DNA from: Streptomyces djakartensis
GTDB lineage: Bacteria; Actinomycetota; Actinomycetes; Streptomycetales; Streptomycetaceae
Direction of reading: 5' to 3'
Assembly: GCF_014651075.1 (NCBI RefSeq)
Contig: NZ_BMWE01000002.1
Span: forward strand, 372,001 to 436,000
Length of the DNA: 64,000 nucleotides
Shown: positions 1-64,000 of the stretch, one piece after another
Layout: each line of letters starts with the position of its first letter
How positions within the stretch are numbered: position 1 is the stretch's first letter
Position numbers and translations under genes: made by a program
The notes under the pieces: generated by a model
What the model was told of the DNA's origin: nothing
The model's database searches: none
The model's input: the letters and a program-made list of their open reading frames with translations, nothing else

Positions 1-339
1 GACGCTCTGGCCGATCACGCCCAGCGTGGTGCCCAGGTACCACTGTTCCACCAGGGCGTCCCACACCGCGCGGGGTCCGGGCAGGACGTAGTCCGGTTTG
101 ACCCCCGCGAGGTGGACCAGCTCCCAGACCGTCAGGATCAGGGCGATGGCCACCACGGGGGGCGTCACGCGCGTCAGCAGCACCTTGCCCAGCCTGGCGC
201 CGCCCTTGTGCTGTGCGCTCTGCAGAGCGTCCAGCCCGGTACTCAGCCCGTCCAGTTCGTTGCCGTCCCGCGGGGTGTTGGGCAGGAGGGTCCGGGGATC
301 CGCCGCCCTCCGGGGCCGTCTGGTGTCAGCTCCTGGCAT
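1..339 (-). CDS. ABC transporter permease, sulfonate/nitrate/taurine type (C-terminal part off window)
   Basis: Only the first 113 residues are in the window; the gene runs off the left edge. After a charged N-terminus (residues 1-48) comes a hydrophobic membrane segment (VAIALILTVWELVH), then the LPGP-x(3)-VWDAL stretch typical of the start of SsuC/TauC/NrtB-type permeases. The ATG at 339 overlaps the last 14 bases of the ATPase gene upstream, so the two are translationally coupled. As a family, such permeases form the membrane channel for organosulfur compounds or similar anions, driven by the ATPase encoded just before. The location behind cysDN supports a sulfur role, but the true substrate cannot be read from this fragment. 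Confidence 0.85.
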   Translation of the reverse strand, partial: MPGADTRRPRRAADPRTLLPNTPRDGNELDGLSTGLDALQSAQHKGGARLGKVLLTRVTPPVVAIALILTVWELVHLAGVKPDYVLPGPRAVWDALVEQWYLGTTLGVIGQSV

Positions 340-1198
340 GACGGCTGATTTCCTTGCGTAACTCTTCCGTGATTTCCTTCGACTTCTCCGCCACTGCCTC
401 GTCCTCCAGACGCCTGGGGTACGTCAGGTCGATGCGCCACTCACGGGCGATCCGGCCCGGCCGGGAGGTCAGCAGCACCACCCGGCCGCCGAGCCGCACC
501 GCCTCCCGGACGTTGTGGGTCACGAAGAGCACCGACAGGCTGCGGGCGTCCGTGCCGGGCTGGTTCCACTCCTGCCAGACCCGGATCAGCTCCTCGTGCA
601 GAAGGTCGCGGGTGATCGCGTCCAGCGCCGCGAACGGCTCGTCCATCAACAGGACTTGTGACGCCTGGGCCAGGGCGCGGGCCAGCGCGACGCGTTGGCG
701 CATGCCGCCGGACAGCTCGTGCACCCGTTTGCCGTACGCGCCGCTCAGGCGGACGAGCCCCAGCAGGCGTTCCGCCTCAAGGCGGCGCTCACGCCGCGGA
801 ACTCCTCTGAGCCTGAGCGCCAGTTCGATGTTCTTGCCGGCGGTCAGCCACGGGAACAGGGCATGTTCCTGGAACATCAGCGCGGGGCGCGGGCCCACCG
901 CCGAGACCTCCCCCGCGCTGGGTTCGTCGATCCCGGCCGCCAGGGCGAGCAGGGTGGACTTGCCGCAGCCGGAGGCACCCAGGAGACACACGAACTCGCC
1001 GGGTGCCACGGCCAGGCTGATGTCGTCGAGCACGAGCTGATCGCCGCGGGGGCGGCCGAAGGACTTGGACACCCCTCGCAGTTCAAGCGCGGGCGGGGCC
1101 GCGGGGGCGTGCGCCGGGGCCGCCCGCGGGCCCGGCGGCCTGCCGGCCGTCGCGATGGACTCGGCCGTGCGCGGGGGGTCGTACACCGGCCGGTTCAC
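326..1198 (-). CDS. ABC transporter ATP-binding protein, SsuB/TauB/NrtD type
   Basis: This 290-residue ATPase has a 45-residue Pro/Ala-rich N-terminal extension and then one full nucleotide-binding domain: Walker A GASGCGKST, Q-loop (FQEHALFPW), signature LSGGMRQRV, Walker B LLMDEPFAALD and a switch His in FVTHNVREA. The EHALFPWLT form of the Q-loop is usual in ATPases of the sulfonate/taurine/nitrate importer group. The GTG start at 1198 overlaps the cysN stop by 4 bases (GTGA). It should energise the permease encoded next. A matching lipoprotein receptor is not in this operon but lies across the divergent promoter at 11015-12127. Confidence 0.9.
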   Translation of the reverse strand: MNRPVYDPPRTAESIATAGRPPGPRAAPAHAPAAPPALELRGVSKSFGRPRGDQLVLDDISLAVAPGEFVCLLGASGCGKSTLLALAAGIDEPSAGEVSAVGPRPALMFQEHALFPWLTAGKNIELALRLRGVPRRERRLEAERLLGLVRLSGAYGKRVHELSGGMRQRVALARALAQASQVLLMDEPFAALDAITRDLLHEELIRVWQEWNQPGTDARSLSVLFVTHNVREAVRLGGRVVLLTSRPGRIAREWRIDLTYPRRLEDEAVAEKSKEITEELRKEISRHARS

Positions 1199-2514
1199 AG
1201 GCCTCCCTCGCAGCCGTCCGTGAACGCGGCGCCCGCCATGCCCGCGGCCAGTGTGGCCCCGTCGGCCGGATCGATCAGCAGGAAGGATCCGGTGCGGCGC
1301 GAGTGCGCGTATCCGTCCATGGCCAGCGGCTCGGAGGTGTGCAGCACGATCGTCGCGAGGTCGTTGGCGGTCAGGGAATCCGGCCGGGGACGGCGCGCCA
1401 GACCGTGTCCGGTGTCGATCCGGTAGGGGAGGTCCTTGACGACCGCCTTGACCGTGCGCGTGGTGTGCTTGAGCAGCACGTGGGCCCCCACGACGAGGGG
1501 CCTCTCATGCAGGTGGCAGACCGTCGCCTCGACACGCCGCGTGAGTTCGGGGGCGCCGGCGGTCGGCACGACCAGGTCACCGCGGGCGACGTCCAGGGCG
1601 TCGTCGAACAGGACGGTCACGGACTCAGGGGCCGAGGCGCTCGGGACGGGGACACCCAGGGCGTCGATGGCCGCGATGGTCGTCACCTGGCCGGAGGGCA
1701 GCACGGTGACGGACTCTCCGACGTGGAAGCTGCCGGCGGCGATCTGGCCCGCGTATCCGCGGTAGTCGGGGTGCTCGGCGGTCTGCGGCCGGATCACGTA
1801 CTGCACCGGGAGGCGCGCGTCGCCGGACAGGTCGCGGCTCACCGGGACGCTTTCCAGGTGTTCGAGGACGGTGGGGCCGCCGTACCAGTCCATGTTCGCG
1901 GACGGCTCGACGACGTTGTCCCCGGCCAGCGCCGAGATCGGGATCGCGGTGATCTCCGGGACGCCCAGTTCGGTCGCGTACGCGGTCAGCTCCACCGCGA
2001 TCCGCGCGAACACCGCCTCCTCGTAACCGGCGAGGTCCATCTTGTTCACCGCGAGCACCACGTGCGGCACCCGCAGCAGAGCGGCGATGGCGACATGGCG
2101 GCGGGTCTGCTCCACCACCCCCTTGCGGGCGTCGACGAGGACGACGGCCAGGTCGGCTGTGGAGGTGCCGGTGACCATGTTCCGGGTGTACTGCTCGTGG
2201 CCCGGGGAGTCGGCCAGGACGAACCGGCGCCGCGCGGTGGCGAAGTAGCGGTGCGCCACGTCGATGGTGATGCCCTGCTCGCGCTCGGCGCGCAGACCGT
2301 CGGTCAGCAGTGCGAGGTCCGGGGTGTCCCGGCCGCGGTTGCGGGATGCCTGCTCGACGGCCTCCAGCTGGTCGGCCAGCACACTCTTCGAGTCGTACAG
2401 AAGCCGTCCCACCAGCGTGGACTTGCCGTCGTCGACGGAGCCCGCGGTGGCGAAGCGCAGCAGGGTGGTGGCGCCCGCCGGCCCCTCGGCGGTCTGCTCG
2501 GTGGTCGTCCTCAT
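1195..2514 (-). CDS. cysN: Sulfate adenylyltransferase subunit 1 (GTPase subunit)
   Basis: CysN is the regulatory GTPase of ATP sulfurylase. GTP hydrolysis drives CysD to form adenosine 5'-phosphosulfate (APS) from ATP and sulfate. The 439-residue protein shows all EF-Tu-like GTPase motifs near its N-terminus: G1 GSVDDGKST, switch region ITIDVAHRYF, G3 DSPGHEQY and G4 NKMD, followed by EF-Tu-like beta-barrel domains. There is no C-terminal APS kinase fusion, in keeping with a separate cysC. I chose the ATG at 2514 because it lies 2 bases after the cysD stop and begins the conserved protein; the open frame further upstream is only non-coding read-through of cysD. The 3' end overlaps the ABC ATPase gene. 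Confidence 0.97.
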   Translation of the reverse strand: MRTTTEQTAEGPAGATTLLRFATAGSVDDGKSTLVGRLLYDSKSVLADQLEAVEQASRNRGRDTPDLALLTDGLRAEREQGITIDVAHRYFATARRRFVLADSPGHEQYTRNMVTGTSTADLAVVLVDARKGVVEQTRRHVAIAALLRVPHVVLAVNKMDLAGYEEAVFARIAVELTAYATELGVPEITAIPISALAGDNVVEPSANMDWYGGPTVLEHLESVPVSRDLSGDARLPVQYVIRPQTAEHPDYRGYAGQIAAGSFHVGESVTVLPSGQVTTIAAIDALGVPVPSASAPESVTVLFDDALDVARGDLVVPTAGAPELTRRVEATVCHLHERPLVVGAHVLLKHTTRTVKAVVKDLPYRIDTGHGLARRPRPDSLTANDLATIVLHTSEPLAMDGYAHSRRTGSFLLIDPADGATLAAGMAGAAFTDGCEGGL

Positions 2515-2516
2515 CC

Positions 2517-3452
2517 CTAGAAGTACCCTTCGCGCTTGCGGTCTTCCATCGCCGCTTCGGAGAGCTTGTCGTCGGCGCGCGTGGCGCCCCGCTCGGTCAG
2601 CCGGGTCGCGGCGATCTCCGTGATGACCTGCTCGACGGTCCTGGCGTCCGAGTCCACCGCGCCGGTGCAGGACATGTCCCCGACCGTCCGGTAACGGACC
2701 AGGCGTTTCTCCACCGGTTCGGACGCGGTGGGTCCGCCCCACTCCCCCGCTGTCAGCCACATCGCGGAGCGCCGGAACACCTCCCGTTCGTGGGCGAAGT
2801 AGATCTCCGGCAGCTCGATCCGTTCGCGCTGGACGTACTGCCACACATCGAGTTCGGTCCAGTTGGACAGCGGGAAGACCCGCACGTGCTCGCCCGGAGC
2901 GTGGCGGCCGTTGTAGAGCTGCCAGAGCTCGGGGCGCTGCCGGCGCGGATCCCACTGCGAGAACTCGTCCCGCAGGGAGAACACCCGTTCCTTGGCCCGC
3001 GCCTTCTCCTCGTCCCGCCGTGCGCCGCCGAGCACCGCGTCGAAGCGGTGCTGCCGGATGGCCTCGGTCAGCGGGAGGGTCTGGAGCGGGTTGCGGGTGC
3101 CGTCGGGGCGCTCGCGCAGGACTCCGCGGTCGATGTAGTCCTGCACGTCGGCCACGAGCAGCCGCAGCCCGTACCGGGCCACCGTCCGGTCCCGGTAGGC
3201 GATCACCTCCGGGAAGTTGTGCCCGGTGTCCACGTGCAGCAGCGGGAACGGGACCGGCGCCGGGGCGAACGCCTTCCGCGCCAGGTGCAGCATGACGATG
3301 GAGTCCTTGCCTCCGGAGAACAGCAGCACCGGGTTCTCCAGCTCACCCGCCACCTCACGGATGATGTGCACCGCCTCCGACTCCAGCGAGTCCAGGTGGC
3401 TCCAGATCCGCGACACCGGCATGTGCGACTGCGCTGCGGTCGCCCCCGTCAC
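2517..3452 (-). CDS. cysD: Sulfate adenylyltransferase subunit 2
   Basis: CysD is the catalytic subunit of ATP sulfurylase and joins sulfate to the AMP moiety of ATP. The 311-residue protein carries the PP-loop signature LLFSGGKDSIVML near residue 50, a conserved LPLTEAIRQHRFDAVLGGARRD region and FPLSNWTELDVWQY, all typical of CysD. Length is normal for the family. The GTG start at 3452 overlaps the cysC stop in a GTGA junction; the longer open frame upstream is the shadow of cysC. Within this operon it supplies APS to CysC and so PAPS to the sulfotransferase encoded at the operon head. Confidence 0.97.
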   Translation of the reverse strand: MTGATAAQSHMPVSRIWSHLDSLESEAVHIIREVAGELENPVLLFSGGKDSIVMLHLARKAFAPAPVPFPLLHVDTGHNFPEVIAYRDRTVARYGLRLLVADVQDYIDRGVLRERPDGTRNPLQTLPLTEAIRQHRFDAVLGGARRDEEKARAKERVFSLRDEFSQWDPRRQRPELWQLYNGRHAPGEHVRVFPLSNWTELDVWQYVQRERIELPEIYFAHEREVFRRSAMWLTAGEWGGPTASEPVEKRLVRYRTVGDMSCTGAVDSDARTVEQVITEIAATRLTERGATRADDKLSEAAMEDRKREGYF

Positions 3453-3997
3453 AACAACCCCCTCACGATCAGCAAAGCGTGCAGCATCACGGCGGACTCC
3501 TGCACGGTCTGGTTCTGGGTCTCGATGCGCAGGTCCGGGGACTCGGGCACCTCGTAGGGGTCGTCCACCCCTGTCAGACCGGTCAGTTCGCCTGCGGCCT
3601 GCTTGGCGTACAGCCCCTTCACATCGCGTTTCGCGCACACCTCCACGGGCGTGGCGACGTGAACCTCCAGGTACGGGGTCCCGCTCTGTTCGTGGCGCTT
3701 GCGCACGGCCTCACGGCTGTCCCGGTACGGGGCGATCACCGGGACCAGGGCGATGATCCGGTTCCGGGCGAGGATCTCGGCGACCAGCCCGATGCGCTGC
3801 ACGTTCGTGTAGCGGTCCTCGCGGCTGAAGCCGAGGCCGGCCGAGAGGAACGAGCGGATCACGTCACCGTCGAGCACCTCGACGCGGTGTCCGTCGCCGC
3901 GTAGCCGTTCGGCGAGCGCGGCGGCGATGGTGGTCTTGCCGGAGCTCGGCAGTCCGGTCAGCCAGACGGTACAACCCTGGTGTAAGACGGCCGTCAT
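3449..3997 (-). CDS. cysC: Adenylylsulfate (APS) kinase
   Basis: This 182-residue APS kinase phosphorylates APS to 3'-phosphoadenosine 5'-phosphosulfate (PAPS). Visible motifs are the Walker A loop GLPSSGKTT, DGDVIR, FSREDRYTNVQRIG, PVIAPYRDSREAVR and the lid region KGLYAKQAAGEL. The length is right for a stand-alone bacterial CysC. The ATG at 3997 overlaps the cysQ stop as ATGA, and the stop overlaps the cysD GTG, so cysQ-cysC-cysD form a coupled chain. With no PAPS reductase in the operon, the likely consumer of its product is the sulfotransferase at 8697-9695. Confidence 0.97.
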   Translation of the reverse strand: MTAVLHQGCTVWLTGLPSSGKTTIAAALAERLRGDGHRVEVLDGDVIRSFLSAGLGFSREDRYTNVQRIGLVAEILARNRIIALVPVIAPYRDSREAVRKRHEQSGTPYLEVHVATPVEVCAKRDVKGLYAKQAAGELTGLTGVDDPYEVPESPDLRIETQNQTVQESAVMLHALLIVRGLL

Positions 3998-4812
3998 ACG
4001 CCCGCGCCCTCCTCGGCGACCGGCCAGTCGGGGCAGACCCGGGCGAACGCCGCCCGGAACGGCTCGTGCAGCTCCGGTGCGCAGACGGCCAGGTCGGGCA
4101 GCATCGGATCGGCCCGGTTGTAGCGCGGCACACTGCCGTCGAGCCTGAGTACGGTGCAGCCGTAGTGGGCGGCGACGGCCGCGGGTGCCGCCGAGTCCCA
4201 CTCGTACTGGCCGCCGGCGTGCACGTAGAGATCCGCCTCGCCGAGCACGACGGACGCGGTCTTGGCCCCGGCCGAACCCTGGGGTACGAGGTCGGCGCCC
4301 AGTTCCTCGGCCAGACGGGTGACGAACTCCGGCGGCCGGGTGCGGCTGACCAGCATCCGCGGACGCCGCCGGACGGCCGCCCGGGGCGGCACCGGATCGT
4401 CGGTGCACAGGACGGTGCCGCGTGCGGGCAGCGCGACGGCTCCCGCCCTCAGCCGGCCCTCCTCCCACAGGGCCACGTGCACGGCCCAGTCCTCGCGGTG
4501 AGGCTCGGCGAACTCGCGGGTGCCGTCGAGCGGATCGATGATCCAGACCCGGCGCGCGCTCAGCCGGCCCCGGTCGTCGGCCGCCTCCTCCGACAGGACC
4601 GCATCGTACGGCCGGTGCCGCTTGAGCAAGTCGGCGAGGACCGACTGGGCACCACGGTCGCCGGCGGCCTTCAGTTCGCGCGGGTCGGTGTCCGGCGCCG
4701 CCGCTGCTCTGATCTCCATGAGCCGCGCGCCCGCCTCCTCCGCGCAGGCCCGCGCGAAGGCGTGGTCGTCCTGGTGCGCCTCACCCGTGTCGTGTGTGTC
4801 AGTGGAACTCAT
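3994..4812 (-). CDS. cysQ: 3'(2'),5'-bisphosphate nucleotidase
   Basis: CysQ belongs to the inositol-monophosphatase fold and hydrolyses PAP (adenosine 3',5'-bisphosphate) to AMP. The 272-residue protein has the metal-binding motifs [21 protein letters not shown] and, near the C-terminus, [18 protein letters not shown] is the product inhibitor left by sulfotransferases and PAPS reductases, so a dedicated CysQ beside CysCDN fits a sulfation pathway well. The ATG at 4812 overlaps the end of the amino-acid ABC ATPase gene by 14 bases, and its TGA overlaps the cysC start. Assignment to PAP rather than inositol phosphate rests on context and the SEEAADD form of the motif. Confidence 0.9.
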
Positions 4813-5605
4813 GTGTTCTCCCCGTGCTGGTCGAGCCCGGCCCCGGTTCAGCAGAACCCTGCGGCCCGAGAACCCGTTGGAGGAAGGTGCGGGTGCGTTC
4901 CTGGCGGGGATCGTCGATGACCTGCGACGGCAGGCCCTCCTCGACGATCACTCCGGCGTCCATGAAGACGACGCGGTCGGCCACGTCCCGCGCGAAAGCC
5001 ATCTCGTGCGTGACGACGAGCATCGTCATGCCGTCCAGAGCGAGGTCGCGCATGACGGTGAGTACCTCGCCGACGAGTTCGGGATCGAGGGCGGAGGTCG
5101 GCTCGTCGAAGAGCATCACGCTGGGGTTCATCGCCAGCGCCCGGGCGATGGCGACGCGCTGCTGCTGCCCGCCGGACAGCTGCGCCGGGTAGGCGTCGGC
5201 CTTCTCCGCGACGCCGACGCGGGCCAGGCAGTCACGCCCCACACGCTCCGCCTCGGCTCGGTCCCTCTTCAGGACACGCCGCTGGGCGATGGTCACGTTT
5301 CCCAGCACCGTCAGGTGAGGGAAGAGGTGGAACATCTGGAACACCATGCCCATCCGCCGCCGGGCCGCGTCCAGGTCGGTGTCGGGGTGGTTCATGCGGA
5401 CACCGTCGACCGTGACGACGCCCGAGGTGGGCTCCTCGAGCATGTTCACACAGCGCAGCAGCGTGGACTTGCCGGACCCGGAGGGGCCGATGACGCACAC
5501 GACCTCGCCCGGCGCGATGCGCAGGTCGACTCCCTTGATGACGTCGAGCCCTCCGTACGACTTGTGCAGTGCGACCACTTCGACGGCTGGTTGAGCCGTG
5601 GCCAT
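4799..5605 (-). CDS. Polar amino acid ABC transporter ATP-binding protein
   Basis: This 268-residue ATPase is of the GlnQ/HisP/TcyC class. It has Walker [10 protein letters not shown], a Q-loop in [16 protein letters not shown], signature LSGGQQQRV, Walker [15 protein letters not shown] and switch His VTHEMAF. The [11 protein letters not shown] phrase is characteristic of polar-amino-acid uptake ATPases. It follows the permease stop by 3 bases and overlaps the cysQ start by 14 bases. With the permease and binding lipoprotein upstream it makes one complete importer inside the PAPS operon. The substrate is probably an amino acid or amino-acid-like molecule; cystine is possible but not shown. 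Confidence 0.93.
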
Positions 5606-5608
5606 GCG

Positions 5609-6463
5609 TCAGCCCCTTTCGGCGCGGCGGCTCTCCAGCCGGCGCACCAGGATCCCGAGCGGGACGGTGATGAGGAGGTAGCCGAGACCGGCCACCACGA
5701 GCGGGGTGGAATCGGCCTGGTCGGCCGCCACGTCGGAACCGAACTTGGCGAGTTCGGTGGTGGCCGCCGTGACCCCCAGGACGAACGCCAACGAGGAGTC
5801 CTTGAAGAGCAGGACGAGTTCGTTGGTCAGAGGCGGCACGACGATGCGCAGGGCCTGCGGCACCACGATCGAGAACATCGCCCGGGTGTGCGACATGCCC
5901 AGGCAACGGGCGCTCTCCATCTGCCCCTTGGGCACGGCCTGGATGCCGGCCCGGAAGGTCTCGGCCATGTACGCCGCCGAGACCAGGCCCAGTGCCAGCG
6001 CCACCTGCCCGTAGATGTCCCCGGGCAGCGCGAATCCGGGGAAGGCGACCGGGATCCCGAAGCCGATGATCAGGAAGATCACCAGCGCCGGCAGTCCCCG
6101 GAAGATCTCGATGTAGAGCAGGGCCGTCCAGCGGTGCAGCGGTACGGACGACAGGCGCATCAGGGCCAGCACGAGCCCGAGCAGGAAGCCGAGGACGTAC
6201 CCGGAGAGCGTGTAGAGGACGGTGTTGCGCAGCGCCACCGTGAGCAGTTCGGGGAAGGTCTCGCGGGCGACGCCCAGGTCGAGGAAGTGCTCCTGGACGG
6301 CGGCCCAGTCGACCTGGAGCCCCACCGCGGCGACGACGATCACGAACACCGCGTACTGCACGGTCAGGCTGATGCGTCGACGGCGGCGCGGGCTGGAACC
6401 GGCTGTCGCGGAGGGTGCGGGAGCGGGGTCGAGGGGCAGGGGAGCTGCGGACGTCTTGGCCAT
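5609..6463 (-). CDS. Polar amino acid ABC transporter permease
   Basis: The 284-residue protein starts with a Pro/Ala-rich cytoplasmic stretch (about 40 residues), then a membrane helix (YAVFVIVVAAVGL), a periplasmic segment and the His/Glu/Gln/Arg permease core with LRNTVLYTLSGYVLGFLLGL, EIFRGLPALVIFLII and AYMAETFRAGIQAVPKGQ. The last is the EAA loop contacting the ATPase. The ATG at 6463 is preferred over one at 6502 because it has a GAGGGAG ribosome-binding sequence and lies just after the receptor stop (7-base gap), while the longer form would overlap the receptor gene by 32 bases. It forms the translocation channel of the importer. Confidence 0.93.
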   Translation of the reverse strand: MAKTSAAPLPLDPAPAPSATAGSSPRRRRRISLTVQYAVFVIVVAAVGLQVDWAAVQEHFLDLGVARETFPELLTVALRNTVLYTLSGYVLGFLLGLVLALMRLSSVPLHRWTALLYIEIFRGLPALVIFLIIGFGIPVAFPGFALPGDIYGQVALALGLVSAAYMAETFRAGIQAVPKGQMESARCLGMSHTRAMFSIVVPQALRIVVPPLTNELVLLFKDSSLAFVLGVTAATTELAKFGSDVAADQADSTPLVVAGLGYLLITVPLGILVRRLESRRAERG

Positions 6464-6470
6464 GGCTCCC

Positions 6471-7313
6471 TCAGGAAGTCGCGCTCTGCTCGGGTGGGAC
6501 ACCGAGCCACTTCTGGTGGAGCTGGGCGTAGCTGCCGTCCTGCTTCGCCTCGGCGATCACCTCGTTGATCACCTTGAGCAGGTGCTCACTGCCCTTCTTC
6601 TTCACGACGAAGCCGTAGTGCGCTCCGGTGCTGATGGGCTGTCCGGCGGCGAACTTCCCGGCCAGTTCGGGCTTCTTGAGCCAGCTGGTGACCACGGGGA
6701 GATCCTGCACGATGACGTCGACGCTCCCCGAGCGCAGAGCGGTGAGCTGCTTGCCGGAGTCCTTGTACTCCTGAGGCTCGATGCCCTTGTCCACCGCGGC
6801 CTTCATGCTCGTGGTGCCGGTCAGCACGCCGACGCGAAGTCTGCCGGACCTGGCCTCGTCGAGCGTGGCCACCGGTTTGCCCTTGGGGCTCATCAGGCTG
6901 AGCGCCTCGTCGAAGTACGAGTCCGAGAAGGCGACGTTCTTCTTGCGCTCCTCGGTGATCGTGATGCCGGCCGCGGCGACGTCGCACCTGCCGGAGTTGA
7001 GGGCCGCGCCGCTCCGGATCGGGTCGAAGTCGATGTCGACGATCTCCTGCTTCACCCCGAGCCGCCGGGCCACCTTGTCCATGAGTGCGATGTCGAAGCC
7101 GACGACCTTGCCGTTGCGGGAGAAGGAGAACGGCTCGTAGGGCACGTTGGTGCAGACCACCAGCTTCCCGGACTTCACAAGCGTGACGTTCTTGACCAGC
7201 GGTGAAGCGGCCTTCTCGGTGGCCGCGTCACCGCAGGAGGCGGTGAGGAGGGCCACCGGCAGCATCGCGCCGACGACGGCCCGGCGGCGTCTGGCGTGTG
7301 GCGACGCCGTCAC
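6471..7313 (-). CDS. Amino acid ABC transporter substrate-binding lipoprotein
   Basis: This 280-residue receptor begins with a basic region and a lipoprotein signal ending in the lipobox LTAS-C near residue 27, so it should be anchored to the outer face of the membrane. The mature part is a family 3 solute-binding protein: GKLVVCTNVPYEPFSF, GFDIALMDKVARRLG, RCDVAAAGITITEER and a C-terminal LHQKWLG. It probably delivers a polar amino acid to the adjacent permease and ATPase. The GTG start at 7313 overlaps the ATP-grasp stop (GTGA), which ties import to the ligase gene. Family 3 proteins also bind cystine, opines and ectoine, so the ligand is open. Confidence 0.92.
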   Translation of the reverse strand: MTASPHARRRRAVVGAMLPVALLTASCGDAATEKAASPLVKNVTLVKSGKLVVCTNVPYEPFSFSRNGKVVGFDIALMDKVARRLGVKQEIVDIDFDPIRSGAALNSGRCDVAAAGITITEERKKNVAFSDSYFDEALSLMSPKGKPVATLDEARSGRLRVGVLTGTTSMKAAVDKGIEPQEYKDSGKQLTALRSGSVDVIVQDLPVVTSWLKKPELAGKFAAGQPISTGAHYGFVVKKKGSEHLLKVINEVIAEAKQDGSYAQLHQKWLGVPPEQSATS

Positions 7314-8626
7314 CGGGTCTTCTGCCCTTGCGTCTCGTCGGCGTCGACGACTTCCACGTCGAGCTTCTCCGCGAGGGCGCGGGCCACGTCGTGGACGACG
7401 GCCGGGTCCTGGCCGGGCTGCCAGGGGTGCCACACGGACAGCAGGCCGGTGAAGTCGAAGCCCTTCTCGCCGGAGACCACGTCCGTGCCGGGCTTGGCCA
7501 CGGGGAAGTAGGTGCGGAAGTACGGCGAGTGCATGGCCTCGCCCACGCTGTTGCGCACGACCCGCCCGTTGCGGTAGACGACCTTGGCGCACACGGTCAT
7601 CCGGGGCGGCTGCTTCTGGTTCTCCTGGGCGAGGATGTCCTCGACGCTCTCGCCGCACGCCGCGCGCAGGAACATGCGCACGAAGTCGATGGCGTACACG
7701 TCCTTGATGTGCCGGTAGACGTGGCCACCGGAGACGCGGATCGAGAACTCGACGACCCGGTAGCGGCCTTCGGCGTCCTGCCGCATCTCGGCGTTGAACA
7801 GGCCGTGCTTCACGCCGAGTGCACGGGTGATGCTCGCGGCGATGCCGGCGACCTCGTCCTCGTGCTCCGGGGTCTTGAACGGCAGTGTGTACAGGTCCTC
7901 TTCGAAGTGCGGGCCGGTCGAGTGCTTCTTGTTGTGGACGCCGCCGAGGACGAACTGCCCGTCGAGTACGACGCCGTCGAGGGTGATCTCCTCGCCCGGC
8001 AGGTACTCCTCGAGGACCGCCCAGGACTCCGGGGCGCCGGAGAAGTAGAAGTTGCGGCCGCTTTCGATGTAGCCCTGGATCACCTTGAGGGAGGCCCTCA
8101 ACCGGTTCACGTCGCTGACCAGTTCCACGCAGTCGCTGGCGGCGGCCCGGGTCGGCTTCACCATGAGCGGCAGCCCTCGGTCGGTGGCTGCCTCCACGGC
8201 CGACTCGATGTCGGTGACCGGGTGGAACCAGACCGACGGGATGCCGTGCTCGGCCAGGAACGTCCGCTGCCGGAGCTTGTCGCGGCAGATGCGGGCGGCC
8301 TCGGGGATCGCCCAGTCGAGGCCGAGCTCCGCGTTGGCCTCCTCGACGATCTCGATGTCCGGCTCGATGAAGGTGATGACAGCGGAGGCGCCGCGTTCCC
8401 GGGCGGTCTCGACGGCGGCCTTCACGAAGTCACGCTGGTCGGAGTCGTGCGGGAGCCGGCGTACTGAGGCGAAGCGGGGATCGTTCGCCCAGGGCTCCGT
8501 GTCGACGGTGAGGAGGTGGGTCCGTATGTCCAGGTCGAGCATGGTCTGCACGTGGTCCGGAGACGTGCTCAGCCCGCGTCTCATCACGAGCACGAGGGTG
8601 CGGGTCCGGCTGGTGACCTCTGTCAT
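7310..8626 (-). CDS. ATP-grasp domain ligase
   Basis: This 438-residue protein has an N-terminal Rossmann-like pre-ATP-grasp domain (residues 1-110, including VITFIEPDIEIVEEANAELG) followed by an ATP-grasp fold: KLRQRTFLAEHGIPSV, GLPLMVKPTRAAASDCVELV, EEYLPGEEITLDGVV and the metal-binding region around NAEMRQDAEGRYRVVEFSIR. It resembles carboxylate-amine ligases of the L-amino-acid ligase type, which join two small molecules through an acyl phosphate. In the usual E-x-N-x-R metal motif the Asn is replaced by Ser (EFSIR). I chose the ATG at 8626, with AAGGAG 12 bases upstream; the open frame before it is out-of-character shadow sequence. Substrates are unknown. Confidence 0.85.
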   Translation of the reverse strand: MTEVTSRTRTLVLVMRRGLSTSPDHVQTMLDLDIRTHLLTVDTEPWANDPRFASVRRLPHDSDQRDFVKAAVETARERGASAVITFIEPDIEIVEEANAELGLDWAIPEAARICRDKLRQRTFLAEHGIPSVWFHPVTDIESAVEAATDRGLPLMVKPTRAAASDCVELVSDVNRLRASLKVIQGYIESGRNFYFSGAPESWAVLEEYLPGEEITLDGVVLDGQFVLGGVHNKKHSTGPHFEEDLYTLPFKTPEHEDEVAGIAASITRALGVKHGLFNAEMRQDAEGRYRVVEFSIRVSGGHVYRHIKDVYAIDFVRMFLRAACGESVEDILAQENQKQPPRMTVCAKVVYRNGRVVRNSVGEAMHSPYFRTYFPVAKPGTDVVSGEKGFDFTGLLSVWHPWQPGQDPAVVHDVARALAEKLDVEVVDADETQGQKTR

Positions 8627-8696
8627 GCGGTTTCGGAGCTCCTTGGTTCGGCGTGCGAGGGAACAAGGTCCGCGGGCGACGGCCCAGGGCGGGGGT

Positions 8697-9695
8697 TCAG
8701 GCCGGGTAGCCGTACAGCTCCAGGGCCTTGGCCAGGCGCTCGTGCGCCAGCTGCTCGACCCGCGGGGTGAACGCCTCCCGCCAGCTGCCGATCTGGCCCT
8801 TGAAGAAGGAGAACGAGTCCCTGCGGAAGATCCCGTCAGCGGTCTTCTCGGGGTCCGCGTCGGCACCGACGAACTCGATCACACGCCGTACCACGTCGAG
8901 CTGGGCGTCGGCCGAGCCACCGCCCTGCGGCCCCACCATTTCCTCGAACGATATGTTGCAGACCTTGGGGTGGTTCAGGAGCCAGAGCATCCGCTCATGG
9001 TCACCGCTGCCCGGGAAGGCCGGATCCGACAGGGCGTAAAGAAGACGCTCCTCCAGGGAGCCCTTGGCGGCCAGGATGTTGTTGAACACCTGAAACTCGC
9101 TGAAGTTTCCGAACCCCTGGGCGGTCCTTCCGAGCAGGAAGTTCACCATCGACAGGACCATGTCGCGTGGATCGCGGTACATGAAGAGGATCCGCGGCTC
9201 ACCGGTCCGGGACCATTCCTCGATGAATTTCCCGTCGACCTTCTTGATGTCGAGTTCCGGAACGATCCAGCAGGTGTTCTCCGGCGTCCAGGAGAAAGGC
9301 GTGTCGGAGGTGCGCCGCAGAGCCTGATCGACGGCTTCGGTATGGGTGAGCTGAGCGCCGTAGCGGTTGACCAGAGGCATTCCGAGACGCTGCTGCCAGG
9401 CCCAGCCGAGCGCCTCCCACGCCTGATCGGCGCCGACCCGGAAGGCCTCTTCGCCCTGCCCTTTGAGGGCGTCGGCCGCCTGGTCGCCGTGCACCATGCG
9501 CACGATTCGATCACGCGTCTCGTCACCCAGGACCGGCCGGATTTCCTGCGGAATCCTGGACTGACCGTAGATCTTGTAGCCGAGAGCCAGCATCAGTTCC
9601 TGCACCAGATGGGTGCCGGATTTCATCAGCGAGACAACGAGGACTCTTTCCGCCCGAATGCCTCTGGCATCCGGAACATCTTGCTGCACAACCAT
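8697..9695 (-). CDS. PAPS-dependent sulfotransferase
   Basis: The 332-residue protein has the PAPS 5'-phosphosulfate loop near the N-terminus (VSLMKSGTHLVQEL, catalytic-type Lys25), the 3'-phosphate motif FMYRDPRDMVLSMVNFL in the middle and a C-terminal KGQIGSWREAF matching the KxGxxGxWK-type PAPS contact of cytosolic sulfotransferases. It should move a sulfuryl group from PAPS to a hydroxyl or amine acceptor. It is the first gene of the minus-strand operon, 70 bases before the ATP-grasp gene, and the operon also encodes PAPS synthesis and PAP removal. Base composition is visibly less GC-rich than the neighbours, a possible sign of recent acquisition. Acceptor unknown. Confidence 0.92.
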   Translation of the reverse strand: MVVQQDVPDARGIRAERVLVVSLMKSGTHLVQELMLALGYKIYGQSRIPQEIRPVLGDETRDRIVRMVHGDQAADALKGQGEEAFRVGADQAWEALGWAWQQRLGMPLVNRYGAQLTHTEAVDQALRRTSDTPFSWTPENTCWIVPELDIKKVDGKFIEEWSRTGEPRILFMYRDPRDMVLSMVNFLLGRTAQGFGNFSEFQVFNNILAAKGSLEERLLYALSDPAFPGSGDHERMLWLLNHPKVCNISFEEMVGPQGGGSADAQLDVVRRVIEFVGADADPEKTADGIFRRDSFSFFKGQIGSWREAFTPRVEQLAHERLAKALELYGYPA

Positions 9696-9774
9696 CCCCT
9701 CACTTGCCCGCGGATACCTTTCGGTAATCAGCGGACAACTCTGACTCTAATGTTGATCAAATCGTTGCAAGTGC

Positions 9775-9790
9775 TTGACATCAATGTCAA
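9775..9790. promoter_or_regulatory. Palindrome overlapping a -35-like element of the sulfotransferase operon
   Basis: The sequence TTGACATCAATGTCAA is an inverted repeat with 7-base arms (TTGACAT/ATGTCAA) and a 2-base centre, about 80 bases upstream of the sulfotransferase start. Read on the minus strand it starts with TTGACA, followed 18 bases later by AACGAT, so a promoter driving the operon could lie within or next to it. The geometry fits a dimeric repressor or activator site. The binding protein is unknown and no regulator gene is adjacent. Confidence 0.45.
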
Positions 9791-10140
9791 CCAAAGAAAC
9801 TTCCACCCCATCCGTCCAGAGCGCCTTTCAGCCAAGAGCGTTGCCCGCAGGACACTGCCACCGTCCCCGCCTCGCAGATAAGCGCCCCTTATGACGAAAA
9901 CGGGGCGAACAGAACAATCACCTCACCCCTAGCCGACCGAACACCCCTACGGACCGACGCGGCTCATAGAATTTACTTTCACTTAGCTGCCGCAAAGAAA
10001 GGGAAGCGGATATTCCGGGCGGCGGGGAACGGTGCACACTGCAGCTTGCGTGAGCCGTCCGATTGGCCGAGAAGCCCCCGTGAAGGCACATCGTTCGGCC
10101 GATTCGCCCAGAATCCCCGAGGCACCCTTGACGCGCCGAG

Positions 10141-10168
10141 TTGAGCACTTCCGAGGCGGGCGTAAGAT
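10141..10168 (+). promoter_or_regulatory. Putative promoter of the MBL-fold hydrolase gene
   Basis: A -35-like TTGAGC (10141-10146) and a good -10 TAAGAT (10163-10168) are spaced by 16 bases. The predicted start of transcription near 10175 would leave a leader of about 43 nt before the ATG at 10218. This is inference from sequence only. Confidence 0.45.
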
Positions 10169-10217
10169 CGGAAATCCCGTCAACTCGCAAGGCCGCACCT
10201 CTGAACAGGAACACCGC

Positions 10218-11000
10218 ATGATGCACCTCACGATTCTGGGCGGCTGCGGAGCATGGCCGGTCAAGGACCAGCCGTGCAGCGGATATCTGGTTCAGAGCGA
10301 GGGCTTCCGCCTGTTCGTCGACCCCGGCTACGCGACCTTCCCCGCGCTCCAGGAGTATGTGACGGCCGGGCAGGTCGACGCCGTGCTGGTCACGCACGGA
10401 CATCCGGACCACTGCGCCGACCTCAACCCGCTGCTGCGCGCCCGGGCCCTCACCGACGAGCCACCGGCTCCCCTGCCCGTGTACACGCTGCCCTCCGCGC
10501 TCGACGCCGTGCTCTGCCTGGACCGGCCGGGGATGCTGAGGGACTCCTTCGAACTGCGCGAGTTCCAGGGCGGCGACAGCTTCGGGATCGGCCCCTTCCG
10601 TGTCGATACCCGCCTGCTGCCGCACTTCGTCCCGAACGCCGGCGTCCGGCTGTCCGCGGGCGGCATGTCCCTGGCCTACACGGGGGACACCGGGCCCAGT
10701 CCCGAGGTGACCGCCCTCGCACGGGACGCCGATGTCCTGCTGTGCGAGGCCACGTACGTCGATCAAGTGCCGCGTGCAGACGAGGAGTTCCTCTTGAGCG
10801 CACGTCTGGCGGGTGAGTACGCTGAGGCAGCGCGGGCAGCACGGCTCCTGCTCACGCATCTGTGGCCGGGCACCGGTCAGGCACCCGCCGTGAACGCAGC
10901 CGCCCGGGCCTTCACCGGGCCGGTCGAGGTGGCCCACCCCGGCCTCATGGCTCATGTCCCCGCGGCGGCCTCCCCTCCTCCTCCCGGATTCCACACCTGA
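10218..11000 (+). CDS. MBL-fold metallo-hydrolase
   Basis: This 260-residue protein is a metallo-beta-lactamase-fold hydrolase of the RNase Z-like group: the dinuclear metal motif HxHxDH appears as VTHGHPDHCADL near residue 60, with downstream ligands in LPHFVPN, LAYTGDTGPS and LLLTHLWPGT. Such proteins hydrolyse phosphodiesters, lactones, thioesters or sulfate esters, so no substrate can be named. I chose the ATG at 10218 (an ATG also occurs at 10221) because AGGA lies 8 bases upstream and the conserved fold begins there (HLTILGGCGAWP). It is transcribed away from the PAPS operon and followed after 14 bases by the sulfonate-type receptor, so it may belong to the same pathway. Confidence 0.88.
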   Translation: MMHLTILGGCGAWPVKDQPCSGYLVQSEGFRLFVDPGYATFPALQEYVTAGQVDAVLVTHGHPDHCADLNPLLRARALTDEPPAPLPVYTLPSALDAVLCLDRPGMLRDSFELREFQGGDSFGIGPFRVDTRLLPHFVPNAGVRLSAGGMSLAYTGDTGPSPEVTALARDADVLLCEATYVDQVPRADEEFLLSARLAGEYAEAARAARLLLTHLWPGTGQAPAVNAAARAFTGPVEVAHPGLMAHVPAAASPPPPGFHT

Positions 11001-11014
11001 CCTCGAGGACCCTC

Positions 11015-12127
11015 ATGCGCCTTGCCCCGTTACCGTCAGTTCCCCTGACCCGGCTGCTCGCGGCGGCGGTGGCGCTCACCGTCGCACTGAGCCTGCTGGC
11101 GGGATGCGGATACGGAAAGAACCGGCCGGTCGCGGCGGGCGCGGCCGGGGCACCCGCCCGGGGCCCGAAACTCTCCGTCGACACCGTGCGCGTCGGCTAC
11201 CTGCCCAATCTCACCCATGCCACGGCGCTCGTCGGCCTCGAGCGGGGTTTCTTCGCCCGGGAGCTGAAGGGGACGGCTGTCGCTCCCCGGACCTTCAACG
11301 CCGGCCCGGCCGTGATCGAGGCCCTCAACGCCGGTTCCGTCGACATCGCGTGGATCGGACCGTCGCCCGCGATCAACGGATACCTGCGGTCGGGCGGCAA
11401 CGCGCTGCGGATCGTGGCGGGCTCCGCCTCCGGTGGTGTGCGCTTCGTGGTGAACCCCGACCGCATTCGCTCCCTGAACGAGGTGAAGGGCAAACGGATC
11501 GCCACACCGCAGCTGGGCAACACCCAGGACGTGGCGTTCCTGCACTGGGCGGCGAGCCGGGGATGGAAGATCGATCCGGTGACCGGACGGGGTGACGTCT
11601 CCCTGGTACGCGCCGACAACCGGGTGACGGTGGACGCCTTCCGGTCCGGCTCGCTGGACGGCGCCTGGGTTCCCGAGCCGACCGCCTCGATCCTGGCCGC
11701 CGAGGGGGCGCGCGTGCTGCTGGACGAGGCGGACCTGTGGCCCGGCCGCCGGTTCGTCACGACGAACGTCGTCGTCTCGCCGTCGTTCCTGGCGAAGCAT
11801 CCGGACGTGGTCGACGCGGTCGTACGGGCATCCGTCGCCGCCAACACCTGGATCGCCGCCCACCCCGGGGAAGCCAGGACCGCGGCCGGTGCCCACCTCA
11901 AGCGCTTGACGGGCAAGGCGCTTCCCGCCGCCGTGCTCGGCGCCGCCTGGCAGGGGATCACGTTCACGAACGACCCGCTGGCCCCGACCCTGCGCACCCA
12001 GGCGCGGCACGCCGCGCGGTTGCGGCTGCTCGAGTCGTCGGACCTGACGGGGATCTACGATCTGGGCCCGCTCACGAGGGCGTTGCGGTCGGCGGGGCTT
12101 CCGCCGGTCACGGAAGACGCTCCATGA
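11015..12127 (+). CDS. Substrate-binding lipoprotein of a sulfonate/nitrate/taurine-type ABC importer
   Basis: A 370-residue secreted lipoprotein: basic N-terminus, hydrophobic core and lipobox LLAG-C near residue 31. The mature protein is of the SsuA/NrtA/ThiY class, with VRVGYLPNLTHATALVGLERGFF, NAGSVDIAWIGPSPAINGY, LRIVAGSASGGVRFV and KGKRIATPQLGNTQDVAF. It is the natural partner of the SsuB-like ATPase and SsuC-like permease at the far end of the divergent operon (1-1198), none of which has another receptor in the window. The ATG at 11015 begins the signal peptide and has GAGGA upstream. The ligand may be a sulfonate or sulfate ester, by context only. Confidence 0.9.
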   Translation: MRLAPLPSVPLTRLLAAAVALTVALSLLAGCGYGKNRPVAAGAAGAPARGPKLSVDTVRVGYLPNLTHATALVGLERGFFARELKGTAVAPRTFNAGPAVIEALNAGSVDIAWIGPSPAINGYLRSGGNALRIVAGSASGGVRFVVNPDRIRSLNEVKGKRIATPQLGNTQDVAFLHWAASRGWKIDPVTGRGDVSLVRADNRVTVDAFRSGSLDGAWVPEPTASILAAEGARVLLDEADLWPGRRFVTTNVVVSPSFLAKHPDVVDAVVRASVAANTWIAAHPGEARTAAGAHLKRLTGKALPAAVLGAAWQGITFTNDPLAPTLRTQARHAARLRLLESSDLTGIYDLGPLTRALRSAGLPPVTEDAP

Positions 12128-12173
12128 CGCTGGCGGACCTCCCCGCTCCTCAGGCGCCGCAGTACCGCCGGGA

Positions 12174-13394
12174 TCACTTCTCGCCCGCGAAGTCGAGACC
12201 GTCCGGAGCGGCCGGCGCGGGCGCCACTGACGGCGCGGTGACCGGCGCGCCGGCCCCCCTCGTGGTGTGTCGCCACGGACGGGCGATGGGTGCGGACACC
12301 GCCTGCCACCAAGGCTCCCCGGGCAGCTTCCCGGCCGGCTCGAAGGGCTCGCCCGGCCGGGGGAACGCCACGTCCTGTCCCACCTCCCCGGCCAGGTCCT
12401 TCGTCCACTCCCCCGGCTCCGCCCAGGCGTGGGTGGCGAGATTGAAGGTCCCCCAGTGGATCGGCAGCAGCACGCCGTGCGGCTTGCCTCCCTGCAGGTC
12501 CAGCTGCGCCTGGAGCCCCTCCTGGGGCGTCATGTGGATGTCGGGCCAGAAGTCGGAGTACGCGCCGAGCTGGATCATCGTGGCGTCGAACGGCCCGTGC
12601 CCCGCGCCGATCTCCTTGAAGCCCTCGAAGTAGCCGGTGTCGCCGCTGTGGTAGATCCGGTGCCGCTCACCGGCGACGACCCAGGAGGCCCACAGGGTGT
12701 GCTGGGTGTTGCGCAGCCCCCGGCCGCAGAAGTGCCGCGCGGGAGTGGCGGTCAGGGTGAGGCCGCCGATCGTCGTCGACTCGTGCCAGTCCAGTTCGCG
12801 CAGCCGGCTCTCGGCCACGCCCCAGTGCTCCAGGTGCGCCCCGACACCGAGAGGCACGGCGAACAGCGTGTCCGTGCCGGCCAGCGCCTTGATCGTGGGC
12901 ATGTCCAGATGGTCGTAGTGGTCGTGCGAGACGACCACGACGTCGACCGGGCCGAGTGCGGCCAGCGGCAGGGGCACCGGGTGCAGCCGCTTGGGTCCCG
13001 CGAAGGAGAACGGGGAGCAGCGCTCACCCCACACCGGGTCGAACAGGACCCGCTTCCCGTCGATCTCCGCCAGTACGCTGGAGTGCCCCAGCCAGGTCAG
13101 CCGCAGCCCCGTCGCCGGGGGCCGGGCGATGTCGGCGAGGGTGGTGGCGTGCACCGGCACCGCGCCCTTCGGGGCGCGCCGGGGCCGGGTCTCCTTGTCG
13201 AAGAAGACCTTCGCGAAGTCCAGGGCCGAGCCCGAGGGCCGGGTGCTCGCGGGACCGCCGGGGTTCTGGAAGACCCCGTCCTTGAAATGGGGCGATCTGC
13301 GGATGCGCGCCATGCGCTCACCGCGCGGGTCCGCGCCGAACGCACCGGGCCGAAGCGCACGGAGCCCGGAGCTCAGGGAACGGAAACCGGCCAC
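12174..13394 (-). CDS. NAPE-PLD/UlaG-like MBL-fold hydrolase
   Basis: This 406-residue protein belongs to the metallo-beta-lactamase group that includes N-acyl-phosphatidylethanolamine phospholipase D and lactonase UlaG. It shows LTWLGHSSVLAEIDGKRVLFDPVWG, the metal motif VVSHDHYDHLDMPT, TPARHFCGRG, HSGDTGYFEGF and LPIHWGTFNLATH. The C-terminal 35 residues are Ala/Pro-rich and likely disordered. The GTG at 13394 is chosen because a perfect GGAGG lies 4 bases upstream. It is a monocistronic gene convergent with the lipoprotein gene (46-base gap). Substrate not known; a lipid phosphodiester is likely from family knowledge. Confidence 0.88.
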   Translation of the reverse strand: MAGFRSLSSGLRALRPGAFGADPRGERMARIRRSPHFKDGVFQNPGGPASTRPSGSALDFAKVFFDKETRPRRAPKGAVPVHATTLADIARPPATGLRLTWLGHSSVLAEIDGKRVLFDPVWGERCSPFSFAGPKRLHPVPLPLAALGPVDVVVVSHDHYDHLDMPTIKALAGTDTLFAVPLGVGAHLEHWGVAESRLRELDWHESTTIGGLTLTATPARHFCGRGLRNTQHTLWASWVVAGERHRIYHSGDTGYFEGFKEIGAGHGPFDATMIQLGAYSDFWPDIHMTPQEGLQAQLDLQGGKPHGVLLPIHWGTFNLATHAWAEPGEWTKDLAGEVGQDVAFPRPGEPFEPAGKLPGEPWWQAVSAPIARPWRHTTRGAGAPVTAPSVAPAPAAPDGLDFAGEK

Positions 13395-13521
13395 GGTACC
13401 TCCAGGGGTGGAGTCGTCAGACTGTCCATTATCGTCGGCCCCTGCGACAACACCCGGGCACCGGGGGTCCTTCCCCAGGCATACTGACCCACGATTCAGT
13501 AATCCGGCGAAGGAGCCCCGC

Positions 13522-14700
13522 GTGACCGCCCCTCTGCTGTCCCTCACCTGGACCGATCACCTCACCGGCCACCAGGGCTTTCTGGTGGTCGACCGGCTGG
13601 TGCGCGGCGTCGCCAGTGGCGGACTGCGGATGCGGCCGGGCTGCACCCTGGAGGAGGTCGCCGGCCTGGCCCGTGGCATGACCATGAAGGAGGCCCTGCA
13701 CTACGACCCCGACAGCCGCTACATCCCGCTCGGCGGCGCCAAGGGCGGCATCGACTGCGACCCCAGGGACCCCGAGGCGTACCCGCTGCTGGTGCGCTAC
13801 CTGCGCGCCATGCGGCCGTACGTCGAGAACATGTGGACGACCGGCGAGGATCTCGGCCTCACTCAGGACCTGGTGGACCGGGCCGCGGCCGAGGCCGGGC
13901 TGGTCTCCTCCATCCAGGCCGTGTACCCGCTGCTGGACGACGAGACCGAGGCGCGACGGCGTCTGCGGGACGCGTTCGCCGTCGAGGTGGACGGCATCGG
14001 ACTGGACGAACTGGCCGGCGGCTGTGGTGTGGCCGAGGCGGCTCTGACGGCCCTGGACCGGGCCCGCGTGCCGTACGCGGGGACGCGGGTCGCCGTCCAG
14101 GGGCTGGGCACGATGGGCGGGGCCACCGCACGCTTCCTCGCACGCGCGGGGCTCACCGTCGTGGCCGTGGCCGACATCAAGGGCACGATCGCCAACCCGG
14201 CGGGGCTCGACGTCGAGGCGCTGCTCGCCGCGCGGGACGCTCACGGCACCGTGGACCGCTCCGCCCTGCGGCCCGGCGACCGCGAACTGCCGGGCGAGGC
14301 CTGGCTGTCGGCCGACGCGGACATCCTGGTGCCCGCGGCCGTCCCGTACGCGATCGACGCCGGCAACCAGGGGCGGATCACCGCCCGCTGGGTCGTCGAG
14401 GCGGCCAACATGCCCGTACACCCCGAGGCCGAACCGCTGCTGGCCGAGCGCGGGGTGACCGTACTGCCGGACGTCGTGGTCAACTCCGGGACGAACGCCT
14501 GGTGGTGGTGGACGCTTTTCGGGGACATCGGCGCCGACCCGGAGGAGGCGTTCGCGCACACGCGCCGCTCGATGCGGGCCCTGGTGGAGCGGATGCTGGT
14601 CCGCGCGCAGGCCGACGGCACCACACCGCGGGCCGCCGCCCACGCGATCGTGGCGGAGCGGCTGCCCGAGCTGGCGGACCGGTTCGGCTGGTACCGCTGA
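13522..14700 (+). CDS. Glu/Leu/Phe/Val dehydrogenase family protein
   Basis: The 392-residue protein matches NAD(P)-dependent amino-acid dehydrogenases: the substrate domain carries GGLRMRPGCTLEEV and the catalytic-Lys region IPLGGAKGGIDCDP, and the nucleotide domain has VAVQGLGTMGGATA. These enzymes interconvert an amino acid and its 2-oxo acid plus ammonia. An oddity is four consecutive Trp codons (14500-14511, NAWWWWTLFGDIG) near the C-terminus, where relatives usually have other hydrophobic residues. The GTG at 13522 has AAGGAG 7-8 bases upstream. The exact substrate (Glu, Leu, Val or Phe) cannot be decided from motifs. Confidence 0.9.
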   Translation: MTAPLLSLTWTDHLTGHQGFLVVDRLVRGVASGGLRMRPGCTLEEVAGLARGMTMKEALHYDPDSRYIPLGGAKGGIDCDPRDPEAYPLLVRYLRAMRPYVENMWTTGEDLGLTQDLVDRAAAEAGLVSSIQAVYPLLDDETEARRRLRDAFAVEVDGIGLDELAGGCGVAEAALTALDRARVPYAGTRVAVQGLGTMGGATARFLARAGLTVVAVADIKGTIANPAGLDVEALLAARDAHGTVDRSALRPGDRELPGEAWLSADADILVPAAVPYAIDAGNQGRITARWVVEAANMPVHPEAEPLLAERGVTVLPDVVVNSGTNAWWWWTLFGDIGADPEEAFAHTRRSMRALVERMLVRAQADGTTPRAAAHAIVAERLPELADRFGWYR

Positions 14701-14760
14701 GGCACCGGCCGCTCTGCGCCGGACGCCTGAATCGCCCCGTCGAGGAGCCGCACGCCCGCG

Positions 14761-14766
14761 TATAGG
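14761..14766 (+). promoter_or_regulatory. Putative -10 element of the TetR gene
   Basis: TATAGG lies 8 bases before the GTG at 14775, so transcription may begin on or next to the start codon and give a leaderless mRNA. The AGGG within it could alternatively act as a weak ribosome-binding site; sequence cannot separate the two. Confidence 0.4.
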
Positions 14767-14774
14767 GTGACGGC

Positions 14775-15374
14775 GTGACGAGAGTCCGGTTGAGCGTGGC
14801 GGAACGGCGGGAGGAACTGCTGCGCGCCGCCGTCGAGCAGATCGAGTCCCGGGGTGTGGCAGCGGTCAGGATCTCCGACGTGGCCTCGGCGCTCGGGGTG
14901 AGCAACGCACTGGTGCTCTATCACTTCTCGACGAAGGAGCAGCTGGTCGCCGCCGCGTTCCGGCATGCGGCCGAGGGCGACCTCGCGCATCTGCGCAAGC
15001 TGCTCGACCGCCGTACGACGGCGTTGCGCCGGCTGAGATCCGCCGTGCGCTGGTACGCCCCGACAGGTCAGGCCAAAGGATGGCGGCTGTGGATCGAGGG
15101 CTGGGCGGCGGCGCTGCGCGAGCCGGCGTTGCGGGCGGTCACCCAGGACCTGGACCGGCGGTGGAAGGCGGCCCTGGCCGAGGTCATCGCGGAGGGCGTG
15201 GCCGCCGGCGAGTTCCACTGCCCCGACCCGCAGGGCGCGGCCCTCCGCCTCACCGCGCTGCTCGACGGTCTGGCCGTGCAGTTGACGTCCTACGCGGGCG
15301 GGATGCCGCGGGCCCGGGCCCAGGAGTGGGCGGAGGAAGCCCTCTGTCGCGAACTGGGCCTGCGAAGGCCCTGA
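14775..15374 (+). CDS. TetR family transcriptional regulator
   Basis: A 199-residue TetR repressor. The N-terminal helix-turn-helix covers about residues 8-55 (RREELLRAAVEQIESRG, VRISDVASALGVSNALVLYHFSTKEQLVAAAF), and the remaining helical part is a ligand/dimer domain with tetracycline-repressor C-terminal character (WRLWIEGWAAALREPALRAV). It follows the amino-acid dehydrogenase gene after 74 bases on the same strand and may share its control, although it seems to have its own -10 element. Target genes and ligand are not evident. Confidence 0.92.
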   Translation: MTRVRLSVAERREELLRAAVEQIESRGVAAVRISDVASALGVSNALVLYHFSTKEQLVAAAFRHAAEGDLAHLRKLLDRRTTALRRLRSAVRWYAPTGQAKGWRLWIEGWAAALREPALRAVTQDLDRRWKAALAEVIAEGVAAGEFHCPDPQGAALRLTALLDGLAVQLTSYAGGMPRARAQEWAEEALCRELGLRRP

Positions 15375-15817
15375 GCAGGAGGGACCCACATGCCCCCATC
15401 GCCCCAGTGGGCACGACTGCCCGCAGCGGCGGCGCCCGGTTCCAGGTACCCGGCGTGGGTGCTGGGGGCGGGTGGGTGCGGAGCCCGGCGTTGCGAGGTG
15501 CTGGGCGTTGGTGCGAGGGGCGGGGCGTTGCGCAACTCGGCGCGACGAGGTGCCGCTGCGCCCACCCGTGCCGCCCCAGCGGCACGACTGCCCGCAGCTA
15601 GGAGGGCCACGACTGCCCGCAGTTGGGGCGGCCACGACTGCCCGCAGTTGGGACGGCCACGACGCACCCGCAGCCGCGTACGCACGGAAGGGGACGTGTC
15701 GGGGGGTGTCCGCCCGCAGCGGTTGGCGCGTCAACGGACAGTCACTCGATATCCGACTCCATCGCGCCGTTCCGAGGACGGACACCCCCCGGCACGGCCC
15801 CGACCCCCCACCCACCG
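15375..15817. repeat. Intergenic repeat field with CACGACTGCCCGCAG units
   Basis: This 443-base gap between the TetR gene and the convergent SGNH gene shows no credible gene. It contains five copies of a core CACGACTGCCCGCAG: within 15411-15426, 15582-15597, 15608-15622, 15633-15647, and a degenerate copy at 15658-15673. The last three are in tandem with a 25-base period (GCCACGACTGCCCGCAGTTG plus spacer). The core contains the near-palindrome CTGC-CC-GCAG. Between copies lie G-rich, loosely repeated segments (GAGGTGCTGGGCGTTGGTGC-like). I believe such units recur in streptomycete intergenic DNA, but function is unknown. Confidence 0.65.
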
Positions 15818-16636
15818 TCACGCCACCGAAGCGATCCGCATCCTGATGTCGTCAGGCGACAGCGCCCCCTTGGCCGTCACATGGTCCCCCGACGACTCCC
15901 CGCGCAGCCGCCGCCCGATCCACGGCACCAGGAACTCACGCGCCCACTGGACGTCGTCCCGCCGGACACCGAGGGTGCCGCGCTGCGGCAGCGGCGGCCA
16001 GGCCTGCTCGGGGTCGGCCGGGACGTCGATGCCGAGCACCTGGCCCGCGCGGAGCGCCACCCGCGTATGCCCCTCCGGGGACAGGTGGAGCCGGTCGGCG
16101 TCCCACGCCCGGCGGTCCTGCACACTGCGCAGGGACCACAGGTCGAGCACCGGACAGCCGTACCGGTCGGCGACGGCCCGGACATGCCCGTTGTACGTGG
16201 CGATCTTGCCGCGCAGATGCCTGAGCACGGGCATGCCCCGGGTGTCGAACCCGGTCGTCACCATCACCGTCCCGGCCACGGCGGTCAGCTGGGCGACCGC
16301 CCGCTCGAAGCGCTCGGCCACCTCGTCCGGATCCGTGCCGGGCCGGAGGATGTCGTTGCCACCGGCACAGAACGAGACCAGGTCAGGGGCCATCTCGACG
16401 GCCCGCGGGACCTGGTCCGCCACGATCTGGTCGAGGAGCTTCCCGCGCACGGCGAGGTTGGTGTACCGGAAGTCCCCTTCGGGCCGGCGGTCGGCGAGCA
16501 GGACGGCGAACCGGTCGGCCCAGCCGACGAACGCCCCGTCGGGGCCGGGATCACCGACGCCCTCGGTGAAGCTGTCCCCCACCGCCACGTACGACCCGAT
16601 CACTGCTCTGCTGTCACTCTTCGAATCGTCTGCCAC
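15818..16636 (-). CDS. SGNH/GDSL-family esterase
   Basis: This 272-residue cytoplasmic-looking protein has the SGNH hydrolase blocks in order: block I VAVGDSFTEGVG with the nucleophile Ser (about residue 22), a block II Gly in YTNLAVRGKLL, block III FCAGGNDIL and block V DADRLHLSPEGH with the catalytic Asp/His. It has no signal peptide. Family members hydrolyse carboxylic esters or thioesters; the physiological substrate is not known. The GTG at 16636 is used because it starts the conserved region, though only a weak GAGCGG precedes it. It is monocistronic and convergent with the TetR side. Confidence 0.9.
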   Translation of the reverse strand: MADDSKSDSRAVIGSYVAVGDSFTEGVGDPGPDGAFVGWADRFAVLLADRRPEGDFRYTNLAVRGKLLDQIVADQVPRAVEMAPDLVSFCAGGNDILRPGTDPDEVAERFERAVAQLTAVAGTVMVTTGFDTRGMPVLRHLRGKIATYNGHVRAVADRYGCPVLDLWSLRSVQDRRAWDADRLHLSPEGHTRVALRAGQVLGIDVPADPEQAWPPLPQRGTLGVRRDDVQWAREFLVPWIGRRLRGESSGDHVTAKGALSPDDIRMRIASVA

Positions 16637-16845
16637 AGCCGCTCATGATTCACCTTCGAATGTGACTTACGCGACCGTAGGAAGGGGTTGACGGCCGGTG
16701 AGATAAGCCACTCCCAGGGGTTCGCCAACTCCGGAACAGTCAGCCCGTCAGCGACGTTCAGGGGTTCAGCCGCCAGATCCGGGGGTCTGTGATCCGGAAG
16801 TGGCTCCACAGGTCCAAAAGGCGAAGTGCCCGGCCGTGCAGGGCA

Positions 16846-16884
16846 GCCGAAGGCCGGACCCGGGAATCGGGTCCGGCCTTCGGC
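16846..16884 (-). terminator. Strong hairpin terminator behind the M23 peptidase gene
   Basis: A perfect 16-base inverted repeat (arms 16846-16861 and 16869-16884, GCCGAAGGCCGGACCC and complement) with a 7-base loop lies 31 bases downstream of the M23 stop codon. There is no U-tract, as usual for streptomycete terminators. Confidence 0.8.
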
Positions 16885-16914
16885 GGCGCGTCAGACAGGT
16901 GGCCCTGCGGCCGG

Positions 16915-17868
16915 TCAGCCGACGGAGAGGCCGTGCGAGCGCAGGTAGGCGACCGGGTCGATGTCGGATCCGTAGTCCGGCGTGGTGCGGATCTCGAAGT
17001 GCAGATGCGGTCCGGTGACGTTGCCGGTCGCGCCGGAGAGGCCGACCTGCTGCCCGGCGGTCACGGTCTGGCCGGCCGAGACGGAGAGCTGGGACAGGTG
17101 GGCGTACTGCGCGTACCTGCCGTCCTGCAGCTGGATGACGACCTGGTTGCCGTACGCGCCGCCCCAGCCGGCGGAGACGACCGTGCCCGCGCCGACGGCC
17201 TTCAGGGAGGTACCGGTCGGAACGACGAAGTCCACACCGGTGTGGTAGCCGCTGGACCACATGCTGCCGGACATGCGGTACGGAGTGCCCACGACGGCGC
17301 CCTCCACGGGGAGGCTGAAGCCACTGGCAGCCCTCTCAGCGGCCGGCTTGGCAGCCGGCTTGGCGGCCGGCTTGGCGGCCGTCGCACCGGTCGGGGCGGA
17401 AGCCTTCGAGGAGGACTGCGCCGAGGACGCCGAAGACTTCGAGGCCGTCGACTCGGAGGCCGGGGCCTTCGACGGGGAAGAGGGCTTGGGGGCGGCCGCC
17501 GCCCGCTGGCCGATCGAGAGCCTCAGGCCCGGGTGGATCAGCGACGGGTCGTCGCCGACGGCGTCACGGTTGTCCGCGTAGAGCTTCTTCCAGCCGCCGC
17601 CGACGCTCTGCTCGTCGGCGATCTTCGCGAGACAGTCACCGGCCTTCACGGTGTACGTACGCGCACCCGTGGCCTTTTCGGCGGCCTTCTTCCCGGCGGC
17701 CGGAGCGGACTGGACGGCCTTTTCCGGGGCCGACTGCGGGGCGGCGGCGTGGGCCCCGGCGGCTCCCATGAGCGGAAGGGCGAGAGCGGCCCCGCCGGTT
17801 CCGGCGACGGCTATGGAGCGAGTGAGGCGCTGAGTCTTGGGGCGGCGGTGCTTACCCTTCGCGGGCAT
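16915..17868 (-). CDS. Secreted LysM/M23 cell-wall endopeptidase under c-di-AMP riboswitch
   Basis: A 317-residue secreted hydrolase: Sec signal peptide (residues 1-45, ending AHA-A), one LysM domain (YTVKAGDCLAKIADEQ to LIHPGLRLSIGQ), a Ser/Ala/Lys/Pro-rich linker with AAKP repeats, then an M23 metallopeptidase domain with zinc ligands in HTGVDFVVP and HLHFEI. It should bind peptidoglycan and cut peptide cross-links during growth or spore germination. The ATG at 17868 begins the signal peptide, with GAGAGGAA about 7 bases upstream. The long leader holds a c-di-AMP riboswitch, as known for streptomycete resuscitation and wall-lytic genes, so expression is likely lowered when c-di-AMP is high. 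Confidence 0.95.
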   Translation of the reverse strand: MPAKGKHRRPKTQRLTRSIAVAGTGGAALALPLMGAAGAHAAAPQSAPEKAVQSAPAAGKKAAEKATGARTYTVKAGDCLAKIADEQSVGGGWKKLYADNRDAVGDDPSLIHPGLRLSIGQRAAAAPKPSSPSKAPASESTASKSSASSAQSSSKASAPTGATAAKPAAKPAAKPAAERAASGFSLPVEGAVVGTPYRMSGSMWSSGYHTGVDFVVPTGTSLKAVGAGTVVSAGWGGAYGNQVVIQLQDGRYAQYAHLSQLSVSAGQTVTAGQQVGLSGATGNVTGPHLHFEIRTTPDYGSDIDPVAYLRSHGLSVG

Positions 17869-17874
17869 GACGAA

Positions 17875-18060
17875 TTCCTCTCCGGCGCCTGCGAGGTGAG
17901 CTGTCGGGTGCGGGCTGGAGATGCCCGGCCGCACCGGGGTGCGGCTTGACCCCAAGCCGTTCCGGGAACCGGAACAGGCGTCGTACCTGTGGGTCCCCCG
18001 CTCCTGCCGTGCGTCGGGTCTGTGTGTGGGGCTCCGGGCGGCGGCAGGATTGGGCGTCCG
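17875..18060 (-). promoter_or_regulatory. Cyclic di-AMP (ydaO/yuaA) riboswitch
   Basis: The leader of the M23 gene, read on the minus strand, contains the hallmark pieces of the ydaO class: a 5' GCCGCCCGGAG helix start, CGGTTCCCGGAACGG hairpin, the conserved GGCTTGGGGTCAAGCCGC segment and the 3' block CCGACAGCTCACCTCGCAGG just before the ribosome-binding site. The class is known to sense c-di-AMP and, in Streptomyces, to sit upstream of rpfA and wall hydrolase genes. Boundaries are approximate, from motif reading rather than a covariance-model search. Confidence 0.85.
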
Positions 18061-18344
18061 TCCGGATTGGTCTGGAAACGTAAGCGACCAAGACGCAACG
18101 GGACAAGCTTGCGGTTTCGCACGACGGCGTTTTCCTTGACGCATCGGCACATTTCCCGTAACCGAGCGTGAATTACCGATCCTCGGTCTTCCGCAACACC
18201 CTTGGTAATTGCATGGATTACGTGAGCATGGCAACAACAGATCGTCACAAGTATGACGATGGTCACGCACCCCGACCTCACTTCCTTTACAGTCGGGGCA
18301 CGTTGTGACGAAGCGACCTAAGCACCCTAATCGGACAGAAATAA
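18061..18344. other. Promoter region upstream of the riboswitch
   Basis: This stretch between the alpha-galactosidase stop and the riboswitch has no credible gene. It is less GC-rich than the flanks and probably contains the promoter of the M23 transcript. A 7-base inverted repeat (CCCCGAC 18270-18276 and GTCGGGG 18292-18298) about 50 bases past the alpha-galactosidase stop may act as its terminator; this is weak evidence. Confidence 0.4.
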
Positions 18345-20414
18345 CTACTTACGCTTAAGACGGACGACCGCGGCATCCAGATCCCCGCGCAGAGCGACCC
18401 GCAGTCCGTGATGCAGCAGGACGGCCCCACGGTGAACTTCGCCCGTTTCAAGGCATTCGTACTGAACTGCCGGGTCGAGGCCGCGCAGACGGAGCGCCGG
18501 AACGGGCTCGCCGTAGCGCTGTGCCTGGAGCCAGGCCAGGACGACGGTCTCGTCACCGAGGACGTACTGCACCGCGCTCAGCCCGCCCTCCGGGGGGCGC
18601 AGCCGGTAGAGGTCGCCACGCTGCACCACGGGCCGGATCTCCTTGTAGAGCCCCACCCACTCCCGGGCCTCGGCGAGCTCCCCCTCCGTCCACTTCGTGA
18701 GGTCGCCGCCGACCCCGAGCACCCCGGCCATGGCACTGACGAACCGGAAGCGCAGGGAGCTGGCCCGGTGGTTGAGCATGGCGTTCGGGCTGTCGGTGAC
18801 CCAGGCGGCCATGACCCGGGCCGGGTGGATCTGGCTGAAGCCGTGCTGGATGGCGAGCCGGTCGAGCGGGTCGGTGTTGTCCGAGGTCCACACCTGATCC
18901 GTGCGGCCCAGCACACCGAGGTCGATCCGGCCGCCGCCGCCCGAACAGGACTCGAAGGCCACCTCCGGGTGGGCGGCTCGCAGCCGGTCCAGCAGGGAGT
19001 ACAGGGCACGGACGTGGTCGACCCAGAGCCGCTGCGGGTAGGGGTCGTCCGGCCAGCCGGCGTCGGAGAAGCAGCGGTTGAAGTCCCACTTGACGTAGTC
19101 GATCGGGGCGCTGGAGAGGAGCCCGTCGAGCTGCTGCCAGAGGTACTCCTGGACGTCTTCGCGGGCGAGATTGAGGACGAGCTGATTGCGGAACTCCGTC
19201 CGCTTTCGTCCCGGTTGGTACTGCACCCAGTCCGGGTGAGCGCGGTACAGGTCGCTGTCGGGGTTCACCATCTCCGGCTCGACCCAGATCCCGAACTGCA
19301 TGCCCAGTCCGTGCACATGGTCGGCGAGCGGCCCCAGCCCGCCCGGGAAACGGCCGGGATTGGGAGTCCAGTCGCCGAGCCCGGCCCGGTCGCTGGTACG
19401 CGCCCCGAACCAGCCGTCGTCGACCACGAACAGCTCGACGCCGATGGCGGCGGCCCGCTCGGCGAGCGCCCGCTGCTGCTCCTCGGAGATGTCGAACTCG
19501 GTGGCCTCCCAGGAGTTGAACAGCACCGGCCGGTCCCGGTCCGCGTCCGGGACCACATGGGTCCGCTGATAGGCGTGCCAGGCCCGGCTGGCCCCACCGA
19601 AGCCACCGTCGCTCCAGAGCCCGGCGAAGACGGGCGTCGTGTACGACTCCCCCGTGCCCAGCATCAGCAGGCCCGAGTCGTCGTACCCGGCGCCACCGGT
19701 GATCTGCACGCGCGCGTCGGGGAGCTGGGCCACCGCGATCCGCCAGGAACCGGACCAGCCCAGGGCGCATCCGTAGACCTCGCCGCGCTCCTCGGTCGCG
19801 TCGGTGTCCAGCGCGACCCACGGCAGGTGCTGGTGACCGGTGTGGCCGCGGCGACTGCCGATGACCCTCTCTCCGTGGGTGAGCGGGGAACGCCGCAGCC
19901 GGGACTCGGCACCCCAGCGGCCGTGCAGCTGGGACAGCCGCCAGGTGTCGCGGTCCGGCAGAGTCCAGGTGGCGGAGTCGGCACGCAGCACCTCGACGGC
20001 CGGCCCCTGGTTCTCCAGGGTCACCCAGCGCTCGACCACGTCGTCGCGCATCCGGTAGTGCAGCGTGACGGCCAGGCCGCCGTCGCGGAAACGGAGCCGC
20101 AGCTCACCGCCCCCGGCGTCATGCCCCTCGAAGGTCCACTCCGTACCGCGCCGCTCGCCGGTGCGGACGGACAGCGCGGGCCGGACGAAACGGGGGCCGC
20201 CCTCGACCGGGTACTCCTCACGGCCGTCGAGCTGGGACTCGAAGGGCCAGTACTCCGGCAGCGGGCGGACGGCGAGGGCCTCGGCGTCGGCTAGGCCGAT
20301 CCGCGGGCCCCAGTGCAGGTGGAGCAGCTCGTCCCGTCCGGTGACGTGGACGGCGTAGCTGCTGGCCGGCCCCGAGAGGACCCACGTACGACCGTCTTCG
20401 GAGATGTCCAGCAT
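18345..20414 (-). CDS. Alpha-galactosidase, GH36 family
   Basis: A 689-residue cytoplasmic glycosidase with the GH36 layout: N-terminal beta-sandwich (to about residue 300), a TIM-barrel with FVVDDGWFGAR, DWTPNPGRFPGGL, GIWVEPEMVNPDSDLY, the nucleophile Asp in YVKWDFNRCF, FESCSGGGGRID and the acid/base Asp in WTSDNTDPLDRL, and a C-terminal beta-domain. It should release terminal alpha-galactosyl residues from melibiose- or raffinose-type sugars. No signal peptide, so it works on imported oligosaccharides. The ATG at 20414 is the first start matching the conserved N-terminus; no transporter genes are adjacent. Confidence 0.95.
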   Translation of the reverse strand: MLDISEDGRTWVLSGPASSYAVHVTGRDELLHLHWGPRIGLADAEALAVRPLPEYWPFESQLDGREEYPVEGGPRFVRPALSVRTGERRGTEWTFEGHDAGGGELRLRFRDGGLAVTLHYRMRDDVVERWVTLENQGPAVEVLRADSATWTLPDRDTWRLSQLHGRWGAESRLRRSPLTHGERVIGSRRGHTGHQHLPWVALDTDATEERGEVYGCALGWSGSWRIAVAQLPDARVQITGGAGYDDSGLLMLGTGESYTTPVFAGLWSDGGFGGASRAWHAYQRTHVVPDADRDRPVLFNSWEATEFDISEEQQRALAERAAAIGVELFVVDDGWFGARTSDRAGLGDWTPNPGRFPGGLGPLADHVHGLGMQFGIWVEPEMVNPDSDLYRAHPDWVQYQPGRKRTEFRNQLVLNLAREDVQEYLWQQLDGLLSSAPIDYVKWDFNRCFSDAGWPDDPYPQRLWVDHVRALYSLLDRLRAAHPEVAFESCSGGGGRIDLGVLGRTDQVWTSDNTDPLDRLAIQHGFSQIHPARVMAAWVTDSPNAMLNHRASSLRFRFVSAMAGVLGVGGDLTKWTEGELAEAREWVGLYKEIRPVVQRGDLYRLRPPEGGLSAVQYVLGDETVVLAWLQAQRYGEPVPALRLRGLDPAVQYECLETGEVHRGAVLLHHGLRVALRGDLDAAVVRLKRK

Positions 20415-20594
20415 CGCGCCCTCACAGATTCGAACAAGCCCGACCAGGTGCGACCAGGCCCCAACATAATCAAGGGCTCCGGGGGCTCCGGGCAACGCCT
20501 GTGGACAACTGATTGCCCCTGGCAGCCATGTCGTATCGTCGAGTGGTGCCTGCCGGCGAGCCGCGCCGACGGGCACCGACTGGGAGGAGCCCCC

Positions 20595-21392
20595 GTGACA
20601 CAGCAGGTCCCGTCGACCGAACCCGAGCTGGCCGGAGTGCGCAACTTCCGTGATGTGGGCGGACTTCCGACCGTGGACGGACGGCGGGTGCGGCGGGGAG
20701 TGCTGTTCCGCAGCGGCCACCTCGCGCACGCGACCGGCGAGGACGCCGCCTTCCTGGCCACCCTGGGCCTGCACACGATCTTCGACTTCCGCAACGCGGC
20801 CGACCAGAAGCTCGAGGGGCCGGATGTCGAGCTGCCGGGCGTGCGCAACGTGAACCTGCCGCTGAGCGACCCGGCCGACGGCGCCGAGTTCTGGAAGATG
20901 GTCCGCGACGGGGACCTGGAACAGCTGCGCGCGATCCTCTCGGACGGCAAGGGCGCGAACCGGATGATCACCTCGTACCGCACGATCATCAGGAACCGCA
21001 CCGCCGAGCACTCCCAGGTGCTGCACGCGCTCGTGGAGGACAGCGTCCCGGCGCTGATGCACTGCGCGGCGGGCAAGGACCGCGCGGGCCTGTCCATCGC
21101 GGTGACGCTGCTCGCCCTGGGCGTCGAGCGCGAGGCGATCGTCGACGACTACCTGAAGTCCAACGCCAAGCACCGCCGCTACAAGGTGCACCGCAGCAGC
21201 TCCCACGCCTCGGCCTACTCCCCCGAGGTCATGGAGCTGCTCAGCCCCCTGTTCGACGCGCGCGCCGAGTACCTGACGGCGGCCTTCGACACCATCGACG
21301 AGACGTGGGGCGGCGTCGAGGCCTATCTGGAGAAGGGCCTCGGCCTCACCCCGGAGTCCCGCGACCGGCTGCGCGAGCGGCTGCTCGACTGA
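20595..21392 (+). CDS. Tyrosine/serine protein phosphatase family protein
   Basis: The 265-residue protein is of the Y_phosphatase3 (PtpB/MptpB-like) family: an N-terminal substrate-entry region GVRNFRDVGGLPT, FRSGHLAHAT, IFDFRN, and the P-loop HCAAGKDRAG with catalytic Cys and Arg. The Lys-Asp within the P-loop is typical of the lipid/tyrosine dual-specificity members. It may remove phosphate from proteins or phosphoinositides. The GTG at 20595 has GGAGGAG about 5 bases upstream. It is transcribed divergently from the alpha-galactosidase gene and convergently with the hopanoid operon's last gene. Confidence 0.92.
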   Translation: MTQQVPSTEPELAGVRNFRDVGGLPTVDGRRVRRGVLFRSGHLAHATGEDAAFLATLGLHTIFDFRNAADQKLEGPDVELPGVRNVNLPLSDPADGAEFWKMVRDGDLEQLRAILSDGKGANRMITSYRTIIRNRTAEHSQVLHALVEDSVPALMHCAAGKDRAGLSIAVTLLALGVEREAIVDDYLKSNAKHRRYKVHRSSSHASAYSPEVMELLSPLFDARAEYLTAAFDTIDETWGGVEAYLEKGLGLTPESRDRLRERLLD

Positions 21393-21396
21393 GGAC

Positions 21397-21516
21397 CTAG
21401 CGGGCCCCCGCCTCGAACAGGAACCAGACGAACGCGGCGAAGAGGTGCCCTACCGCGAGGTAGACCAACAGCCGCACCCACAGGGCGCGCGGGAACTTCT
21501 CCTCCATGTCGCTCAT
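21397..21516 (-). CDS. Small membrane protein (DUF6126-like)
   Basis: A 39-residue ORF: a charged N-terminus (MSDMEEKFPRALWVR) followed by one hydrophobic segment (LLVYLAVGHLFAAFVWFLF) and a short tail. The ATG overlaps the stop of the XRE-cupin regulator gene as ATGA, so it is translationally coupled. A small hydrophobic protein coupled to an XRE-cupin regulator is a recurring pair in Streptomyces, which I associate with the DUF6126 family. It may be membrane-bound and functionally tied to the regulator; no activity is known. Confidence 0.8.
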   Translation of the reverse strand: MSDMEEKFPRALWVRLLVYLAVGHLFAAFVWFLFEAGAR

Positions 21517-22184
21517 GACGCGTCTCCAGGGGTAGGGCCCAGGCACAGGGCGGCCGTGGGGCTCTGCAGCAGGGTGTGGACGAAGAGCAGGTCGACGCCG
21601 TCGTGGTCCTCGGCGGCGATGCGGTGCGGGGTGAGCGAGTCGAAGTGGGCGCTGTCACCGGGAGCCAGCCGGTGTGTGGCGTCTCCGAGGCGAAGTCGCA
21701 GCCGGCCCCGCAGCACATGGAGCCACTCCTCGCCCGGGTGCACGCGCACGATGTCACCCTGGGAGCCGTACGGCACATGGACACGCAGGGCTTGCATCCC
21801 CCGCCCGGCGGCGCCGGCCTGCCAGTACGTCCAGCCACCCGCCGTCGTCGGTTCCATGCCGGCCGCACGCACCACGGCGTCCCGGCCGGGGACCGTCTCG
21901 CCGAGCAGTTCGGAGACGGTCGTACCGTAGACGCGAGCGAGTGCGAGAAGCATCGGCAGTGACGGCTGGCGCTGCCCGGTCTCCAGCCGGGAGAGATGCG
22001 CGGGTGACAGTCCGGCGGCGCGGGCGGCGGCCTCGAGCGTCAGGGAGGCCTGCCGCCGCAGCGCCCGCAACTGCGGGGCCACGGCGGGCAGCGCACCGGC
22101 CTGGCCGGCGGGCGGCTCGGCTTCGGAATGAGGCCCGGCGGGGTGCTCGGGCTCGGAGGAGCTCATGCCTCCATTCAGCCGCAC
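21513..22184 (-). CDS. XRE family regulator with C-terminal cupin domain
   Basis: This 223-residue protein joins an N-terminal XRE helix-turn-helix (QLRALRRQASLTLEAAARAAGLSPAHLSRLETGQRQPSL, about residues 38-80) to a C-terminal cupin (residues 145-215; VRVHPGEEWLHVLRGRLRLRLGD, LAPGDSAHFDSLTPHRI) that can bind a small ligand or metal. It lies behind hpnO, with two palindromes just upstream of its start. The GTG at 22184 directly follows the palindromes and could be leaderless; the ATG at 22166 is the alternative but its GGAGG is only 1 base away, too close to work. It may sense a metabolite and repress itself and the small membrane protein. Confidence 0.88.
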   Translation of the reverse strand: MRLNGGMSSSEPEHPAGPHSEAEPPAGQAGALPAVAPQLRALRRQASLTLEAAARAAGLSPAHLSRLETGQRQPSLPMLLALARVYGTTVSELLGETVPGRDAVVRAAGMEPTTAGGWTYWQAGAAGRGMQALRVHVPYGSQGDIVRVHPGEEWLHVLRGRLRLRLGDATHRLAPGDSAHFDSLTPHRIAAEDHDGVDLLFVHTLLQSPTAALCLGPTPGDAS

Positions 22185-22186
22185 TC

Positions 22187-22221
22187 TTGCCAGAGCGGCA
22201 AATTCCTTGCCTCTGAGGCAA
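22187..22221. promoter_or_regulatory. Two tandem TTGCC-N5-GGCAA palindromes upstream of the XRE-cupin gene
   Basis: TTGCCAGAGCGGCAA (22187-22201) and TTGCCTCTGAGGCAA (22207-22221) share identical arms TTGCC/GGCAA around 5-base centres. Their centres are 20 bases apart, two helical turns, so two dimers would bind the same DNA face. The position immediately upstream of the regulator start suggests autoregulation by the XRE-cupin protein (inference). Confidence 0.65.
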
Positions 22222-22233
22222 GAGGCGGAGGTG

Positions 22234-23649
22234 TCATCGGTTGGCCACCGCCTGCTTCACCAGTGTCTTGCCGAAGTCCCAGACCAGCCCGCCGTCGTGC
22301 GCGTCGTCCATCACGGCGGTGAAGGCGTCGACGAACCGGTCCACCTCCCGCTCCCCGATGACCAGCGGGGGGATCAGCTTGATCACCTCCATGTGGTCGC
22401 CCGAGACCTGGGTGAGGATCCGGTGCTTCTGGAGCAGCGGCACCACGACCATCTGCGCGAACAGTCCCTTGCGCGCGGCCTGGAGCATGGCCCAGCGGCT
22501 GCGCAGTTTCAGCGACTTCGGCCGGCCGAACTCGATGCCGACCATCAGGCCGCGGCCCCGGACGTCGGCGAGCATCTCGTACCTGCCGGTCAGCGCGGCC
22601 AGCCGGGATCTGAGCAGCTCGCCGGTCGCGCGGACGCCCGCGACGATCTGCTCGTTCTCCATCACCGACAGCACCGCGAGGCCCGCCGCCATGGCCTGCG
22701 CGTTGGAGCCGAAGCTCGCCGAGTGGACCAGCACCCGGTCCATGGACGAGTAGACCTTCTTGAAGATCCAGTCCTTGCCGAGGGTGGCCCCGACCGGCAC
22801 ATAGCCGCCGGACAGTGCCTTGGCCACGCAGACCAGATCGGGCTCGACGCCCTCCTCGTGCTGGTAGCCGTAGAAGTCGCCGGTCCGGCCGAGGCCCGTC
22901 TGCACCTCGTCGGCGATGAGCAGCGCCCCCCTCCGGTGCAGCAGCTCCTGGGCGGCCAGGAGATAGCCTGGCGGGGCGGCCAGCACGCCCTTGCCCTGGA
23001 TGGGCTCGACGATCAGTGCGGCGACATCGCCCTTGTTCAGCTCACGCTCCAGCGCGTCGAGATCGCCGAGCGGTACGGCCGTGTCGGGCAGCAGCGGGGC
23101 GAAGCCGTCGCGGAAGGCGGACTCGCCGTTGACGGAGAGGGAGCCGGTGGTCAGGCCGTGGAAGGCGTGCGCGCAGTACAGGACCCTGGGCCGGCCGGTG
23201 ACGAACCGGGCGAACTTCAGTGCGCCCTCCACCGCTTCGGTGCCGCTGTTGCCGAAGAACACCCGGTCCAGGTGCGGGCTGTGCGCGAGCAGCTTCTCGG
23301 CCAGCAGGCCCGGCAGCGGCTGGCAGTCGAACCGGGTGAGGTCGGCGAGAGAGGCGTCCAGGACGTCGTGCAGCGCCTTGCGGATCACGGGGTGGTGGCG
23401 GCCGAGGCCCATCACCCCGAACCCGGCGAGCATGTCCAGGTAGTCGTTGCCGTCCGCGTCGTAGAAGTAGGCGCCCTCGGCACGCTCGTAGACCTTGTCG
23501 AAGCCGATGGTGTGCAGCATGCGCGGGAGCTGGTGGTTGAGGTACCGGGTGTGCAGCTCGTAGCGCTCGGCTCCGCGCTCGGCCAGCAGCTTGCCGAGGT
23601 CGAACGCCCCGGCCCGCGACGACTCCGACGCGGATTCGGCGGTTGTCAT
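22234..23649 (-). CDS. hpnO: Hopanoid aminotransferase (class III, HpnO-type)
   Basis: A 471-residue PLP enzyme of the acetylornithine/4-aminobutyrate aminotransferase fold. Visible are FGNSGTEAVEGALKFAR (phosphate-binding loop), ALLIADEVQTGLGRTG (Asp that holds the PLP nitrogen) and the Schiff-base Lys in VCVAKALSGGYVPVG. In hopanoid clusters this gene is taken to install the C35 amine of aminobacteriohopanetriol. The ATG at 23649 starts the common N-terminus; a GTG at 23676 with AAGGGGG upstream would add nine residues and cannot be excluded. The gap to ispG is only 56 bases; a dxs gene that I remember there in S. coelicolor is absent. Confidence 0.9.
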   Translation of the reverse strand: MTTAESASESSRAGAFDLGKLLAERGAERYELHTRYLNHQLPRMLHTIGFDKVYERAEGAYFYDADGNDYLDMLAGFGVMGLGRHHPVIRKALHDVLDASLADLTRFDCQPLPGLLAEKLLAHSPHLDRVFFGNSGTEAVEGALKFARFVTGRPRVLYCAHAFHGLTTGSLSVNGESAFRDGFAPLLPDTAVPLGDLDALERELNKGDVAALIVEPIQGKGVLAAPPGYLLAAQELLHRRGALLIADEVQTGLGRTGDFYGYQHEEGVEPDLVCVAKALSGGYVPVGATLGKDWIFKKVYSSMDRVLVHSASFGSNAQAMAAGLAVLSVMENEQIVAGVRATGELLRSRLAALTGRYEMLADVRGRGLMVGIEFGRPKSLKLRSRWAMLQAARKGLFAQMVVVPLLQKHRILTQVSGDHMEVIKLIPPLVIGEREVDRFVDAFTAVMDDAHDGGLVWDFGKTLVKQAVANR

Positions 23650-23705
23650 TCCTGTGGCTCTCTCCGGAATCGTCACGCTCGGGCCCCCTTCGTCTTCCGT
23701 GCCGC

Positions 23706-24863
23706 TCAGCTCACGGTGACGGCAGGCTCCCCCGGGCCCACGCCGTCCTGCTCCATCCGGTCGGCGAGCTTCATCGCCTCTTCGATCAGCGTCTCGACGA
23801 TCCTCGACTCGGGGACGGTCTTGATGACCTCGCCCTTCACGAAGATCTGTCCCTTGCCGTTGCCGGAGGCGACGCCGAGGTCGGCCTCCCGTGCCTCGCC
23901 GGGTCCGTTGACCACGCATCCCATGACGGCGACCCGCAGCGGCACCTCCATGCCCTCGAGCCCGGCCGTGACCTCGTCGGCGAGCCTGTAGACGTCGACC
24001 TGGGCGCGTCCGCAGGACGGGCAGGAGACGATCTCCAGCCTGCGCTGCCGGAGCCCCAGCGACTGCAGGATCTGGATGCCGACCTTCACCTCCTCGGCGG
24101 GCGGCGCCGACAGCGACACCCGGATCGTGTCGCCGATGCCCTGTGAGAGCAGCGCCCCGAACGCCACGGCCGACTTGACCGTGCCCTGGAACGCCGGTCC
24201 CGCCTCCGTCACCCCCAGGTGCAGCGGGTAGTCGCACTGCCCGGCGAGCTGCCGGTAGGCCTCGATCATCACGACCGGGTCGTTGTGCTTGACGGAGATC
24301 TTGATGTCCCGGAAGCCGTGCTCCTCGAACAGCGACGCCTCCCACAGCGCGCTCTCCACCAGCGCCTCGGGCGTGGCCCTGCCGTACTTCTTCAGCAGGC
24401 GCCCGTCCAGTGACCCGGCGTTGACGCCGATGCGGATCGGGGTGCCGTGGTCCTGGGCGGCCTGCGCGATCTCCTTGACCCGGTCGTCGAACTGCTTGAT
24501 GTTGCCCGGGTTGACGCGGACGGCCGCACAGCCCGCCTCGATGGCCGCGAACACGTACTTCGGCTGGAAGTGGATGTCCGCGATCACCGGGATCTGCGAC
24601 TTGCGCGCGATGGTCGCCAGCGCGTCGGCGTCGTCCTGCGTGGGGCAGGCGACCCGGACGATCTGGCAGCCGGACGCGGTGAGCTCGGCGATCTGCTGCA
24701 GCGTGGCGCCGATGTCCGACGTACGGGTCGTCGTCATCGACTGCACCGACACCGGGGCGCCGCCCCCGACCGCCACCGGGCCGACCTGGATCCGGCGCGA
24801 GACGCGCCGCTCCGCGATCGGCCGGGCCGGCAGCTCGGGGACGCCCAGCGGGATGGCGGTCAT
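23706..24863 (-). CDS. ispG: 4-hydroxy-3-methylbut-2-en-1-yl diphosphate synthase
   Basis: IspG (GcpE) reductively opens the cyclic diphosphate MEcPP to HMBPP in the MEP isoprenoid pathway, using a [4Fe-4S] cluster. The 385-residue protein has the TIM-barrel N-domain ([49 protein letters not shown]) and the C-terminal cluster Cys residues in [13 protein letters not shown] and [10 protein letters not shown]. The ATG at 24863 is 4 bases after the hpnH stop. It is probably an extra copy that lifts precursor supply for hopanoids, because streptomycetes usually carry a housekeeping ispG elsewhere (general knowledge, not seen here). Confidence 0.96.
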
Positions 24864-24867
24864 CGCG

Positions 24868-25890
24868 TCACTCCCGGTTCCCGGAGACCGTCTCGCGCAG
24901 GGCGCGCAGGGACTCCTTCAGCGAGCCCATGGTGGCGAGGACGGCGGTGGGCTCGTAGCCGCAGTGCGCCATGCAGTTGGCGCAGCGCGGGTCCTTGCCG
25001 CGGCCGTACTTGTCCCAGTCGGTGTCCTCGACCAGCTCCCGGTACGTCGGCACGTACCCGTCGCTCATCAGGTAGCAGGGCCGCTGCCAGCCGAAGAGCG
25101 AGTAGTTGGGGATCGCCCACGCGGTGCACGGGAAGTCGACCTTCCCCTCCAGGAAGTCCAGGAAGAGCGGGGAGTGGTTGAGCCGCCAGCGCCGCCGGTT
25201 GCCGCCGGCGAAGGCCTTCCTGAACAGCTCGCGGGTCTGCTCCACACCGAGGAAGTGCTCCTGGTCGGGGGCCTTCTCGTAGGCGTACGCGGGCGAGATC
25301 ATCATCTCGTCGACCTGGAGGTCGTCGTTGAGGAAGTTCAGCACCTCGATGACGGTCTGCGGGGTGTCGGTGTTGAAGAAGGTCGAGTTGGTGGTCACCC
25401 GGAAGCCGCGACGCTTGGCCTCCTTGATCGCCTCCACCGCCTCGTCGAACACGCCCTCCTTGGCCACCGACTCGTCGTGCCGCTCGCGCAGCCCGTCGAT
25501 GTGCACCGCGAAGGCGAAGTACGGCGAGGGTTCGAAGTGGTCCATCTTCTTGCGCATGAGCAGTGCGTTGGTGCACAGGAAGACGTACTTGCGCCTGGCC
25601 ACCAGCTGACGCGCGATCTCGTCGATCTGCGGATGCATCAGCGGCTCGCCACCGGCGATGGACACCATCGGGGCGCCGGACTCCAGTACCGCCCCCACGG
25701 CCTGCGCGACCGGCATCCGCTGCTTGAGCACCCCGGCCGGGTGCTGGATCTTGCCGCATCCCTCGCATTTCAGGTTGCAGGCGAACAGCGGCTCCAATTC
25801 GACGATCAGCGGGAACTTGTCGCGCCGGCGGAGCTTCTGTTCAGCCAAGTACGTAGCGACCTTGATGGACTGTCGGAGCGGCATGGCCAT
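24868..25890 (-). CDS. hpnH: Adenosylhopane synthase, radical SAM
   Basis: HpnH couples the 5'-deoxyadenosyl radical of SAM to hopene to give adenosylhopane, the first side-chain step. The 340-residue protein has the radical-SAM cluster motif CNLKCEGC near residue 38, [11 protein letters not shown] and [13 protein letters not shown] strands ([11 protein letters not shown]), and C-terminal Cys residues in [15 protein letters not shown] consistent with the HpnH/DUF3463 tail. The ATG at 25890 is chosen because AGGAGG precedes it by about 9 bases and the first conserved residues follow ([13 protein letters not shown]). It lies 5 bases after the hpnG stop. Confidence 0.96.
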
Positions 25891-25895
25891 CTGGC

Positions 25896-26531
25896 TCACC
25901 TCCTGGGGAGCAGCAAGGAACGGTGCCATTCGTAGAAAGCGGGAAGGACGCAGCGAAGGACGCGGAACGCTGATATTCCACCGCGTACGGTGCCGATCCG
26001 GACGAGTTCATGTTCTGGAGCGTCCACGACCACCCGGACGGCCGCAACCGGGCGCTCGCCCGCGCGCACGGCGCTCAGGAGCGTTGCGGCCGACTCCATG
26101 TCGACCGCGATCGCGCCGGTCGCGAGCAGCTCGGCCCGTTCGTGACCGCGTACGACGTGGTCGGAGCCGGTGAGCGGCCCGGTGTGCACGGTCCGCCCGG
26201 GCACCGCCTTCACCAGCTCCTTGACCAGCACATCGGCCCCCACGCAGCCGGTGGTGCCGCGCGGGTCGCGGGTTTCCTCGGCGACGACCAGGTCACCGGG
26301 GTGCATGTCCGGGGCGAGCCCCGCGCAGAAGCCGGTGGCCAGGACTGCGGCGTCGCGCAGGGCCGCCTCGGTGAGCATCCGGGTGACGGACCGCCCGGCC
26401 GCCGCCGGCCCCATGCCCGTGCGCAGCACGGTGACCGGCCCGCCGGCGCCGCCCCGCTCCCCCGTGCGCAGGGCGAGCTGCTCGATGCCGAGCGCGCAGG
26501 CGATCAGCAGCGGGGCGGGCTGGGCGCTCAT
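25896..26531 (-). CDS. hpnG: Adenosylhopane nucleosidase/phosphorylase-type protein
   Basis: A 211-residue nucleoside-phosphorylase-fold protein. Motifs are LLIACALGIEQLAL, VTVLRTGMGP, VLATGFCAGLAPDMHPGDLVVAEE and AIAVDMESAATL, the last being the ribose-contacting Met-Glu signature of PNP/MTA nucleosidases. In the hopanoid pathway HpnG removes adenine from adenosylhopane and so gives ribosyl-type hopane. The ATG shares one base with the shc stop (TGATG), so translation is coupled to the cyclase. Length is typical of HpnG. Confidence 0.93.
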   Translation of the reverse strand: MSAQPAPLLIACALGIEQLALRTGERGGAGGPVTVLRTGMGPAAAGRSVTRMLTEAALRDAAVLATGFCAGLAPDMHPGDLVVAEETRDPRGTTGCVGADVLVKELVKAVPGRTVHTGPLTGSDHVVRGHERAELLATGAIAVDMESAATLLSAVRAGERPVAAVRVVVDAPEHELVRIGTVRGGISAFRVLRCVLPAFYEWHRSLLLPRR

Positions 26532-28525
26532 CAGCGTGCCTTGTGCCGGTCGGCGAAGGGCTCCCCGTGGACGTACCGGCCGAGTGCGGTGAGCGGGAAC
26601 ACCTGCCGGTAGAGGTGGTAGTTGATCGAGAAGTCCCACGGGAAGCCGGTCCCCGTGAAGTACGGCTCGTCCCAGTATCCGTCCTCCCGCTGGGTGGCGG
26701 CGAGCCATTCGATGCCGCGCTCGACGGCCTTGGAGTCCCGCTCCCCCGCGGCGAGCAGGGCCATCAGGGCCCAGGCCGTCTGGGATGCGGTCGAGGCGCC
26801 CCTGCCGCTCCACTCCCCGGCGTCCTGGTAGGAGCGCAGGTCCTCGCCCCAGCCGCCGTCGTCGTTCTGGACCGACTCCAGCCAGGTCACGGCCCGCCGG
26901 ATCGCCGGGTGCGCGGCGGGGATGCCGGCGGCCACCAGGGCGGGTACGACGGACCCGGTGCCGTACACGTAGTTGACGCCCCAGCGTCCGAACCACGAGC
27001 CGTCAGGCTCCTGTTCGGCCAGCAGCCACTCGATGCCGCGCCGGGTGCGCGGGTCGTGGGCGAGGCCCTCCACGGCGAGCATCTCGACGACGTGGGCGGT
27101 GACGTCGGCGGAGGGCGGGTCGATGACCTCGCCGAAGTCGCAGAACGGCAGCCGGTTCGGGAACGGGCTGGTGTTGTCGGCGTCGAAGGCGCCCCACGCG
27201 CCGTTCTTCGACTGCATGCCGAGGGTCCAGCGCACGCCGCGTCCGACGGCCTTGTCCACCCGTACCGGGTCGTGGTGGGTGATCCGGCGCAGCGCGAGGA
27301 TCACCTCGGCGGTGTCGTCGATGTCGGGGTAGTTGTCGTTGTGGAACTCGAACGCCCAGCCCCCGGGCGGGAGTCCGGGCCGCCGCACCGACCAGTCACC
27401 GGGCCGGACGATCTCCTCGCCCAGCATCCAGTCCGCCGCCTTCACCAACTGCGGGTGGTCGGCGGGCAGTCCGGCGTCGGCGAGCGCGATCGCGGCCAGG
27501 CAGGTGTCCCACACGGGTGACTGACAGGCCTCGATCATCCGGGCTCCGTCCTCCCGCCAGACGGCGAACCGGTCGAGGGACGCCAGCCCCTCGCGCATCA
27601 CGGGGTGCTTCAGGTCGTAGCCGAGCAGGTGCAGGGCGATGATCGAGTACACGGCCGGCGGCTGGATGCCGCCCCAGCAGCCGTCGTTCTCCTGCCGCTC
27701 GATGATCCAGCGGGCGGCACTGTTCATGGCGGCTCCGCGCAGCTTGCGCGGCGCGACCTTGCGCAGGAGGTGCAGCCCCTTGTCCAGGCGCTGGAAGGCG
27801 CCGTCCCAGCTGATCGCCGGTGCGAGCGGCCTGGGCGGGTTGGGGCGGCCGGGGTCGGTGTGCAGCTCGTCGAGCGGGAACGGCGCGGGGCGTACCGGCC
27901 GCTTGGCTGAGACGATCGTCAACGGCACGACGGTCTGCCGGGCCCAGCAGCCGAAGTCGTAGATGTTGAGCGGCACCCACTTCGGGAAGAAGATGATCTC
28001 CGGGGGGAGTTCGGGCAGGTCCTCCCACTTCCACCAGCCGAACAGGGCCAGCCAGATCCGGGTGAAGACCCGGGCGGCGGCGATGCCGCCCTGCTCACGG
28101 ATCCAGGCGGAGGCCCGCGCCATGTGCGGCGCCTCGGGCGCGTCACCGGCCAGGCGGAGGGCGACGTACGCCTCGATGGTGGTGGAGAGTTCACCCGGTC
28201 CGCCGTGGAAGGTGGCCCACGTGCCGTCCTCGCGCTGCTCGCCCCGGATGAAGAGGGCGGCGGCCCGCGTGGTCCTCTCGTCCCGGATACCGAGGAACTG
28301 ACGCAGCAGCAGGTCCTCGGCGTCCATCGTGACGTTGGTCTCGAGGTCGCCCTTCCACCAGCCCTGGGCGTCCTGCCGGGAGAGCAGGTAGTCGGTGGCA
28401 CGCCGGGCGGCGCGTGCGGCGGCTTCTCGTACCCCGGCCGCCTCGGGGGTCTCGATGTCGTGTTCGCTGGCCGCGTCGGCGCGGGGCGGCAGGGCCCCGG
28501 TGCTTCCGTCGGTCGTCGCTGTCAT
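26531..28525 (-). CDS. shc: Squalene-hopene cyclase
   Basis: This 664-residue class II terpene cyclase turns squalene into hopene and diplopterol. The protonating Asp motif appears as NYPDIDDTAEV (DxDD, about residue 410), and several QW repeats are visible, such as QDAQGWWKGDL, QENDGCWGG, QSKNGAWGAFD, QEPDGSWFGRWG, QNDDGGWGED and QREDGYWDE. The membrane-insertion region and the WKWEDLPELPPEIIFFP segment match actinobacterial SHCs. The ATG at 28525 has GAAGGGGA upstream; a 124-base gap separates it from the polyprenyl synthase gene, the only real break in the operon's coupled chain. Confidence 0.98.
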   Translation of the reverse strand: MTATTDGSTGALPPRADAASEHDIETPEAAGVREAAARAARRATDYLLSRQDAQGWWKGDLETNVTMDAEDLLLRQFLGIRDERTTRAAALFIRGEQREDGTWATFHGGPGELSTTIEAYVALRLAGDAPEAPHMARASAWIREQGGIAAARVFTRIWLALFGWWKWEDLPELPPEIIFFPKWVPLNIYDFGCWARQTVVPLTIVSAKRPVRPAPFPLDELHTDPGRPNPPRPLAPAISWDGAFQRLDKGLHLLRKVAPRKLRGAAMNSAARWIIERQENDGCWGGIQPPAVYSIIALHLLGYDLKHPVMREGLASLDRFAVWREDGARMIEACQSPVWDTCLAAIALADAGLPADHPQLVKAADWMLGEEIVRPGDWSVRRPGLPPGGWAFEFHNDNYPDIDDTAEVILALRRITHHDPVRVDKAVGRGVRWTLGMQSKNGAWGAFDADNTSPFPNRLPFCDFGEVIDPPSADVTAHVVEMLAVEGLAHDPRTRRGIEWLLAEQEPDGSWFGRWGVNYVYGTGSVVPALVAAGIPAAHPAIRRAVTWLESVQNDDGGWGEDLRSYQDAGEWSGRGASTASQTAWALMALLAAGERDSKAVERGIEWLAATQREDGYWDEPYFTGTGFPWDFSINYHLYRQVFPLTALGRYVHGEPFADRHKAR

Positions 28526-28649
28526 GGCTTCCCCTTCGTGCAGTGGTGCAAGGCAGTGCATCTGCTGTGGGTCCGCCGTCGGCCGGTGCAGGGTCCGGAA
28601 CTCGCCGCACCGGCCGGCGACTACGCGAGAGCTATTCGGCCGATGGTGA

Positions 28650-29792
28650 TCATCTCTTCCGTACGACGACGAAGTCGGCGAGCGCCGTGAACTGCGCACG
28701 CACCCGGTCGGGCATGTCCACGGCGTCGAGGGCTTCGATGGCGATGGTGTGCTGGCGGCGGGCCTCGTCGGCGGTCCACTCGCGTCCGCCGGCCTGCTCG
28801 ATGAGGGCGGCGCGGGCGGCGAACTCCTCCTCGGAGAAGTTCTCGAAGTCGCTGCTCTTGGCGTCGGCGGCGAGGATCTCGCCGAGCCGCTCGGAGGCCG
28901 GCCCGCCCGCCGCGAGCGCGGCCACGACGGGCAGCGACTTCTTGCGCTGGCGCAGGTCGCTCCAGGTCTGCTTGCCGGTGGAGTCCGGGTCGCCCCAGAT
29001 GCCGAGGAGGTCGTCGACGGCCTGGAAGGCGAGGCCCAGGTGGTAGCCGTACTTCTCGAGGGTGTCGGCGGTGTGGTCATCGGCGCCGCCGAGGACCGCG
29101 CCGATGGAGCTGGCGCAGGCGAGCAGGGCGCCGGTCTTGTTGCCCTCCATCTCCAGGCACTCCTCGACGGTGACGCGGTCGCGGTGCTCGTAGGAGATGT
29201 CCTGGGCCTGACCGTCGATCAGGGCGCGGGTGGCGGTGGTGAGACGGCGGGTGGCGCGGCCGGCCTCGACGGTGCCGAGTTCGAGGAGCACCTCGCCCGC
29301 GAGGGCGAACAGGGCGTCGCCGACCAGGATGGCCTGGGCGGGGCCGTGCACCTTCCACACGGTGTCGCGGTGGCGGCGCTGTTCGTCGCCGTCCATCAGG
29401 TCGTCGTGGAGGAGGGAGAAGTTGTGGACGAGTTCCACCGCGACGGCGCCGGGGACGCCGGTCTCGGGGGCGGCGGACATGACCTCGGCGGACAGCACGG
29501 CGAGAGCGGGGCGCACCGCCTTGCCCCCGTCACCTGCGGCGGGCCTGCCCTGGGCGTCGATCCATCCGAAGTGGTAGGCGGCAACGGTGTCCATGGGAGG
29601 TGCCAGGCGGTCGATGGCCGCCCGCAGTACCGGCATGGCCAGGGTCCGGCCGCGCTCCAGGAGCGCGGTCACGTCCACCGCGGTCTCTCGAGCGGCCTCG
29701 GAGGCCGGGGGCACAGTGGGCACAGTTACTCCTCTTGTTGCGGTACCGAGGGTGCGGGGGCCGCCTGCCGCGCTGCCTTGATCGAGCGTCAC
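28650..29792 (-). CDS. Polyprenyl (probably farnesyl) diphosphate synthase
   Basis: A 380-residue trans-prenyltransferase that builds the allylic diphosphate used by HpnC/HpnD. The first Asp-rich motif is LLHDDLMDGDEQRRHRDT, the Lys/Thr site GNKTGALLACAS, and the second Asp-rich region FQAVDDLLGIWGDP. C15 chain length is inferred from its place before squalene synthesis. The GTG at 29792 overlaps the hpnE stop (GTGA) and has GAGGAGG upstream; an internal GTG at 29723 with AGGAG 5 bases upstream would give a shorter 357-residue protein that begins nearer the conserved fold. Both starts are plausible. Confidence 0.93.
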   Translation of the reverse strand: MTLDQGSAAGGPRTLGTATRGVTVPTVPPASEAARETAVDVTALLERGRTLAMPVLRAAIDRLAPPMDTVAAYHFGWIDAQGRPAAGDGGKAVRPALAVLSAEVMSAAPETGVPGAVAVELVHNFSLLHDDLMDGDEQRRHRDTVWKVHGPAQAILVGDALFALAGEVLLELGTVEAGRATRRLTTATRALIDGQAQDISYEHRDRVTVEECLEMEGNKTGALLACASSIGAVLGGADDHTADTLEKYGYHLGLAFQAVDDLLGIWGDPDSTGKQTWSDLRQRKKSLPVVAALAAGGPASERLGEILAADAKSSDFENFSEEEFAARAALIEQAGGREWTADEARRQHTIAIEALDAVDMPDRVRAQFTALADFVVVRKR

Positions 29793-31201
29793 GCCGCCTC
29801 CTCGAACTCGAAGAGGCGGTGCGGGCGGGGCCGGCCCAGGGCGCCCAGCACGGCGTCCGCCGCACCGACTCCACTGCGGACCGCACTCTCCATGGTCGCG
29901 GGCCACCCTGTGGCGACCCACGCTCCGGCCAGGTAGAGGCCGGATGCCTTGGTGCGGGCGCCGGGCCTGAGGCGCCCGACGCCGGGGGTGGGAGCGAACG
30001 TCGCGGTGCGCTCCCGGGTGACGAAGAAGTCCCTCACCTCGGCGCCGCGGGTCAGCGGCAGGAGGCGCTCCAGTTCGGGCAGGTACCGCTCGCGCAGCAC
30101 GGCCACGGGCTCGTCGATCTCGTCCTGGGCCGCCGACTGGGACAGGGCGAGGTACTGCCCTTCGCGCAGCCCGGACGCCTCGGTCCGGTCGAAGACCCAC
30201 TGCACCGGGGTGCCGAGGGCGGTGAGGAACGGCCGGGTCAGCACCTTCCGGTCGTACACCACATGGACGTTGAGGATCGGCGCGGTACCGATCTCCAGGA
30301 GCCGTCCGGGGGCGTCGAGGGCACCGGCGGGCAGCAGGCCGTGGGCCTCGCGCTGCGGCACGGCGAGCACTACCGCGTCGGCCTCGAGCGTTTCGCCGGG
30401 GACCTGGACGCTCCACCGGCCGCCGTCGTAGCCGGAGACGGAGGTGACGCGGGTACGGACCTCGGTGCGCACGCCCGCCGAGTCGAGCGCCTCGCGGGCC
30501 AGCCGGTCGTGCAGCTCGCCGAGCGGGACGCGTGCCCAGCCGATGTCGGCCGCGCCCGGGCCCGACAGCAGGCCGGTCCTGAACACCATCGCGGCGAGCG
30601 CCAGGGAGGCGTCGCCCGCCACCGCGTTGAGGGTGGCGACCCCGACGAGGTCCCACAGGGCCTCGACGGCCCGGGCGGACTGACCGTGCGCGGCCAGCCA
30701 GCTGCCGAAGTCCTGGGCGTCCAGGGCGGGATCGGCGGGGTCGAGTCCCTTGAGCGCGAGCGCCGCCCGGCCCACCTTTGCGCGGTCGGCGAGCGACAGG
30801 TGCGGGTAGGTGGCGAGGCTGCGCCCGAGGTGCAGGGGTACGGGCAGCGCGTCGCGCCGCAGCCTGCCGAGCCTGCGTCCCTCGGGGCGCGCGAGATCCA
30901 GGACGGGTACGTCGAGCCGGTCCTGGAGCGGAGCCAGCGCCGCGCCCCCGATGCGATCGAGGAACCAGCGGTAGGCGGTGCAGCAGCGCAGGTAGACGTG
31001 CTGTCCGTTGTCGACGGTGAGCTCCCCGCGCCGGAAGGAGAAGGCCAGGCCGCCGAGCCTGGGCCTGCTCTCCAGCAGGGTGACGCGCAGCCCGGCGTCG
31101 GCGAGCGCGAGCGCGGTGGTGATGCCGGCGAGTCCGCCGCCCACCACGACGGCGTGCCGCCGGTCCTCGACCGGTCCCCGGGACCGCGTGCCGTGGGTCA
31201 T
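29789..31201 (-). CDS. hpnE: Hydroxysqualene dehydroxylase/squalene-forming FAD oxidoreductase
   Basis: HpnE reduces hydroxysqualene to squalene in the HpnCDE route. The 470-residue protein has an N-terminal FAD-binding motif VVVGGGLAGITTALALADAG, the following LLESRPRLGGLAFSF, an internal Gly-rich loop region and the C-terminal FAD site LYLAGAWVATGWPATMESAVRSG, all typical of the phytoene-desaturase-like amine oxidase fold. The ATG overlaps the stop of the repeat-protein ORF (ATGA), and its own stop overlaps the polyprenyl synthase GTG. Confidence 0.95.
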   Translation of the reverse strand: MTHGTRSRGPVEDRRHAVVVGGGLAGITTALALADAGLRVTLLESRPRLGGLAFSFRRGELTVDNGQHVYLRCCTAYRWFLDRIGGAALAPLQDRLDVPVLDLARPEGRRLGRLRRDALPVPLHLGRSLATYPHLSLADRAKVGRAALALKGLDPADPALDAQDFGSWLAAHGQSARAVEALWDLVGVATLNAVAGDASLALAAMVFRTGLLSGPGAADIGWARVPLGELHDRLAREALDSAGVRTEVRTRVTSVSGYDGGRWSVQVPGETLEADAVVLAVPQREAHGLLPAGALDAPGRLLEIGTAPILNVHVVYDRKVLTRPFLTALGTPVQWVFDRTEASGLREGQYLALSQSAAQDEIDEPVAVLRERYLPELERLLPLTRGAEVRDFFVTRERTATFAPTPGVGRLRPGARTKASGLYLAGAWVATGWPATMESAVRSGVGAADAVLGALGRPRPHRLFEFEEAA

Positions 31202-31797
31202 GGCGCACCCTCTCCTGCGCGGTGGCCGTGCTTCTCGAACGGCGCACGGCCGGCCGTCTCAGTCAGGGACGCGGCCCCGCGGCGGAGGGTTGCCCGCCGC
31301 TTGTCCGCGGCGGTGCCGGGGAGGGGGATGTCAGCGACCGCGAAGCGTTTCCTCCCCCGGTCCCGTACCGGCGGCCGCCCGGCCGCACCGCGCAGGCACC
31401 GGCCCCATGCCGACGCACCGCCCGACACAGCCGAGCCGCATGACGCCACGCCGCCCGACACGGCCAGGCCACACGCCGACGCACCGCCCGACACAGCCAG
31501 GCCACATGACGCCACGCCGCCCGACACGGCCAGGCCACACGCCGACGCACCGCCCGACACAGCCAGGCCACATGACGCCACGCCGCCCGACACGGCCAGG
31601 CCGCACGCCGACGCACCGCCCGGCACGGCCAGGCCCGGCATGGCCCGGCGCCCCTGGGCCGCAGCCCGGCGGCCGAGGCGTGGCGCCGCTCCCCGCACCG
31701 GGCGGGCACCCGAGGCCAACCAGTACGCGGGGGTCCGCCCGGCGTGCCGAGAGCGGGCACCCTCAAAGACCTGACCACCGCTGCGCCGGTTCGTCAC
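31198..31797 (-). CDS. Unknown Cys-containing 11-residue-repeat protein inside the hopanoid operon
   Basis: This 199-residue ORF sits between hpnD and hpnE and is coupled at both ends: its GTG overlaps the hpnD stop (GTGA) and its TGA overlaps the hpnE ATG (ATGA). The centre is built of seven 11-residue units alternating LAVSGGASACG and LAVSGGVASCG; six keep the Cys and the last has Trp instead. Flanks are Arg/Ala/Gly-rich. No signal peptide or known domain is visible. The exact double coupling argues for real translation, although the repeats (33-base DNA units) could also be a recent expansion. I cannot assign a function; a structural or metal-binding role is possible. Confidence 0.6.
   Translation of the reverse strand: MTNRRSGGQVFEGARSRHAGRTPAYWLASGARPVRGAAPRLGRRAAAQGRRAMPGLAVPGGASACGLAVSGGVASCGLAVSGGASACGLAVSGGVASCGLAVSGGASACGLAVSGGVASCGSAVSGGASAWGRCLRGAAGRPPVRDRGRKRFAVADIPLPGTAADKRRATLRRGAASLTETAGRAPFEKHGHRAGEGAP
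31402..31632. repeat. Tandem repeat, seven 33-base units in two alternating types
   Basis: Seven contiguous 33-base units (31402, 31435, 31468, 31501, 31534, 31567 and 31600 onward) alternate between type A (GCCACACGCCGACGCACCGC...) and type B (GCCACATGACGCCACGCCGC...), so the higher-order period is 66 bases. The inner copies (31468-31599) are essentially identical, the outer ones diverged. It encodes the 11-residue repeats of the minus-strand ORF. Confidence 0.9.
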
Positions 31798-32744
31798 GCG
31801 CGCCTCCTGATGGACCGTCGGCTCACGTGCCGTGCGTCCAGACCGGACAGTCCGCGGACGGCGACGTAGGCCTTCTCCCTGCCCGGCAGGGAGACACGGC
31901 CGCGCAGGACGGCCTCCGGGTCGCGCTCGATGCGGTCGAGCAGGCGGCGGTAGATGCCGGCCATCGCGGCGACACAGGCGCCGCTGCGCCGGTCGAGCAT
32001 GGGGAGCAGCCGGTAGCCCTCGGCGAACAGAGCCCGGGCCCGTCGCACTTCGAAGTGCACGAGGCCCGCGAAGTCGGAGCCCTCCGGCGGTCGTGGCCCA
32101 CCGAAGCCGGCCGAGCAGCCGAATTTGGCGAGGTCGTCGGCGGGCAGATAGATGCGCCCGTCCGCAGCGTCCTCGCGGACGTCCCTGAGGATGTTGGTGA
32201 GCTGGAGCGCGAGTCCGAGCGTGTCGGCATACTCGGGCGCTCGGTCGGCGCCGCGCGCCCCCGGTTCCGTACCGAACACGCCCAGCGAGAGCCGCCCGAT
32301 GGCGCCCGCCACGCAGCGGCAGTAGACCTTGAGGTCGTCCCAGGTCTCGTACGTCTCGCCGCGGACGTCCATCTGGACACCGTCGATGAGCTCGTCCAGG
32401 CCTCCCAGCGGGATCGGGAAGTGCGCGGCGGCGTGTGCGAGGGCGACGGCGACGGGGTCGAAGTCGTCCTCGTCGACCTCTCCCTCGCGGATCCGGGTGA
32501 GCAGCGCCCGGGTCTCCTCCAGCCTGGCGACCTTGACGCCGCCGGCCAGCGCGCCGTCGCCGATGTCGTCGACCCGCCGTGAGAACGCGTACAGCGCCGA
32601 CATCGCGCGGCGCTGGGGCGTCGGAAGCAGCCGGATGCCGTAGGCGAAGTTACGGGCCTGCCGCCCGGTGACGGCCTCGCAGTAGCTGTAGGCGGCGAGT
32701 ACCGGTGGGGACGCGTGTGGTTCCGACTCCACGGTCCGGATCAC
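31794..32744 (-). CDS. hpnD: Presqualene diphosphate synthase
   Basis: A 316-residue head-to-head prenyl transferase of the squalene/phytoene synthase fold. The two metal-binding Asp regions are visible as FSRRVDDIGD (about residue 58) and LTNILRDVREDAADGRIYLP. In the HpnCDE pathway HpnD condenses two farnesyl diphosphates into presqualene diphosphate. The GTG start overlaps the hpnC stop (GTGA). The order hpnC-hpnD-x-hpnE is the usual one apart from the inserted repeat ORF. Confidence 0.94.
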   Translation of the reverse strand: MIRTVESEPHASPPVLAAYSYCEAVTGRQARNFAYGIRLLPTPQRRAMSALYAFSRRVDDIGDGALAGGVKVARLEETRALLTRIREGEVDEDDFDPVAVALAHAAAHFPIPLGGLDELIDGVQMDVRGETYETWDDLKVYCRCVAGAIGRLSLGVFGTEPGARGADRAPEYADTLGLALQLTNILRDVREDAADGRIYLPADDLAKFGCSAGFGGPRPPEGSDFAGLVHFEVRRARALFAEGYRLLPMLDRRSGACVAAMAGIYRRLLDRIERDPEAVLRGRVSLPGREKAYVAVRGLSGLDARHVSRRSIRRRA

Positions 32745-33643
32745 CCCTCTCCTCGCAGAGTCACGCCCACCTCACGCAGCAACTGGACCTTGCCGGGCTT
32801 GGGCGGGCCGGGAAGAACGTCGTAATCGGCGGCGGCGATCGCGCGGACGGCCGCCCTTCCCCCCGCCACGAACCCTGCGAGCAGCAGCTTCAGCCTGCCG
32901 TGGACGCTACCCACCAGAGGGGCACCTTCATTCAGGAGCTCCCGGGCCCTTCGCGCTTCGTACGCAATCAACGCACGGACCGACGCTCCGGCGGTTTTCG
33001 TGGCGAGATCCGCCTCCTGGACGTGAAAGCTCTTCATGTCGGCGACGGGCAGGTACACACGGTCGCGGCCGAGGTCCTCGGCCACGTCCTGCAGGTGCTC
33101 GACGATCTGGAGGGCGGTGCAGATCATGTCGGAGCGGCGGATCCGCTCGGGTGTGGAGGTGCCGGTGATCGCGAGGACGAGACGGCCCACCGGGTTGGCG
33201 GACAGCTCGCAGTACGCGAGCAGGTCGTCGTAGGTCTCGTACCGCCTGACCAGCTGGTCCTGGCGGTTCGCGGCGATCAGCCGGAGGAACGGCTCGGGGG
33301 TGAGCAAGCAGCGGCGGACGGTCGGCCGCAGGCGGCGCAGCAGGGGGTGACGCGGCGTCGAGTCGAAGACCCTGCGCAGGTCGGCCTCGAAGGCGTCCAG
33401 CAGGGCCGGCCGGTTCCCGGCTTCCTCGGGAGGCACGCCGAGCAGCCGGGCGTCGGCGCCGCCGGGGGCCAGGTCGCCGTCACCGATGTCGTCGACGAGG
33501 CGGGCGAAGCCGTAGACGGCCATGAGGTCCTGGCGCCAGGCCCGGGGCAGGAAGAACGGGGCCACCGGGAAGTTCTCGCCGCCGGCCTTGCCGAGAGTGC
33601 CGCGCTCCGGGTCGAGGGCGCGCGCCGTGCCGGTTCCCGTCAC
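32741..33643 (-). CDS. hpnC: Hydroxysqualene synthase
   Basis: HpnC, also a squalene/phytoene-synthase-fold enzyme, converts presqualene diphosphate to hydroxysqualene. The 300-residue protein contains YGFARLVDDIGDGDL and VEHLQDVAEDLGRDRVYLP, the two Asp-rich metal sites, plus the N-terminal ENFPVAPFFLPRAWR signature common in HpnC. It is the first gene of the hopanoid operon. The GTG at 33643 is the only start in frame with the conserved N-terminus; the ribosome-binding site is weak. Confidence 0.94.
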   Translation of the reverse strand: MTGTGTARALDPERGTLGKAGGENFPVAPFFLPRAWRQDLMAVYGFARLVDDIGDGDLAPGGADARLLGVPPEEAGNRPALLDAFEADLRRVFDSTPRHPLLRRLRPTVRRCLLTPEPFLRLIAANRQDQLVRRYETYDDLLAYCELSANPVGRLVLAITGTSTPERIRRSDMICTALQIVEHLQDVAEDLGRDRVYLPVADMKSFHVQEADLATKTAGASVRALIAYEARRARELLNEGAPLVGSVHGRLKLLLAGFVAGGRAAVRAIAAADYDVLPGPPKPGKVQLLREVGVTLRGEG

Positions 33644-34001
33644 CGCCGACTGCCCGGCACGGGGACGGCACGTGCTGCGTGGAGCGGGGGAGTTTCCGTA
33701 GCCATCGCCGTCACATCTCCCGTTCTACACTGCCGACCCAATACGCACTATTTCGGACACGCCGCCCAGCCGTCCGCACGGCGGTCCGACGGGTGGTGTC
33801 GCGCATTATCGCCCTGATTGCCATGTTTCGAGACCGGTACAGCTTACGTTGCACAACGCGTCGGCTTTCGCCAGGGTGTCCTGTCCATCACGACAACACA
33901 CCGAAGACCCCAAGATTCCCGGGATGAGCCGGAGTTGACGTTTCCTTTGCAGACGCCGGGCCCCGCCGGAACAGTTCCGTCGGGGCCCCGGCCGCATGGG
34001 G
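33644..34001. other. Intergenic region upstream of the hopanoid operon
   Basis: This 358-base gap lies between hpnC and the end of the TagH-like gene, both on the minus strand. It must contain the hopanoid operon promoter, but I cannot point to a convincing -35/-10 pair. The part 33730-33850 is less GC-rich (for example CAATACGCACTATTTCGG). The right end holds the terminator hairpin at 33955-33992. No ORF in it looks real. Confidence 0.5.
33955..33992 (-). terminator. Hairpin terminator of the exporter operon
   Basis: Arms 33955-33972 (GCCGGGCCCCGCCGGAAC) and 33974-33992 are complementary apart from one mismatch and one bulged base, forming a very GC-rich stem 10 bases after the TagH-like gene's stop. 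It should end the seven-gene operon before hpnC's promoter. Confidence 0.8.
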
Positions 34002-34793
34002 CTACTTGCCCGTGAACTTCTCGTACTCCTTGAGCACCTCGTCGGTCGGGCCGTCCATGCGCAGTTCGCCGCGTTCCAGCCACAGCACGCGATCGCAGGT
34101 GTCGCGGATCGACTTGTTGTTGTGGCTGACCAGGAACACCGTGCCGGCTTCCTTGCGCAGCTCCCGGATACGGTCCTCGGAACGCTTCTGGAACTTGCGG
34201 TCGCCGGTGGCCAGGGCCTCGTCGATCATCAGGACGTCGTGGTCCTTGGCCGCGGCGATGGAGAAGCGGAGCCGGGCCGCCATGCCGGAGGAGTAGGTGC
34301 GCATGGGCAGGGTGATGAAGTCGCCCTTCTCGTTGATGCCGGAGAAGTCGACGATGTCCTGGTAGCGGTCCTTGATCTCCTCGCGGGACATGCCCATGGC
34401 GAGCCCGCCCAGTATGACGTTCCGCTCGCCGGTCAGGTCGTTCATCAGGGCCGCGTTGACACCGAGCAGCGAGGGCTGGCCATCGGTGTACACCTTGCCC
34501 CGCTCGGCGGGGAGCAGACCGGCGATGGCACGCAGCAGGGTGGACTTGCCGGAGCCGTTGGAGCCGATGAGGCCGATGGCCTCACCGCGGTACGCCACGA
34601 AGGAGACGCCCCGCACGGCGTGCACCTTGCGCACGCCCCGCTCCGCGTCGTCGGAGCCCCGCTTGAGTATGCGGCTGAGGGCGGCGGTGGCGCTGCCCTT
34701 GCCGGTCTTGGCGCCGTTGACGCGGTAGACGATGTGCAGGTCGTCCGCGATGACGGTCGGGATCCGCTCGCCCTGCTGCGTCGGCTCAGCCAC
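34002..34793 (-). CDS. Polysaccharide-export ABC transporter ATP-binding protein (TagH-like)
   Basis: The 263-residue ATPase is of the TagH/RfbE/Wzt group: a family-specific N-terminal stretch (IADDLHIVYRVNG), Walker A GLIGSNGSGKST, ALMNDLTGERNVILGG and the atypical signature RTYSSGMAARLRF, Walker B VLMIDEALATGD and a switch His VSHNNKS. These ATPases power export of lipid-linked teichoic acids and O-antigens. The GTG at 34793 has GGAGGAGAGG upstream and overlaps the permease gene by 8 bases. No Wzt-like C-terminal carbohydrate-binding domain is present. Confidence 0.94.
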   Translation of the reverse strand: MAEPTQQGERIPTVIADDLHIVYRVNGAKTGKGSATAALSRILKRGSDDAERGVRKVHAVRGVSFVAYRGEAIGLIGSNGSGKSTLLRAIAGLLPAERGKVYTDGQPSLLGVNAALMNDLTGERNVILGGLAMGMSREEIKDRYQDIVDFSGINEKGDFITLPMRTYSSGMAARLRFSIAAAKDHDVLMIDEALATGDRKFQKRSEDRIRELRKEAGTVFLVSHNNKSIRDTCDRVLWLERGELRMDGPTDEVLKEYEKFTGK

Positions 34794-35715
34794 GGCCGTA
34801 CCTCTCCTCCGCCTTCCAGAAGTACACGAAGCCACCGAGGGCGAACAGCACGGCCCAGCCGCCCGCGGCCGCCCACACGTGGTCGGGGAGGAACCTGGAG
34901 CTGTAGTCGTCGATGAGGGAGAAGCGCATCAGGTCCATGTAGATCGCCGCCGGGTTCCACTGGAGGACGTTCGCGACCCACTCCGGCTTGTCCTGCAGGA
35001 AGATCGGGATGGAGAACATCACACCGGACGCGTACATCCACGTCCGCATCACGAACGGCATCAGCTGCGCGAGGTCCGGGGTCTTGGCGCCCGCCCGGGC
35101 CATGATCAGAGCCAGGCCGGTGTTGAAGCAGAACTGCAGGACGAGCACCGGCACGATCAGCAGCCAGGACAGGTCGGGGTAGTGGCCGAAGCCGATCGTG
35201 ATGGCGAACAGCACGATCATCGAGAACAGCAGCTGCTGGAGCTGCTGCAACGCGAAGGAGATCGGCAGCGAGGCCCGCGGGAAGTGCAGGGCCCGGACCA
35301 GACCCAGGTTGCCGGAGATCGCGCGCACGCCCGCCATCACCGAGCTCTGCGTGAAGGTGAACACGAACACGCCCGTGACCAGGAACGGGATGTACACCTC
35401 GCGGCTCATGCCCCGGTCGGCTTCCAGCAACAGGCCGAAGATGAAGAAGTACACGGCCGCGTTCAGCAGCGGAGTGGCCACCTGCCACAGCTGGCCGAGC
35501 TTGGCCTGGCTGTACTGGGCGGTCAGCTTCGCCCGGGAGAAGGCGAGGATGAAGTGCCGCCGGTCCCAGAGCTGACGGACGTACTCGATGAGGGAGGGCC
35601 GGGCGCCGCTCACACTCAGCCCGTGCCTGGCGGCGAGTTCCTTCGCCGTGAGGCCCTCGTCGGGCGCCGCGGACGCGCTCACCGCGACCGTGGCGTCATG
35701 CGTTGTCTCACTCAC
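34786..35715 (-). CDS. Polysaccharide-export ABC transporter permease (TagG-like)
   Basis: A 309-residue ABC-2-type permease. A hydrophilic N-terminus leads to RRHFILAFSRAKLTAQYSQAKLGQLWQ, the classic start of TagG/KpsM-type permeases, then six hydrophobic segments (such as LLNAAVYFFIFGLLL, LLFSMIVLFAITIGFGHY and AAAGGWAVLFALGGFVYFW). It should form the channel that exports the product of the operon across the membrane. The GTG at 35715 is the likely start, though its ribosome-binding site is weak. It follows the GT2 gene after 99 bases. Confidence 0.93.
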   Translation of the reverse strand: MSETTHDATVAVSASAAPDEGLTAKELAARHGLSVSGARPSLIEYVRQLWDRRHFILAFSRAKLTAQYSQAKLGQLWQVATPLLNAAVYFFIFGLLLEADRGMSREVYIPFLVTGVFVFTFTQSSVMAGVRAISGNLGLVRALHFPRASLPISFALQQLQQLLFSMIVLFAITIGFGHYPDLSWLLIVPVLVLQFCFNTGLALIMARAGAKTPDLAQLMPFVMRTWMYASGVMFSIPIFLQDKPEWVANVLQWNPAAIYMDLMRFSLIDDYSSRFLPDHVWAAAGGWAVLFALGGFVYFWKAEERYGRG

Positions 35716-35814
35716 TAGTGGAAACTTTCGTCTTCGAGATGCGCGGCCTGTGCGGGCCCGCATGAGCCGGGGCCAGGGTACGGCCTCTCCCGGGTACTGC
35801 CGGACACGAGCTTG

Positions 35815-36687
35815 TCAGATGACGGGGGGCCGGCCCAGTCGGGTCAGCCGCCACACGGTACGCCACTTCATGGGCCGGCGAGGTCCGCACGGGGTCGTCC
35901 AGCCCTCGCGGAATCCGCCGAACCAGGCCCGCAGGGCGGGACGGGAGGGGCGGCGTACGAGGGTGAGCAGCAGCCACACGCCGAGATAGACGGGGACGAG
36001 CGGCGCGGGGAGGTTGCGGCGGGCCAGCCAGACGCGGTTGCGGGCGACCATGCGGTGGTAGACCGCGTGCCGCGAGGGCGCGGTCGTGGGGTGGTAGAGC
36101 ACCATGTCGGACCGGTAGTCGATCATCCAGCCCGCGTCGAGGGCGCGCCAGGCCAGGTCGGTCTCCTCATGGGCGTAGAAGAACTCGTCCGGGAGTCCGC
36201 CGACGTCGGCGAAGACGCGGGTGCGGACGGCGTTGGCGCCGCCGAGGAAGGTGGTGACGCGGGAGGAGCGCATCGGGTCGGAGGCGCGCAGCCGGGGCAC
36301 GTGACGGCGCTGGGTGACCCCGGTGTCGGGGTCGGCTATGCGAAAACTCACGATGCCGAGCTTCGGGTCGGCCTCGAAGGCCTTGCGGCACAGCTGGGCG
36401 GTGTCGGGGCTCGCGAGGAGGCCGTCGTCGTCCAGGAAGAGCAGGATGTCGACGTCCCGGCCGGCGGGGCCGAAGGCCTCGATGCCGACGTTGCGGCCGC
36501 CGGGGATGCCGAGGTTCTCGGGCAGCTCGATGGTGCGGACGCCCTCGGGGACGTCCGGGACGGGCGAGCCGTTGCCGACCACGACCACCTCGACCGGGTC
36601 GCCGTCCTGCCCCGCGACGGAGTCGAGCAGGGCGCGCAGCTCGTCGGGGCGGTTGCCCATGGTGATGATGACGGCGCCGACCTTCAT
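35815..36687 (-). CDS. Glycosyltransferase family 2
   Basis: A 290-residue GT-A glycosyltransferase close to rhamnosyl/galactofuranosyl transferases: VGAVIITMGNRPDELRALLDS, ELPENLGIPGGRNVGIEAFG, the metal-binding DDD in LLFLDDDGLL, and FFYAHEETDLAWRALDAGW for acceptor and base. A hydrophobic segment near the C-terminus (LVPVYLGVWLLLTLV) may attach it to the membrane. It probably adds a sugar to the polymer or lipid made by this operon. The ATG at 36687 starts the fold; a GTG at 36696 overlapping the previous stop (GTGA) would add three residues. Confidence 0.92.
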   Translation of the reverse strand: MKVGAVIITMGNRPDELRALLDSVAGQDGDPVEVVVVGNGSPVPDVPEGVRTIELPENLGIPGGRNVGIEAFGPAGRDVDILLFLDDDGLLASPDTAQLCRKAFEADPKLGIVSFRIADPDTGVTQRRHVPRLRASDPMRSSRVTTFLGGANAVRTRVFADVGGLPDEFFYAHEETDLAWRALDAGWMIDYRSDMVLYHPTTAPSRHAVYHRMVARNRVWLARRNLPAPLVPVYLGVWLLLTLVRRPSRPALRAWFGGFREGWTTPCGPRRPMKWRTVWRLTRLGRPPVI

Positions 36688-36692
36688 GCCGC

Positions 36693-37472
36693 TCACTTCA
36701 GCCTGCTGGAGGCGAGGATCGACACCAGGTGCAGCAGGGTCTGCACGAGTGCGATGCCGGCGAGCACGGCCACGCCCAGGCGGGTGAAGAACAGGTCGCC
36801 GCGGATCTGGTCGGCGATCGCCAGGGCCAGGATCAGCAGGGACGCCTCGATGCCGAGGATGAGGCGGTGGAACTTCAGGGCGGCGGCGGCCTTGCGGGCC
36901 AGTGCCATACCGGAGGAGCGCATCTCGGCGGCGGCCTCCTTCACCGGCGGCTTGCCGGCCTGGTGCCGGGCGACGCCGACCAGGTCGGTCTCGGCCTTGA
37001 TCAGGATGGCGCCGAGGGCGGCCAGGGTTCCGAGGAAGGCCCACAGCCAGTCGATGCGGCCGCTGCCCCACAGGTCGGCGGCGCGCAGGCCGAAGCCGGT
37101 GAGCACGGCGGCGTCGGTGAGGTAGGCGCCGACGCGGTCCAGGTAGACACCATTGAGGGAGTACTGCTTCTTCCAGCGCGCGATCTCGCCGTCGACGCAG
37201 TCCAGCAGCAGGTACATCTGGACGCACACCACGCCGAGCACGGCGCCCGTGATCCCCGGCACGAGGAGTGCCGGGGCCGCGAGTACACCGAAGACGGTCA
37301 TCAGGTACGTGAGCTGGTTGGGCGTGACCCTGGTGTTCACCAGGTAGCGGTCGACCCGCAGGGACACCTCGCGCATGTAGAGGCGTCCCATCCAGTGCTC
37401 ACCGCTGCGCCGGTCCTTCACCCCCGCGGGGTGAACGACGGGGCGGAGTTCAGCTACCGATGGCCTTGACAT
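36693..37472 (-). CDS. CDP-alcohol phosphatidyltransferase family protein
   Basis: The 259-residue membrane enzyme has the CDP-alcohol phosphotransferase signature D-x2-DG-x2-AR-x8-9-G-x3-D-x3-D, seen as DCVDGEIARWKKQ then NGVYLDRVGAYLTD, preceded by the typical TPNQLTYLMTVFG. Several transmembrane helices follow. It transfers a phosphoalcohol from a CDP-alcohol to an acceptor alcohol. It overlaps the end of the dehydrogenase gene by 23 bases. With the LicC-like nucleotidyltransferase upstream it can complete activation and transfer of a phospho-polyol. Confidence 0.93.
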   Translation of the reverse strand: MSRPSVAELRPVVHPAGVKDRRSGEHWMGRLYMREVSLRVDRYLVNTRVTPNQLTYLMTVFGVLAAPALLVPGITGAVLGVVCVQMYLLLDCVDGEIARWKKQYSLNGVYLDRVGAYLTDAAVLTGFGLRAADLWGSGRIDWLWAFLGTLAALGAILIKAETDLVGVARHQAGKPPVKEAAAEMRSSGMALARKAAAALKFHRLILGIEASLLILALAIADQIRGDLFFTRLGVAVLAGIALVQTLLHLVSILASSRLK

Positions 37473-38511
37473 AGTCGGCGTAGGTGTCCTTGATCTGTTC
37501 GGTGTTCAGGTCGAGGTGTTCGAGGATGGTGTAGCGGCCGGGCCGGGTCTCCGGGGCGAACTCGACGGCCTTGACGAACTCGTCCGTGGTGAAGCCGATC
37601 TCGTCCGGCAGCACGGGCAGCCCGTGCCGTCGCAGCACCTCGGCCATGTACGCCGACTCCTCGTGCGCTCCGCGCAGCCACATCGCGAAGGCCGCGCCGA
37701 GTCCGCACTGCTCGCCGTGGGCGGCGGCCCGCTTCGGGTAGAGCAGGTCGAAGGCGTGGTTGATCTCGTGGCACGCCCCGGAGGACGGCCGCGAGTCGCC
37801 CGACACCGACATGGCGATGCCGCTGAGGACGAGCGCCTCGGCGAGCACCTGGAGGAAGGCGTTGTCGCCGATGCCGCCCGGGTGCCGCAGCACGGCTTCG
37901 CCGGCCTGGCGGGCCATGGCGGCGGCGAGGCCGTCGATGCGCTCGCCCTTGACGCGGTTCGCCAGCTCCCAGTCGGCGATCGCCGAGATGTTGGAGACGG
38001 CGTCGCCGATACCGGCGCGGACGAAGCGGACCGGGGCCTCACGGATGACGTCCAGGTCGATGACGACCGCGATCGGGTTCGGCACGCCGTAGGAGCCGCG
38101 GCCCGCGTCGTTGTCGAGGGTGGCGACCGGCGAGCACAGGCCGTCGTGCGCGAGGTTCGTGGGCACGGCGACCAGGGGCAGGCCGACGCGGGCCGCGGCG
38201 AACTTGGCGCAGTCGATGATCTTGCCGCCGCCGAGGCCGACGACCGCGTCGAAGTGGCCGGCCTTTATGTCGCTCGCCAGCCGGACCGCGTCGTCGAGGG
38301 TGCCGCCGCCGACCTCGTACCAGGTGGCGCCGGGCATGCTCGGCGAGATGCGCTCACGCAGCTTGGCGCCGGAGCCGCCGCTGACGGCGACGGCGAGGCG
38401 GCCGGAGTGCGAGATGCGCTCGTCGGCGAGGACGCACGCCAGGTCGTCGAGGGCGCCCGGGCGGATGTCGACGACGAGCGGGGAGGGGATGAGCCGGGTC
38501 AGTACTGGCAC
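37450..38511 (-). CDS. Iron-type alcohol dehydrogenase, sn-glycerol-1-phosphate dehydrogenase-like (EgsA/AraM family)
   Basis: A 353-residue member of the dehydroquinate-synthase/Fe-ADH fold. NAD binding is indicated by VVGLGGGKIIDCAKFAA, and the EgsA/AraM-type segment VPTNLAHDGLCSPVATL and metal-site His residues in CHEINHAFDLLYPKRAAHGE-like region (HEINHAF, AAHGEQ) are present. Family members reduce dihydroxyacetone phosphate to sn-glycerol-1-phosphate. If so, this operon makes G1P, a stereoisomer rare in bacteria, for transfer by the CDP-alcohol enzymes. The GTG at 38511 has GGGAG upstream and overlaps the nucleotidyltransferase gene by 13 bases. Confidence 0.85.
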   Translation of the reverse strand: MPVLTRLIPSPLVVDIRPGALDDLACVLADERISHSGRLAVAVSGGSGAKLRERISPSMPGATWYEVGGGTLDDAVRLASDIKAGHFDAVVGLGGGKIIDCAKFAAARVGLPLVAVPTNLAHDGLCSPVATLDNDAGRGSYGVPNPIAVVIDLDVIREAPVRFVRAGIGDAVSNISAIADWELANRVKGERIDGLAAAMARQAGEAVLRHPGGIGDNAFLQVLAEALVLSGIAMSVSGDSRPSSGACHEINHAFDLLYPKRAAAHGEQCGLGAAFAMWLRGAHEESAYMAEVLRRHGLPVLPDEIGFTTDEFVKAVEFAPETRPGRYTILEHLDLNTEQIKDTYADYVKAIGS

Positions 38512-39251
38512 GCGATCTCCCGTCCCCGGGCGAGATCGTCGTGGTTGTCGATCTCCACCCACTTGACGTCGCCGATCGGCGCCACGTCGATACGGAAGCC
38601 GCGGTTCACCAGCTCCTGGTAACCGTGCTCGTAGAACTGCTGGGGATCGGTCTCCCAGACGGCCTTGAGCGCGTCGGCCAGCTCGGGGGCCGCGTCGCCC
38701 TCGATGAGGGTGACGCCGATGTACTCGCCGGTGGCCTCGGCCGGGTCCATCAGCTTGGTGATCCTCGTCATCCCCTTGTCGGGGTCGACGACGACCTTCA
38801 TCTCCTCGTCGGCGAGCTGCTTCACCGTGTCCAGGGCGAGGATGATCTTCTTGCCGTCGCCGCGGGCGGCGAGCAGCGTCTTCTCGACGGAGACCGGGTG
38901 GACGGTGTCGCCGTTGGCGAGGATCACACCGTCCTTGAGGGCGTCACGTCCGCACCACAGGGAGTAGGCGTTGTTCCACTCCTCGGCCTTGTCGTTGTCG
39001 ATGAGGGTGAGCTTGAGGCCGTACTTCGCCTCCAGCGCCTCCTTGCGCGCGTACACGGCCTCCTTGCGGTAGCCGACGATGACGGCGACCTCGGTGAGCC
39101 CGATCTCGGCGAAGTTGCCGAGGGTGAGGTCGAGAACCGTGGGTTCGCCCTCTATGCCCGCGGGACCCACCGGCACCAGCGCCTTGGGAAGGCTGTCGGT
39201 GTAGGGGCGCAGACGCCGTCCGGCGCCGGCCGCCAGCACGAGGCCGATCAT
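38499..39251 (-). CDS. Nucleotidyltransferase, LicC/IPCT-like (probable CTP:phospho-alcohol cytidylyltransferase)
   Basis: The 250-residue protein is a sugar-nucleotidyltransferase fold: LVLAAGAGRRLRPYTDSLPKAL with the nucleotide loop at residues 5-24, VILANGDTV for metal binding, and EEWNNAYSLWCGRD, which resembles the N-x-Y-S-L-W motif of phosphocholine (LicC), phosphonate (PntC) and inositol-1-phosphate cytidylyltransferases. It would activate a phosphorylated alcohol with CTP for the CDP-alcohol transferases on either side. The ATG overlaps the stop of the DUF5941 gene (ATGA). CTP rather than UTP use is inference. Confidence 0.85.
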   Translation of the reverse strand: MIGLVLAAGAGRRLRPYTDSLPKALVPVGPAGIEGEPTVLDLTLGNFAEIGLTEVAVIVGYRKEAVYARKEALEAKYGLKLTLIDNDKAEEWNNAYSLWCGRDALKDGVILANGDTVHPVSVEKTLLAARGDGKKIILALDTVKQLADEEMKVVVDPDKGMTRITKLMDPAEATGEYIGVTLIEGDAAPELADALKAVWETDPQQFYEHGYQELVNRGFRIDVAPIGDVKWVEIDNHDDLARGREIACQY

Positions 39252-41062
39252 GCGGGTTCTCCTTCATCGTGTACGGCGGGCGCGCCACCCTTGTGGGCGG
39301 ACACCCAGAAGCGGATGCTCTCGACGAGCACCACCAGGGCCACGGCCACGGCGAGGACCGTGAGCGCGAGCGTGAACTGCGAGGCGGTGAGCAGCGCGGC
39401 GAGGACGGTGACGAGCAACGTCCGTCCCTCGTGCCCCCCGATGGAACGCACCAGCCAGGCGGGGGGCGCTCCGGCGTTGCCGCGGATGCGGTACACCGTG
39501 TCGTAGTGATGGTAGGCGACCGCCGACACCAGCCCGAAAGCCGCGGGGAGGGCTCCGTCCACGTCCGCCTTGGCCGCGAGGACCAGGACGGTGCCGTATT
39601 CGGCGGCGCGGAACAGCGGCGGAACGAGCCAGTCGAGGGCGCCCTTGAGGGGCAGCGCGACGGCGGCCGCCGAGGTGAGCGCGTACAGGGCCGCGGCGGC
39701 GACGGGCAGCGCGCTGCCGTACGGCTCGAGCGCCGCCGTGAGGACCAGCAGGACCGCGCCGGGCAGGGCGATGAGGAACCGGGCGCCGAACGGCGGCTTG
39801 GCGGGCAGCTTGCGCAGAATCCGCGCTAGGACGTCGGCGACCGGCCCGCTGTCCGCGAGGTCCGCCAGCGCCCGCGCCGCCCGGTCGGTCCGCCGGGCCC
39901 TGCGGGTCAGGGAGCGCAGCACGCGGCCCGCCGTGGTGTACGTCGCCGCGAAGGCACAGCCGATGAGCAGCGCGTAGAAGGTGATCCGCGGGGTCGTGAC
40001 CGCGGTCAGCACGGCGATCATCGCCCAGCGCTCGCCGATCGGCAGGACGATCATGCGGCGCACCCAGACCGTCCAGCCGACGCTGTCGAGCTTGTCGGAG
40101 AGGGCGGCGGTGGGGCTGGTGTTGGCGGTGGCGTCGTGGTTGGCCTCGTTGAAGGAGAAGTCCACGACGTGCCGGCAGGTCTGCAGGACCATGGCGCCGA
40201 GGGCGAGGGACCACACGTCGTCACCGCCGCGGGCGGCGCCGAGGGCGAGGCCGGCGTAGTAGGCGTACTCCTTGGCCCGGTCGAAGGTGGCGTCGAGCCA
40301 GGCGCCGAGCGTGGAGTACTGCAGGGAGTAGCGGGCGAGCTGGCCGTCGGTGCAGTCCAGTACGAAGGAGGCGATGAGCAGGACGCCGGCCGCGACGAAG
40401 CCGCCGCGGGTACCGGTGGCCGCGCAGGCCGCCGCTATGAGGGCGGTGAGCAGTGAGGCGGTGGTGACCTGGTTCGGGGTCAGGCCGCGGCGGGCGCACC
40501 AGCGGGCGATGTAGCGGGAGTACGGGCTGATGCAGTAGGTGGTGAAGAACCCGTCGCGTGACTTCACGGCCGACTTCAGGCGTACGGCCTCGTCGTCGAC
40601 GTCCGCCACCGCCTGCCGGGCCTCGTTGCGCGCCTGCGGATCGCCCGGGACGGTCGCGACGAGGCTGCCCAGTTCGGGGCGGTGCACGTCGGTGCCGTCG
40701 GCGTCGAGGGCGGTGAGGATGCGGTCGGCGAGGCTTTCGACCAGGGTGGTGCCGCCGCCGGCCGAGTTCTCGCGGGCCATCGCCCGGGTCAGGGCCTGGC
40801 GGCCGGCGGACTGCGCGGTGACGGCGCCCGGGATCGCGGCGAGCGGGAAGCGCGGATCGGTGAGGCCGAGGCGCAGCGCGTGCACATGCCCCACGAACCG
40901 GGCGTCGACCAGCGCGACCCGTTCGTCGCCCGGCACGCCGGCGAGCAGGGTCTCGGCCTCGGCGGCGTCGGACGCGGTCCGCACGTCGAAGCCGAGGGAG
41001 CGCAGATCACCCTCGATCGACGAACCGGGGACCGGCTGACCGGTGAGGATGGCGGTCGGCAA
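39248..41062 (-). CDS. CDP-alcohol phosphotransferase fused to DUF5941-type membrane domain
   Basis: A 604-residue, first gene of the operon. Residues 1-165 form a soluble domain without a recognised active site; then SRDGFFTTYCISPYSRYIARWC and TPNQVTTASLLTALI lead into the CDP-alcohol motif DCTDGQLARYSLQYSTLGAWLDATFDRAKE-like (key residues D-TDG-AR, G, D, D). The last 200 residues form further membrane helices matching DUF5941. The layout soluble domain plus transferase recalls the bifunctional inositol-phosphate enzymes of archaea. The start is a TTG at 41062: an in-frame TGA lies three codons upstream and GGGAG is 10 bases away. Confidence 0.85.
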   Translation of the reverse strand: MPTAILTGQPVPGSSIEGDLRSLGFDVRTASDAAEAETLLAGVPGDERVALVDARFVGHVHALRLGLTDPRFPLAAIPGAVTAQSAGRQALTRAMARENSAGGGTTLVESLADRILTALDADGTDVHRPELGSLVATVPGDPQARNEARQAVADVDDEAVRLKSAVKSRDGFFTTYCISPYSRYIARWCARRGLTPNQVTTASLLTALIAAACAATGTRGGFVAAGVLLIASFVLDCTDGQLARYSLQYSTLGAWLDATFDRAKEYAYYAGLALGAARGGDDVWSLALGAMVLQTCRHVVDFSFNEANHDATANTSPTAALSDKLDSVGWTVWVRRMIVLPIGERWAMIAVLTAVTTPRITFYALLIGCAFAATYTTAGRVLRSLTRRARRTDRAARALADLADSGPVADVLARILRKLPAKPPFGARFLIALPGAVLLVLTAALEPYGSALPVAAAALYALTSAAAVALPLKGALDWLVPPLFRAAEYGTVLVLAAKADVDGALPAAFGLVSAVAYHHYDTVYRIRGNAGAPPAWLVRSIGGHEGRTLLVTVLAALLTASQFTLALTVLAVAVALVVLVESIRFWVSAHKGGAPAVHDEGEPA

Positions 41063-41383
41063 CCGAACTCACTCCCTGGGTACCGGCGCGTCCGCGCCGG
41101 TGCTGTACATGGTGGGGGCGTCCCGCGCCGGTGGCTCCCGGGCGGCATCGTCGGCAGAGGCTATCGGATGCCGGGAAGGCCGCGTTCACCACCCGTTCGG
41201 CAGATCGATCGACGTGGTTCGCACCAGCCACCGCCGCGATCATCATCGTGGATCCGGGGCCCGGCCCACAAACCGCGCTCCCAGACCGGACATCGGGGAC
41301 ATCGCGCCGGGTGCGGTCGTTGCGGCCCCTCGGCCGCGCGACCCGGACGGGCACGGCGAAAGGACCCCTTAAGGTGGGCGACC
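41063..41383. other. Divergent promoter region between the exporter operon and galE-like gene
   Basis: A 321-base gap without a believable gene. On the minus strand, immediately before the ribosome-binding site of the TTG-started gene, is a perfect inverted repeat (41082-41090 and 41093-41101, ACCGGCGCG and complement) that would form a tight hairpin in the leader. On the right, CCTTAAGG (41368-41375) is a palindrome next to the ribosome-binding site of the galE-like gene. No clear -35/-10 pairs. Confidence 0.5.
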
Positions 41384-42355
41384 ATGACTTGGCTGATCAC
41401 CGGCGGGGCCGGCTACATCGGGGCCCATGTGGCCAGGGCCATGACCGAGGCCGGGGAGCGCGTCGTCGCGCTCGACGACCTCTCGGCCGGGGTGCCCGCG
41501 CGGCTCCCGTCCGAGGTGCCCCTCGTGGAGGGCTCCTCATTCGACGGGGAGCTGCTGAAGCGGGTGTTCGCCGAGCACGGCGTGACGGGTGTGGTGCATC
41601 TCGCGGCGCGCAAGCAGGTCGCGGAGTCCGTGGCGCAGCCGACGCGGTACTACCGGGAGAACGTCGGCGGTCTGGCGACCCTGCTGGACGCGGTCGCCGC
41701 GGCGGGCATCGAGCGCTTCGTGTTCTCCTCGTCGGCGGCCGTGTACGGGGACCCGGGTGTGGACCTCATCACGGAGGACACGCCCTGCGCGCCGGTGAAC
41801 CCGTACGGCGAGACGAAACTCGCCGGGGAGTGGCTGGTGCGGGCGGCGGGCCGGGCACACGGGATCTCCACCGTATGTCTGCGGTATTTCAACGTGGCGG
41901 GCGCCGCGGCGCCGGAACTGGCCGACACCGGCGTCTTCAACATCGTCCCGATGGTCTTCGACCGGCTCACGCGCGACGAGGCACCGAGGATCTTCGGCGA
42001 CGACTACCCGACCCCGGACGGCACCTGCGTCCGTGACTACATTCACGTCGCCGACCTGGCCGAGGCGCATCTCTCGGCGGCCCGGCGGCTCGCCGCGGGG
42101 AACGCCGCGGGCGATCTGACGGTCAACATCGGCCGCGGCGAGGGCGTCTCGGTGCGCGAGCTCATCTCGGTCATCGGCGAGGTCACCGGCGACCGGCGGC
42201 CACCGCTCGTGCAGGAGCGCCGCCCCGGGGACGCGCCGCGAGCGGTGGCCTCGGCGGACCGGGCGGCAGCGGAACTCGGCTGGACCGCGCGGCGCGGGGT
42301 GCGCGAGATGGCCGAGTCGGCCTGGCGGGGCTGGCTGCTGCACCACTCACGCTGA
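41384..42355 (+). CDS. galE: NAD-dependent epimerase, UDP-glucose 4-epimerase type
   Basis: The 323-residue extended short-chain dehydrogenase has the NAD motif TGGAGYIGAHVA at the N-terminus, the catalytic Ser stretch FSSSAAVYG, the YxxxK pair in NPYGETKLAGEW, and the GalE-like RYFNVAGA and DGTCVRDYIHVADLAEAH. It should interconvert UDP-glucose and UDP-galactose (or N-acetyl forms). Its place beside the glycopolymer operon suggests supply of galactose for that product, which is inference. ATG at 41384 with AAGGTG 8 bases upstream. Confidence 0.92.
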   Translation: MTWLITGGAGYIGAHVARAMTEAGERVVALDDLSAGVPARLPSEVPLVEGSSFDGELLKRVFAEHGVTGVVHLAARKQVAESVAQPTRYYRENVGGLATLLDAVAAAGIERFVFSSSAAVYGDPGVDLITEDTPCAPVNPYGETKLAGEWLVRAAGRAHGISTVCLRYFNVAGAAAPELADTGVFNIVPMVFDRLTRDEAPRIFGDDYPTPDGTCVRDYIHVADLAEAHLSAARRLAAGNAAGDLTVNIGRGEGVSVRELISVIGEVTGDRRPPLVQERRPGDAPRAVASADRAAAELGWTARRGVREMAESAWRGWLLHHSR

Positions 42356-42366
42356 CGGGCGGGCCG

Positions 42367-42397
42367 CCTGACCTGCACATCGTTTCCGCAGGTCAGG
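42367..42397 (+). terminator. Hairpin terminator behind galE-like gene
   Basis: Perfect 10-base inverted repeat CCTGACCTGC (42367-42376) and GCAGGTCAGG (42388-42397) with an 11-base loop, 12 bases after the stop codon. Confidence 0.75.
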
Positions 42398-42500
42398 GGA
42401 GATGACAACGGTGTTCAGTGCCGCGTTGCACATACCCCCTCCCCGTAGTTCACTGGGGCCCGGTGAAACCGATCACGGCGCACAGAGGAGGGCGGCCTTC

Positions 42501-43439
42501 ATGGGGGCTGGTCACGATCACGGGCACGCGCACGGCGCGGCGGCCGGCTCCACGGCGACCTCGGCGTACCGCGGCAGGCTGCGGATCGCGCTCGCGATCA
42601 CGCTCGGCATCGTCGTCGTCCAGATCGTCGGTGGCGTCCTCGCCGACTCGCTCGCGCTCGTGGCGGACTCGGCGCACATGGCGACGGACGCCCTGGGCCT
42701 GGGCATGGCGCTGCTCGCGATCCACTTCGCGAACCGCCCGCCCAGCGACCAGGCCACGTTCGGCTACGCCCGCGCGGAGATCCTCGCCGCCCTGGCCAAC
42801 TGTCTGCTGCTGCTCGGGGCCGGCGGTTATGTGGTGTACGAGTCGGTCCAGCGCTTCATCACGCCGGCGGACACGGAGGGACGGCTCGCCATCGTGTTCG
42901 GTGCCATCGGCCTCGTCGCCAACATGGTGTCGCTGGCGCTGCTGATGCGCGGACAGAAGGAGAGCCTGAACGTGCGGGGCGCGTTCCTGGAGGTCGCGGC
43001 GGACGCCCTGGGTTCGGTCACGGTGATCGTCTCGGCCGGGGTGATCATGCTGACCGGCTGGCAGGCCGCCGACCCCGTCGCCTCGCTCGTCATCGCGCTG
43101 ATGATCGTGCCGCGGACCGTGAAACTGCTGCGCGAGACGTTGCACGTGCTGTTGGAGGCGGCCCCCAAGGGTGTCGACATGGCGGAGGTACGGGCCCACA
43201 TCCTGGCGACCGACGGGGTCGAGGACGTCCACGACCTGCACGCCTGGACGATCACGTCCGGCATGCCGGTGCTGTCGGCGCACGTGGTCGTCAGCTCGGA
43301 CGTGCTGAGCGCGATCGGGCACGAGAAGATGCTTCACGAACTCCAGGACTGCCTCGGCGGCCACTTCGACGTCGAGCACTGCACCTTCCAGCTGGAGCCG
43401 AGCGGTCACGCGGAGCACGAGGCGCACCTCTGTCACTGA
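42501..43439 (+). CDS. Cation diffusion facilitator (CzcD-type metal exporter)
   Basis: A 312-residue membrane transporter: His-rich N-terminus (GHDHGHAHG), six transmembrane helices with the metal-site motifs LVADSAHMATDALGL (helix 2, H-x3-D form) and LEVAADALGS (helix 5), and a cytoplasmic C-terminal ferredoxin-like domain (VEDVHDLHAWTITSGMPVLSAHVV) that binds further metal, ending in a His-rich tail. It exports Zn2+, Co2+ or related ions in exchange for protons. The ATG at 42501 starts directly at the His-rich tail, with GAGGAG upstream. Confidence 0.95.
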   Translation: MGAGHDHGHAHGAAAGSTATSAYRGRLRIALAITLGIVVVQIVGGVLADSLALVADSAHMATDALGLGMALLAIHFANRPPSDQATFGYARAEILAALANCLLLLGAGGYVVYESVQRFITPADTEGRLAIVFGAIGLVANMVSLALLMRGQKESLNVRGAFLEVAADALGSVTVIVSAGVIMLTGWQAADPVASLVIALMIVPRTVKLLRETLHVLLEAAPKGVDMAEVRAHILATDGVEDVHDLHAWTITSGMPVLSAHVVVSSDVLSAIGHEKMLHELQDCLGGHFDVEHCTFQLEPSGHAEHEAHLCH

Positions 43440-43734
43440 CGGGGAGTGTTCTGTGAGGCGGCCGTGACTGGTGGGGCGCATTCGGATGCGAGTGCGCCGG
43501 GGGACGCGGCGCTACGGCGCACGCCCGCGCCCTGCCCCCTCCCCGCACCGGCAAGGACGATTTTCGGTCCACCCGGCCGGGCACGATCAGCTACTGGGTG
43601 CCTCTCCCGGCGGCGGAGCGGCGCCGCCCGCGCTCCGCGCCGTCGGGCGGGACATGCGGGCGGGCCGTGAAGTGCCGGGAGTGCCGGATTCGTACGGCAG
43701 ACTTGGGGCGCGAAGACCGATGTGAAGGATGGGT

Positions 43735-44328
43735 ATGCCGATCACACCTGCCACCGCGACGCACAACCCGTCGAACGGCACCGCAGACGCGATTTTGCTG
43801 GAACTGGTCGACGAGGACGGCGTGACGATCGGCACCGCGGAGAAGCTCGCCGCCCACCAGCCGCCCGGTCAGCTGCACCGCGCGTTCTCCGTGTTCCTCT
43901 TCGACGAGTACGGCCGGCTGCTGCTCCAGCAGCGCGCGCTGGGCAAGTACCACTCCCCCGGTGTGTGGTCGAACAGCTGCTGCGGCCATCCCTATCCGGG
44001 CGAGGCGCCCTTCGCGGCGGCGGCGCGACGGACCTTCGAGGAGCTCGGCGCCTCCCCGTCCCTGCTGGCGGAGGCAGGCACGGTCCGCTACAACCATCCG
44101 GACCCGGAGTCGGGGCTGGTGGAGCAGGAGTACAACCACCTCTTCGTCGGCATGGTGCAGGCGGTGCTGCGGCCGGATACGGAGGAGGTGGCGTCGACGG
44201 CCTTCGTGACCCCGCCCGAGCTGGCGGAGCGGCACGCCAAGGACACCTTCTCGTCCTGGTTCATGACCGTCCTGGACGCGGCCCGGCCGGCGATCAGGGA
44301 ACTGACGGGGTCGTCGGCCGGCTGGTGA
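43735..44328 (+). CDS. idi: Isopentenyl-diphosphate delta-isomerase, type 1
   Basis: This 197-residue Nudix-fold enzyme interconverts IPP and DMAPP. The catalytic Cys lies in WSNSCCGHPYPGE, the Nudix-like helix follows (AARRTFEELG), and the catalytic/metal Glu residues are in EQEYNHLFVG. The ATG at 43735 is preferred to the one at 43729 because GAAGG then stands 6 bases away instead of touching. The gene is likely to support the hopanoid genes 10 kb away by balancing the C5 precursors. The 295-base region before it shows no other gene. Confidence 0.95.
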   Translation: MPITPATATHNPSNGTADAILLELVDEDGVTIGTAEKLAAHQPPGQLHRAFSVFLFDEYGRLLLQQRALGKYHSPGVWSNSCCGHPYPGEAPFAAAARRTFEELGASPSLLAEAGTVRYNHPDPESGLVEQEYNHLFVGMVQAVLRPDTEEVASTAFVTPPELAERHAKDTFSSWFMTVLDAARPAIRELTGSSAGW

Positions 44329-44372
44329 CGGCGCTCAGAAGGGTGACACCCCCGTGGAGCGGGTGAGGCCTC

Positions 44373-44879
44373 CTAAGGAAAGTGCACGGGTTTGAGCGGC
44401 AGGGCGGCCCAGATCACCTTGCCGCCGCTCGCGGTGTGCTCGACCTCGCACGTGCCGCCCGCCTCCCGGGTGATCTCGCGCACCAGCAGCAGTCCGCGTC
44501 CGCCGGTCCGGCCGTGGTCGGTCTCCAGCGCGCTGGGCCGGTACGGGTGGTTGTCCTCCACGGACACACGCAGCCACTCGGCCCCGACGGCCACCTCGAC
44601 CGCGATCGTCGGCGACAGCACAGCCGCGTGCTTCACGGCGTTCGTCACCAGCTCCGAGACGATCAGCAGCAGCCCCTGGGCGAGATCGTCCGAGACCGGC
44701 ACGCCCTGACGCCGCAGCAGGTCCCGTACGGCGTGCCGTGCCTGCGGTACCGAGGCTTCGACCGCCGGAGCGGTGAAACGCCAGACCCCCTCGTACGGCA
44801 GCGGATGCGCGGGCCCGGGGCCGAGGGGCGCCGCGCCGCCCTCTGGGCGTGGGCCAAACCCGCGCCCGTCGTTGTCCAT
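44373..44879 (-). CDS. RsbW-like serine kinase / ATP-binding anti-sigma-type regulator
   Basis: A 168-residue single-domain GHKL ATPase. The N box is in IVSELVTNAVKHA, the G1 box VSVEDNHPYRP (D-N variation of DxGxG) and the G2 region TGGRGLLLVREI. Such proteins are common in Streptomyces and act as anti-sigma factors or kinases on STAS-domain antagonists. The D-x-G-x-G loop is degenerate here (EDNHPYRP), as is usual for this streptomycete subgroup. The ATG at 44879 is chosen over a frame-extension to 44972 because it has GAGGGTGGCGAG upstream and starts the typical N-terminus. No sigma factor gene is adjacent. Confidence 0.88.
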   Translation of the reverse strand: MDNDGRGFGPRPEGGAAPLGPGPAHPLPYEGVWRFTAPAVEASVPQARHAVRDLLRRQGVPVSDDLAQGLLLIVSELVTNAVKHAAVLSPTIAVEVAVGAEWLRVSVEDNHPYRPSALETDHGRTGGRGLLLVREITREAGGTCEVEHTASGGKVIWAALPLKPVHFP

Positions 44880-45097
44880 CGTCCGCTCGCCACCCTCGCG
44901 CTCGATAGTCGCCACCTCTCGAGTGTTGGTAACGATGCGATGCGGACCCCGGGACTGAACAGAAGTCAGCAACTATCGAGCACTTCTGACCATTGGCGTA
45001 TGACACGGTCAGTTGTGGGACTGGTCCTGTCCCTGTTGTGCCGTCTCGGCGAACTATTCGGGTTGTACGTGTTTGACCACCGGATAGCATCCGGCCC

Positions 45098-45853
45098 ATG
45101 GAGCCGCAGCTGCTGTACAGCGTGACCGACTCGGTCGCGACCGTCGTCATACGCCATCCGGAGAAGCGCAACGCCATGACGGCGGCGATGTGGAGCTCCC
45201 TGCCGCCGCTGCTCCAGACCCTGGCGGATGATCCGGACGTGCGGGCGCTGGTGCTCACCGGAGAGGGCGGCACGTTCTGCGCCGGTGCCGACATCTCGAC
45301 GCTGCGGGGTTCACCGGAGGAGGCGCAACGGCTGGCCGTGGCGGCCGAGGAGGCGCTCGCCGCGTTTCCCAAGCCGACGCTGGCCGCCGTGCGCGGGCAC
45401 TGCGTGGGCGGCGGGGCGCAGCTCGCGGCGGCCTGTGATCTGCGGCTCGCCGAGGAGGGGGCGCTGTTCGGTGTGACACCCGCGAAGCTCGGCATCGTGT
45501 ACCCGGCGTCGTCGACCAGGCGGCTGGTGTCCCTCGTGGGACCGGCCACCGCCAAGTACCTGCTGTTCTCCGGCGAGCTGATCGACGCGGACCGGGCGCT
45601 GCGCACCGGCCTGGCCGACGAGGTGGTGCCCGAGGGCGATCTCGGCAAGCGGATCGCCGAGTTCACCCGGATCCTGGTCTCCCGTTCGCAGCTGACGCAG
45701 GCGGCGGCGAAGGAGTTCGCGGACGGGCGCAGGGACCGGGACGCGTACTGGGCCGGGCAGGCGCGCGCCGGCGGCGACGCCGCGGAGGGGGTCGCCGCGT
45801 TCCTGGAGCGCAGGCGGCCGCGGTTCGGCTGGAGTGTCCCTACGTCAGGATGA
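45098..45853 (+). CDS. Crotonase-fold protein (enoyl-CoA hydratase family), catalytic Glu residues missing
   Basis: A 251-residue crotonase-superfamily protein: CoA/oxyanion-hole motifs TFCAGADISTL and GHCVGGGAQLAAACD are intact. The two glutamates that carry out hydration in true enoyl-CoA hydratases are absent: the first aligns with Gln in GGGAQLA and the second with Pro/Ala in FGVTPAKLGI. It may therefore be an isomerase, decarboxylase, thioesterase or ligand-binding protein instead of a hydratase. ATG at 45098; divergent from the RsbW-like gene, overlapping a short coding relic at its 3' end. Confidence 0.85.
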   Translation: MEPQLLYSVTDSVATVVIRHPEKRNAMTAAMWSSLPPLLQTLADDPDVRALVLTGEGGTFCAGADISTLRGSPEEAQRLAVAAEEALAAFPKPTLAAVRGHCVGGGAQLAAACDLRLAEEGALFGVTPAKLGIVYPASSTRRLVSLVGPATAKYLLFSGELIDADRALRTGLADEVVPEGDLGKRIAEFTRILVSRSQLTQAAAKEFADGRRDRDAYWAGQARAGGDAAEGVAAFLERRRPRFGWSVPTSG

Positions 45854-45938
45854 CGTCGGCGTGCGAGCGGAGCAGTCCGACGAGGCGGGCGGGGGCCTTC
45901 TCCGGTGATCCCGCGTAGTCCGGCGGCGACGAGCCCCC
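45840..45938 (-). pseudogene. Possible 3' relic of a lost gene
   Basis: A minus-strand frame ending at 45840 gives about 32 residues (SSPPDYAGSPEKAPARLVGL and on to DVILT-stop) with very high GC at third positions, as in real streptomycete genes. It has no start or ribosome-binding site: upstream the frame runs into the start of the SCO6745-family gene. It may be the C-terminal end of a deleted gene. I do not recognise the family. Confidence 0.3.
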
Positions 45939-45972
45939 CTTCCTGCCACGAGGCGCACGACCATGGAGGACA

Positions 45973-45988
45973 TACCAAGCGGTTGGTA
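45973..45988 (+). promoter_or_regulatory. TetR-type operator overlapping the -10 of the SCO6745-family gene
   Basis: TACCAAGCGGTTGGTA is an inverted repeat (arms TACCAA/TTGGTA, 4-base centre), a form common for TetR regulators of acyl-CoA and fatty-acid genes in actinobacteria. It merges with a -10-like GGTAAT (45985-45990) only 9 bases before the ATG at 46000, so the transcript is probably leaderless and repressed by a TetR protein. The regulator is not encoded next to it. Confidence 0.6.
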
Positions 45989-45999
45989 ATCTGCCGGGC

Positions 46000-46869
46000 A
46001 TGACGACTGCCGCCCTTGAGCCGCTCGCCGGCCGACGCTGCCAGAACGTGCTCAACTCCCTGCACGCGACGCACTACTTCTCGCCGGACCTGGGACGGGA
46101 GCTCGGTGCCGTCGGCATCACCCGTCCCCACGCGGTGAATTTCGCCGTCCGGGCCGCCGCCCTCGGGCCCGTCGGGGCCGGGGCGGTGGCGGCCGCCTTC
46201 TACAACTACAAGTACGAGCTGGTGGCCCGGCACGTGCCGGCGGTGTGGGAGAGCGCCACGCCCGGCCAGGTGCTCGCGGCACGCACGCGCGCCGTCGACG
46301 CGACACTGCGCCGCCTGCTGGGCGACCAGACCCTGGCGTCGGCGGAGATGGCCGAGGCCGCCCGGCTCGCGCTGCGCGCCACCGAGGCCTGTTCACGCGG
46401 GGCGAGGCCGCTCTACGCCGCCCACGCCGACCTGCCCGTCCCCGAGGAGCCGCACCTCGCGTACTGGCACGCGGCGACCCTGCTGCGCGAGCACCGGGGC
46501 GACGGGCACCTGGCCGTGCTGATGTCCGCCGGGCTCGACGGTCTGGAGGCGATGGTGACCCACACGGCGACGGGCAAGGGCATGACACCGAAGTGGGTGT
46601 TCACCACCCGCGGCTGGAGCCAGGAGGACTGGGACGCGGCGACGGACCGGCTGCGTGAGCGCGGACTGCTGGACGGGGCGGGCGAGCTCACCGAGCGGGG
46701 CGCCGCCCTGCGGCAGGAGATCGAGCGGGAGACCGACCGCCTCGACCGGGCCCCGTACGAGCACCTGGGCCCGGAGGGCGTGGCCCGGCTGACCGATCTG
46801 GGAGGGGCGTTCGCGCACGCGGCGGTCACGGCGGGGGCCTATCCGGCTGATCTGCTGGGCAAGGCGTGA
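46000..46869 (+). CDS. SCO6745 family protein (unknown function)
   Basis: A 289-residue protein matching the family named after S. coelicolor SCO6745. It is soluble and mostly helical, with RRCQNVLNSLHATHYFSPDL near the start, AAAFYNYKYELVARHVPAVW, YWHAATLLREHRGDGHLAVL in the middle and a winged-helix-like C-terminal part (FTTRGWSQEDWDAATDRLRERGLLD, LTERGAALRQEIERETD). The tail resembles MarR-type DNA-binding modules, though no function is established. The ATG at 46000 follows an operator/-10 element so closely that the mRNA is probably leaderless. No operon partner downstream is evident. Confidence 0.88.
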   Translation: MTTAALEPLAGRRCQNVLNSLHATHYFSPDLGRELGAVGITRPHAVNFAVRAAALGPVGAGAVAAAFYNYKYELVARHVPAVWESATPGQVLAARTRAVDATLRRLLGDQTLASAEMAEAARLALRATEACSRGARPLYAAHADLPVPEEPHLAYWHAATLLREHRGDGHLAVLMSAGLDGLEAMVTHTATGKGMTPKWVFTTRGWSQEDWDAATDRLRERGLLDGAGELTERGAALRQEIERETDRLDRAPYEHLGPEGVARLTDLGGAFAHAAVTAGAYPADLLGKA

Positions 46870-46993
46870 GGCCCGCCGCGCCCCGGCCGTGAACCGCGCC
46901 AGGGACAAAGTGTCGCCGTAACGCATGGTGAGGCGATGGCGAGGTACCCGGTCTCTCCCGGCCTGAGCGGCCGGGAGAGGAGAGGAGAGTTAC

Positions 46994-47125
46994 GTGTTCC
47001 GTGCCATCGCAGATGTACTGCGTCAGATCGGCGGCGCCATCGCCACCGTCGTGACACTGCCTTTCCGGGCTCTGGCCCGGCTCTTCGGCGGGGCTTCCTC
47101 CACCGCCCACGGCCGCAGGGCCTGA
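46994..47125 (+). CDS. LPFR-motif small protein
   Basis: A 43-residue ORF with GTG start, preceded by GAGGAG 6 bases upstream. It begins MFRAIADVLRQIGGAIATVV and contains the LPFRALARLF motif that names the LPFR small proteins of Streptomyces. One amphipathic or weakly hydrophobic helix and a basic tail suggest membrane association. The function is unknown. It precedes tex by 102 bases on the same strand. Confidence 0.8.
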   Translation: MFRAIADVLRQIGGAIATVVTLPFRALARLFGGASSTAHGRRA

Positions 47126-47227
47126 TCGGGGTCACTTCCGACGTGCCGGGTGCCGCCCTGGCCCCCGAGTGTCCGTGCCACCTGCCACAATTGCCGCGCA
47201 ACCTCAGTGGAGAAGGCGGTACGGGAC

Positions 47228-49609
47228 GTGACGACACCCGGGTCCCTCGAAGTAGGGTCCATCGAAGGCAGGATCGCCGAGGAACTCGGCGTGCGGGAGC
47301 GGCAGGTCAGGGCCGCCGTGGAACTGCTCGACGGCGGTTCTACGGTGCCCTTCATCGCCCGCTACCGCAAAGAAGCGACCGAGATGCTCGACGACGCGCA
47401 ACTGCGCACGATCGAGGAGCGGCTGCGCTATCTGCGGGAGCTGGAGGAGCGGCGGACCGCGATCCTGGAGTCGGTGCGCGAACAGGGCAAGCTCACCGAG
47501 GAGCTCGAGGCACGCATCCGGGGTGCCGAGACCAAGGCGCGCCTGGAGGACATCTACCTCCCGTACAAGCCCAAGCGGCGCACCAAGGCGCAGATCGCGC
47601 GTGAGGCCGGTCTCGAGCCGCTGGCGGAGGGGCTGCTCGGCGATCCGTCCGTCGAGCCCCTCGCCGCGGCCGCCGCGTTCGTCGACGCCGGCAAGGGCGT
47701 GGCCGATCCGCAGGCCGCCCTCGACGGCGCCCGGGCGATCCTCACCGAGCGGTTCTCGGAGGACGCCGACCTGATCGGCGAGCTGCGCGAGCGGATGTGG
47801 GTGCGCGGGCGGCTGGCCGCCAAGGTGCGAGAGGGCAAGGAGGAGGCGGGGGCGAAGTTCGCCGACTACTTCGACTTCGCCGAGCCGTTCACCGAACTGC
47901 CCTCGCACCGCGTCCTCGCCATGCTGCGCGGCGAGAAGGAGGAGGTCCTCGACCTCGTTCTGGAGCCCGAGGAGCCGACCGACGGCCCGTCGTCGTACGA
48001 GGGCATCGTCGCGAACCGGTTCGGGATCGCCGACCGGGGCCGCCCCGCCGACAAGTGGCTGACGGACACGGTCCGCTGGGCGTGGCGCACCCGCATCCTC
48101 GTCCATCTCGGCATCGACCTGAGGCTGCGGCTGCGCACCGCCGCCGAGGACGAGGCGGTGCGGGTGTTCGCGGCGAACCTGCGCGACCTGCTGCTCGCAG
48201 CCCCCGCCGGCACGCGCGCCACGCTCGGCCTGGACCCCGGCTTCCGTACGGGTGTGAAGGTCGCCGTGGTCGACGCGACCGGCAAGGTCGTCGCCACGGA
48301 CGTCATCCACCCGCACGTCCCGGCCAACCGGTGGGACGAGGCGATCGCCAAGCTGGCCCGGCTCGCGAAGGAGCACGCGGTCGAGCTGATCGCCATCGGC
48401 AACGGCACGGCGTCACGCGAGACCGACAAGCTGGCCGGGGAACTGATCGCCAAGCACCCGGAGCTGAACCTCACGAAGGTGATGGTGTCCGAGGCCGGCG
48501 CGTCCGTGTACTCGGCGTCGGCGTTCGCCTCGCAGGAGCTGCCCGACATGGACGTCTCGCTGCGCGGCGCCGTGTCGATCGCCCGGCGGCTCCAGGACCC
48601 GCTGGCCGAGCTGGTGAAGATCGACCCGAAGTCGATCGGTGTCGGCCAGTACCAGCACGACCTGTCCGAGGTGAAGCTGTCGCGTTCGCTTGACGCGGTG
48701 GTGGAGGACTGTGTGAACGGCGTGGGCGTGGACGTCAACACGGCGTCGGCGCCGCTGCTGTCCCGGGTCTCCGGCATCACCTCCGGGCTCGCCGAGAACA
48801 TCGTGGCGCACCGGGACGCGAACGGCCCGTTCAAGTCCCGGGGTGAGCTGAAGAAGGTGACGCGGCTCGGCCCGAAGGCGTATGAGCAGTGCGCGGGCTT
48901 CCTGCGCATCCGCGGCGGTGACGATCCGCTGGACGCGTCCAGTGTGCACCCGGAGGCGTACCCGGTGGTCCGGCGCATGGTGAAGACGGCGGGGCAGGAG
49001 GTCGCCGGTCTCATCGGCAACACCTCCGTGCTGCGTTCGCTGAGGCCGCAGGACTTCGTGGACGAGACGTTCGGTCTGCCGACCGTCACCGACATCCTCA
49101 GGGAACTGGAGAAGCCCGGCCGCGACCCGCGCCCGGCGTTCAGGACGGCCGCCTTCAAGGAGGGCGTCGAGAAGATCTCCGACCTGTCGTCCGGGATGGT
49201 CCTGGAGGGCGTGGTGACGAACGTCGCCGCCTTCGGGGCGTTCGTCGACGTGGGTGTCCACCAGGACGGGCTGGTGCACGTCTCCGCGATGTCGAAGACG
49301 TTCGTCAAGGACCCGCGGGACGTGGTCAAGCCCGGTGACATCGTCAAGGTGAAGGTCCTCGACGTCGACATCCCGCGCAAGCGGATCTCGCTGACGCTGC
49401 GGCTGGACGACGAGGCGGCCCCGCAGGGGCAGGGCGGCGGTTCCGGTGAGCGCCGGCAGCGCGGCGGGCGTCCGCCGCAGCAGCGGCAGGGCGGCGGGCG
49501 CGGCGGCCAGGGCGGTGGTTCGCGTCAGGCGCCGCCGCCGGCCAACAGTGCGATGGCCGATGCTCTGCGCCGGGCCGGGTTGGTGGATCCCAAGGGTGGC
49601 AGGCGCTGA
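47228..49609 (+). CDS. tex: Transcription accessory protein Tex (S1 RNA-binding)
   Basis: A 793-residue Tex/Spt6-like protein. Order: Tex N-terminal helical region ([37 protein letters not shown]), a YqgF/RNase H-like domain ([33 protein letters not shown]), helix-hairpin-helix ([39 protein letters not shown]), then an S1 domain ([31 protein letters not shown]). After the S1 comes a Gly/Arg/Gln-rich tail (about residues 735-775) and a short helix at the end. It binds nucleic acid and affects transcription. GTG at 47228 chosen; the frame before it lacks coding character. Confidence 0.95.
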
Positions 49610-49630
49610 CGGTTCCGTCGGAGGGGTTGT

Positions 49631-49679
49631 GGGGAGCTGCGGGGCCGTTGTGGCTGGTCGCGCAGTTCCCCGCGCCCCC
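49631..49679 (+). terminator. Terminator-like hairpin and common streptomycete intergenic element
   Basis: GGGGAGCTGCG (49631-49641) pairs with CGCAGTTCCCC (49661-49671), with one G-U, closing a 19-base loop that contains TGGCTGGTCG. The TGGCTGGTCGCGCAGTTCCCC string is one I have seen between many streptomycete genes. It lies 22 bases after the tex stop and may end transcription from both convergent genes. Confidence 0.6.
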
Positions 49680-49735
49680 GGGGAGGGGCGCTTCGCGCCA
49701 TCTCCTCCCCCGGTGGGAACCCGCCTGACGTATTG

Positions 49736-51376
49736 TCAGCGCTCGGTGACCTTGCCGTCCGCCACCTCCAGACGGCGGGTCAGGTGTACGGCGTCCAGCA
49801 TGCGGCGGTCGTGGGTGACGAGCAGGAGGGTGCCCTCGTAGGAGTCGAGGGCCGCCTCCAGTTGCTCGATGGCGGGCAGGTCGAGGTGGTTGGTCGGCTC
49901 GTCGAGGACGAGGAGGTTGACGCCCCGGCCCTGCAGGAGCGCCAGGGCGGCCCGGGTGCGCTCGCCCGGGGAGAGCGTGGCCGCGGGACGCAGGACGTGG
50001 TCGGTCTTCAGACCGAACTTGGCCAGCAGGGTGCGGATTTCGACCGGTTCGGTGTCCGGGACGGCCGCGCGGAAGGCGTCGAGCAGCGGCTCCTGGCCGT
50101 GGAAGAGCTTGCGGGCCTGGTCGACCTCGCCGAGCAGGACGCCCGAGCCGAGGGCGGCGTGCCCGGAGTGCAGGGGGACACGGCCGAGCAGGGCGGCGAG
50201 CAGCGTGGACTTGCCGGCGCCGTTCGCGCCCGTCACCGCGACCCGGTCCGCGAGGTCGATCTGGAGGGAGACCGGGCCGAGTACGAAGTCACCGCGGTGC
50301 ACCTCGGCGTCCCGCAGGGTCGCCACGACCGCGCCCGAGCGGGGTGCGGAGGCGATCTCCATGCGCAGTTCCCACTCCTTGCGGGGCTCCTCGACGACTT
50401 CCAGGCGCTCGATCATGCGCTGGGTCTGCCGGGCCTTCGCGGCCTGCTTCTCGCTGGCCTCGCTGCGGAACTTGCGGCCGATCTTGTCGTTGTCGTTGCC
50501 CGCCTTGCGGCGCGCGTTCTTCACGCCCTTGTCCATCCAGGCGCGCTGCGTCTGGGCCCGGTCCTGGAGGGCCGCCTTCTTGTCGGCGTACTCCTCGAAC
50601 TCGTCCCGGGCGTGCCGGCGGGCGACCTCACGCTCCTCCAGGTAGGCCTCGTAGCCACCCCCGTAGAGGTTGATCTGCCGCTGGGCGAGGTCGAGTTCGA
50701 GGACCTTGGTGGCGGTGCGGGTGAGGAACTCGCGGTCGTGGCTGACGACCACCGTCCCGGCGCGCAGGCCGCTCACGAAGCGTTCGAGGCGCTCAAGGCC
50801 GTCCAGGTCGAGGTCGTTGGTCGGCTCGTCGAGGAGGAAGAGGTCGTAGCGGGACAGCAGCAGGGAGGCGAGGCCGGCGCGGGCCGCCTGACCGCCGGAC
50901 AGGGACGTCATCGGCTGGTCCAGGTCGACCGCGAGCCCGAGCGAGTCGGCGATCTCCTCTGCGCGTTCGTCGAGGTCCGCGCCGCCGAGGCCGAGCCAGC
51001 GCTCCAGGCTCGTGGCGTAGGCGTCGTCGGCGCCGGGCGCCCCTTCGACCAGGGCCTGGGTCGCCTCGTCCATGGCCCGCTGGGCCTGGGCGACGCCGGT
51101 GCGGCGGGCCAGGAACCCGCGTACCGTCTCACCGGGCCGGCGCTCGGGCTCCTGCGGCAGGTGGCCGACGGTGGCGGCCGGCGGGGACAGCCGCAGTTCG
51201 CCCTGCTCGGGCGCGGTGAGGCCGGCGAGCATCCTGAGCAGGGTGGACTTGCCCGCACCGTTGGCTCCGACCAGACCGATCACGTCACCGGGCGCGACGA
51301 CGAGGTCGAGGCCGGTGAACAGGGAGCGGTCGCCGTGCCCGGCGGCGAGGTTCTTGGCGACGAGGGTGGCAGTCAT
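49736..51376 (-). CDS. ABC-F family ATP-binding protein
   Basis: A 546-residue soluble protein with two nucleotide-binding domains joined by a charged linker. Domain 1: [33 protein letters not shown]. Linker: coiled, Lys/Arg/Glu-rich ([20 protein letters not shown]). Domain 2: [33 protein letters not shown]. No membrane domain is present, so it belongs to the ABC-F group acting on ribosomes, in antibiotic resistance (ARE) or translation. Which of these cannot be told by sequence alone, but a [12 protein letters not shown] linker segment resembles the resistance-type members. Confidence 0.92.
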
Positions 51377-51428
51377 CAGGTCGCTGATCCTAATCGCCGC
51401 CGCGGCCGGTCCGGGTGCCTGCCTGTTC

Positions 51429-52451
51429 TCAGTGGGGCACGGCGGTCACCAGCACAGTCGTGGAGGTGCGCGCCACCAGGTAGGACCGCCCTCTCATCCT
51501 CTTGGCGCCGAGGGCGACGCGGTGGCGGCCCGGTTCGAGGACGCCGTCGAAGATCTCGCGGGTGTGAGGGCGGGCGAGCCGGTCGAGGCGGTAGGCGGTG
51601 AGCGTGACCCGGCAGGCGGAGGTGACGTCGATGTCCGCCGTCCCCCCGTCCGCGGTCAGACCGGTGAGGCGGCGCCGCTCGGCCGGGCCGCGGTCCAGGG
51701 CGTGTTCGATCTGGGCGACGAGGAGGGGGACGATCGGGGCGAGGCCGTCGACGCAGGTGACCGGGACCCGGGCGTCCTCGAAGGCGCGCCGGACGGCGGC
51801 CCGTTCCCGCTCGCCGACGCCGGGGCCGAAGGCGACGGCGTCGTAGCGGCTCAGTTCGTCGGCGGGCACCGCGTCGACGTCGTGGGTGATGTCGGCGCCG
51901 ACGCCGATGGTGCGCAACGCGGCGGCGAGCTTGGCCAGGACGGCGACGCGGGAGCCGATGAGCAGGACCCGGCGCCGGGTGTCCGGGGCGGAGCCGTCGA
52001 GCAGGGCGGTCAGTGCCGCGCGGTACTCGGCGCCGCGGAAGCGGAAGGGGCCGATGCCGTGGTAGGCGTTGAGGTCCAGGTCGGCGTGCTCGCCGGTCTG
52101 CCAGGCGAAGTCCCGCCACAGGAAGTCCTCGCCGTCCCGGCGGATGACCGCGGTGACGGCACCGCAGGCCAGGTCCTCGCACTCGGGGCATCCGTAGACG
52201 ACGTACCGGCCGCCCGGCAGCGGGGCCGGGCTCTCCAGGAGCAGGCTGCGGACCTGGGCGGTGAAGATCGCGGGTGGTACGTCGGAGGCGAGCGGGGAGA
52301 CCGCGTCGAGGTCGGAGAGCTGGAACAGCAGCGGGCGTCCGTCGACGATGAAGTCCACGAAGTCGCGGTGGACCTGGTAACCACCGTCGGTGCGGACGCC
52401 GCCGGCCCGCGTCGCGGGGGCCAGGCCGAAGGTCGCGTACTCGGCACACAT
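51429..52451 (-). CDS. Conserved hypothetical protein, two-domain
   Basis: I do not recognise this 340-residue protein. The N-terminal 140 residues contain a likely zinc-binding CPECEDLACG stretch and VHRDFVDFIVDGRPLLFQLSD. The second part (from about residue 155, RRVLLIGSRVAVLAKLAAALR) looks like a Rossmann-type or receiver-like alpha/beta unit with DAVAFGPG and VPVTCVDGLAPIVPLL. The final 60 residues form a beta-rich region. It has no signal peptide or membrane segment. The ATG at 52451 is 66 bases from the divergent oxidase gene, so they may share control. Function not determinable here. Confidence 0.75.
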   Translation of the reverse strand: MCAEYATFGLAPATRAGGVRTDGGYQVHRDFVDFIVDGRPLLFQLSDLDAVSPLASDVPPAIFTAQVRSLLLESPAPLPGGRYVVYGCPECEDLACGAVTAVIRRDGEDFLWRDFAWQTGEHADLDLNAYHGIGPFRFRGAEYRAALTALLDGSAPDTRRRVLLIGSRVAVLAKLAAALRTIGVGADITHDVDAVPADELSRYDAVAFGPGVGERERAAVRRAFEDARVPVTCVDGLAPIVPLLVAQIEHALDRGPAERRRLTGLTADGGTADIDVTSACRVTLTAYRLDRLARPHTREIFDGVLEPGRHRVALGAKRMRGRSYLVARTSTTVLVTAVPH

Positions 52452-52517
52452 GGGGTGAGTATTCCCACACCGTGCGTGATGTGAGCACGGCGGGACGCAT
52501 TCCGCTACGGTCCGGGC

Positions 52518-53468
52518 ATGGGCGGTGAGCGCGGTGGCGAGATCGTGGTGGTCGGCGGCGGGGTCGTCGGACTGGCGACCGCGGTGGTGCTCGCCGAGCG
52601 CGGGCGGCGGGTGCGGGTGTGGACGCGGGACTCCGTCGAGGCGACCACCTCGGCGGTCGCGGGCGCGCTGTGGTGGCCGTACCGGATCGAGCCGGTGGCG
52701 TCGGCGCGGGCGTGGGCGTTGCGGTCGCTGCGGGTGTACCAGGAGCTGGCCGAGTCGGCCGGGCGCAGCGGCGTACGCGTGGTCGACGGGGTGCTGGGCG
52801 AAACGCGTCTCGACGACGTCGATGCGTGGCTGGCGGGGCGGGTGCCGGAGCTGCGCGCCACCTCGGCCGGGGAGTATGCGGGCGCCGGAGTGCGGGCCCG
52901 GCTGCCGCTCATCGACATGTCGGCGCATCTGCCGTGGCTGCGGGAGCGGTTCGTGGCGGCCGGCGGGGTGGTCGAGGAGCGCACGGTGACCTCGTTCGCC
53001 GAGGTCGAGGCACCGGTCGTGGTCAACTGCGCGGGCCTGGCCGCGCGGGAGCTGGTGCCGGACGAGTCCGTGACTCCCGTACGCGGGCAGCTGGTCGTCG
53101 TCGAGAACCCCGGCATCGACACCTGGCTGGTCTCCTCCGACGCGGCCGGGGAGTACGCGTACATGTTCCCGCAGCCGGGCGGACTCGTCCTGGGCGGTAC
53201 GGCGGAGGAGGGCGTCTGGTCGCTGGAACCGGACCCCGCGACGGCTGAGGCGATCGTACGCCGTTGCGCCGCGCTGCGGCCGGAGCTCGAGGGGGCGCGG
53301 GTGCTGGCCCACCGGGTCGGGCTGCGGCCCACCCGCCCGGCGGTGCGCCTGGACAGCGAACCGCTGCCCGGCGGGCGCCTGCTGGTGCACAACTACGGCC
53401 ATGGCGGCGCGGGGGTGACGGTGGCCTGGGGGTGCGCGGAGGAGGCGGCCGGACTGGCACTCGCCTGA
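52518..53468 (+). CDS. FAD-dependent D-amino-acid oxidase
   Basis: A 316-residue oxidase of the DAAO/glycine oxidase fold. The dinucleotide motif IVVVGGGVVGLATAVVLAERG is near the N-terminus, AGALWWPYRIEP and INCAGLAARELVP-like VVNCAGLAARELV are present, and the C-terminus carries VGLRPTRPAVRLD and the DAAO signature VHNYGHGGAGVTVAWGCA. It oxidises neutral D-amino acids to imino acids with production of H2O2. Its role may be to consume D-amino acids from the cell wall. The stop is followed by a shared terminator. Confidence 0.93.
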   Translation: MGGERGGEIVVVGGGVVGLATAVVLAERGRRVRVWTRDSVEATTSAVAGALWWPYRIEPVASARAWALRSLRVYQELAESAGRSGVRVVDGVLGETRLDDVDAWLAGRVPELRATSAGEYAGAGVRARLPLIDMSAHLPWLRERFVAAGGVVEERTVTSFAEVEAPVVVNCAGLAARELVPDESVTPVRGQLVVVENPGIDTWLVSSDAAGEYAYMFPQPGGLVLGGTAEEGVWSLEPDPATAEAIVRRCAALRPELEGARVLAHRVGLRPTRPAVRLDSEPLPGGRLLVHNYGHGGAGVTVAWGCAEEAAGLALA

Positions 53469-53510
53469 ACACCACCGAGCCGCCGCGGTCACACACAGCA
53501 GGCGGAGGGG

Positions 53511-53547
53511 ACCGAGCGGCCCGGGCCCAGAGGCCGGGCCGCTCGGT
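53511..53547. terminator. Bidirectional hairpin terminator
   Basis: Perfect 14-base inverted repeat ACCGAGCGGCCCGG (53511-53524) and complement (53534-53547) with a 9-base loop. It lies between two convergent genes, 42 bases after the oxidase stop and 7 bases after the BCCT transporter stop on the other strand. Confidence 0.8.
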
Positions 53548-53553
53548 CACCGG

Positions 53554-55278
53554 TCAGTGTTTGCCGATCGGGTCTCCCTCGACGTCCGGGCCGCGACCCG
53601 GACCGACGCGGAACTCGAACTCGCCGTCGTACTTCTCGTGTCCGGCGATGACGGCCTGCTCGACGGCCTCGGAGCCCATCTGTTCGCGGACCATGACCGG
53701 GTCACGGCGAAGGTCGCGCATGAGGGCGACGCACATGAAGGTCATCACGACGACGAACGGGGCCGCCGCGAGGATCGTGAGGTTCTGCAGACCGGTCAGG
53801 GCATCACCCTGACCGCTTCCGACGAGAAGCATGATCGCGGCCACCGCACCGGTGACCACACCCCAGAACACCACCACGAACCGCCCGGGTTCGAGCGCGC
53901 CCTTCTGCGACAGGGTGCCCATGACGATCGACGCCGCGTCGGCTCCCGACACGAAGAAGATGCCGACGAGGATCATCACGAGCAGGCTCGTGACGGTCGC
54001 GACGGGGAACTGCTGGAGCACGTCGAAGAGCTGGCCCTCGGCGGTCGCCTCCTTGCCGAGCCGCCCGTCTTCCTGCATCTTCATCGCCGAGCCGCCGAAG
54101 ATCGCGAACCAGATCAGGCTGACCGTGCTGGGCACCAGGATGACGCCGCCGACGAACTGCCGGATGGTGCGGCCCCGGCTGATGCGGGCGATGAACATGC
54201 CGACGAACGGCGTCCAGGAGATCCACCAGGCCCAGTAGAAGACCGTCCAGCTGCCGAGCCAGTCCGCGACCCCCTCCCCGCCGCTGGCCTCCGTACGGCC
54301 GGCCAGCTGGGGCAGGTCGCCGAGGTAGGCGAAGACGGAGGTCGGCAGCAGGTCGAGGACGATGATGGTCGGACCGGCGACGAACACGAACAGGGCGAGC
54401 ACCAGCGCCAGCACCATGTTGGTGTTGGACAGCCACTGGATGCCCTTCTCCACACCGGAGACCGCGGACGCGACGAAGGCCAGGGTCAGCACCGCGATGA
54501 TCGTGACGAGCAGCCCGGTGCTCACCTTGTCCATCCAGTTCAGCTCCTGGACTCCGGAGCCGATCTGCAGCGCGCCCAGCCCCAGCGAGGCGGCCGAACC
54601 GAAGACGGTCGCGACGATCGCGAGGATGTCGATGACACGGCCGGCGGCGCCGTTCGCGTGCTTCTCGCCGATGAGCGGGGTGAAGACGGCACTGATGGTC
54701 TGGCGCCGCCGCCTGCGGAAGGTGCTGTAGGCGATGCCGAGACCCACCACCGCGTAGATCGCCCAGGGATGGAGCGTCCAGTGGAACAGGGTGGTGGCCA
54801 TGGCCGTCTCCATGCGGTCGCCGGAGTCGGCCGGATTGGTGCCCGGCGGGGCGGTCGAGTAGTGGGAGAGCGGCTCGCTCACACCGTAGAACATCAGGCC
54901 GATGCCCATGCCCGCGCTGAACATCATCGCGACCCAGGACACCGTGCGGAACTCGGGCTCCTCCCCCTCCGCTCCGAGGTGGATGCGCCCGTAGCGGCTG
55001 GCCGCGAGCCACAGGGCGAACACGACGAAGCCGGAGGCGGCGAGCATGAACGCCCAGCCACCGTTGTGCATCAGCCCGCTGAGCATGCTGGTGGAGACGT
55101 CCTCGAGCGAGTCGGTCGCCACCGCACCCCAGACCACGAAGGCGAGGGTGAGCGCCGCGGTGACGCCGAAGACTATCCGGTCGGTTCTGGGCCGTTCCTG
55201 ACCGGGGAGGCCCGCTTCCGAACCCGGAAGCGTGCCTCCCGCAGGGGGGCTGTGATCGCTTGGTCGGTCGTTCGTCAC
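53554..55278 (-). CDS. BCCT family betaine/choline/carnitine transporter
   Basis: A 574-residue transporter with 12 hydrophobic segments and the BCCT signatures: MMFSAGMGIGLMFYGVSEP (GMGIG is the form seen in sodium-coupled betaine carriers), YWAWWISWTPFVGMFIARISRGRTIRQF and the amphipathic helix region between. A charged C-terminal tail (from about residue 540) could take part in osmosensing. It imports glycine betaine or a related solute. The GTG at 55278 is preferred to 55287 because AAAGG stands 8 bases upstream. The gene is transcribed alone. Confidence 0.93.
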   Translation of the reverse strand: MTNDRPSDHSPPAGGTLPGSEAGLPGQERPRTDRIVFGVTAALTLAFVVWGAVATDSLEDVSTSMLSGLMHNGGWAFMLAASGFVVFALWLAASRYGRIHLGAEGEEPEFRTVSWVAMMFSAGMGIGLMFYGVSEPLSHYSTAPPGTNPADSGDRMETAMATTLFHWTLHPWAIYAVVGLGIAYSTFRRRRRQTISAVFTPLIGEKHANGAAGRVIDILAIVATVFGSAASLGLGALQIGSGVQELNWMDKVSTGLLVTIIAVLTLAFVASAVSGVEKGIQWLSNTNMVLALVLALFVFVAGPTIIVLDLLPTSVFAYLGDLPQLAGRTEASGGEGVADWLGSWTVFYWAWWISWTPFVGMFIARISRGRTIRQFVGGVILVPSTVSLIWFAIFGGSAMKMQEDGRLGKEATAEGQLFDVLQQFPVATVTSLLVMILVGIFFVSGADAASIVMGTLSQKGALEPGRFVVVFWGVVTGAVAAIMLLVGSGQGDALTGLQNLTILAAAPFVVVMTFMCVALMRDLRRDPVMVREQMGSEAVEQAVIAGHEKYDGEFEFRVGPGRGPDVEGDPIGKH

Positions 55279-55360
55279 AGGCGGCACCTTTCATTGGGAC
55301 GTAGGAGGCACGTAAGTCCTCCGTAACGCCCCTACCACCTGTGGCGCAAATTCACCCCCT

Positions 55361-56635
55361 TCAACATTGCGTTTCGGGAACAGCTTGGGTCAGGTGGTAC
55401 GCGGCCCGCGCGTCCAGCAACAGCGGGACCAGTGCCCTCAGGGGCTGACGCAGCGGGACGAGCACTCCTTCACCGCCCTTGCGTACGCGTACACCGTGCA
55501 GCGCGAGTTCGTCTCCGACCTCGGCGTACTGCCCAGGGGTGAGCCGGTAGCCGCACGGCGGGTCCTCGATCACGTCCGCCGGTTCGGGCGCGTCGTTGTC
55601 GGCACCGCCCACGTAGACGGGGCCCGTGTCGGCCCAGCCCGTGAGCCGGGCCCTGCCCGTCGCCGCCTCGACCGCTCCACGGCGCTCGTCGGTGTACCGG
55701 AACAGGCCTCCCAGCGCGTCCAGTTGGGAAGTGACCCGACGCCGTTTGTTCAGCGCCGCGTCCTGCTTCTCCGCGTCCGTGAGTGGATCCACGCGGCTCT
55801 CGATGAGCAGTCCGACCCCGTGCTTCACACCGGACATATTGCGCAAAATGCGCTCCTGTCCGTCTCCTGCGACCTGTTTGACCGGTTCGCCCGTCACGGG
55901 GTCGGTCCAGATGCCGTAGGTTCCGGTCGAGTGGCCGGCCCGCTGCGCGGCGGGGCGGACGTACTCCTCGGACAGGGTCTTCGCCTCGTCGCGCACCGCC
56001 TGGTGGGTGTTGAGGTTGCGCGGCCACAGGTCGAAGAGGTCCTTGTCGTAGTACGGGGGTGTGGCGCCGTACTCGTGCAGGTCGTACACGAGGTCGGGGC
56101 GCTGGTCGCGGATGAGCGCGGCAAGTGCCCGGCCTTCGGCGGTGCGCAGGGCGAGGTGGTCGCGGTTGATGTCGACGCCGTCGCTGTTGCCGCGCGTGTC
56201 GGCGGCCCGGCCGTCGGGGTTGGCCGTGGGCACCACGAGGACCGTGGTCCGGTCCAGGAAGCGCCGGGTGCGGCTGTCGCGGGCGTACGCGAGATCGCGG
56301 ATCGTGGTCAGGCAGGCTTCCCGGCCGGAGGGTTCGTCCCCGTGCTGGCTGCAGACGAGCAGCACCTTGCTGGGTGCCGGACGGGTGCCGATCCGGACGA
56401 GCCGGAGCGGGCGGTCCTGCTTGGTGGTGCCGATGCGTGTCACCGAGACGCGGCTGCTCGACCGGTCGACCGCCTCGAGGAAGTCCTGTTCCTCGGGCTG
56501 GGTCGTCCAGCGCGCGCCCTGGGACTGTTCGAAGCCGGTGCGCGGCGGGGATTCGGTGGTGGCCCGGGCCGGGACGGCGGCAAGGGACGCGGCGAGGGCC
56601 GCCGCTGCCAGGGTGAGTGCGCGGACGCGGATCAC
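55361..56635 (-). CDS. Secreted M14-family zinc carboxypeptidase
   Basis: A 424-residue protein with a Sec signal peptide (residues 1-25, cleavage after ARA). M14 carboxypeptidase motifs: zinc ligands in [10 protein letters not shown], substrate Arg/Asn region [29 protein letters not shown] and a catalytic Glu late in the domain (LLIESR). Motif order matches secreted streptomycete M14 peptidases. It removes C-terminal residues from peptides outside the cell. The GTG start overlaps the stop of the S15 peptidase gene (GTGA), so both are made together. Confidence 0.9.
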
Positions 56636-58590
56636 TGGCTTCCTCCCTCCGGGACGCGGTGGGAGGTGCGCGGCACCCGTACGCCGTCCAGGAAGCCGGC
56701 GTCGGGCCTGGTGAACGCCGCACCCTCGGTGGCCCGGGCGAAGGCGGCGGCTCCGCCGACGAACGGCACACGCGCCGTGGTGCGGGACAGGTCGAGTTCG
56801 AGCCGGGGCCGGTCCGCGGGAGGGTCGATGAGGCCCTTGTCGGTGCCCGCGACGATCAGTGCCAGGCGGTGCCCCTTGGGCACGACGTGGTCGGTCGCCG
56901 CCAGGTCGATGGTGATCGTGTACCGCTTGCCCGGGGTGAGCGGGGAACCCTTCAGGTCCGACGCGTGGTTGCCGAGGTCGGCCCAGCCTCGGCTGACGAC
57001 CGTGTGGTCGACGTCGGCGGTCCTGGCCTTCGTCTCCTTGAAGCAGGCGTTGTCGCCGGTGGTGCTCGCGCCCCAGCAGGTCCGGTCGGTGAGGGTGGTG
57101 ATCCCTTCACCGTCGTCGGCGTAGTCGCGGATGGTGCCGGGGCCGGCGTCCACGAGGACGGCGGAGAGATGGGCCGTCGGCGTGGAGGGCGTCGCGGTGA
57201 CGGTGACCTCGGAGGAGCCGGACAGGCGAAGGGCGCGCCCGAGCGGCGGGGTGACGAAACCGGCCTTCCCCGGTGTGGGCTTGTCTAGCTGCCCGGCCCA
57301 GTCGGTCTCGCTCAGGTCCGGGTCGTCGGTGAAGGTCTCGGTGCCGTGGCCGCGGTGCAGGCCGAGGGTGCCGACGCCGGCCGCCTTGCCTCGGTCGGGG
57401 CGCAGGGTGGCGGCCCGGGTGCCGTTCGGCGGCCAGACCCTGGAGGTCGTCCACCGGTCGGGGTGCCGTTCGATGTCGGCCATCGGCTCACGGTCGATGC
57501 CGTTGTCGTAGCCCATGAGTTCGTGGTCGAACCAGCGGTGCAGCGTGTCGACCCAGGCGGCGCGGCGGAAGTCGAAGGGGTCGACGTGGCCGGTCTGGGA
57601 GAGCCAGATCTTGCGCTCGACGCCGTTCTCGGCGAGGGCGTCCCACCACTGGCCGACGTGCTTCATACGGACGTTGAGGTCCTGCATGCCGTGGACCAGG
57701 AAGACGCTGGCCTTGACCTTCCGCGCGGCCCTGACGTAGTCGCGTTCGCTCCACAGCGCGGTCCAGTCACCGGTGCGCGGGGCCCCGTCGACGAGCCTGC
57801 GCTGCACGGCGCCGCACTTGGCGCGGGCAGCGGGGCTGTTGACGAAGTCGGACAGCCATTCGGGGCCGGAGTCGTACAGCGGGGCACCCTGCTGGAAGTA
57901 GTAGTCGTACCAGGAGGAGATGGCGCTGATCGGGACGATGGTCTTCAGGCCTTCGACGCCGGTCGCGGCGACGCCGTTCGCGATGGTGCCGTCCCAGCTC
58001 TTGCCGATCATGCCGGTCCTGCCGTTGGTCCAGCCGGCCTTGACGCGGGTGGTGCCGGTGCGGGTGGTGTAGGCCTTGGCGCGGCCGTTCAGCCAGTCGA
58101 CGACGGCCTTCGCGGACCGGACGTCGGAGCGGCCGCCGACGTCGACGCAGCCGTCCGAGCGGTTGGTTCCGGCCAGGTCGACGCCGATGACGGCGTAGCC
58201 GCGGGGCACGAAGTAGTTGTCGTAGAACAGCGGCATCCGTACGACGTCGCCGTTCGCGTCGTACGTCTTCTTCTGGCTCTCGTTGCCGCGCCCGCAGCAG
58301 GAGTAGTACGGGCTGGCGTCCATGATGACGGGGACCTTGCGGCCCTGCCGGGCGGGTTCGCGGGGGCGGACGATGTCGACGGCGACCCGGTCGGCCTTTC
58401 CGTCGCCGTCGCCGTCGAGTCCGGTGTCCACCCAGACGGCCTCGCGGATGGCGTTCTCGTAGGAGTGGACGGGCCGGCTGCCGTGGGGGGCGGCGTGTGC
58501 CGCGGCCGGGGTGAGCAGCGTGGCCAGCAGGGCGGCCGCGGCCGCCGTCGCGAGCGGTCTCCAGGTCGTGAAGCGCGTGCGTTTCGGCAT
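56632..58590 (-). CDS. Secreted Xaa-Pro dipeptidyl-peptidase (S15)
   Basis: A 652-residue secreted serine peptidase. A signal peptide (1-33, ending AHA) is followed by an alpha/beta-hydrolase domain: [35 protein letters not shown] and the nucleophile elbow [13 protein letters not shown] with Ser in GKSWDG, later HVDPFDFRR near the catalytic His. The C-terminal third (from about residue 445) is a beta-jelly-roll of the S15 type. It removes Xaa-Pro dipeptides from N-termini. It pairs with the coupled M14 carboxypeptidase and the divergent M1 aminopeptidase in extracellular peptide use. Confidence 0.93.
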
Positions 58591-58793
58591 GGCCGGACGC
58601 TACCTCGGTCAACTCCTGTTCAGAAGACGGCACCTGACGGACCGGCGTGTCCGGCGGTGGTCGCCGGCGGGCAGGGGTCTCATGTCGGCCGGATGGCGAT
58701 CGTGTGACACCAGGGGCCATGGACATGACCGGTGCCGCAACGGGTCAATAGGCTCCGGAAAGACTTCGGGACCCTACCGACTTGGAGTGTTGC

Positions 58794-60317
58794 GTGCACC
58801 GCAGAATCATCGCGCCGGGAGCCCTGGCGGCGGCCGTTCTCCTGCTGGCGATCCCGGCATCTGCCGCCTCCTACTCCCCCGGCGCGCCGGGCATCGGCGA
58901 CCCCTACTACCCGGCCTACGGCAACGGCGGATACGACGTCTCCCACTACGACCTCCGCCTGAAGTACCAGCCGGCCACGGACGAGCTGGAGGGCACGGCG
59001 ACGCTCGTGGCCCGCACCACGCAGGACCTGTCGCGCTTCGATCTGGACTTCCTGCTCGACGTCGGCGAGGTGCGCGTCAACGGCGTGAAGGCCTCGTTCC
59101 GGGCGTCGGGCGAGCACGAACTGGAGATCACGCCGAAGACACCTCTGGCCAAGGGCACGCCCGTCACCGTGGTCGTGCGCTACCGCGGGGTGCCGTCCTC
59201 GAAGAAGGCGTACGGCTTCACCAGCTGGCACCGCACGCCGGACGGCGGGGTCGCGGCGAACGAGCCCGAGGCGGCGGCCTGGTGGTTCCCGGGCAACGAC
59301 CACCCGCTCGACAAGGCCACCTACGACGTGTCCGTGCTGGTCCCGGACGGCACCCAGGCCATCTCCAACGGCAGCCTCCAGTCGACGAGTTCACGGCTCG
59401 GCTGGACCCGCTGGAACTGGCGCTCCGACAAGCCGCAGGCCACGTATCTCGCCACCCTCGCGGTCGGGAGGTTCGACATCACGACCGGCACGACCGAGAG
59501 CGGCGTCCCGGTCCTCAACGCGTACAGCAAGGACCTCGGCGCGAACGACGGCGCGGCCAGGGCGAGCCTGGAGAGAACCGGGGAGATCGCGGACTGGCTG
59601 GCCGGCTACTTCGGGCCGTACCCCTACAACGCGCTCGGCGGATACGTGCCGAACACGACCACCGGGTACGCCCTGGAGACCCAGACCCGGCCGTACTACA
59701 GCCCGCGGCAGTTCACGGGCGGGTCGAACGTGTCCCTCGTCGTCCACGAGCTGGCACACCAGTGGTACGGCGACGTGGTGTCGCTCAAGCGCTGGCAGGA
59801 CATCTGGATCAACGAGGGCTTCGCCCGGTACGCGCAGTGGCTGTGGTCCGAGCACGAGGGCGAGGGGACGGCGCAGGAACTCGCCGACCACGTCTACGCC
59901 TCGCACCCGGCGGACGACCCGTTCTGGACGGTGAAGCCCGGCGACCCCGGTCCTGACAACCAGTTCGACATCGCGGTCTACGACCGGGGCGCGCTGGCCG
60001 TGCAGGCACTGCGCAACGAGATCGGCGACAAGGCGTTCTTCGCGATCCTCAAGGGCTGGCCGCGGAAGTACGCCCACGGCAACGCCTCGGTCGCCGACTT
60101 CCAGCGGTACGCCGAGGAGCTCTCCGGCAAGCCTCTGGCCGCGCTGTTCGACACCTGGCTGTTCCAGCCGTCCAAGCCGACGGCACCGGCGGCCCGGACC
60201 GCGTCCGTCGGGACGGCCGGCGGGGCGGTGGCGCAGCCGAGGTCATGGCGGAAGATCGCGGCGACGAACGGCGTGCACGAGCACGCGGAGCGGGGCAGCG
60301 GGAGGCACCCGCACTGA
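58794..60317 (+). CDS. Secreted M1-family metallo-aminopeptidase
   Basis: A 507-residue zinc aminopeptidase. The signal peptide spans about residues 1-26 (ASA). The N-terminal domain is an M1 beta-saddle (VSHYDLRLKYQPATDELEGTATLVA), followed by GYALETQTRPYY for substrate binding, the zinc motif VVHELAHQWYGD and the third ligand WINEGFARYAQWL. The C-terminal 60 residues are Ser/Pro/Lys-rich and end in His. It cuts N-terminal residues from peptides outside the cell. The GTG at 58794 is preferred to the TTG at 58782 since TTGGAG lies 7 bases before it. Confidence 0.93.
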   Translation: MHRRIIAPGALAAAVLLLAIPASAASYSPGAPGIGDPYYPAYGNGGYDVSHYDLRLKYQPATDELEGTATLVARTTQDLSRFDLDFLLDVGEVRVNGVKASFRASGEHELEITPKTPLAKGTPVTVVVRYRGVPSSKKAYGFTSWHRTPDGGVAANEPEAAAWWFPGNDHPLDKATYDVSVLVPDGTQAISNGSLQSTSSRLGWTRWNWRSDKPQATYLATLAVGRFDITTGTTESGVPVLNAYSKDLGANDGAARASLERTGEIADWLAGYFGPYPYNALGGYVPNTTTGYALETQTRPYYSPRQFTGGSNVSLVVHELAHQWYGDVVSLKRWQDIWINEGFARYAQWLWSEHEGEGTAQELADHVYASHPADDPFWTVKPGDPGPDNQFDIAVYDRGALAVQALRNEIGDKAFFAILKGWPRKYAHGNASVADFQRYAEELSGKPLAALFDTWLFQPSKPTAPAARTASVGTAGGAVAQPRSWRKIAATNGVHEHAERGSGRHPH

Positions 60318-60323
60318 CGCGGC

Positions 60324-60368
60324 GGTGGCGTCACCCCCGGACCGGCCTGGCCCCGGGCTGACGCCACC
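60324..60368. terminator. Bidirectional hairpin terminator
   Basis: Perfect 10-base inverted repeat GGTGGCGTCA (60324-60333) and TGACGCCACC (60359-60368), with an inner CCCCCGG/CCCCGGG part that can extend the stem. It lies between the convergent M1 aminopeptidase and amino-acid permease genes. Confidence 0.75.
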
Positions 60369-60388
60369 CTGGGAGCGGCCCCGGCCCG

Positions 60389-61855
60389 TTACCTCGTGAG
60401 CCGCGACAGCTCCTGGTCGGCCGTCTGCGAGACCCGGCGGCGGACGCCGAACCAGCCCGCGACCAGCATGACCGCGATGAGCGGCACGAGCAGCAGCGTC
60501 TTGCGGCCGACCTCGGGGTCGTTCCACATCATGCCGAGGCAGGCCAGCAGGAAGGCGATCGTGGCGATCTCCGTGACCGGGCTGAGGGGGAGGCGGAAGG
60601 AGGGCCGGGCGACCTGGCCCTCCTTGGCGCGGCGGACGAAGACCAGGTGGCAGATCATGATGATCACCCACGTGCTGACGATGCCGAGCGAGGCCACGTT
60701 CAGCACGATCTCGAAGGCCTGGGCCGGCACGAGGAAGTTCAGGCCGACGCCGAGCACGCACACCGCGCAGGTGAGCAGGATGCCGCCGTAGGGGACCTGG
60801 CTGCGGTTCATGAGCGCGGTGAACTTCGGCGCCGAGCCGGCCATCGCCATGGAGCGCAGGATGCGGCCCGTGGAGTACAGGCCGGAGTTCAGCGAGGACA
60901 TCGCGGCGGTCAGGACGACCAGGTTCATCACGTCGCCCGCCGCCGGGACGCCGATCTTCGACAGGACCGTGACGAAGGGGCTCTGGTCGGCGGAGTAGAC
61001 GGAGCCGGGCAGGAGCAGGGCCAGCAGGACGACGGAACCGACGTAGAAGAGGCCGACCCGCCACATGATCGAGTTCACCGCGCGCGGGACGACCTTCTCC
61101 GGCTCCGCGGTCTCACCCGCGGCGACTCCGACCAGTTCCAGGGCGGCATACGCGAAGATCACGCCCTGCATGACCAGGACGACGGGCATCATGCCGTGCG
61201 GGAAGGCGCCGCCGTTGTCGGTGATCACGCCCAGGCCCGGGGTCTGCCCGCCCACCTCGGACCGCGTCGCGAGCAGGAAGACGCCGATGAGCATGAAGCC
61301 GACGAGCGTCGCGACCTTGATGATCGAGAACCAGAACTCCATCTCGCCGAAGATCTTCACCGAGATCAGGTTCACGGCCAGCACGACCGCCAGGGCGGCC
61401 AGCGCCAGGACCCACTGCGGGATGTCGGTGAACAGGCTCCAGTAGTGGGTGTAGAGCGCGATCGCGGTGATGTCGGCGATGCCGGTGGTCGACCAGTTCA
61501 GGAAGTACATCCAGCCGGCGACATAGGCGCCCTTCTCGCCGAGGAACTCACGCGCGTACGACACGAAGGAGCCCGAGGAGGGGCGGTAGAGCACGAGTTC
61601 GCCGAGGGCCCTCACCACGAAGAAGGCGAAGATGCCGCACACCAGGTACGCGATCGCCAGGGCCGGGCCCGCGCTGTGGAGTCGGCCGCCGGCACCCAGG
61701 AAGAGTCCGGTGCCGATCGCGCCGCCGATGGCGATCATGTTGACGTGGCGGGGCTTGAGGTCCTTGCTGTAGCCGGCGTCGCCCGCGTCCGCGGGCACCT
61801 GGGCCGCGTCGCTCGGGGATGCGGCTGTTGCCGTGTTCACGGCGTCCTTGCTCAC
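60389..61855 (-). CDS. Amino acid permease, APC family (asparagine permease type)
   Basis: A 488-residue APC-superfamily transporter with 12 hydrophobic segments. The amino-acid-permease signature is in KPRHVNMIAIGGAIGTGLFLGAGG, followed by GELVLYRPSSGSFVSYAREFLGEKGAYVAGW. The overall pattern is closest to AnsP/GabP-type proton symporters for L-asparagine or related amino acids, with QGVIFAYAALELVGVAAGETAEPEK conserved. The GTG at 61855 is the assumed start; a GTG at 61867 would add four residues. It is divergent from the MerR gene. Confidence 0.9.
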   Translation of the reverse strand: MSKDAVNTATAASPSDAAQVPADAGDAGYSKDLKPRHVNMIAIGGAIGTGLFLGAGGRLHSAGPALAIAYLVCGIFAFFVVRALGELVLYRPSSGSFVSYAREFLGEKGAYVAGWMYFLNWSTTGIADITAIALYTHYWSLFTDIPQWVLALAALAVVLAVNLISVKIFGEMEFWFSIIKVATLVGFMLIGVFLLATRSEVGGQTPGLGVITDNGGAFPHGMMPVVLVMQGVIFAYAALELVGVAAGETAEPEKVVPRAVNSIMWRVGLFYVGSVVLLALLLPGSVYSADQSPFVTVLSKIGVPAAGDVMNLVVLTAAMSSLNSGLYSTGRILRSMAMAGSAPKFTALMNRSQVPYGGILLTCAVCVLGVGLNFLVPAQAFEIVLNVASLGIVSTWVIIMICHLVFVRRAKEGQVARPSFRLPLSPVTEIATIAFLLACLGMMWNDPEVGRKTLLLVPLIAVMLVAGWFGVRRRVSQTADQELSRLTR

Positions 61856-62075
61856 GGGTGGATCCACTCTCTGGTGCGCCCGAGCGGGTCGCGCTCGGCT
61901 GTCCGGACATGCATGGGGTCCGTGCCCGCTGTAAAGGCACAGACCAAGGGGCCGCCTTCCCCCGCCCTACGCGGCTCACGCGGTGGCGTATGTCACAGAA
62001 CGCTGCTTCTCACACCGCCGTCACGGTGATCTCCGGAGGTTTCACAGCGCTGGTGAGACAGCGATACTGCTGAAC

Positions 62076-62780
62076 ATGACGACCGACACCGAGGAGCCGA
62101 CCCTCACGATCGACGAACTGGCCGCACGGGCCGGTGTCACGGTGCGCACGGTCCGCTTCTACGGCACGAAGGGGCTGCTGCCGCCGCCGGTGCTCGGTCC
62201 CCGGCGCGTGGGCCGGTACGGACCGGAGCATCTGGCCCGGCTGGCGCTGATCGAGGAGCTGCGGCACCAGGGCATGACGCTGGCGGGCATCGAACGCTAT
62301 CTGCGGCAGCTGCCGCCGGACCTGAGCGCGCACGATCTCGCCGTCCACCGGGCGGTGGTGGCGTCCTGGGCGCCGGAGGCCGTGCAGACGGTCACCCGGG
62401 AGGAGCTGCGGCGGCGCGCCGGGCGGCCGCTCGGCGAGGAGGACGTGGAGCGGCTCGTCGCGATGGGCGTGGTCCGGAGGGCGGACGGCGGGTTCCAGGC
62501 CGACCTCGGTCTTCTCCGGTTGGGCGTCGGGCTGCTGGACGTGCCCCTCTCACCGGAGGCGATCTTCGCGGCGCGCAAGGTTCTCCTCGAACACTCGCGC
62601 GCCGCGGCCCGTGAACTCTCCCGGCTCTTCCGCGGCGAGGTCGCCGAGCGTGACGCGCGTGACGTGCGGTCCCTGTCGGCGCACATGCACCCGCTGGTGG
62701 TGCAGGCGCTCCTCACGGCCTTCCAGCGGTCGCTGAAGGAAGAGCTGGGCGAGTGGCTGGCCGGATCAGCCCCGGACTGA
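62076..62780 (+). CDS. MerR family transcriptional regulator
   Basis: A 234-residue MerR regulator. The winged helix-turn-helix covers about residues 10-80 (LTIDELAARAGVTVRTVRFYGTKGLLPPP, RVGRYGPEHLARLALIEELRHQGMTLAGIERYL). A further ~150 residues form an alpha-helical ligand domain without the Cys pattern of metal sensors. The ATG at 62076 begins the conserved region; its ribosome-binding site is weak. Its 3' end overlaps the end of the convergent fadJ-type gene by 15 bases. Confidence 0.92.
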   Translation: MTTDTEEPTLTIDELAARAGVTVRTVRFYGTKGLLPPPVLGPRRVGRYGPEHLARLALIEELRHQGMTLAGIERYLRQLPPDLSAHDLAVHRAVVASWAPEAVQTVTREELRRRAGRPLGEEDVERLVAMGVVRRADGGFQADLGLLRLGVGLLDVPLSPEAIFAARKVLLEHSRAAARELSRLFRGEVAERDARDVRSLSAHMHPLVVQALLTAFQRSLKEELGEWLAGSAPD

Positions 62781-64000
62781 GTCGCTGAACCGCTCCCCCC
62801 GCTGCGCCTTCTCCACCAGCAGGGCGGGCGGGGTGAACCGCTCCCCGTAGCGCTCGGCGAGTTCCCGCGCACGGGCCACGAATCCGGGCAGGCCGCCCTC
62901 GTACCCGTTGATGTACTGCAGCACGCCGCCCGTCCAGCCCGGGAAGCCGATGCCGAAGATCGAGCCGATGTTGGCGTCGGCGACGGAGGTCAGCACGCCC
63001 TCCTGAAGCAGCCGGACGGTGTCCAGCGCCTCGGAGAACAGCATGCGTTCGCGCATGTCGTCGAAGGGGATCCGGTGGCCTGGCTTGGTGAAGTGCTCGC
63101 GCAGTCCGGGCCAGAGGCCGGTGCGCCTGCCGTCCTCGTCGTAGTCGTAGAAGCCGGCTCCGCCGCTGCGGCCCGGACGGCCGAACTCGTCGACCATGCG
63201 GTCGATGACGGCCTCGGCGGGATGCGCGACCCAGGTGCCGCCGTCCTCCTCCACGGCCCGCTTGGTCTCGGCCCGGATCCTGCGGGGCAGGGTCAGTGTC
63301 AGTTCGTCCATCAGTGACAGCACCTTGGCCGGGTAGCCGGCCTGCGCCGCGGCCTGTTCGACCGACGCGGGCTCGATGCCCTCGCCGACCATGGCGACGC
63401 CCTCGTTGATGAAGTGCCCGATGACCCGGGAGGTGAAGAAGCCGCGCGAGTCGCCCACGACGATCGGGGTCTTGTTGATCTGCCGGACCAGGTCGAAGGC
63501 GCGGGCCAGTGCCTCCTCCCCCGTGCGCTCGCCCTTGATGATCTCGACCAGCGGCATCTTGTCGACCGGTGAGAAGAAGTGCAGGCCGATGAAGTCGCTC
63601 TGGCGCTCCACTCCCTCGGCGAGAGTGGTGATGGGGAGGGTGGAGGTGTTGGAGCAGAGCAGCGCGTCGGGCGCCACGACGTTCTGGATCTCCTGGAACA
63701 CCTTGTGCTTGAGGGAGGTGTCCTCGAAGACGGCCTCGATCACGGCGTCGCAGCCCGCCAGGTCCCGCGCCTCGGCGGTGGGGGTGATGCGCGCGAGCAG
63801 CGCGTCGGCCTTCTCCCGGGTCGTACGGCCCTTGGCGACGGCCTTGGCGCACAGCTTCTCGGAGTAGCCCTTGCCCTTGACGGCCGCTTCCAGGGAGACG
63901 TCCTTCAGGACGACCTCGATGCCGGCGCGGGCACAGGAGTAGGCGATGCCCGCGCCCATCATCCCGGCACCGAGGACGGCGGCCTTGCGGACCGTGCGCG
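62766..64000 (-). CDS. FadJ-type multifunctional fatty-acid oxidation protein (3-hydroxyacyl-CoA dehydrogenase part; gene cut by window edge)
   Basis: The window shows about the last 410 residues. The sequence starts inside the NAD-binding motif KAAVLGAGMMGAGIAYSCA and runs through CDAVIEAVFED, LLCSNTSTLPITTLAEGV, GLHFFSPVDKMPLVEII and DSRGFFTSRV (catalytic region) to the C-terminal dehydrogenase helices FGIGFPGWTGGVLQYINGYEGG. This is the 3-hydroxyacyl-CoA dehydrogenase half of FadJ/FadB proteins; the enoyl-CoA hydratase half must lie beyond 64000. It oxidises 3-hydroxyacyl-CoA with NAD+ in beta-oxidation. The 3' end overlaps the MerR gene on the opposite strand. Confidence 0.92.
   Translation of the reverse strand, partial: RTVRKAAVLGAGMMGAGIAYSCARAGIEVVLKDVSLEAAVKGKGYSEKLCAKAVAKGRTTREKADALLARITPTAEARDLAGCDAVIEAVFEDTSLKHKVFQEIQNVVAPDALLCSNTSTLPITTLAEGVERQSDFIGLHFFSPVDKMPLVEIIKGERTGEEALARAFDLVRQINKTPIVVGDSRGFFTSRVIGHFINEGVAMVGEGIEPASVEQAAAQAGYPAKVLSLMDELTLTLPRRIRAETKRAVEEDGGTWVAHPAEAVIDRMVDEFGRPGRSGGAGFYDYDEDGRRTGLWPGLREHFTKPGHRIPFDDMRERMLFSEALDTVRLLQEGVLTSVADANIGSIFGIGFPGWTGGVLQYINGYEGGLPGFVARARELAERYGERFTPPALLVEKAQRGERFSDSVRG

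What the first reader, a model, noticed from the sequence alone, without database searches (positions are those of the whole stretch)
1..9695. Self-contained PAPS sulfation operon with PAP recycling but no reductive branch
One minus-strand transcript order gives sulfotransferase, ATP-grasp ligase, a whole amino-acid importer, CysQ, CysC, CysD and CysN, then a sulfonate-type ATPase and permease. Every junction except the first (70 bases) is within 7 bases or overlapping. In streptomycete assimilation clusters, as I remember them, cysC/D/N travel with cysH and a sulfite reductase; neither is present here. The inventory instead matches the full cycle of sulfation: make PAPS, transfer sulfuryl, destroy PAP. 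The ligase and importer suggest the acceptor or product is an amino-acid-derived small molecule. I know of no characterised pathway with this gene set.
Basis: partly seen in the sequence, partly recalled or inferred. Interest (0 to 1): 0.8.

Follow-up and report, generated by a model that had tools for sequence, protein, structure and literature searches.

The report
Sulfation arm of hydrazine gene cluster
A Streptomyces genome carries a run of genes that likely makes the cell's sulfate donor on the spot and attaches sulfate to a small molecule, and it sits directly beside genes predicted to build a rare nitrogen-nitrogen (hydrazine) unit, so together they would make a sulfated hydrazine compound of a kind we found no report of.

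Summary
In detail: tightly packed minus-strand genes (sulfotransferase, ATP-grasp ligase, amino-acid importer, CysQ, CysC, CysD, CysN, ssuB, start of ssuC), with no cysH or sulfite reductase match in the window or the 17 kb to its left. The normal assimilatory cluster (sir, cysH, cysCDN, ssuABC) lies on another contig. Left of the window lies a complete hydrazine-forming set (lysine N-hydroxylase, cupin, MetRS-like protein, amino-acid oxidase) plus a methyltransferase and an MFS exporter. Of 7 loci examined with sulfotransferase identity of 54% or more (own included), hydrazine genes share the contig in 5, are in the same genome in 1 and are missing in 1; 0 of 10 loci at 31-47% have them. Actinomadura logoneensis carries different CysD-CysN-CysC (41-50% identical) in its cluster, so PAPS genes were probably recruited more than once. 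Best reading: the operon is the sulfation arm of a hydrazine dipeptide cluster. Substrate and product are untested. The amino-acid importer and CysQ are not core, and one relative keeps the sulfotransferase and methyltransferase without hydrazine genes. New variant of a known kind.

The parts
8697..9695 (-). PAPS-dependent sulfotransferase (SULT fold), first gene of the operon
7310..8626 (-). ATP-grasp L-amino acid ligase
   Evidence: PF13535; closest solved relatives are L-amino acid ligase BL00235 (E 2e-19) and BacD (E 6e-16); 66% identical match in A. logoneensis
6471..7313 (-). amino-acid ABC importer, binding lipoprotein (family 3)
   Evidence: PF00497; best NCBIfam model lysine/arginine/ornithine binding protein, below its cut-off; PDB best AncQR, then glutamine-type
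5609..6502 (-). amino-acid ABC importer, permease
   Evidence: PF00528; TIGR01726 above cut-off
4799..5605 (-). amino-acid ABC importer, ATPase (GlnQ-like)
   Evidence: PF00005; NCBIfam GlnQ 319.8 bits, cut-off 379
3994..4812 (-). CysQ, 3'-phosphoadenosine 5'-phosphate phosphatase
   Evidence: PF00459; closest solved relative PAP phosphatase 5djf, E 7e-60; only strong match in the genome
3449..3997 (-). CysC, APS kinase
   Evidence: PF01583; TIGR00455 above cut-off; 82% identical to the copy on contig C5
2517..3452 (-). CysD, sulfate adenylyltransferase small subunit
   Evidence: TIGR02039 above cut-off; 87% identical to the C5 copy; tree
1195..2514 (-). CysN, sulfate adenylyltransferase large subunit
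   Evidence: TIGR02034 above cut-off; 73% identical to the C5 copy
326..1198 (-). ssuB-like importer ATPase (sulfate/sulfonate type)
   Evidence: PF00005; NCBIfam taurine/nitrate ATPase models below cut-off; 75% identical to the C5 copy
1..339 (-). ssuC-like importer permease, N-terminal part; the gene continues to C2:371401, outside the window
   Evidence: 59% identical to the C5 copy
11015..12127 (+). ssuA-like binding lipoprotein, divergent from the operon; completes ssuABC
   Evidence: PF13379 NMT1_2 99 bits, PF09084; 60% identical to ssuA of the C5 cluster; beside the sulfotransferase also in S. violaceus and S. africanus
10218..11000 (+). metallo-beta-lactamase-fold hydrolase between operon and ssuA; doubtful member
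   Evidence: PF12706; 89% identical at the same place in S. violaceus but absent there in S. africanus; no match at E<=1e-60 in 9 of 9 other same-genus genomes, but 50-53% relatives in 4 of 6 same-order genomes
9696..10217 (.). divergent intergenic region, likely promoters of both arms
   Evidence: lies between the two divergent starts; promoter role inferred, no promoter scan was run

Best explanation
The minus-strand operon (sulfotransferase to ssuC) lies directly beside a hydrazine-type gene set and is predicted to be the sulfation arm of one biosynthetic cluster, which likely makes a sulfated, N-methylated hydrazine dipeptide. Inferred steps, in order. The lysine N-hydroxylase makes N6-hydroxylysine; the MetRS-like protein and the separate cupin join it to a second amino acid (glycine in the best-studied cases) through an N-N bond; the amino-acid oxidase releases a hydrazino acid such as hydrazinoacetic acid. 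The methyltransferase methylates it, and the ATP-grasp ligase couples it to an amino acid that the amino-acid importer may supply. The ssuABC importer would bring in sulfate (or a sulfonate), CysD/CysN/CysC would turn sulfate into PAPS, the sulfotransferase would put the sulfuryl group on the hydrazine product or its amino-acid part, CysQ would destroy the PAP by-product, and the MFS protein would export the product. Shown by sequence: gene order, families, conserved linkage, and a separate assimilatory cluster. Not shown: any enzyme activity, the order of steps, the sulfated atom, the product.
For: Left of the window on the same contig: FAD oxidase, MetRS-like, cupin (PF07883), lysine-type N-hydroxylase, MFS, methyltransferase (L003). 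The N-hydroxylase matches solved lysine N6-monooxygenase 9nns (E 1e-156) and KtzI (E 4e-118); these families match the Spb38/Spb40/Spb39 route to hydrazinoacetic acid described in PMC11705231 (section 15, part 1 of 2 read), where a separate MetRS-like protein and cupin are reported for albofungin. Linkage: of 7 loci with sulfotransferase identity of 54% or more (own genome included), hydrazine genes share a contig with the sulfotransferase in 5 (own, S. violaceus, M. echinofusca in part, A. logoneensis, KC606), lie in the same genome on another contig in 1 (S. africanus), and have no match in 1 (G1121). Control: in 0 of 10 loci at 31-47% identity do the 18-19.5 kb fetched hold them (7; 3). The homologue search for the methyltransferase found 86 proteins at E<=0.001; 27 contig lengths are shared between 85 of these and the 120 listed sulfotransferases, against 0.7 in a jittered null. 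The ligase matches L-amino acid ligases. CysC/D/N in A. logoneensis are 41-50% identical and in another order, and its CysD lies on a very long branch outside the Streptomyces copies, which fits separate recruitment.
Against: G1121 (58% sulfotransferase) keeps sulfotransferase, methyltransferase, an MFS gene, another ATP-grasp and a distant N-hydroxylase (36%) but has no MetRS-like, cupin or oxidase match in 33.6 kb, so the sulfotransferase's substrate need not be a hydrazine. Neither KC606 (26.9 kb) nor G1121 carries CysC/D/N beside the sulfotransferase; M. echinofusca and S. africanus contigs are too short to tell. The methyltransferase's glycine N-methyltransferase resemblance is weak by sequence (33 bits), and by fold C-methyltransferases rank first, so N-methylation is a guess. 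The sulfotransferase scores low for Pfam (27.6 bits) and its Foldseek TM-scores are 0.36-0.48 for the 33 matches at E<=0.001. The two arms are separated by a LysR gene and an opposite-strand dimethylargininase-like gene, so they are not one transcript. No product or expression data.
Confidence: 0.6

Rival explanations
1. Sulfation is a leaving-group trick, not a final decoration: the sulfotransferase would activate a hydroxyl (or an N-OH) so that a nitrogen can displace sulfate and close a ring or make a further bond, and the released product would carry no sulfate.
For: Sulfation followed by cyclisation is reported for ficellomycin and proposed for LGS1 (PMC8713700, passages), and LGS1 and retinol dehydratase are among the fold neighbours of the model. 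Azi10 and MmcV are listed as closest relatives of the ascamycin sulfate adenylyltransferase subunits (PMC4257720 table); that they belong to the azinomycin and mitomycin clusters is recalled. In G1121 an N-hydroxylase sits with the sulfotransferase and no hydrazine synthase.
Against: No cyclase-type gene was noticed in the conserved core; most listed fold neighbours are ordinary sulfotransferases.
Confidence: 0.18
2. The sulfotransferase and ligase act on an amino-acid partner alone (for example an O-sulfated amino acid), and the hydrazine genes contribute a separate half or a separate product.
For: G1121 keeps sulfotransferase, methyltransferase and an ATP-grasp without the hydrazine genes; related sulfotransferases (44-47%) sit with other ATP-grasp genes, two of them also with CysC or CysC/D/N, without hydrazine genes.
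Against: Linkage to hydrazine genes in 5 of 7 close loci, in Streptomyces, Micromonospora and Actinomadura.
Confidence: 0.12
3. The operon is simply a second sulfate uptake and activation locus and the sulfotransferase is an incidental neighbour.
For: cysCDN and ssuABC are 59-87% identical to the assimilatory set of the same genome, and the CysD falls inside the Streptomyces clade.
Against: No cysH or sir match; overlapping junctions through CysQ and the ligase; S. violaceus keeps the whole order; a different CysD-CysN-CysC set sits in the A. logoneensis cluster.
Confidence: 0.07

Closest known systems
Spb38/Spb40/Spb39 hydrazinoacetic acid route (s56-p1; also triacsin, azaserine, N-nitroglycine)
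   Same: Lysine-type N-hydroxylase, MetRS-like plus cupin, amino-acid oxidase (PMC11705231 section 15 part 1; PMC13274452 passages)
   Different: MetRS and cupin are separate genes; the oxidase has an N-terminal Peripla_BP_6 match (whether Spb39 has one was not checked); sulfotransferase and PAPS genes are added; no CreD/CreE, carrier-protein or NRPS gene was noticed among the genes read (no dedicated search)
Ascamycin cluster (acm), a sulfamate antibiotic with its own PAPS genes
   Same: Sulfate adenylyltransferase subunits (acmA, acmW), adenylylsulfate kinase (acmB) and a sulfotransferase (acmK) in one antibiotic cluster (PMC4257720, passages)
   Different: Acceptor is a nucleoside; sulfatases and radical-SAM genes; no hydrazine genes in the table rows seen
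Streptomyces sulfate assimilation cluster (contig C5 here; sco6093-6102 in S. coelicolor)
   Same: cysC, cysD, cysN, ssuA, ssuB, ssuC, 59-87% identical
   Different: Has sir and cysH; no sulfotransferase, ligase, CysQ or amino-acid importer seen in it
Negamycin (neg), an N-methylhydrazide dipeptide antibiotic
   Same: N-methylation and an ATP-grasp gene around a hydrazinoacetic acid unit (PMC12154649, passages; the negamycin structure itself is recalled)
   Different: Hydrazine is made by the heme enzyme NegJ from glycine, not by a MetRS/cupin pair; no sulfotransferase is mentioned in the passages read

Membership tests
Hydrazine synthetase (HAA-type) cluster | Flavin N-hydroxylase of the lysine type | tested here: met
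   PF13434 342 bits; 9nns lysine N6-monooxygenase E 1e-156, KtzI E 4e-118. Substrate not assayed
Hydrazine synthetase (HAA-type) cluster | MetRS-like protein plus cupin | tested here: met
   PF09334 221 bits, below NCBI's methionyl-tRNA synthetase cut-offs; adjacent 133-aa cupin, PF07883 38.2 bits, cut-off 27.2, no NCBIfam match; both found together in S. violaceus, S. africanus, A. logoneensis and KC606
Hydrazine synthetase (HAA-type) cluster | D-amino-acid-oxidase-type FAD enzyme | tested here: met
   PF01266 138 bits at residues 304-645
Hydrazine synthetase (HAA-type) cluster | Second amino acid is glycine (product hydrazinoacetic acid) | not testable with these tools
   Family members use Gly, Ala, Ser, Glu or Tyr (PMC11705231); no sequence test of specificity was made
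PAPS-dependent sulfotransferase (PF00685, SULT fold) | 5' phosphosulfate loop and 3' phosphate-binding R and S | tested here: met
   KSGTH at 25-29, R174, S182 and G300 invariant in the 46 aligned sequences; that these are the PAPS motifs is recalled; fold matches
PAPS-dependent sulfotransferase (PF00685, SULT fold) | Transfers sulfuryl from PAPS | not testable with these tools
   needs assay
Streptomyces sulfate assimilation cluster | Carries cysH and sulfite reductase | tested here: not met
   no match at E<=1e-3 in the window or the 17.4 kb left of the operon; both on contig C5
Ascamycin-type sulfamate cluster | Sulfatases (acmG, acmI) beside the sulfotransferase | tested here: inconclusive
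   none noticed among the ORFs read between L003:1 and window 16000; no acm sequence was searched with
Negamycin-type cluster | KinJ/NegJ heme enzyme | not tested
   No NegJ sequence was at hand; none was noticed among the ORFs read

The most novel reading that the evidence does not exclude
Actinobacteria make a natural product class in which a sulfo group sits on a hydrazine (N-N-SO3) or on an N-hydroxyl used as an electrophilic nitrogen donor, an enzymatic counterpart of the chemists' reagent hydroxylamine-O-sulfonic acid, with PAPS synthesis, PAP disposal and sulfate import built into the cluster.
Probability: 0.25. Interest if true: 0.78.

Novelty: new variant of a known kind. Interest (0 to 1): 0.56.

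Why it matters
Hydrazine synthetase clusters and clusters with built-in PAPS supply are each known, but our term searches listed no paper that by title or abstract start describes a cluster joining the two; the library is open-access only and most listed papers were not opened. The finding names a small, testable gene set in sequenced strains (S. violaceus NRRL B-2867, S. africanus NRRL B-24243, Micromonospora echinofusca, Actinomadura logoneensis) for finding a new sulfated N-N metabolite, and a sulfotransferase clade whose acceptor may be a nitrogen. Genome mining that keys on NRPS or PKS genes could miss it, since none was noticed among the genes read here.

Tried and rejected
Second assimilatory operon: rejected as the main reading because cysH/sir have no match nearby and a full set exists on C5. 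Known product by literature: no paper held all of 'hydrazinoacetic acid', 'sulfotransferase' and 'gene cluster' (0 papers); other term sets listed no matching pathway (in 99, 12 of 22 papers were listed, in 87, 15 of 25). Negamycin identity: rejected, since negamycin uses NegJ. Lanthipeptide tailoring: two relatives at 39-41% identity were seen in FDLD class I lanthipeptide loci, but no lanthipeptide gene was noticed near this operon. Wider distribution: sulfotransferase matches in 10 of 295 genus genomes at E<=1e-10, 4 of 391 order genomes at 1e-50, 1 of 394 class genomes at 1e-80, 9 of 160 in the genus of M. echinofusca at 1e-60 and 2 of 65 in the genus of A. logoneensis at 1e-60; the own genome is counted in the first three. 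Of the 9 other genomes with a match I fetched the surroundings of 7; of the 7 matches at 44-45% I fetched 3; two were not fetched. The homologue list shows 120 of 262 proteins, and that 120 of 497. Contig-length matching is a proxy for linkage and covers only the listed 120, 85 and 120 proteins; 5 contig lengths are shared by the sulfotransferase and MetRS-like lists (null 0.5). Methyltransferase substrate: the fold search ranks C-methyltransferases, sugar N-methyltransferases and glycine N-methyltransferase together, so it does not decide. The dimethylargininase/arginine dihydrolase gene (NCBIfam dimethylargininase above cut-off; PDB arginine dihydrolase) is a doubtful member: A. logoneensis has only a shortened copy that lacks an inner stretch. 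The metallo-beta-lactamase-fold gene, first taken as a member, is demoted: S. africanus lacks it.

Full report
What is there. The window is G000:C2:372001-436000. From 9695 down to 326 ten genes run on the minus strand: sulfotransferase, ATP-grasp ligase, amino-acid importer (binding protein, permease, ATPase), CysQ, CysC, CysD, CysN and an ssuB-type ATPase; an ssuC-type permease starts at 339 and ends outside at C2:371401. Junctions are 70, -4, -32 (or +7 with the next ATG), 3, -14, -4, -4, 2, -4 and -14 bases. Families were checked with Pfam and NCBIfam; CysQ by its closest solved relative, a PAP phosphatase. On the other strand a metallo-beta-lactamase-fold gene (10218-11000) and an ssuA-type lipoprotein gene (11015-12127) diverge from the operon.

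What lies left of the window. A LysR-type gene overlaps ssuC by 4 bases. Then come a dimethylargininase/arginine-dihydrolase gene on the opposite strand (L003:14448-15380) and a second minus-strand run: methyltransferase (13446-14291), MFS (12143-13483), lysine-type N-hydroxylase (10776-12131), cupin (10317-10718), MetRS-like protein (8722-10317), and an FAD oxidase with an N-terminal periplasmic-binding-like domain (6652-8715). Beyond that are a HATPase-type kinase gene, three small genes ending in a GTP-binding-type protein, and a zinc dehydrogenase. The genome's cysH and sulfite reductase proteins match nothing there or in the window at E<=1e-3.

Assimilation is elsewhere. CysD has a second copy, 87% identical, on contig C5. 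Around it are a sulfite reductase (PF01077), cysH (PF01507), cysC, cysD, cysN, ssuA, ssuB and ssuC. The sulfite reductase has no other strong match in the genome. The operon's CysC, CysD, CysN, SsuA, SsuB and SsuC are 82, 87, 73, 60, 75 and 59% identical to that set. In a tree of 32 CysD sequences the operon copy and the S. violaceus copy form one clade (100/100) inside Streptomyces and apart from the genome's own assimilatory copy; the exact sister is weakly supported (83/84). I infer that this cys block is a Streptomyces assimilation block without cysH and sir.

Conservation. The genome-contig scan gave 76 pattern matches, 4 of which encode a relative. S. violaceus has the same order, and the hydrazine arm follows on the same contig. 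In S. africanus one contig ends at the sulfotransferase and another carries oxidase, MetRS-like, cupin, N-hydroxylase, MFS and the start of the methyltransferase; its metallo-beta-lactamase-fold gene is missing. M. echinofusca has cupin, N-hydroxylase, sulfotransferase and methyltransferase on one 4.6-kb contig, with MetRS-like and oxidase genes on another. A. logoneensis has sulfotransferase, methyltransferase, ligase, MFS, CysD, CysN, CysC, a shortened dimethylargininase-like gene, N-hydroxylase, cupin, MetRS-like and oxidase in one run, with no match to the amino-acid importer, ssuABC or CysQ. KC606 has CysQ, another ATP-grasp, another MFS, then sulfotransferase, N-hydroxylase, cupin, MetRS-like, oxidase, methyltransferase and ligase, without CysC/D/N in 26.9 kb. 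G1121 has sulfotransferase, methyltransferase, MFS, ATP-grasp and a distant N-hydroxylase, but no MetRS-like, cupin or oxidase match in 33.6 kb. Thus hydrazine genes are with the sulfotransferase on one contig in 5 of 7 (own included), in the same genome in 1, and without match in 1. At 31-47% identity 0 of 10 fetched contexts (17.7-19.5 kb each) have them; 4 of those 10 (L020, L021, L025, L058) have another ATP-grasp match, and 2 of the 4 also CysC (L025) or CysC/D/N (L021).

The methyltransferase pairs with the sulfotransferase. The search found 86 relatives at E<=0.001; it reaches only proteins sharing short exact words. Among listed proteins, 27 contig lengths are common to the sulfotransferase (120) and methyltransferase (85) lists; a jittered null gives 0.7. 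Five are common to the sulfotransferase and MetRS-like lists, and all five are also in the methyltransferase list. This is a proxy; context was read only for the contigs named above.

Reading. The published hydrazine synthetase route (N-hydroxylysine plus a second amino acid, joined by MetRS-like and cupin domains, then cut by an oxidase to hydrazinoacetic acid) is described in PMC11705231 (section 15, part 1 of 2 read) and used in PMC13274452 and PMC13061610 (passages). PAPS genes inside an antibiotic cluster are described for ascamycin (PMC4257720 and PMC9113183, passages). Joining both, I read the operon as the sulfation arm of a hydrazine dipeptide cluster. That the sulfo group stays on the product is the preferred but untested option; sulfate as leaving group (as cited for ficellomycin in PMC8713700, passages) is the main rival. 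Negamycin, an N-methylhydrazide dipeptide (structure recalled), is the nearest product idea, but it uses another N-N enzyme (PMC12154649, passages).

Weak points. No activity was tested; the second amino acid, the methylated atom, the ligase partner and the sulfated atom are unknown. The two arms are not one transcript. The amino-acid importer, CysQ and ssuABC are features of the Streptomyces version, not of the core (CysQ also in KC606). G1121 shows that the sulfotransferase-methyltransferase pair can occur without the hydrazine genes. Absence from the literature rests on open-access term searches only.

Noticed in passing
L021 7960-18894, L025 3751-9433, L020 7882-10039: Sulfotransferase relatives (44-47% identity in their best stretch) sit beside another ATP-grasp and MFS-like genes, in L021 with a carbamoyltransferase (PF02543) and CysC/CysD/CysN/ssuA, and in L025 with CysC and a similar carbamoyltransferase start read by eye. 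This looks like another uncharacterised sulfation cluster family.
   Followed up: partly
L037 14001-14978; L038 11953-12987: Sulfotransferases at 39-41% identity lie between an FDLD class I lanthipeptide gene and lanthionine synthetase genes on Streptomyces plasmids (S. sp. Mg1, S. globosus), which suggests sulfated lanthipeptides.
   Followed up: no
L003:6652-8715: The FAD oxidase of the hydrazine arm carries an N-terminal Peripla_BP_6 match (residues 11-159); the A. logoneensis, KC606 and M. echinofusca proteins align over most of its length, N-terminal part included; its role is unknown.
   Followed up: partly
window 10218-11000: Metallo-beta-lactamase-fold hydrolase divergent from the operon: kept in S. 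violaceus, missing in S. africanus, no match at E<=1e-60 in 9 of 9 other same-genus genomes but 50-53% relatives in 4 of 6 same-order genomes. Substrate unknown.
   Followed up: partly
window 3994-4812: This CysQ is the only strong CysQ match in the genome; the other three hits are 31-36% identical, so it might also serve the assimilatory pathway.
   Followed up: no
L040 10090-10542: The dimethylargininase-like gene of the A. logoneensis cluster is shortened, lacking an inner stretch found in the Streptomyces copy.
   Followed up: no
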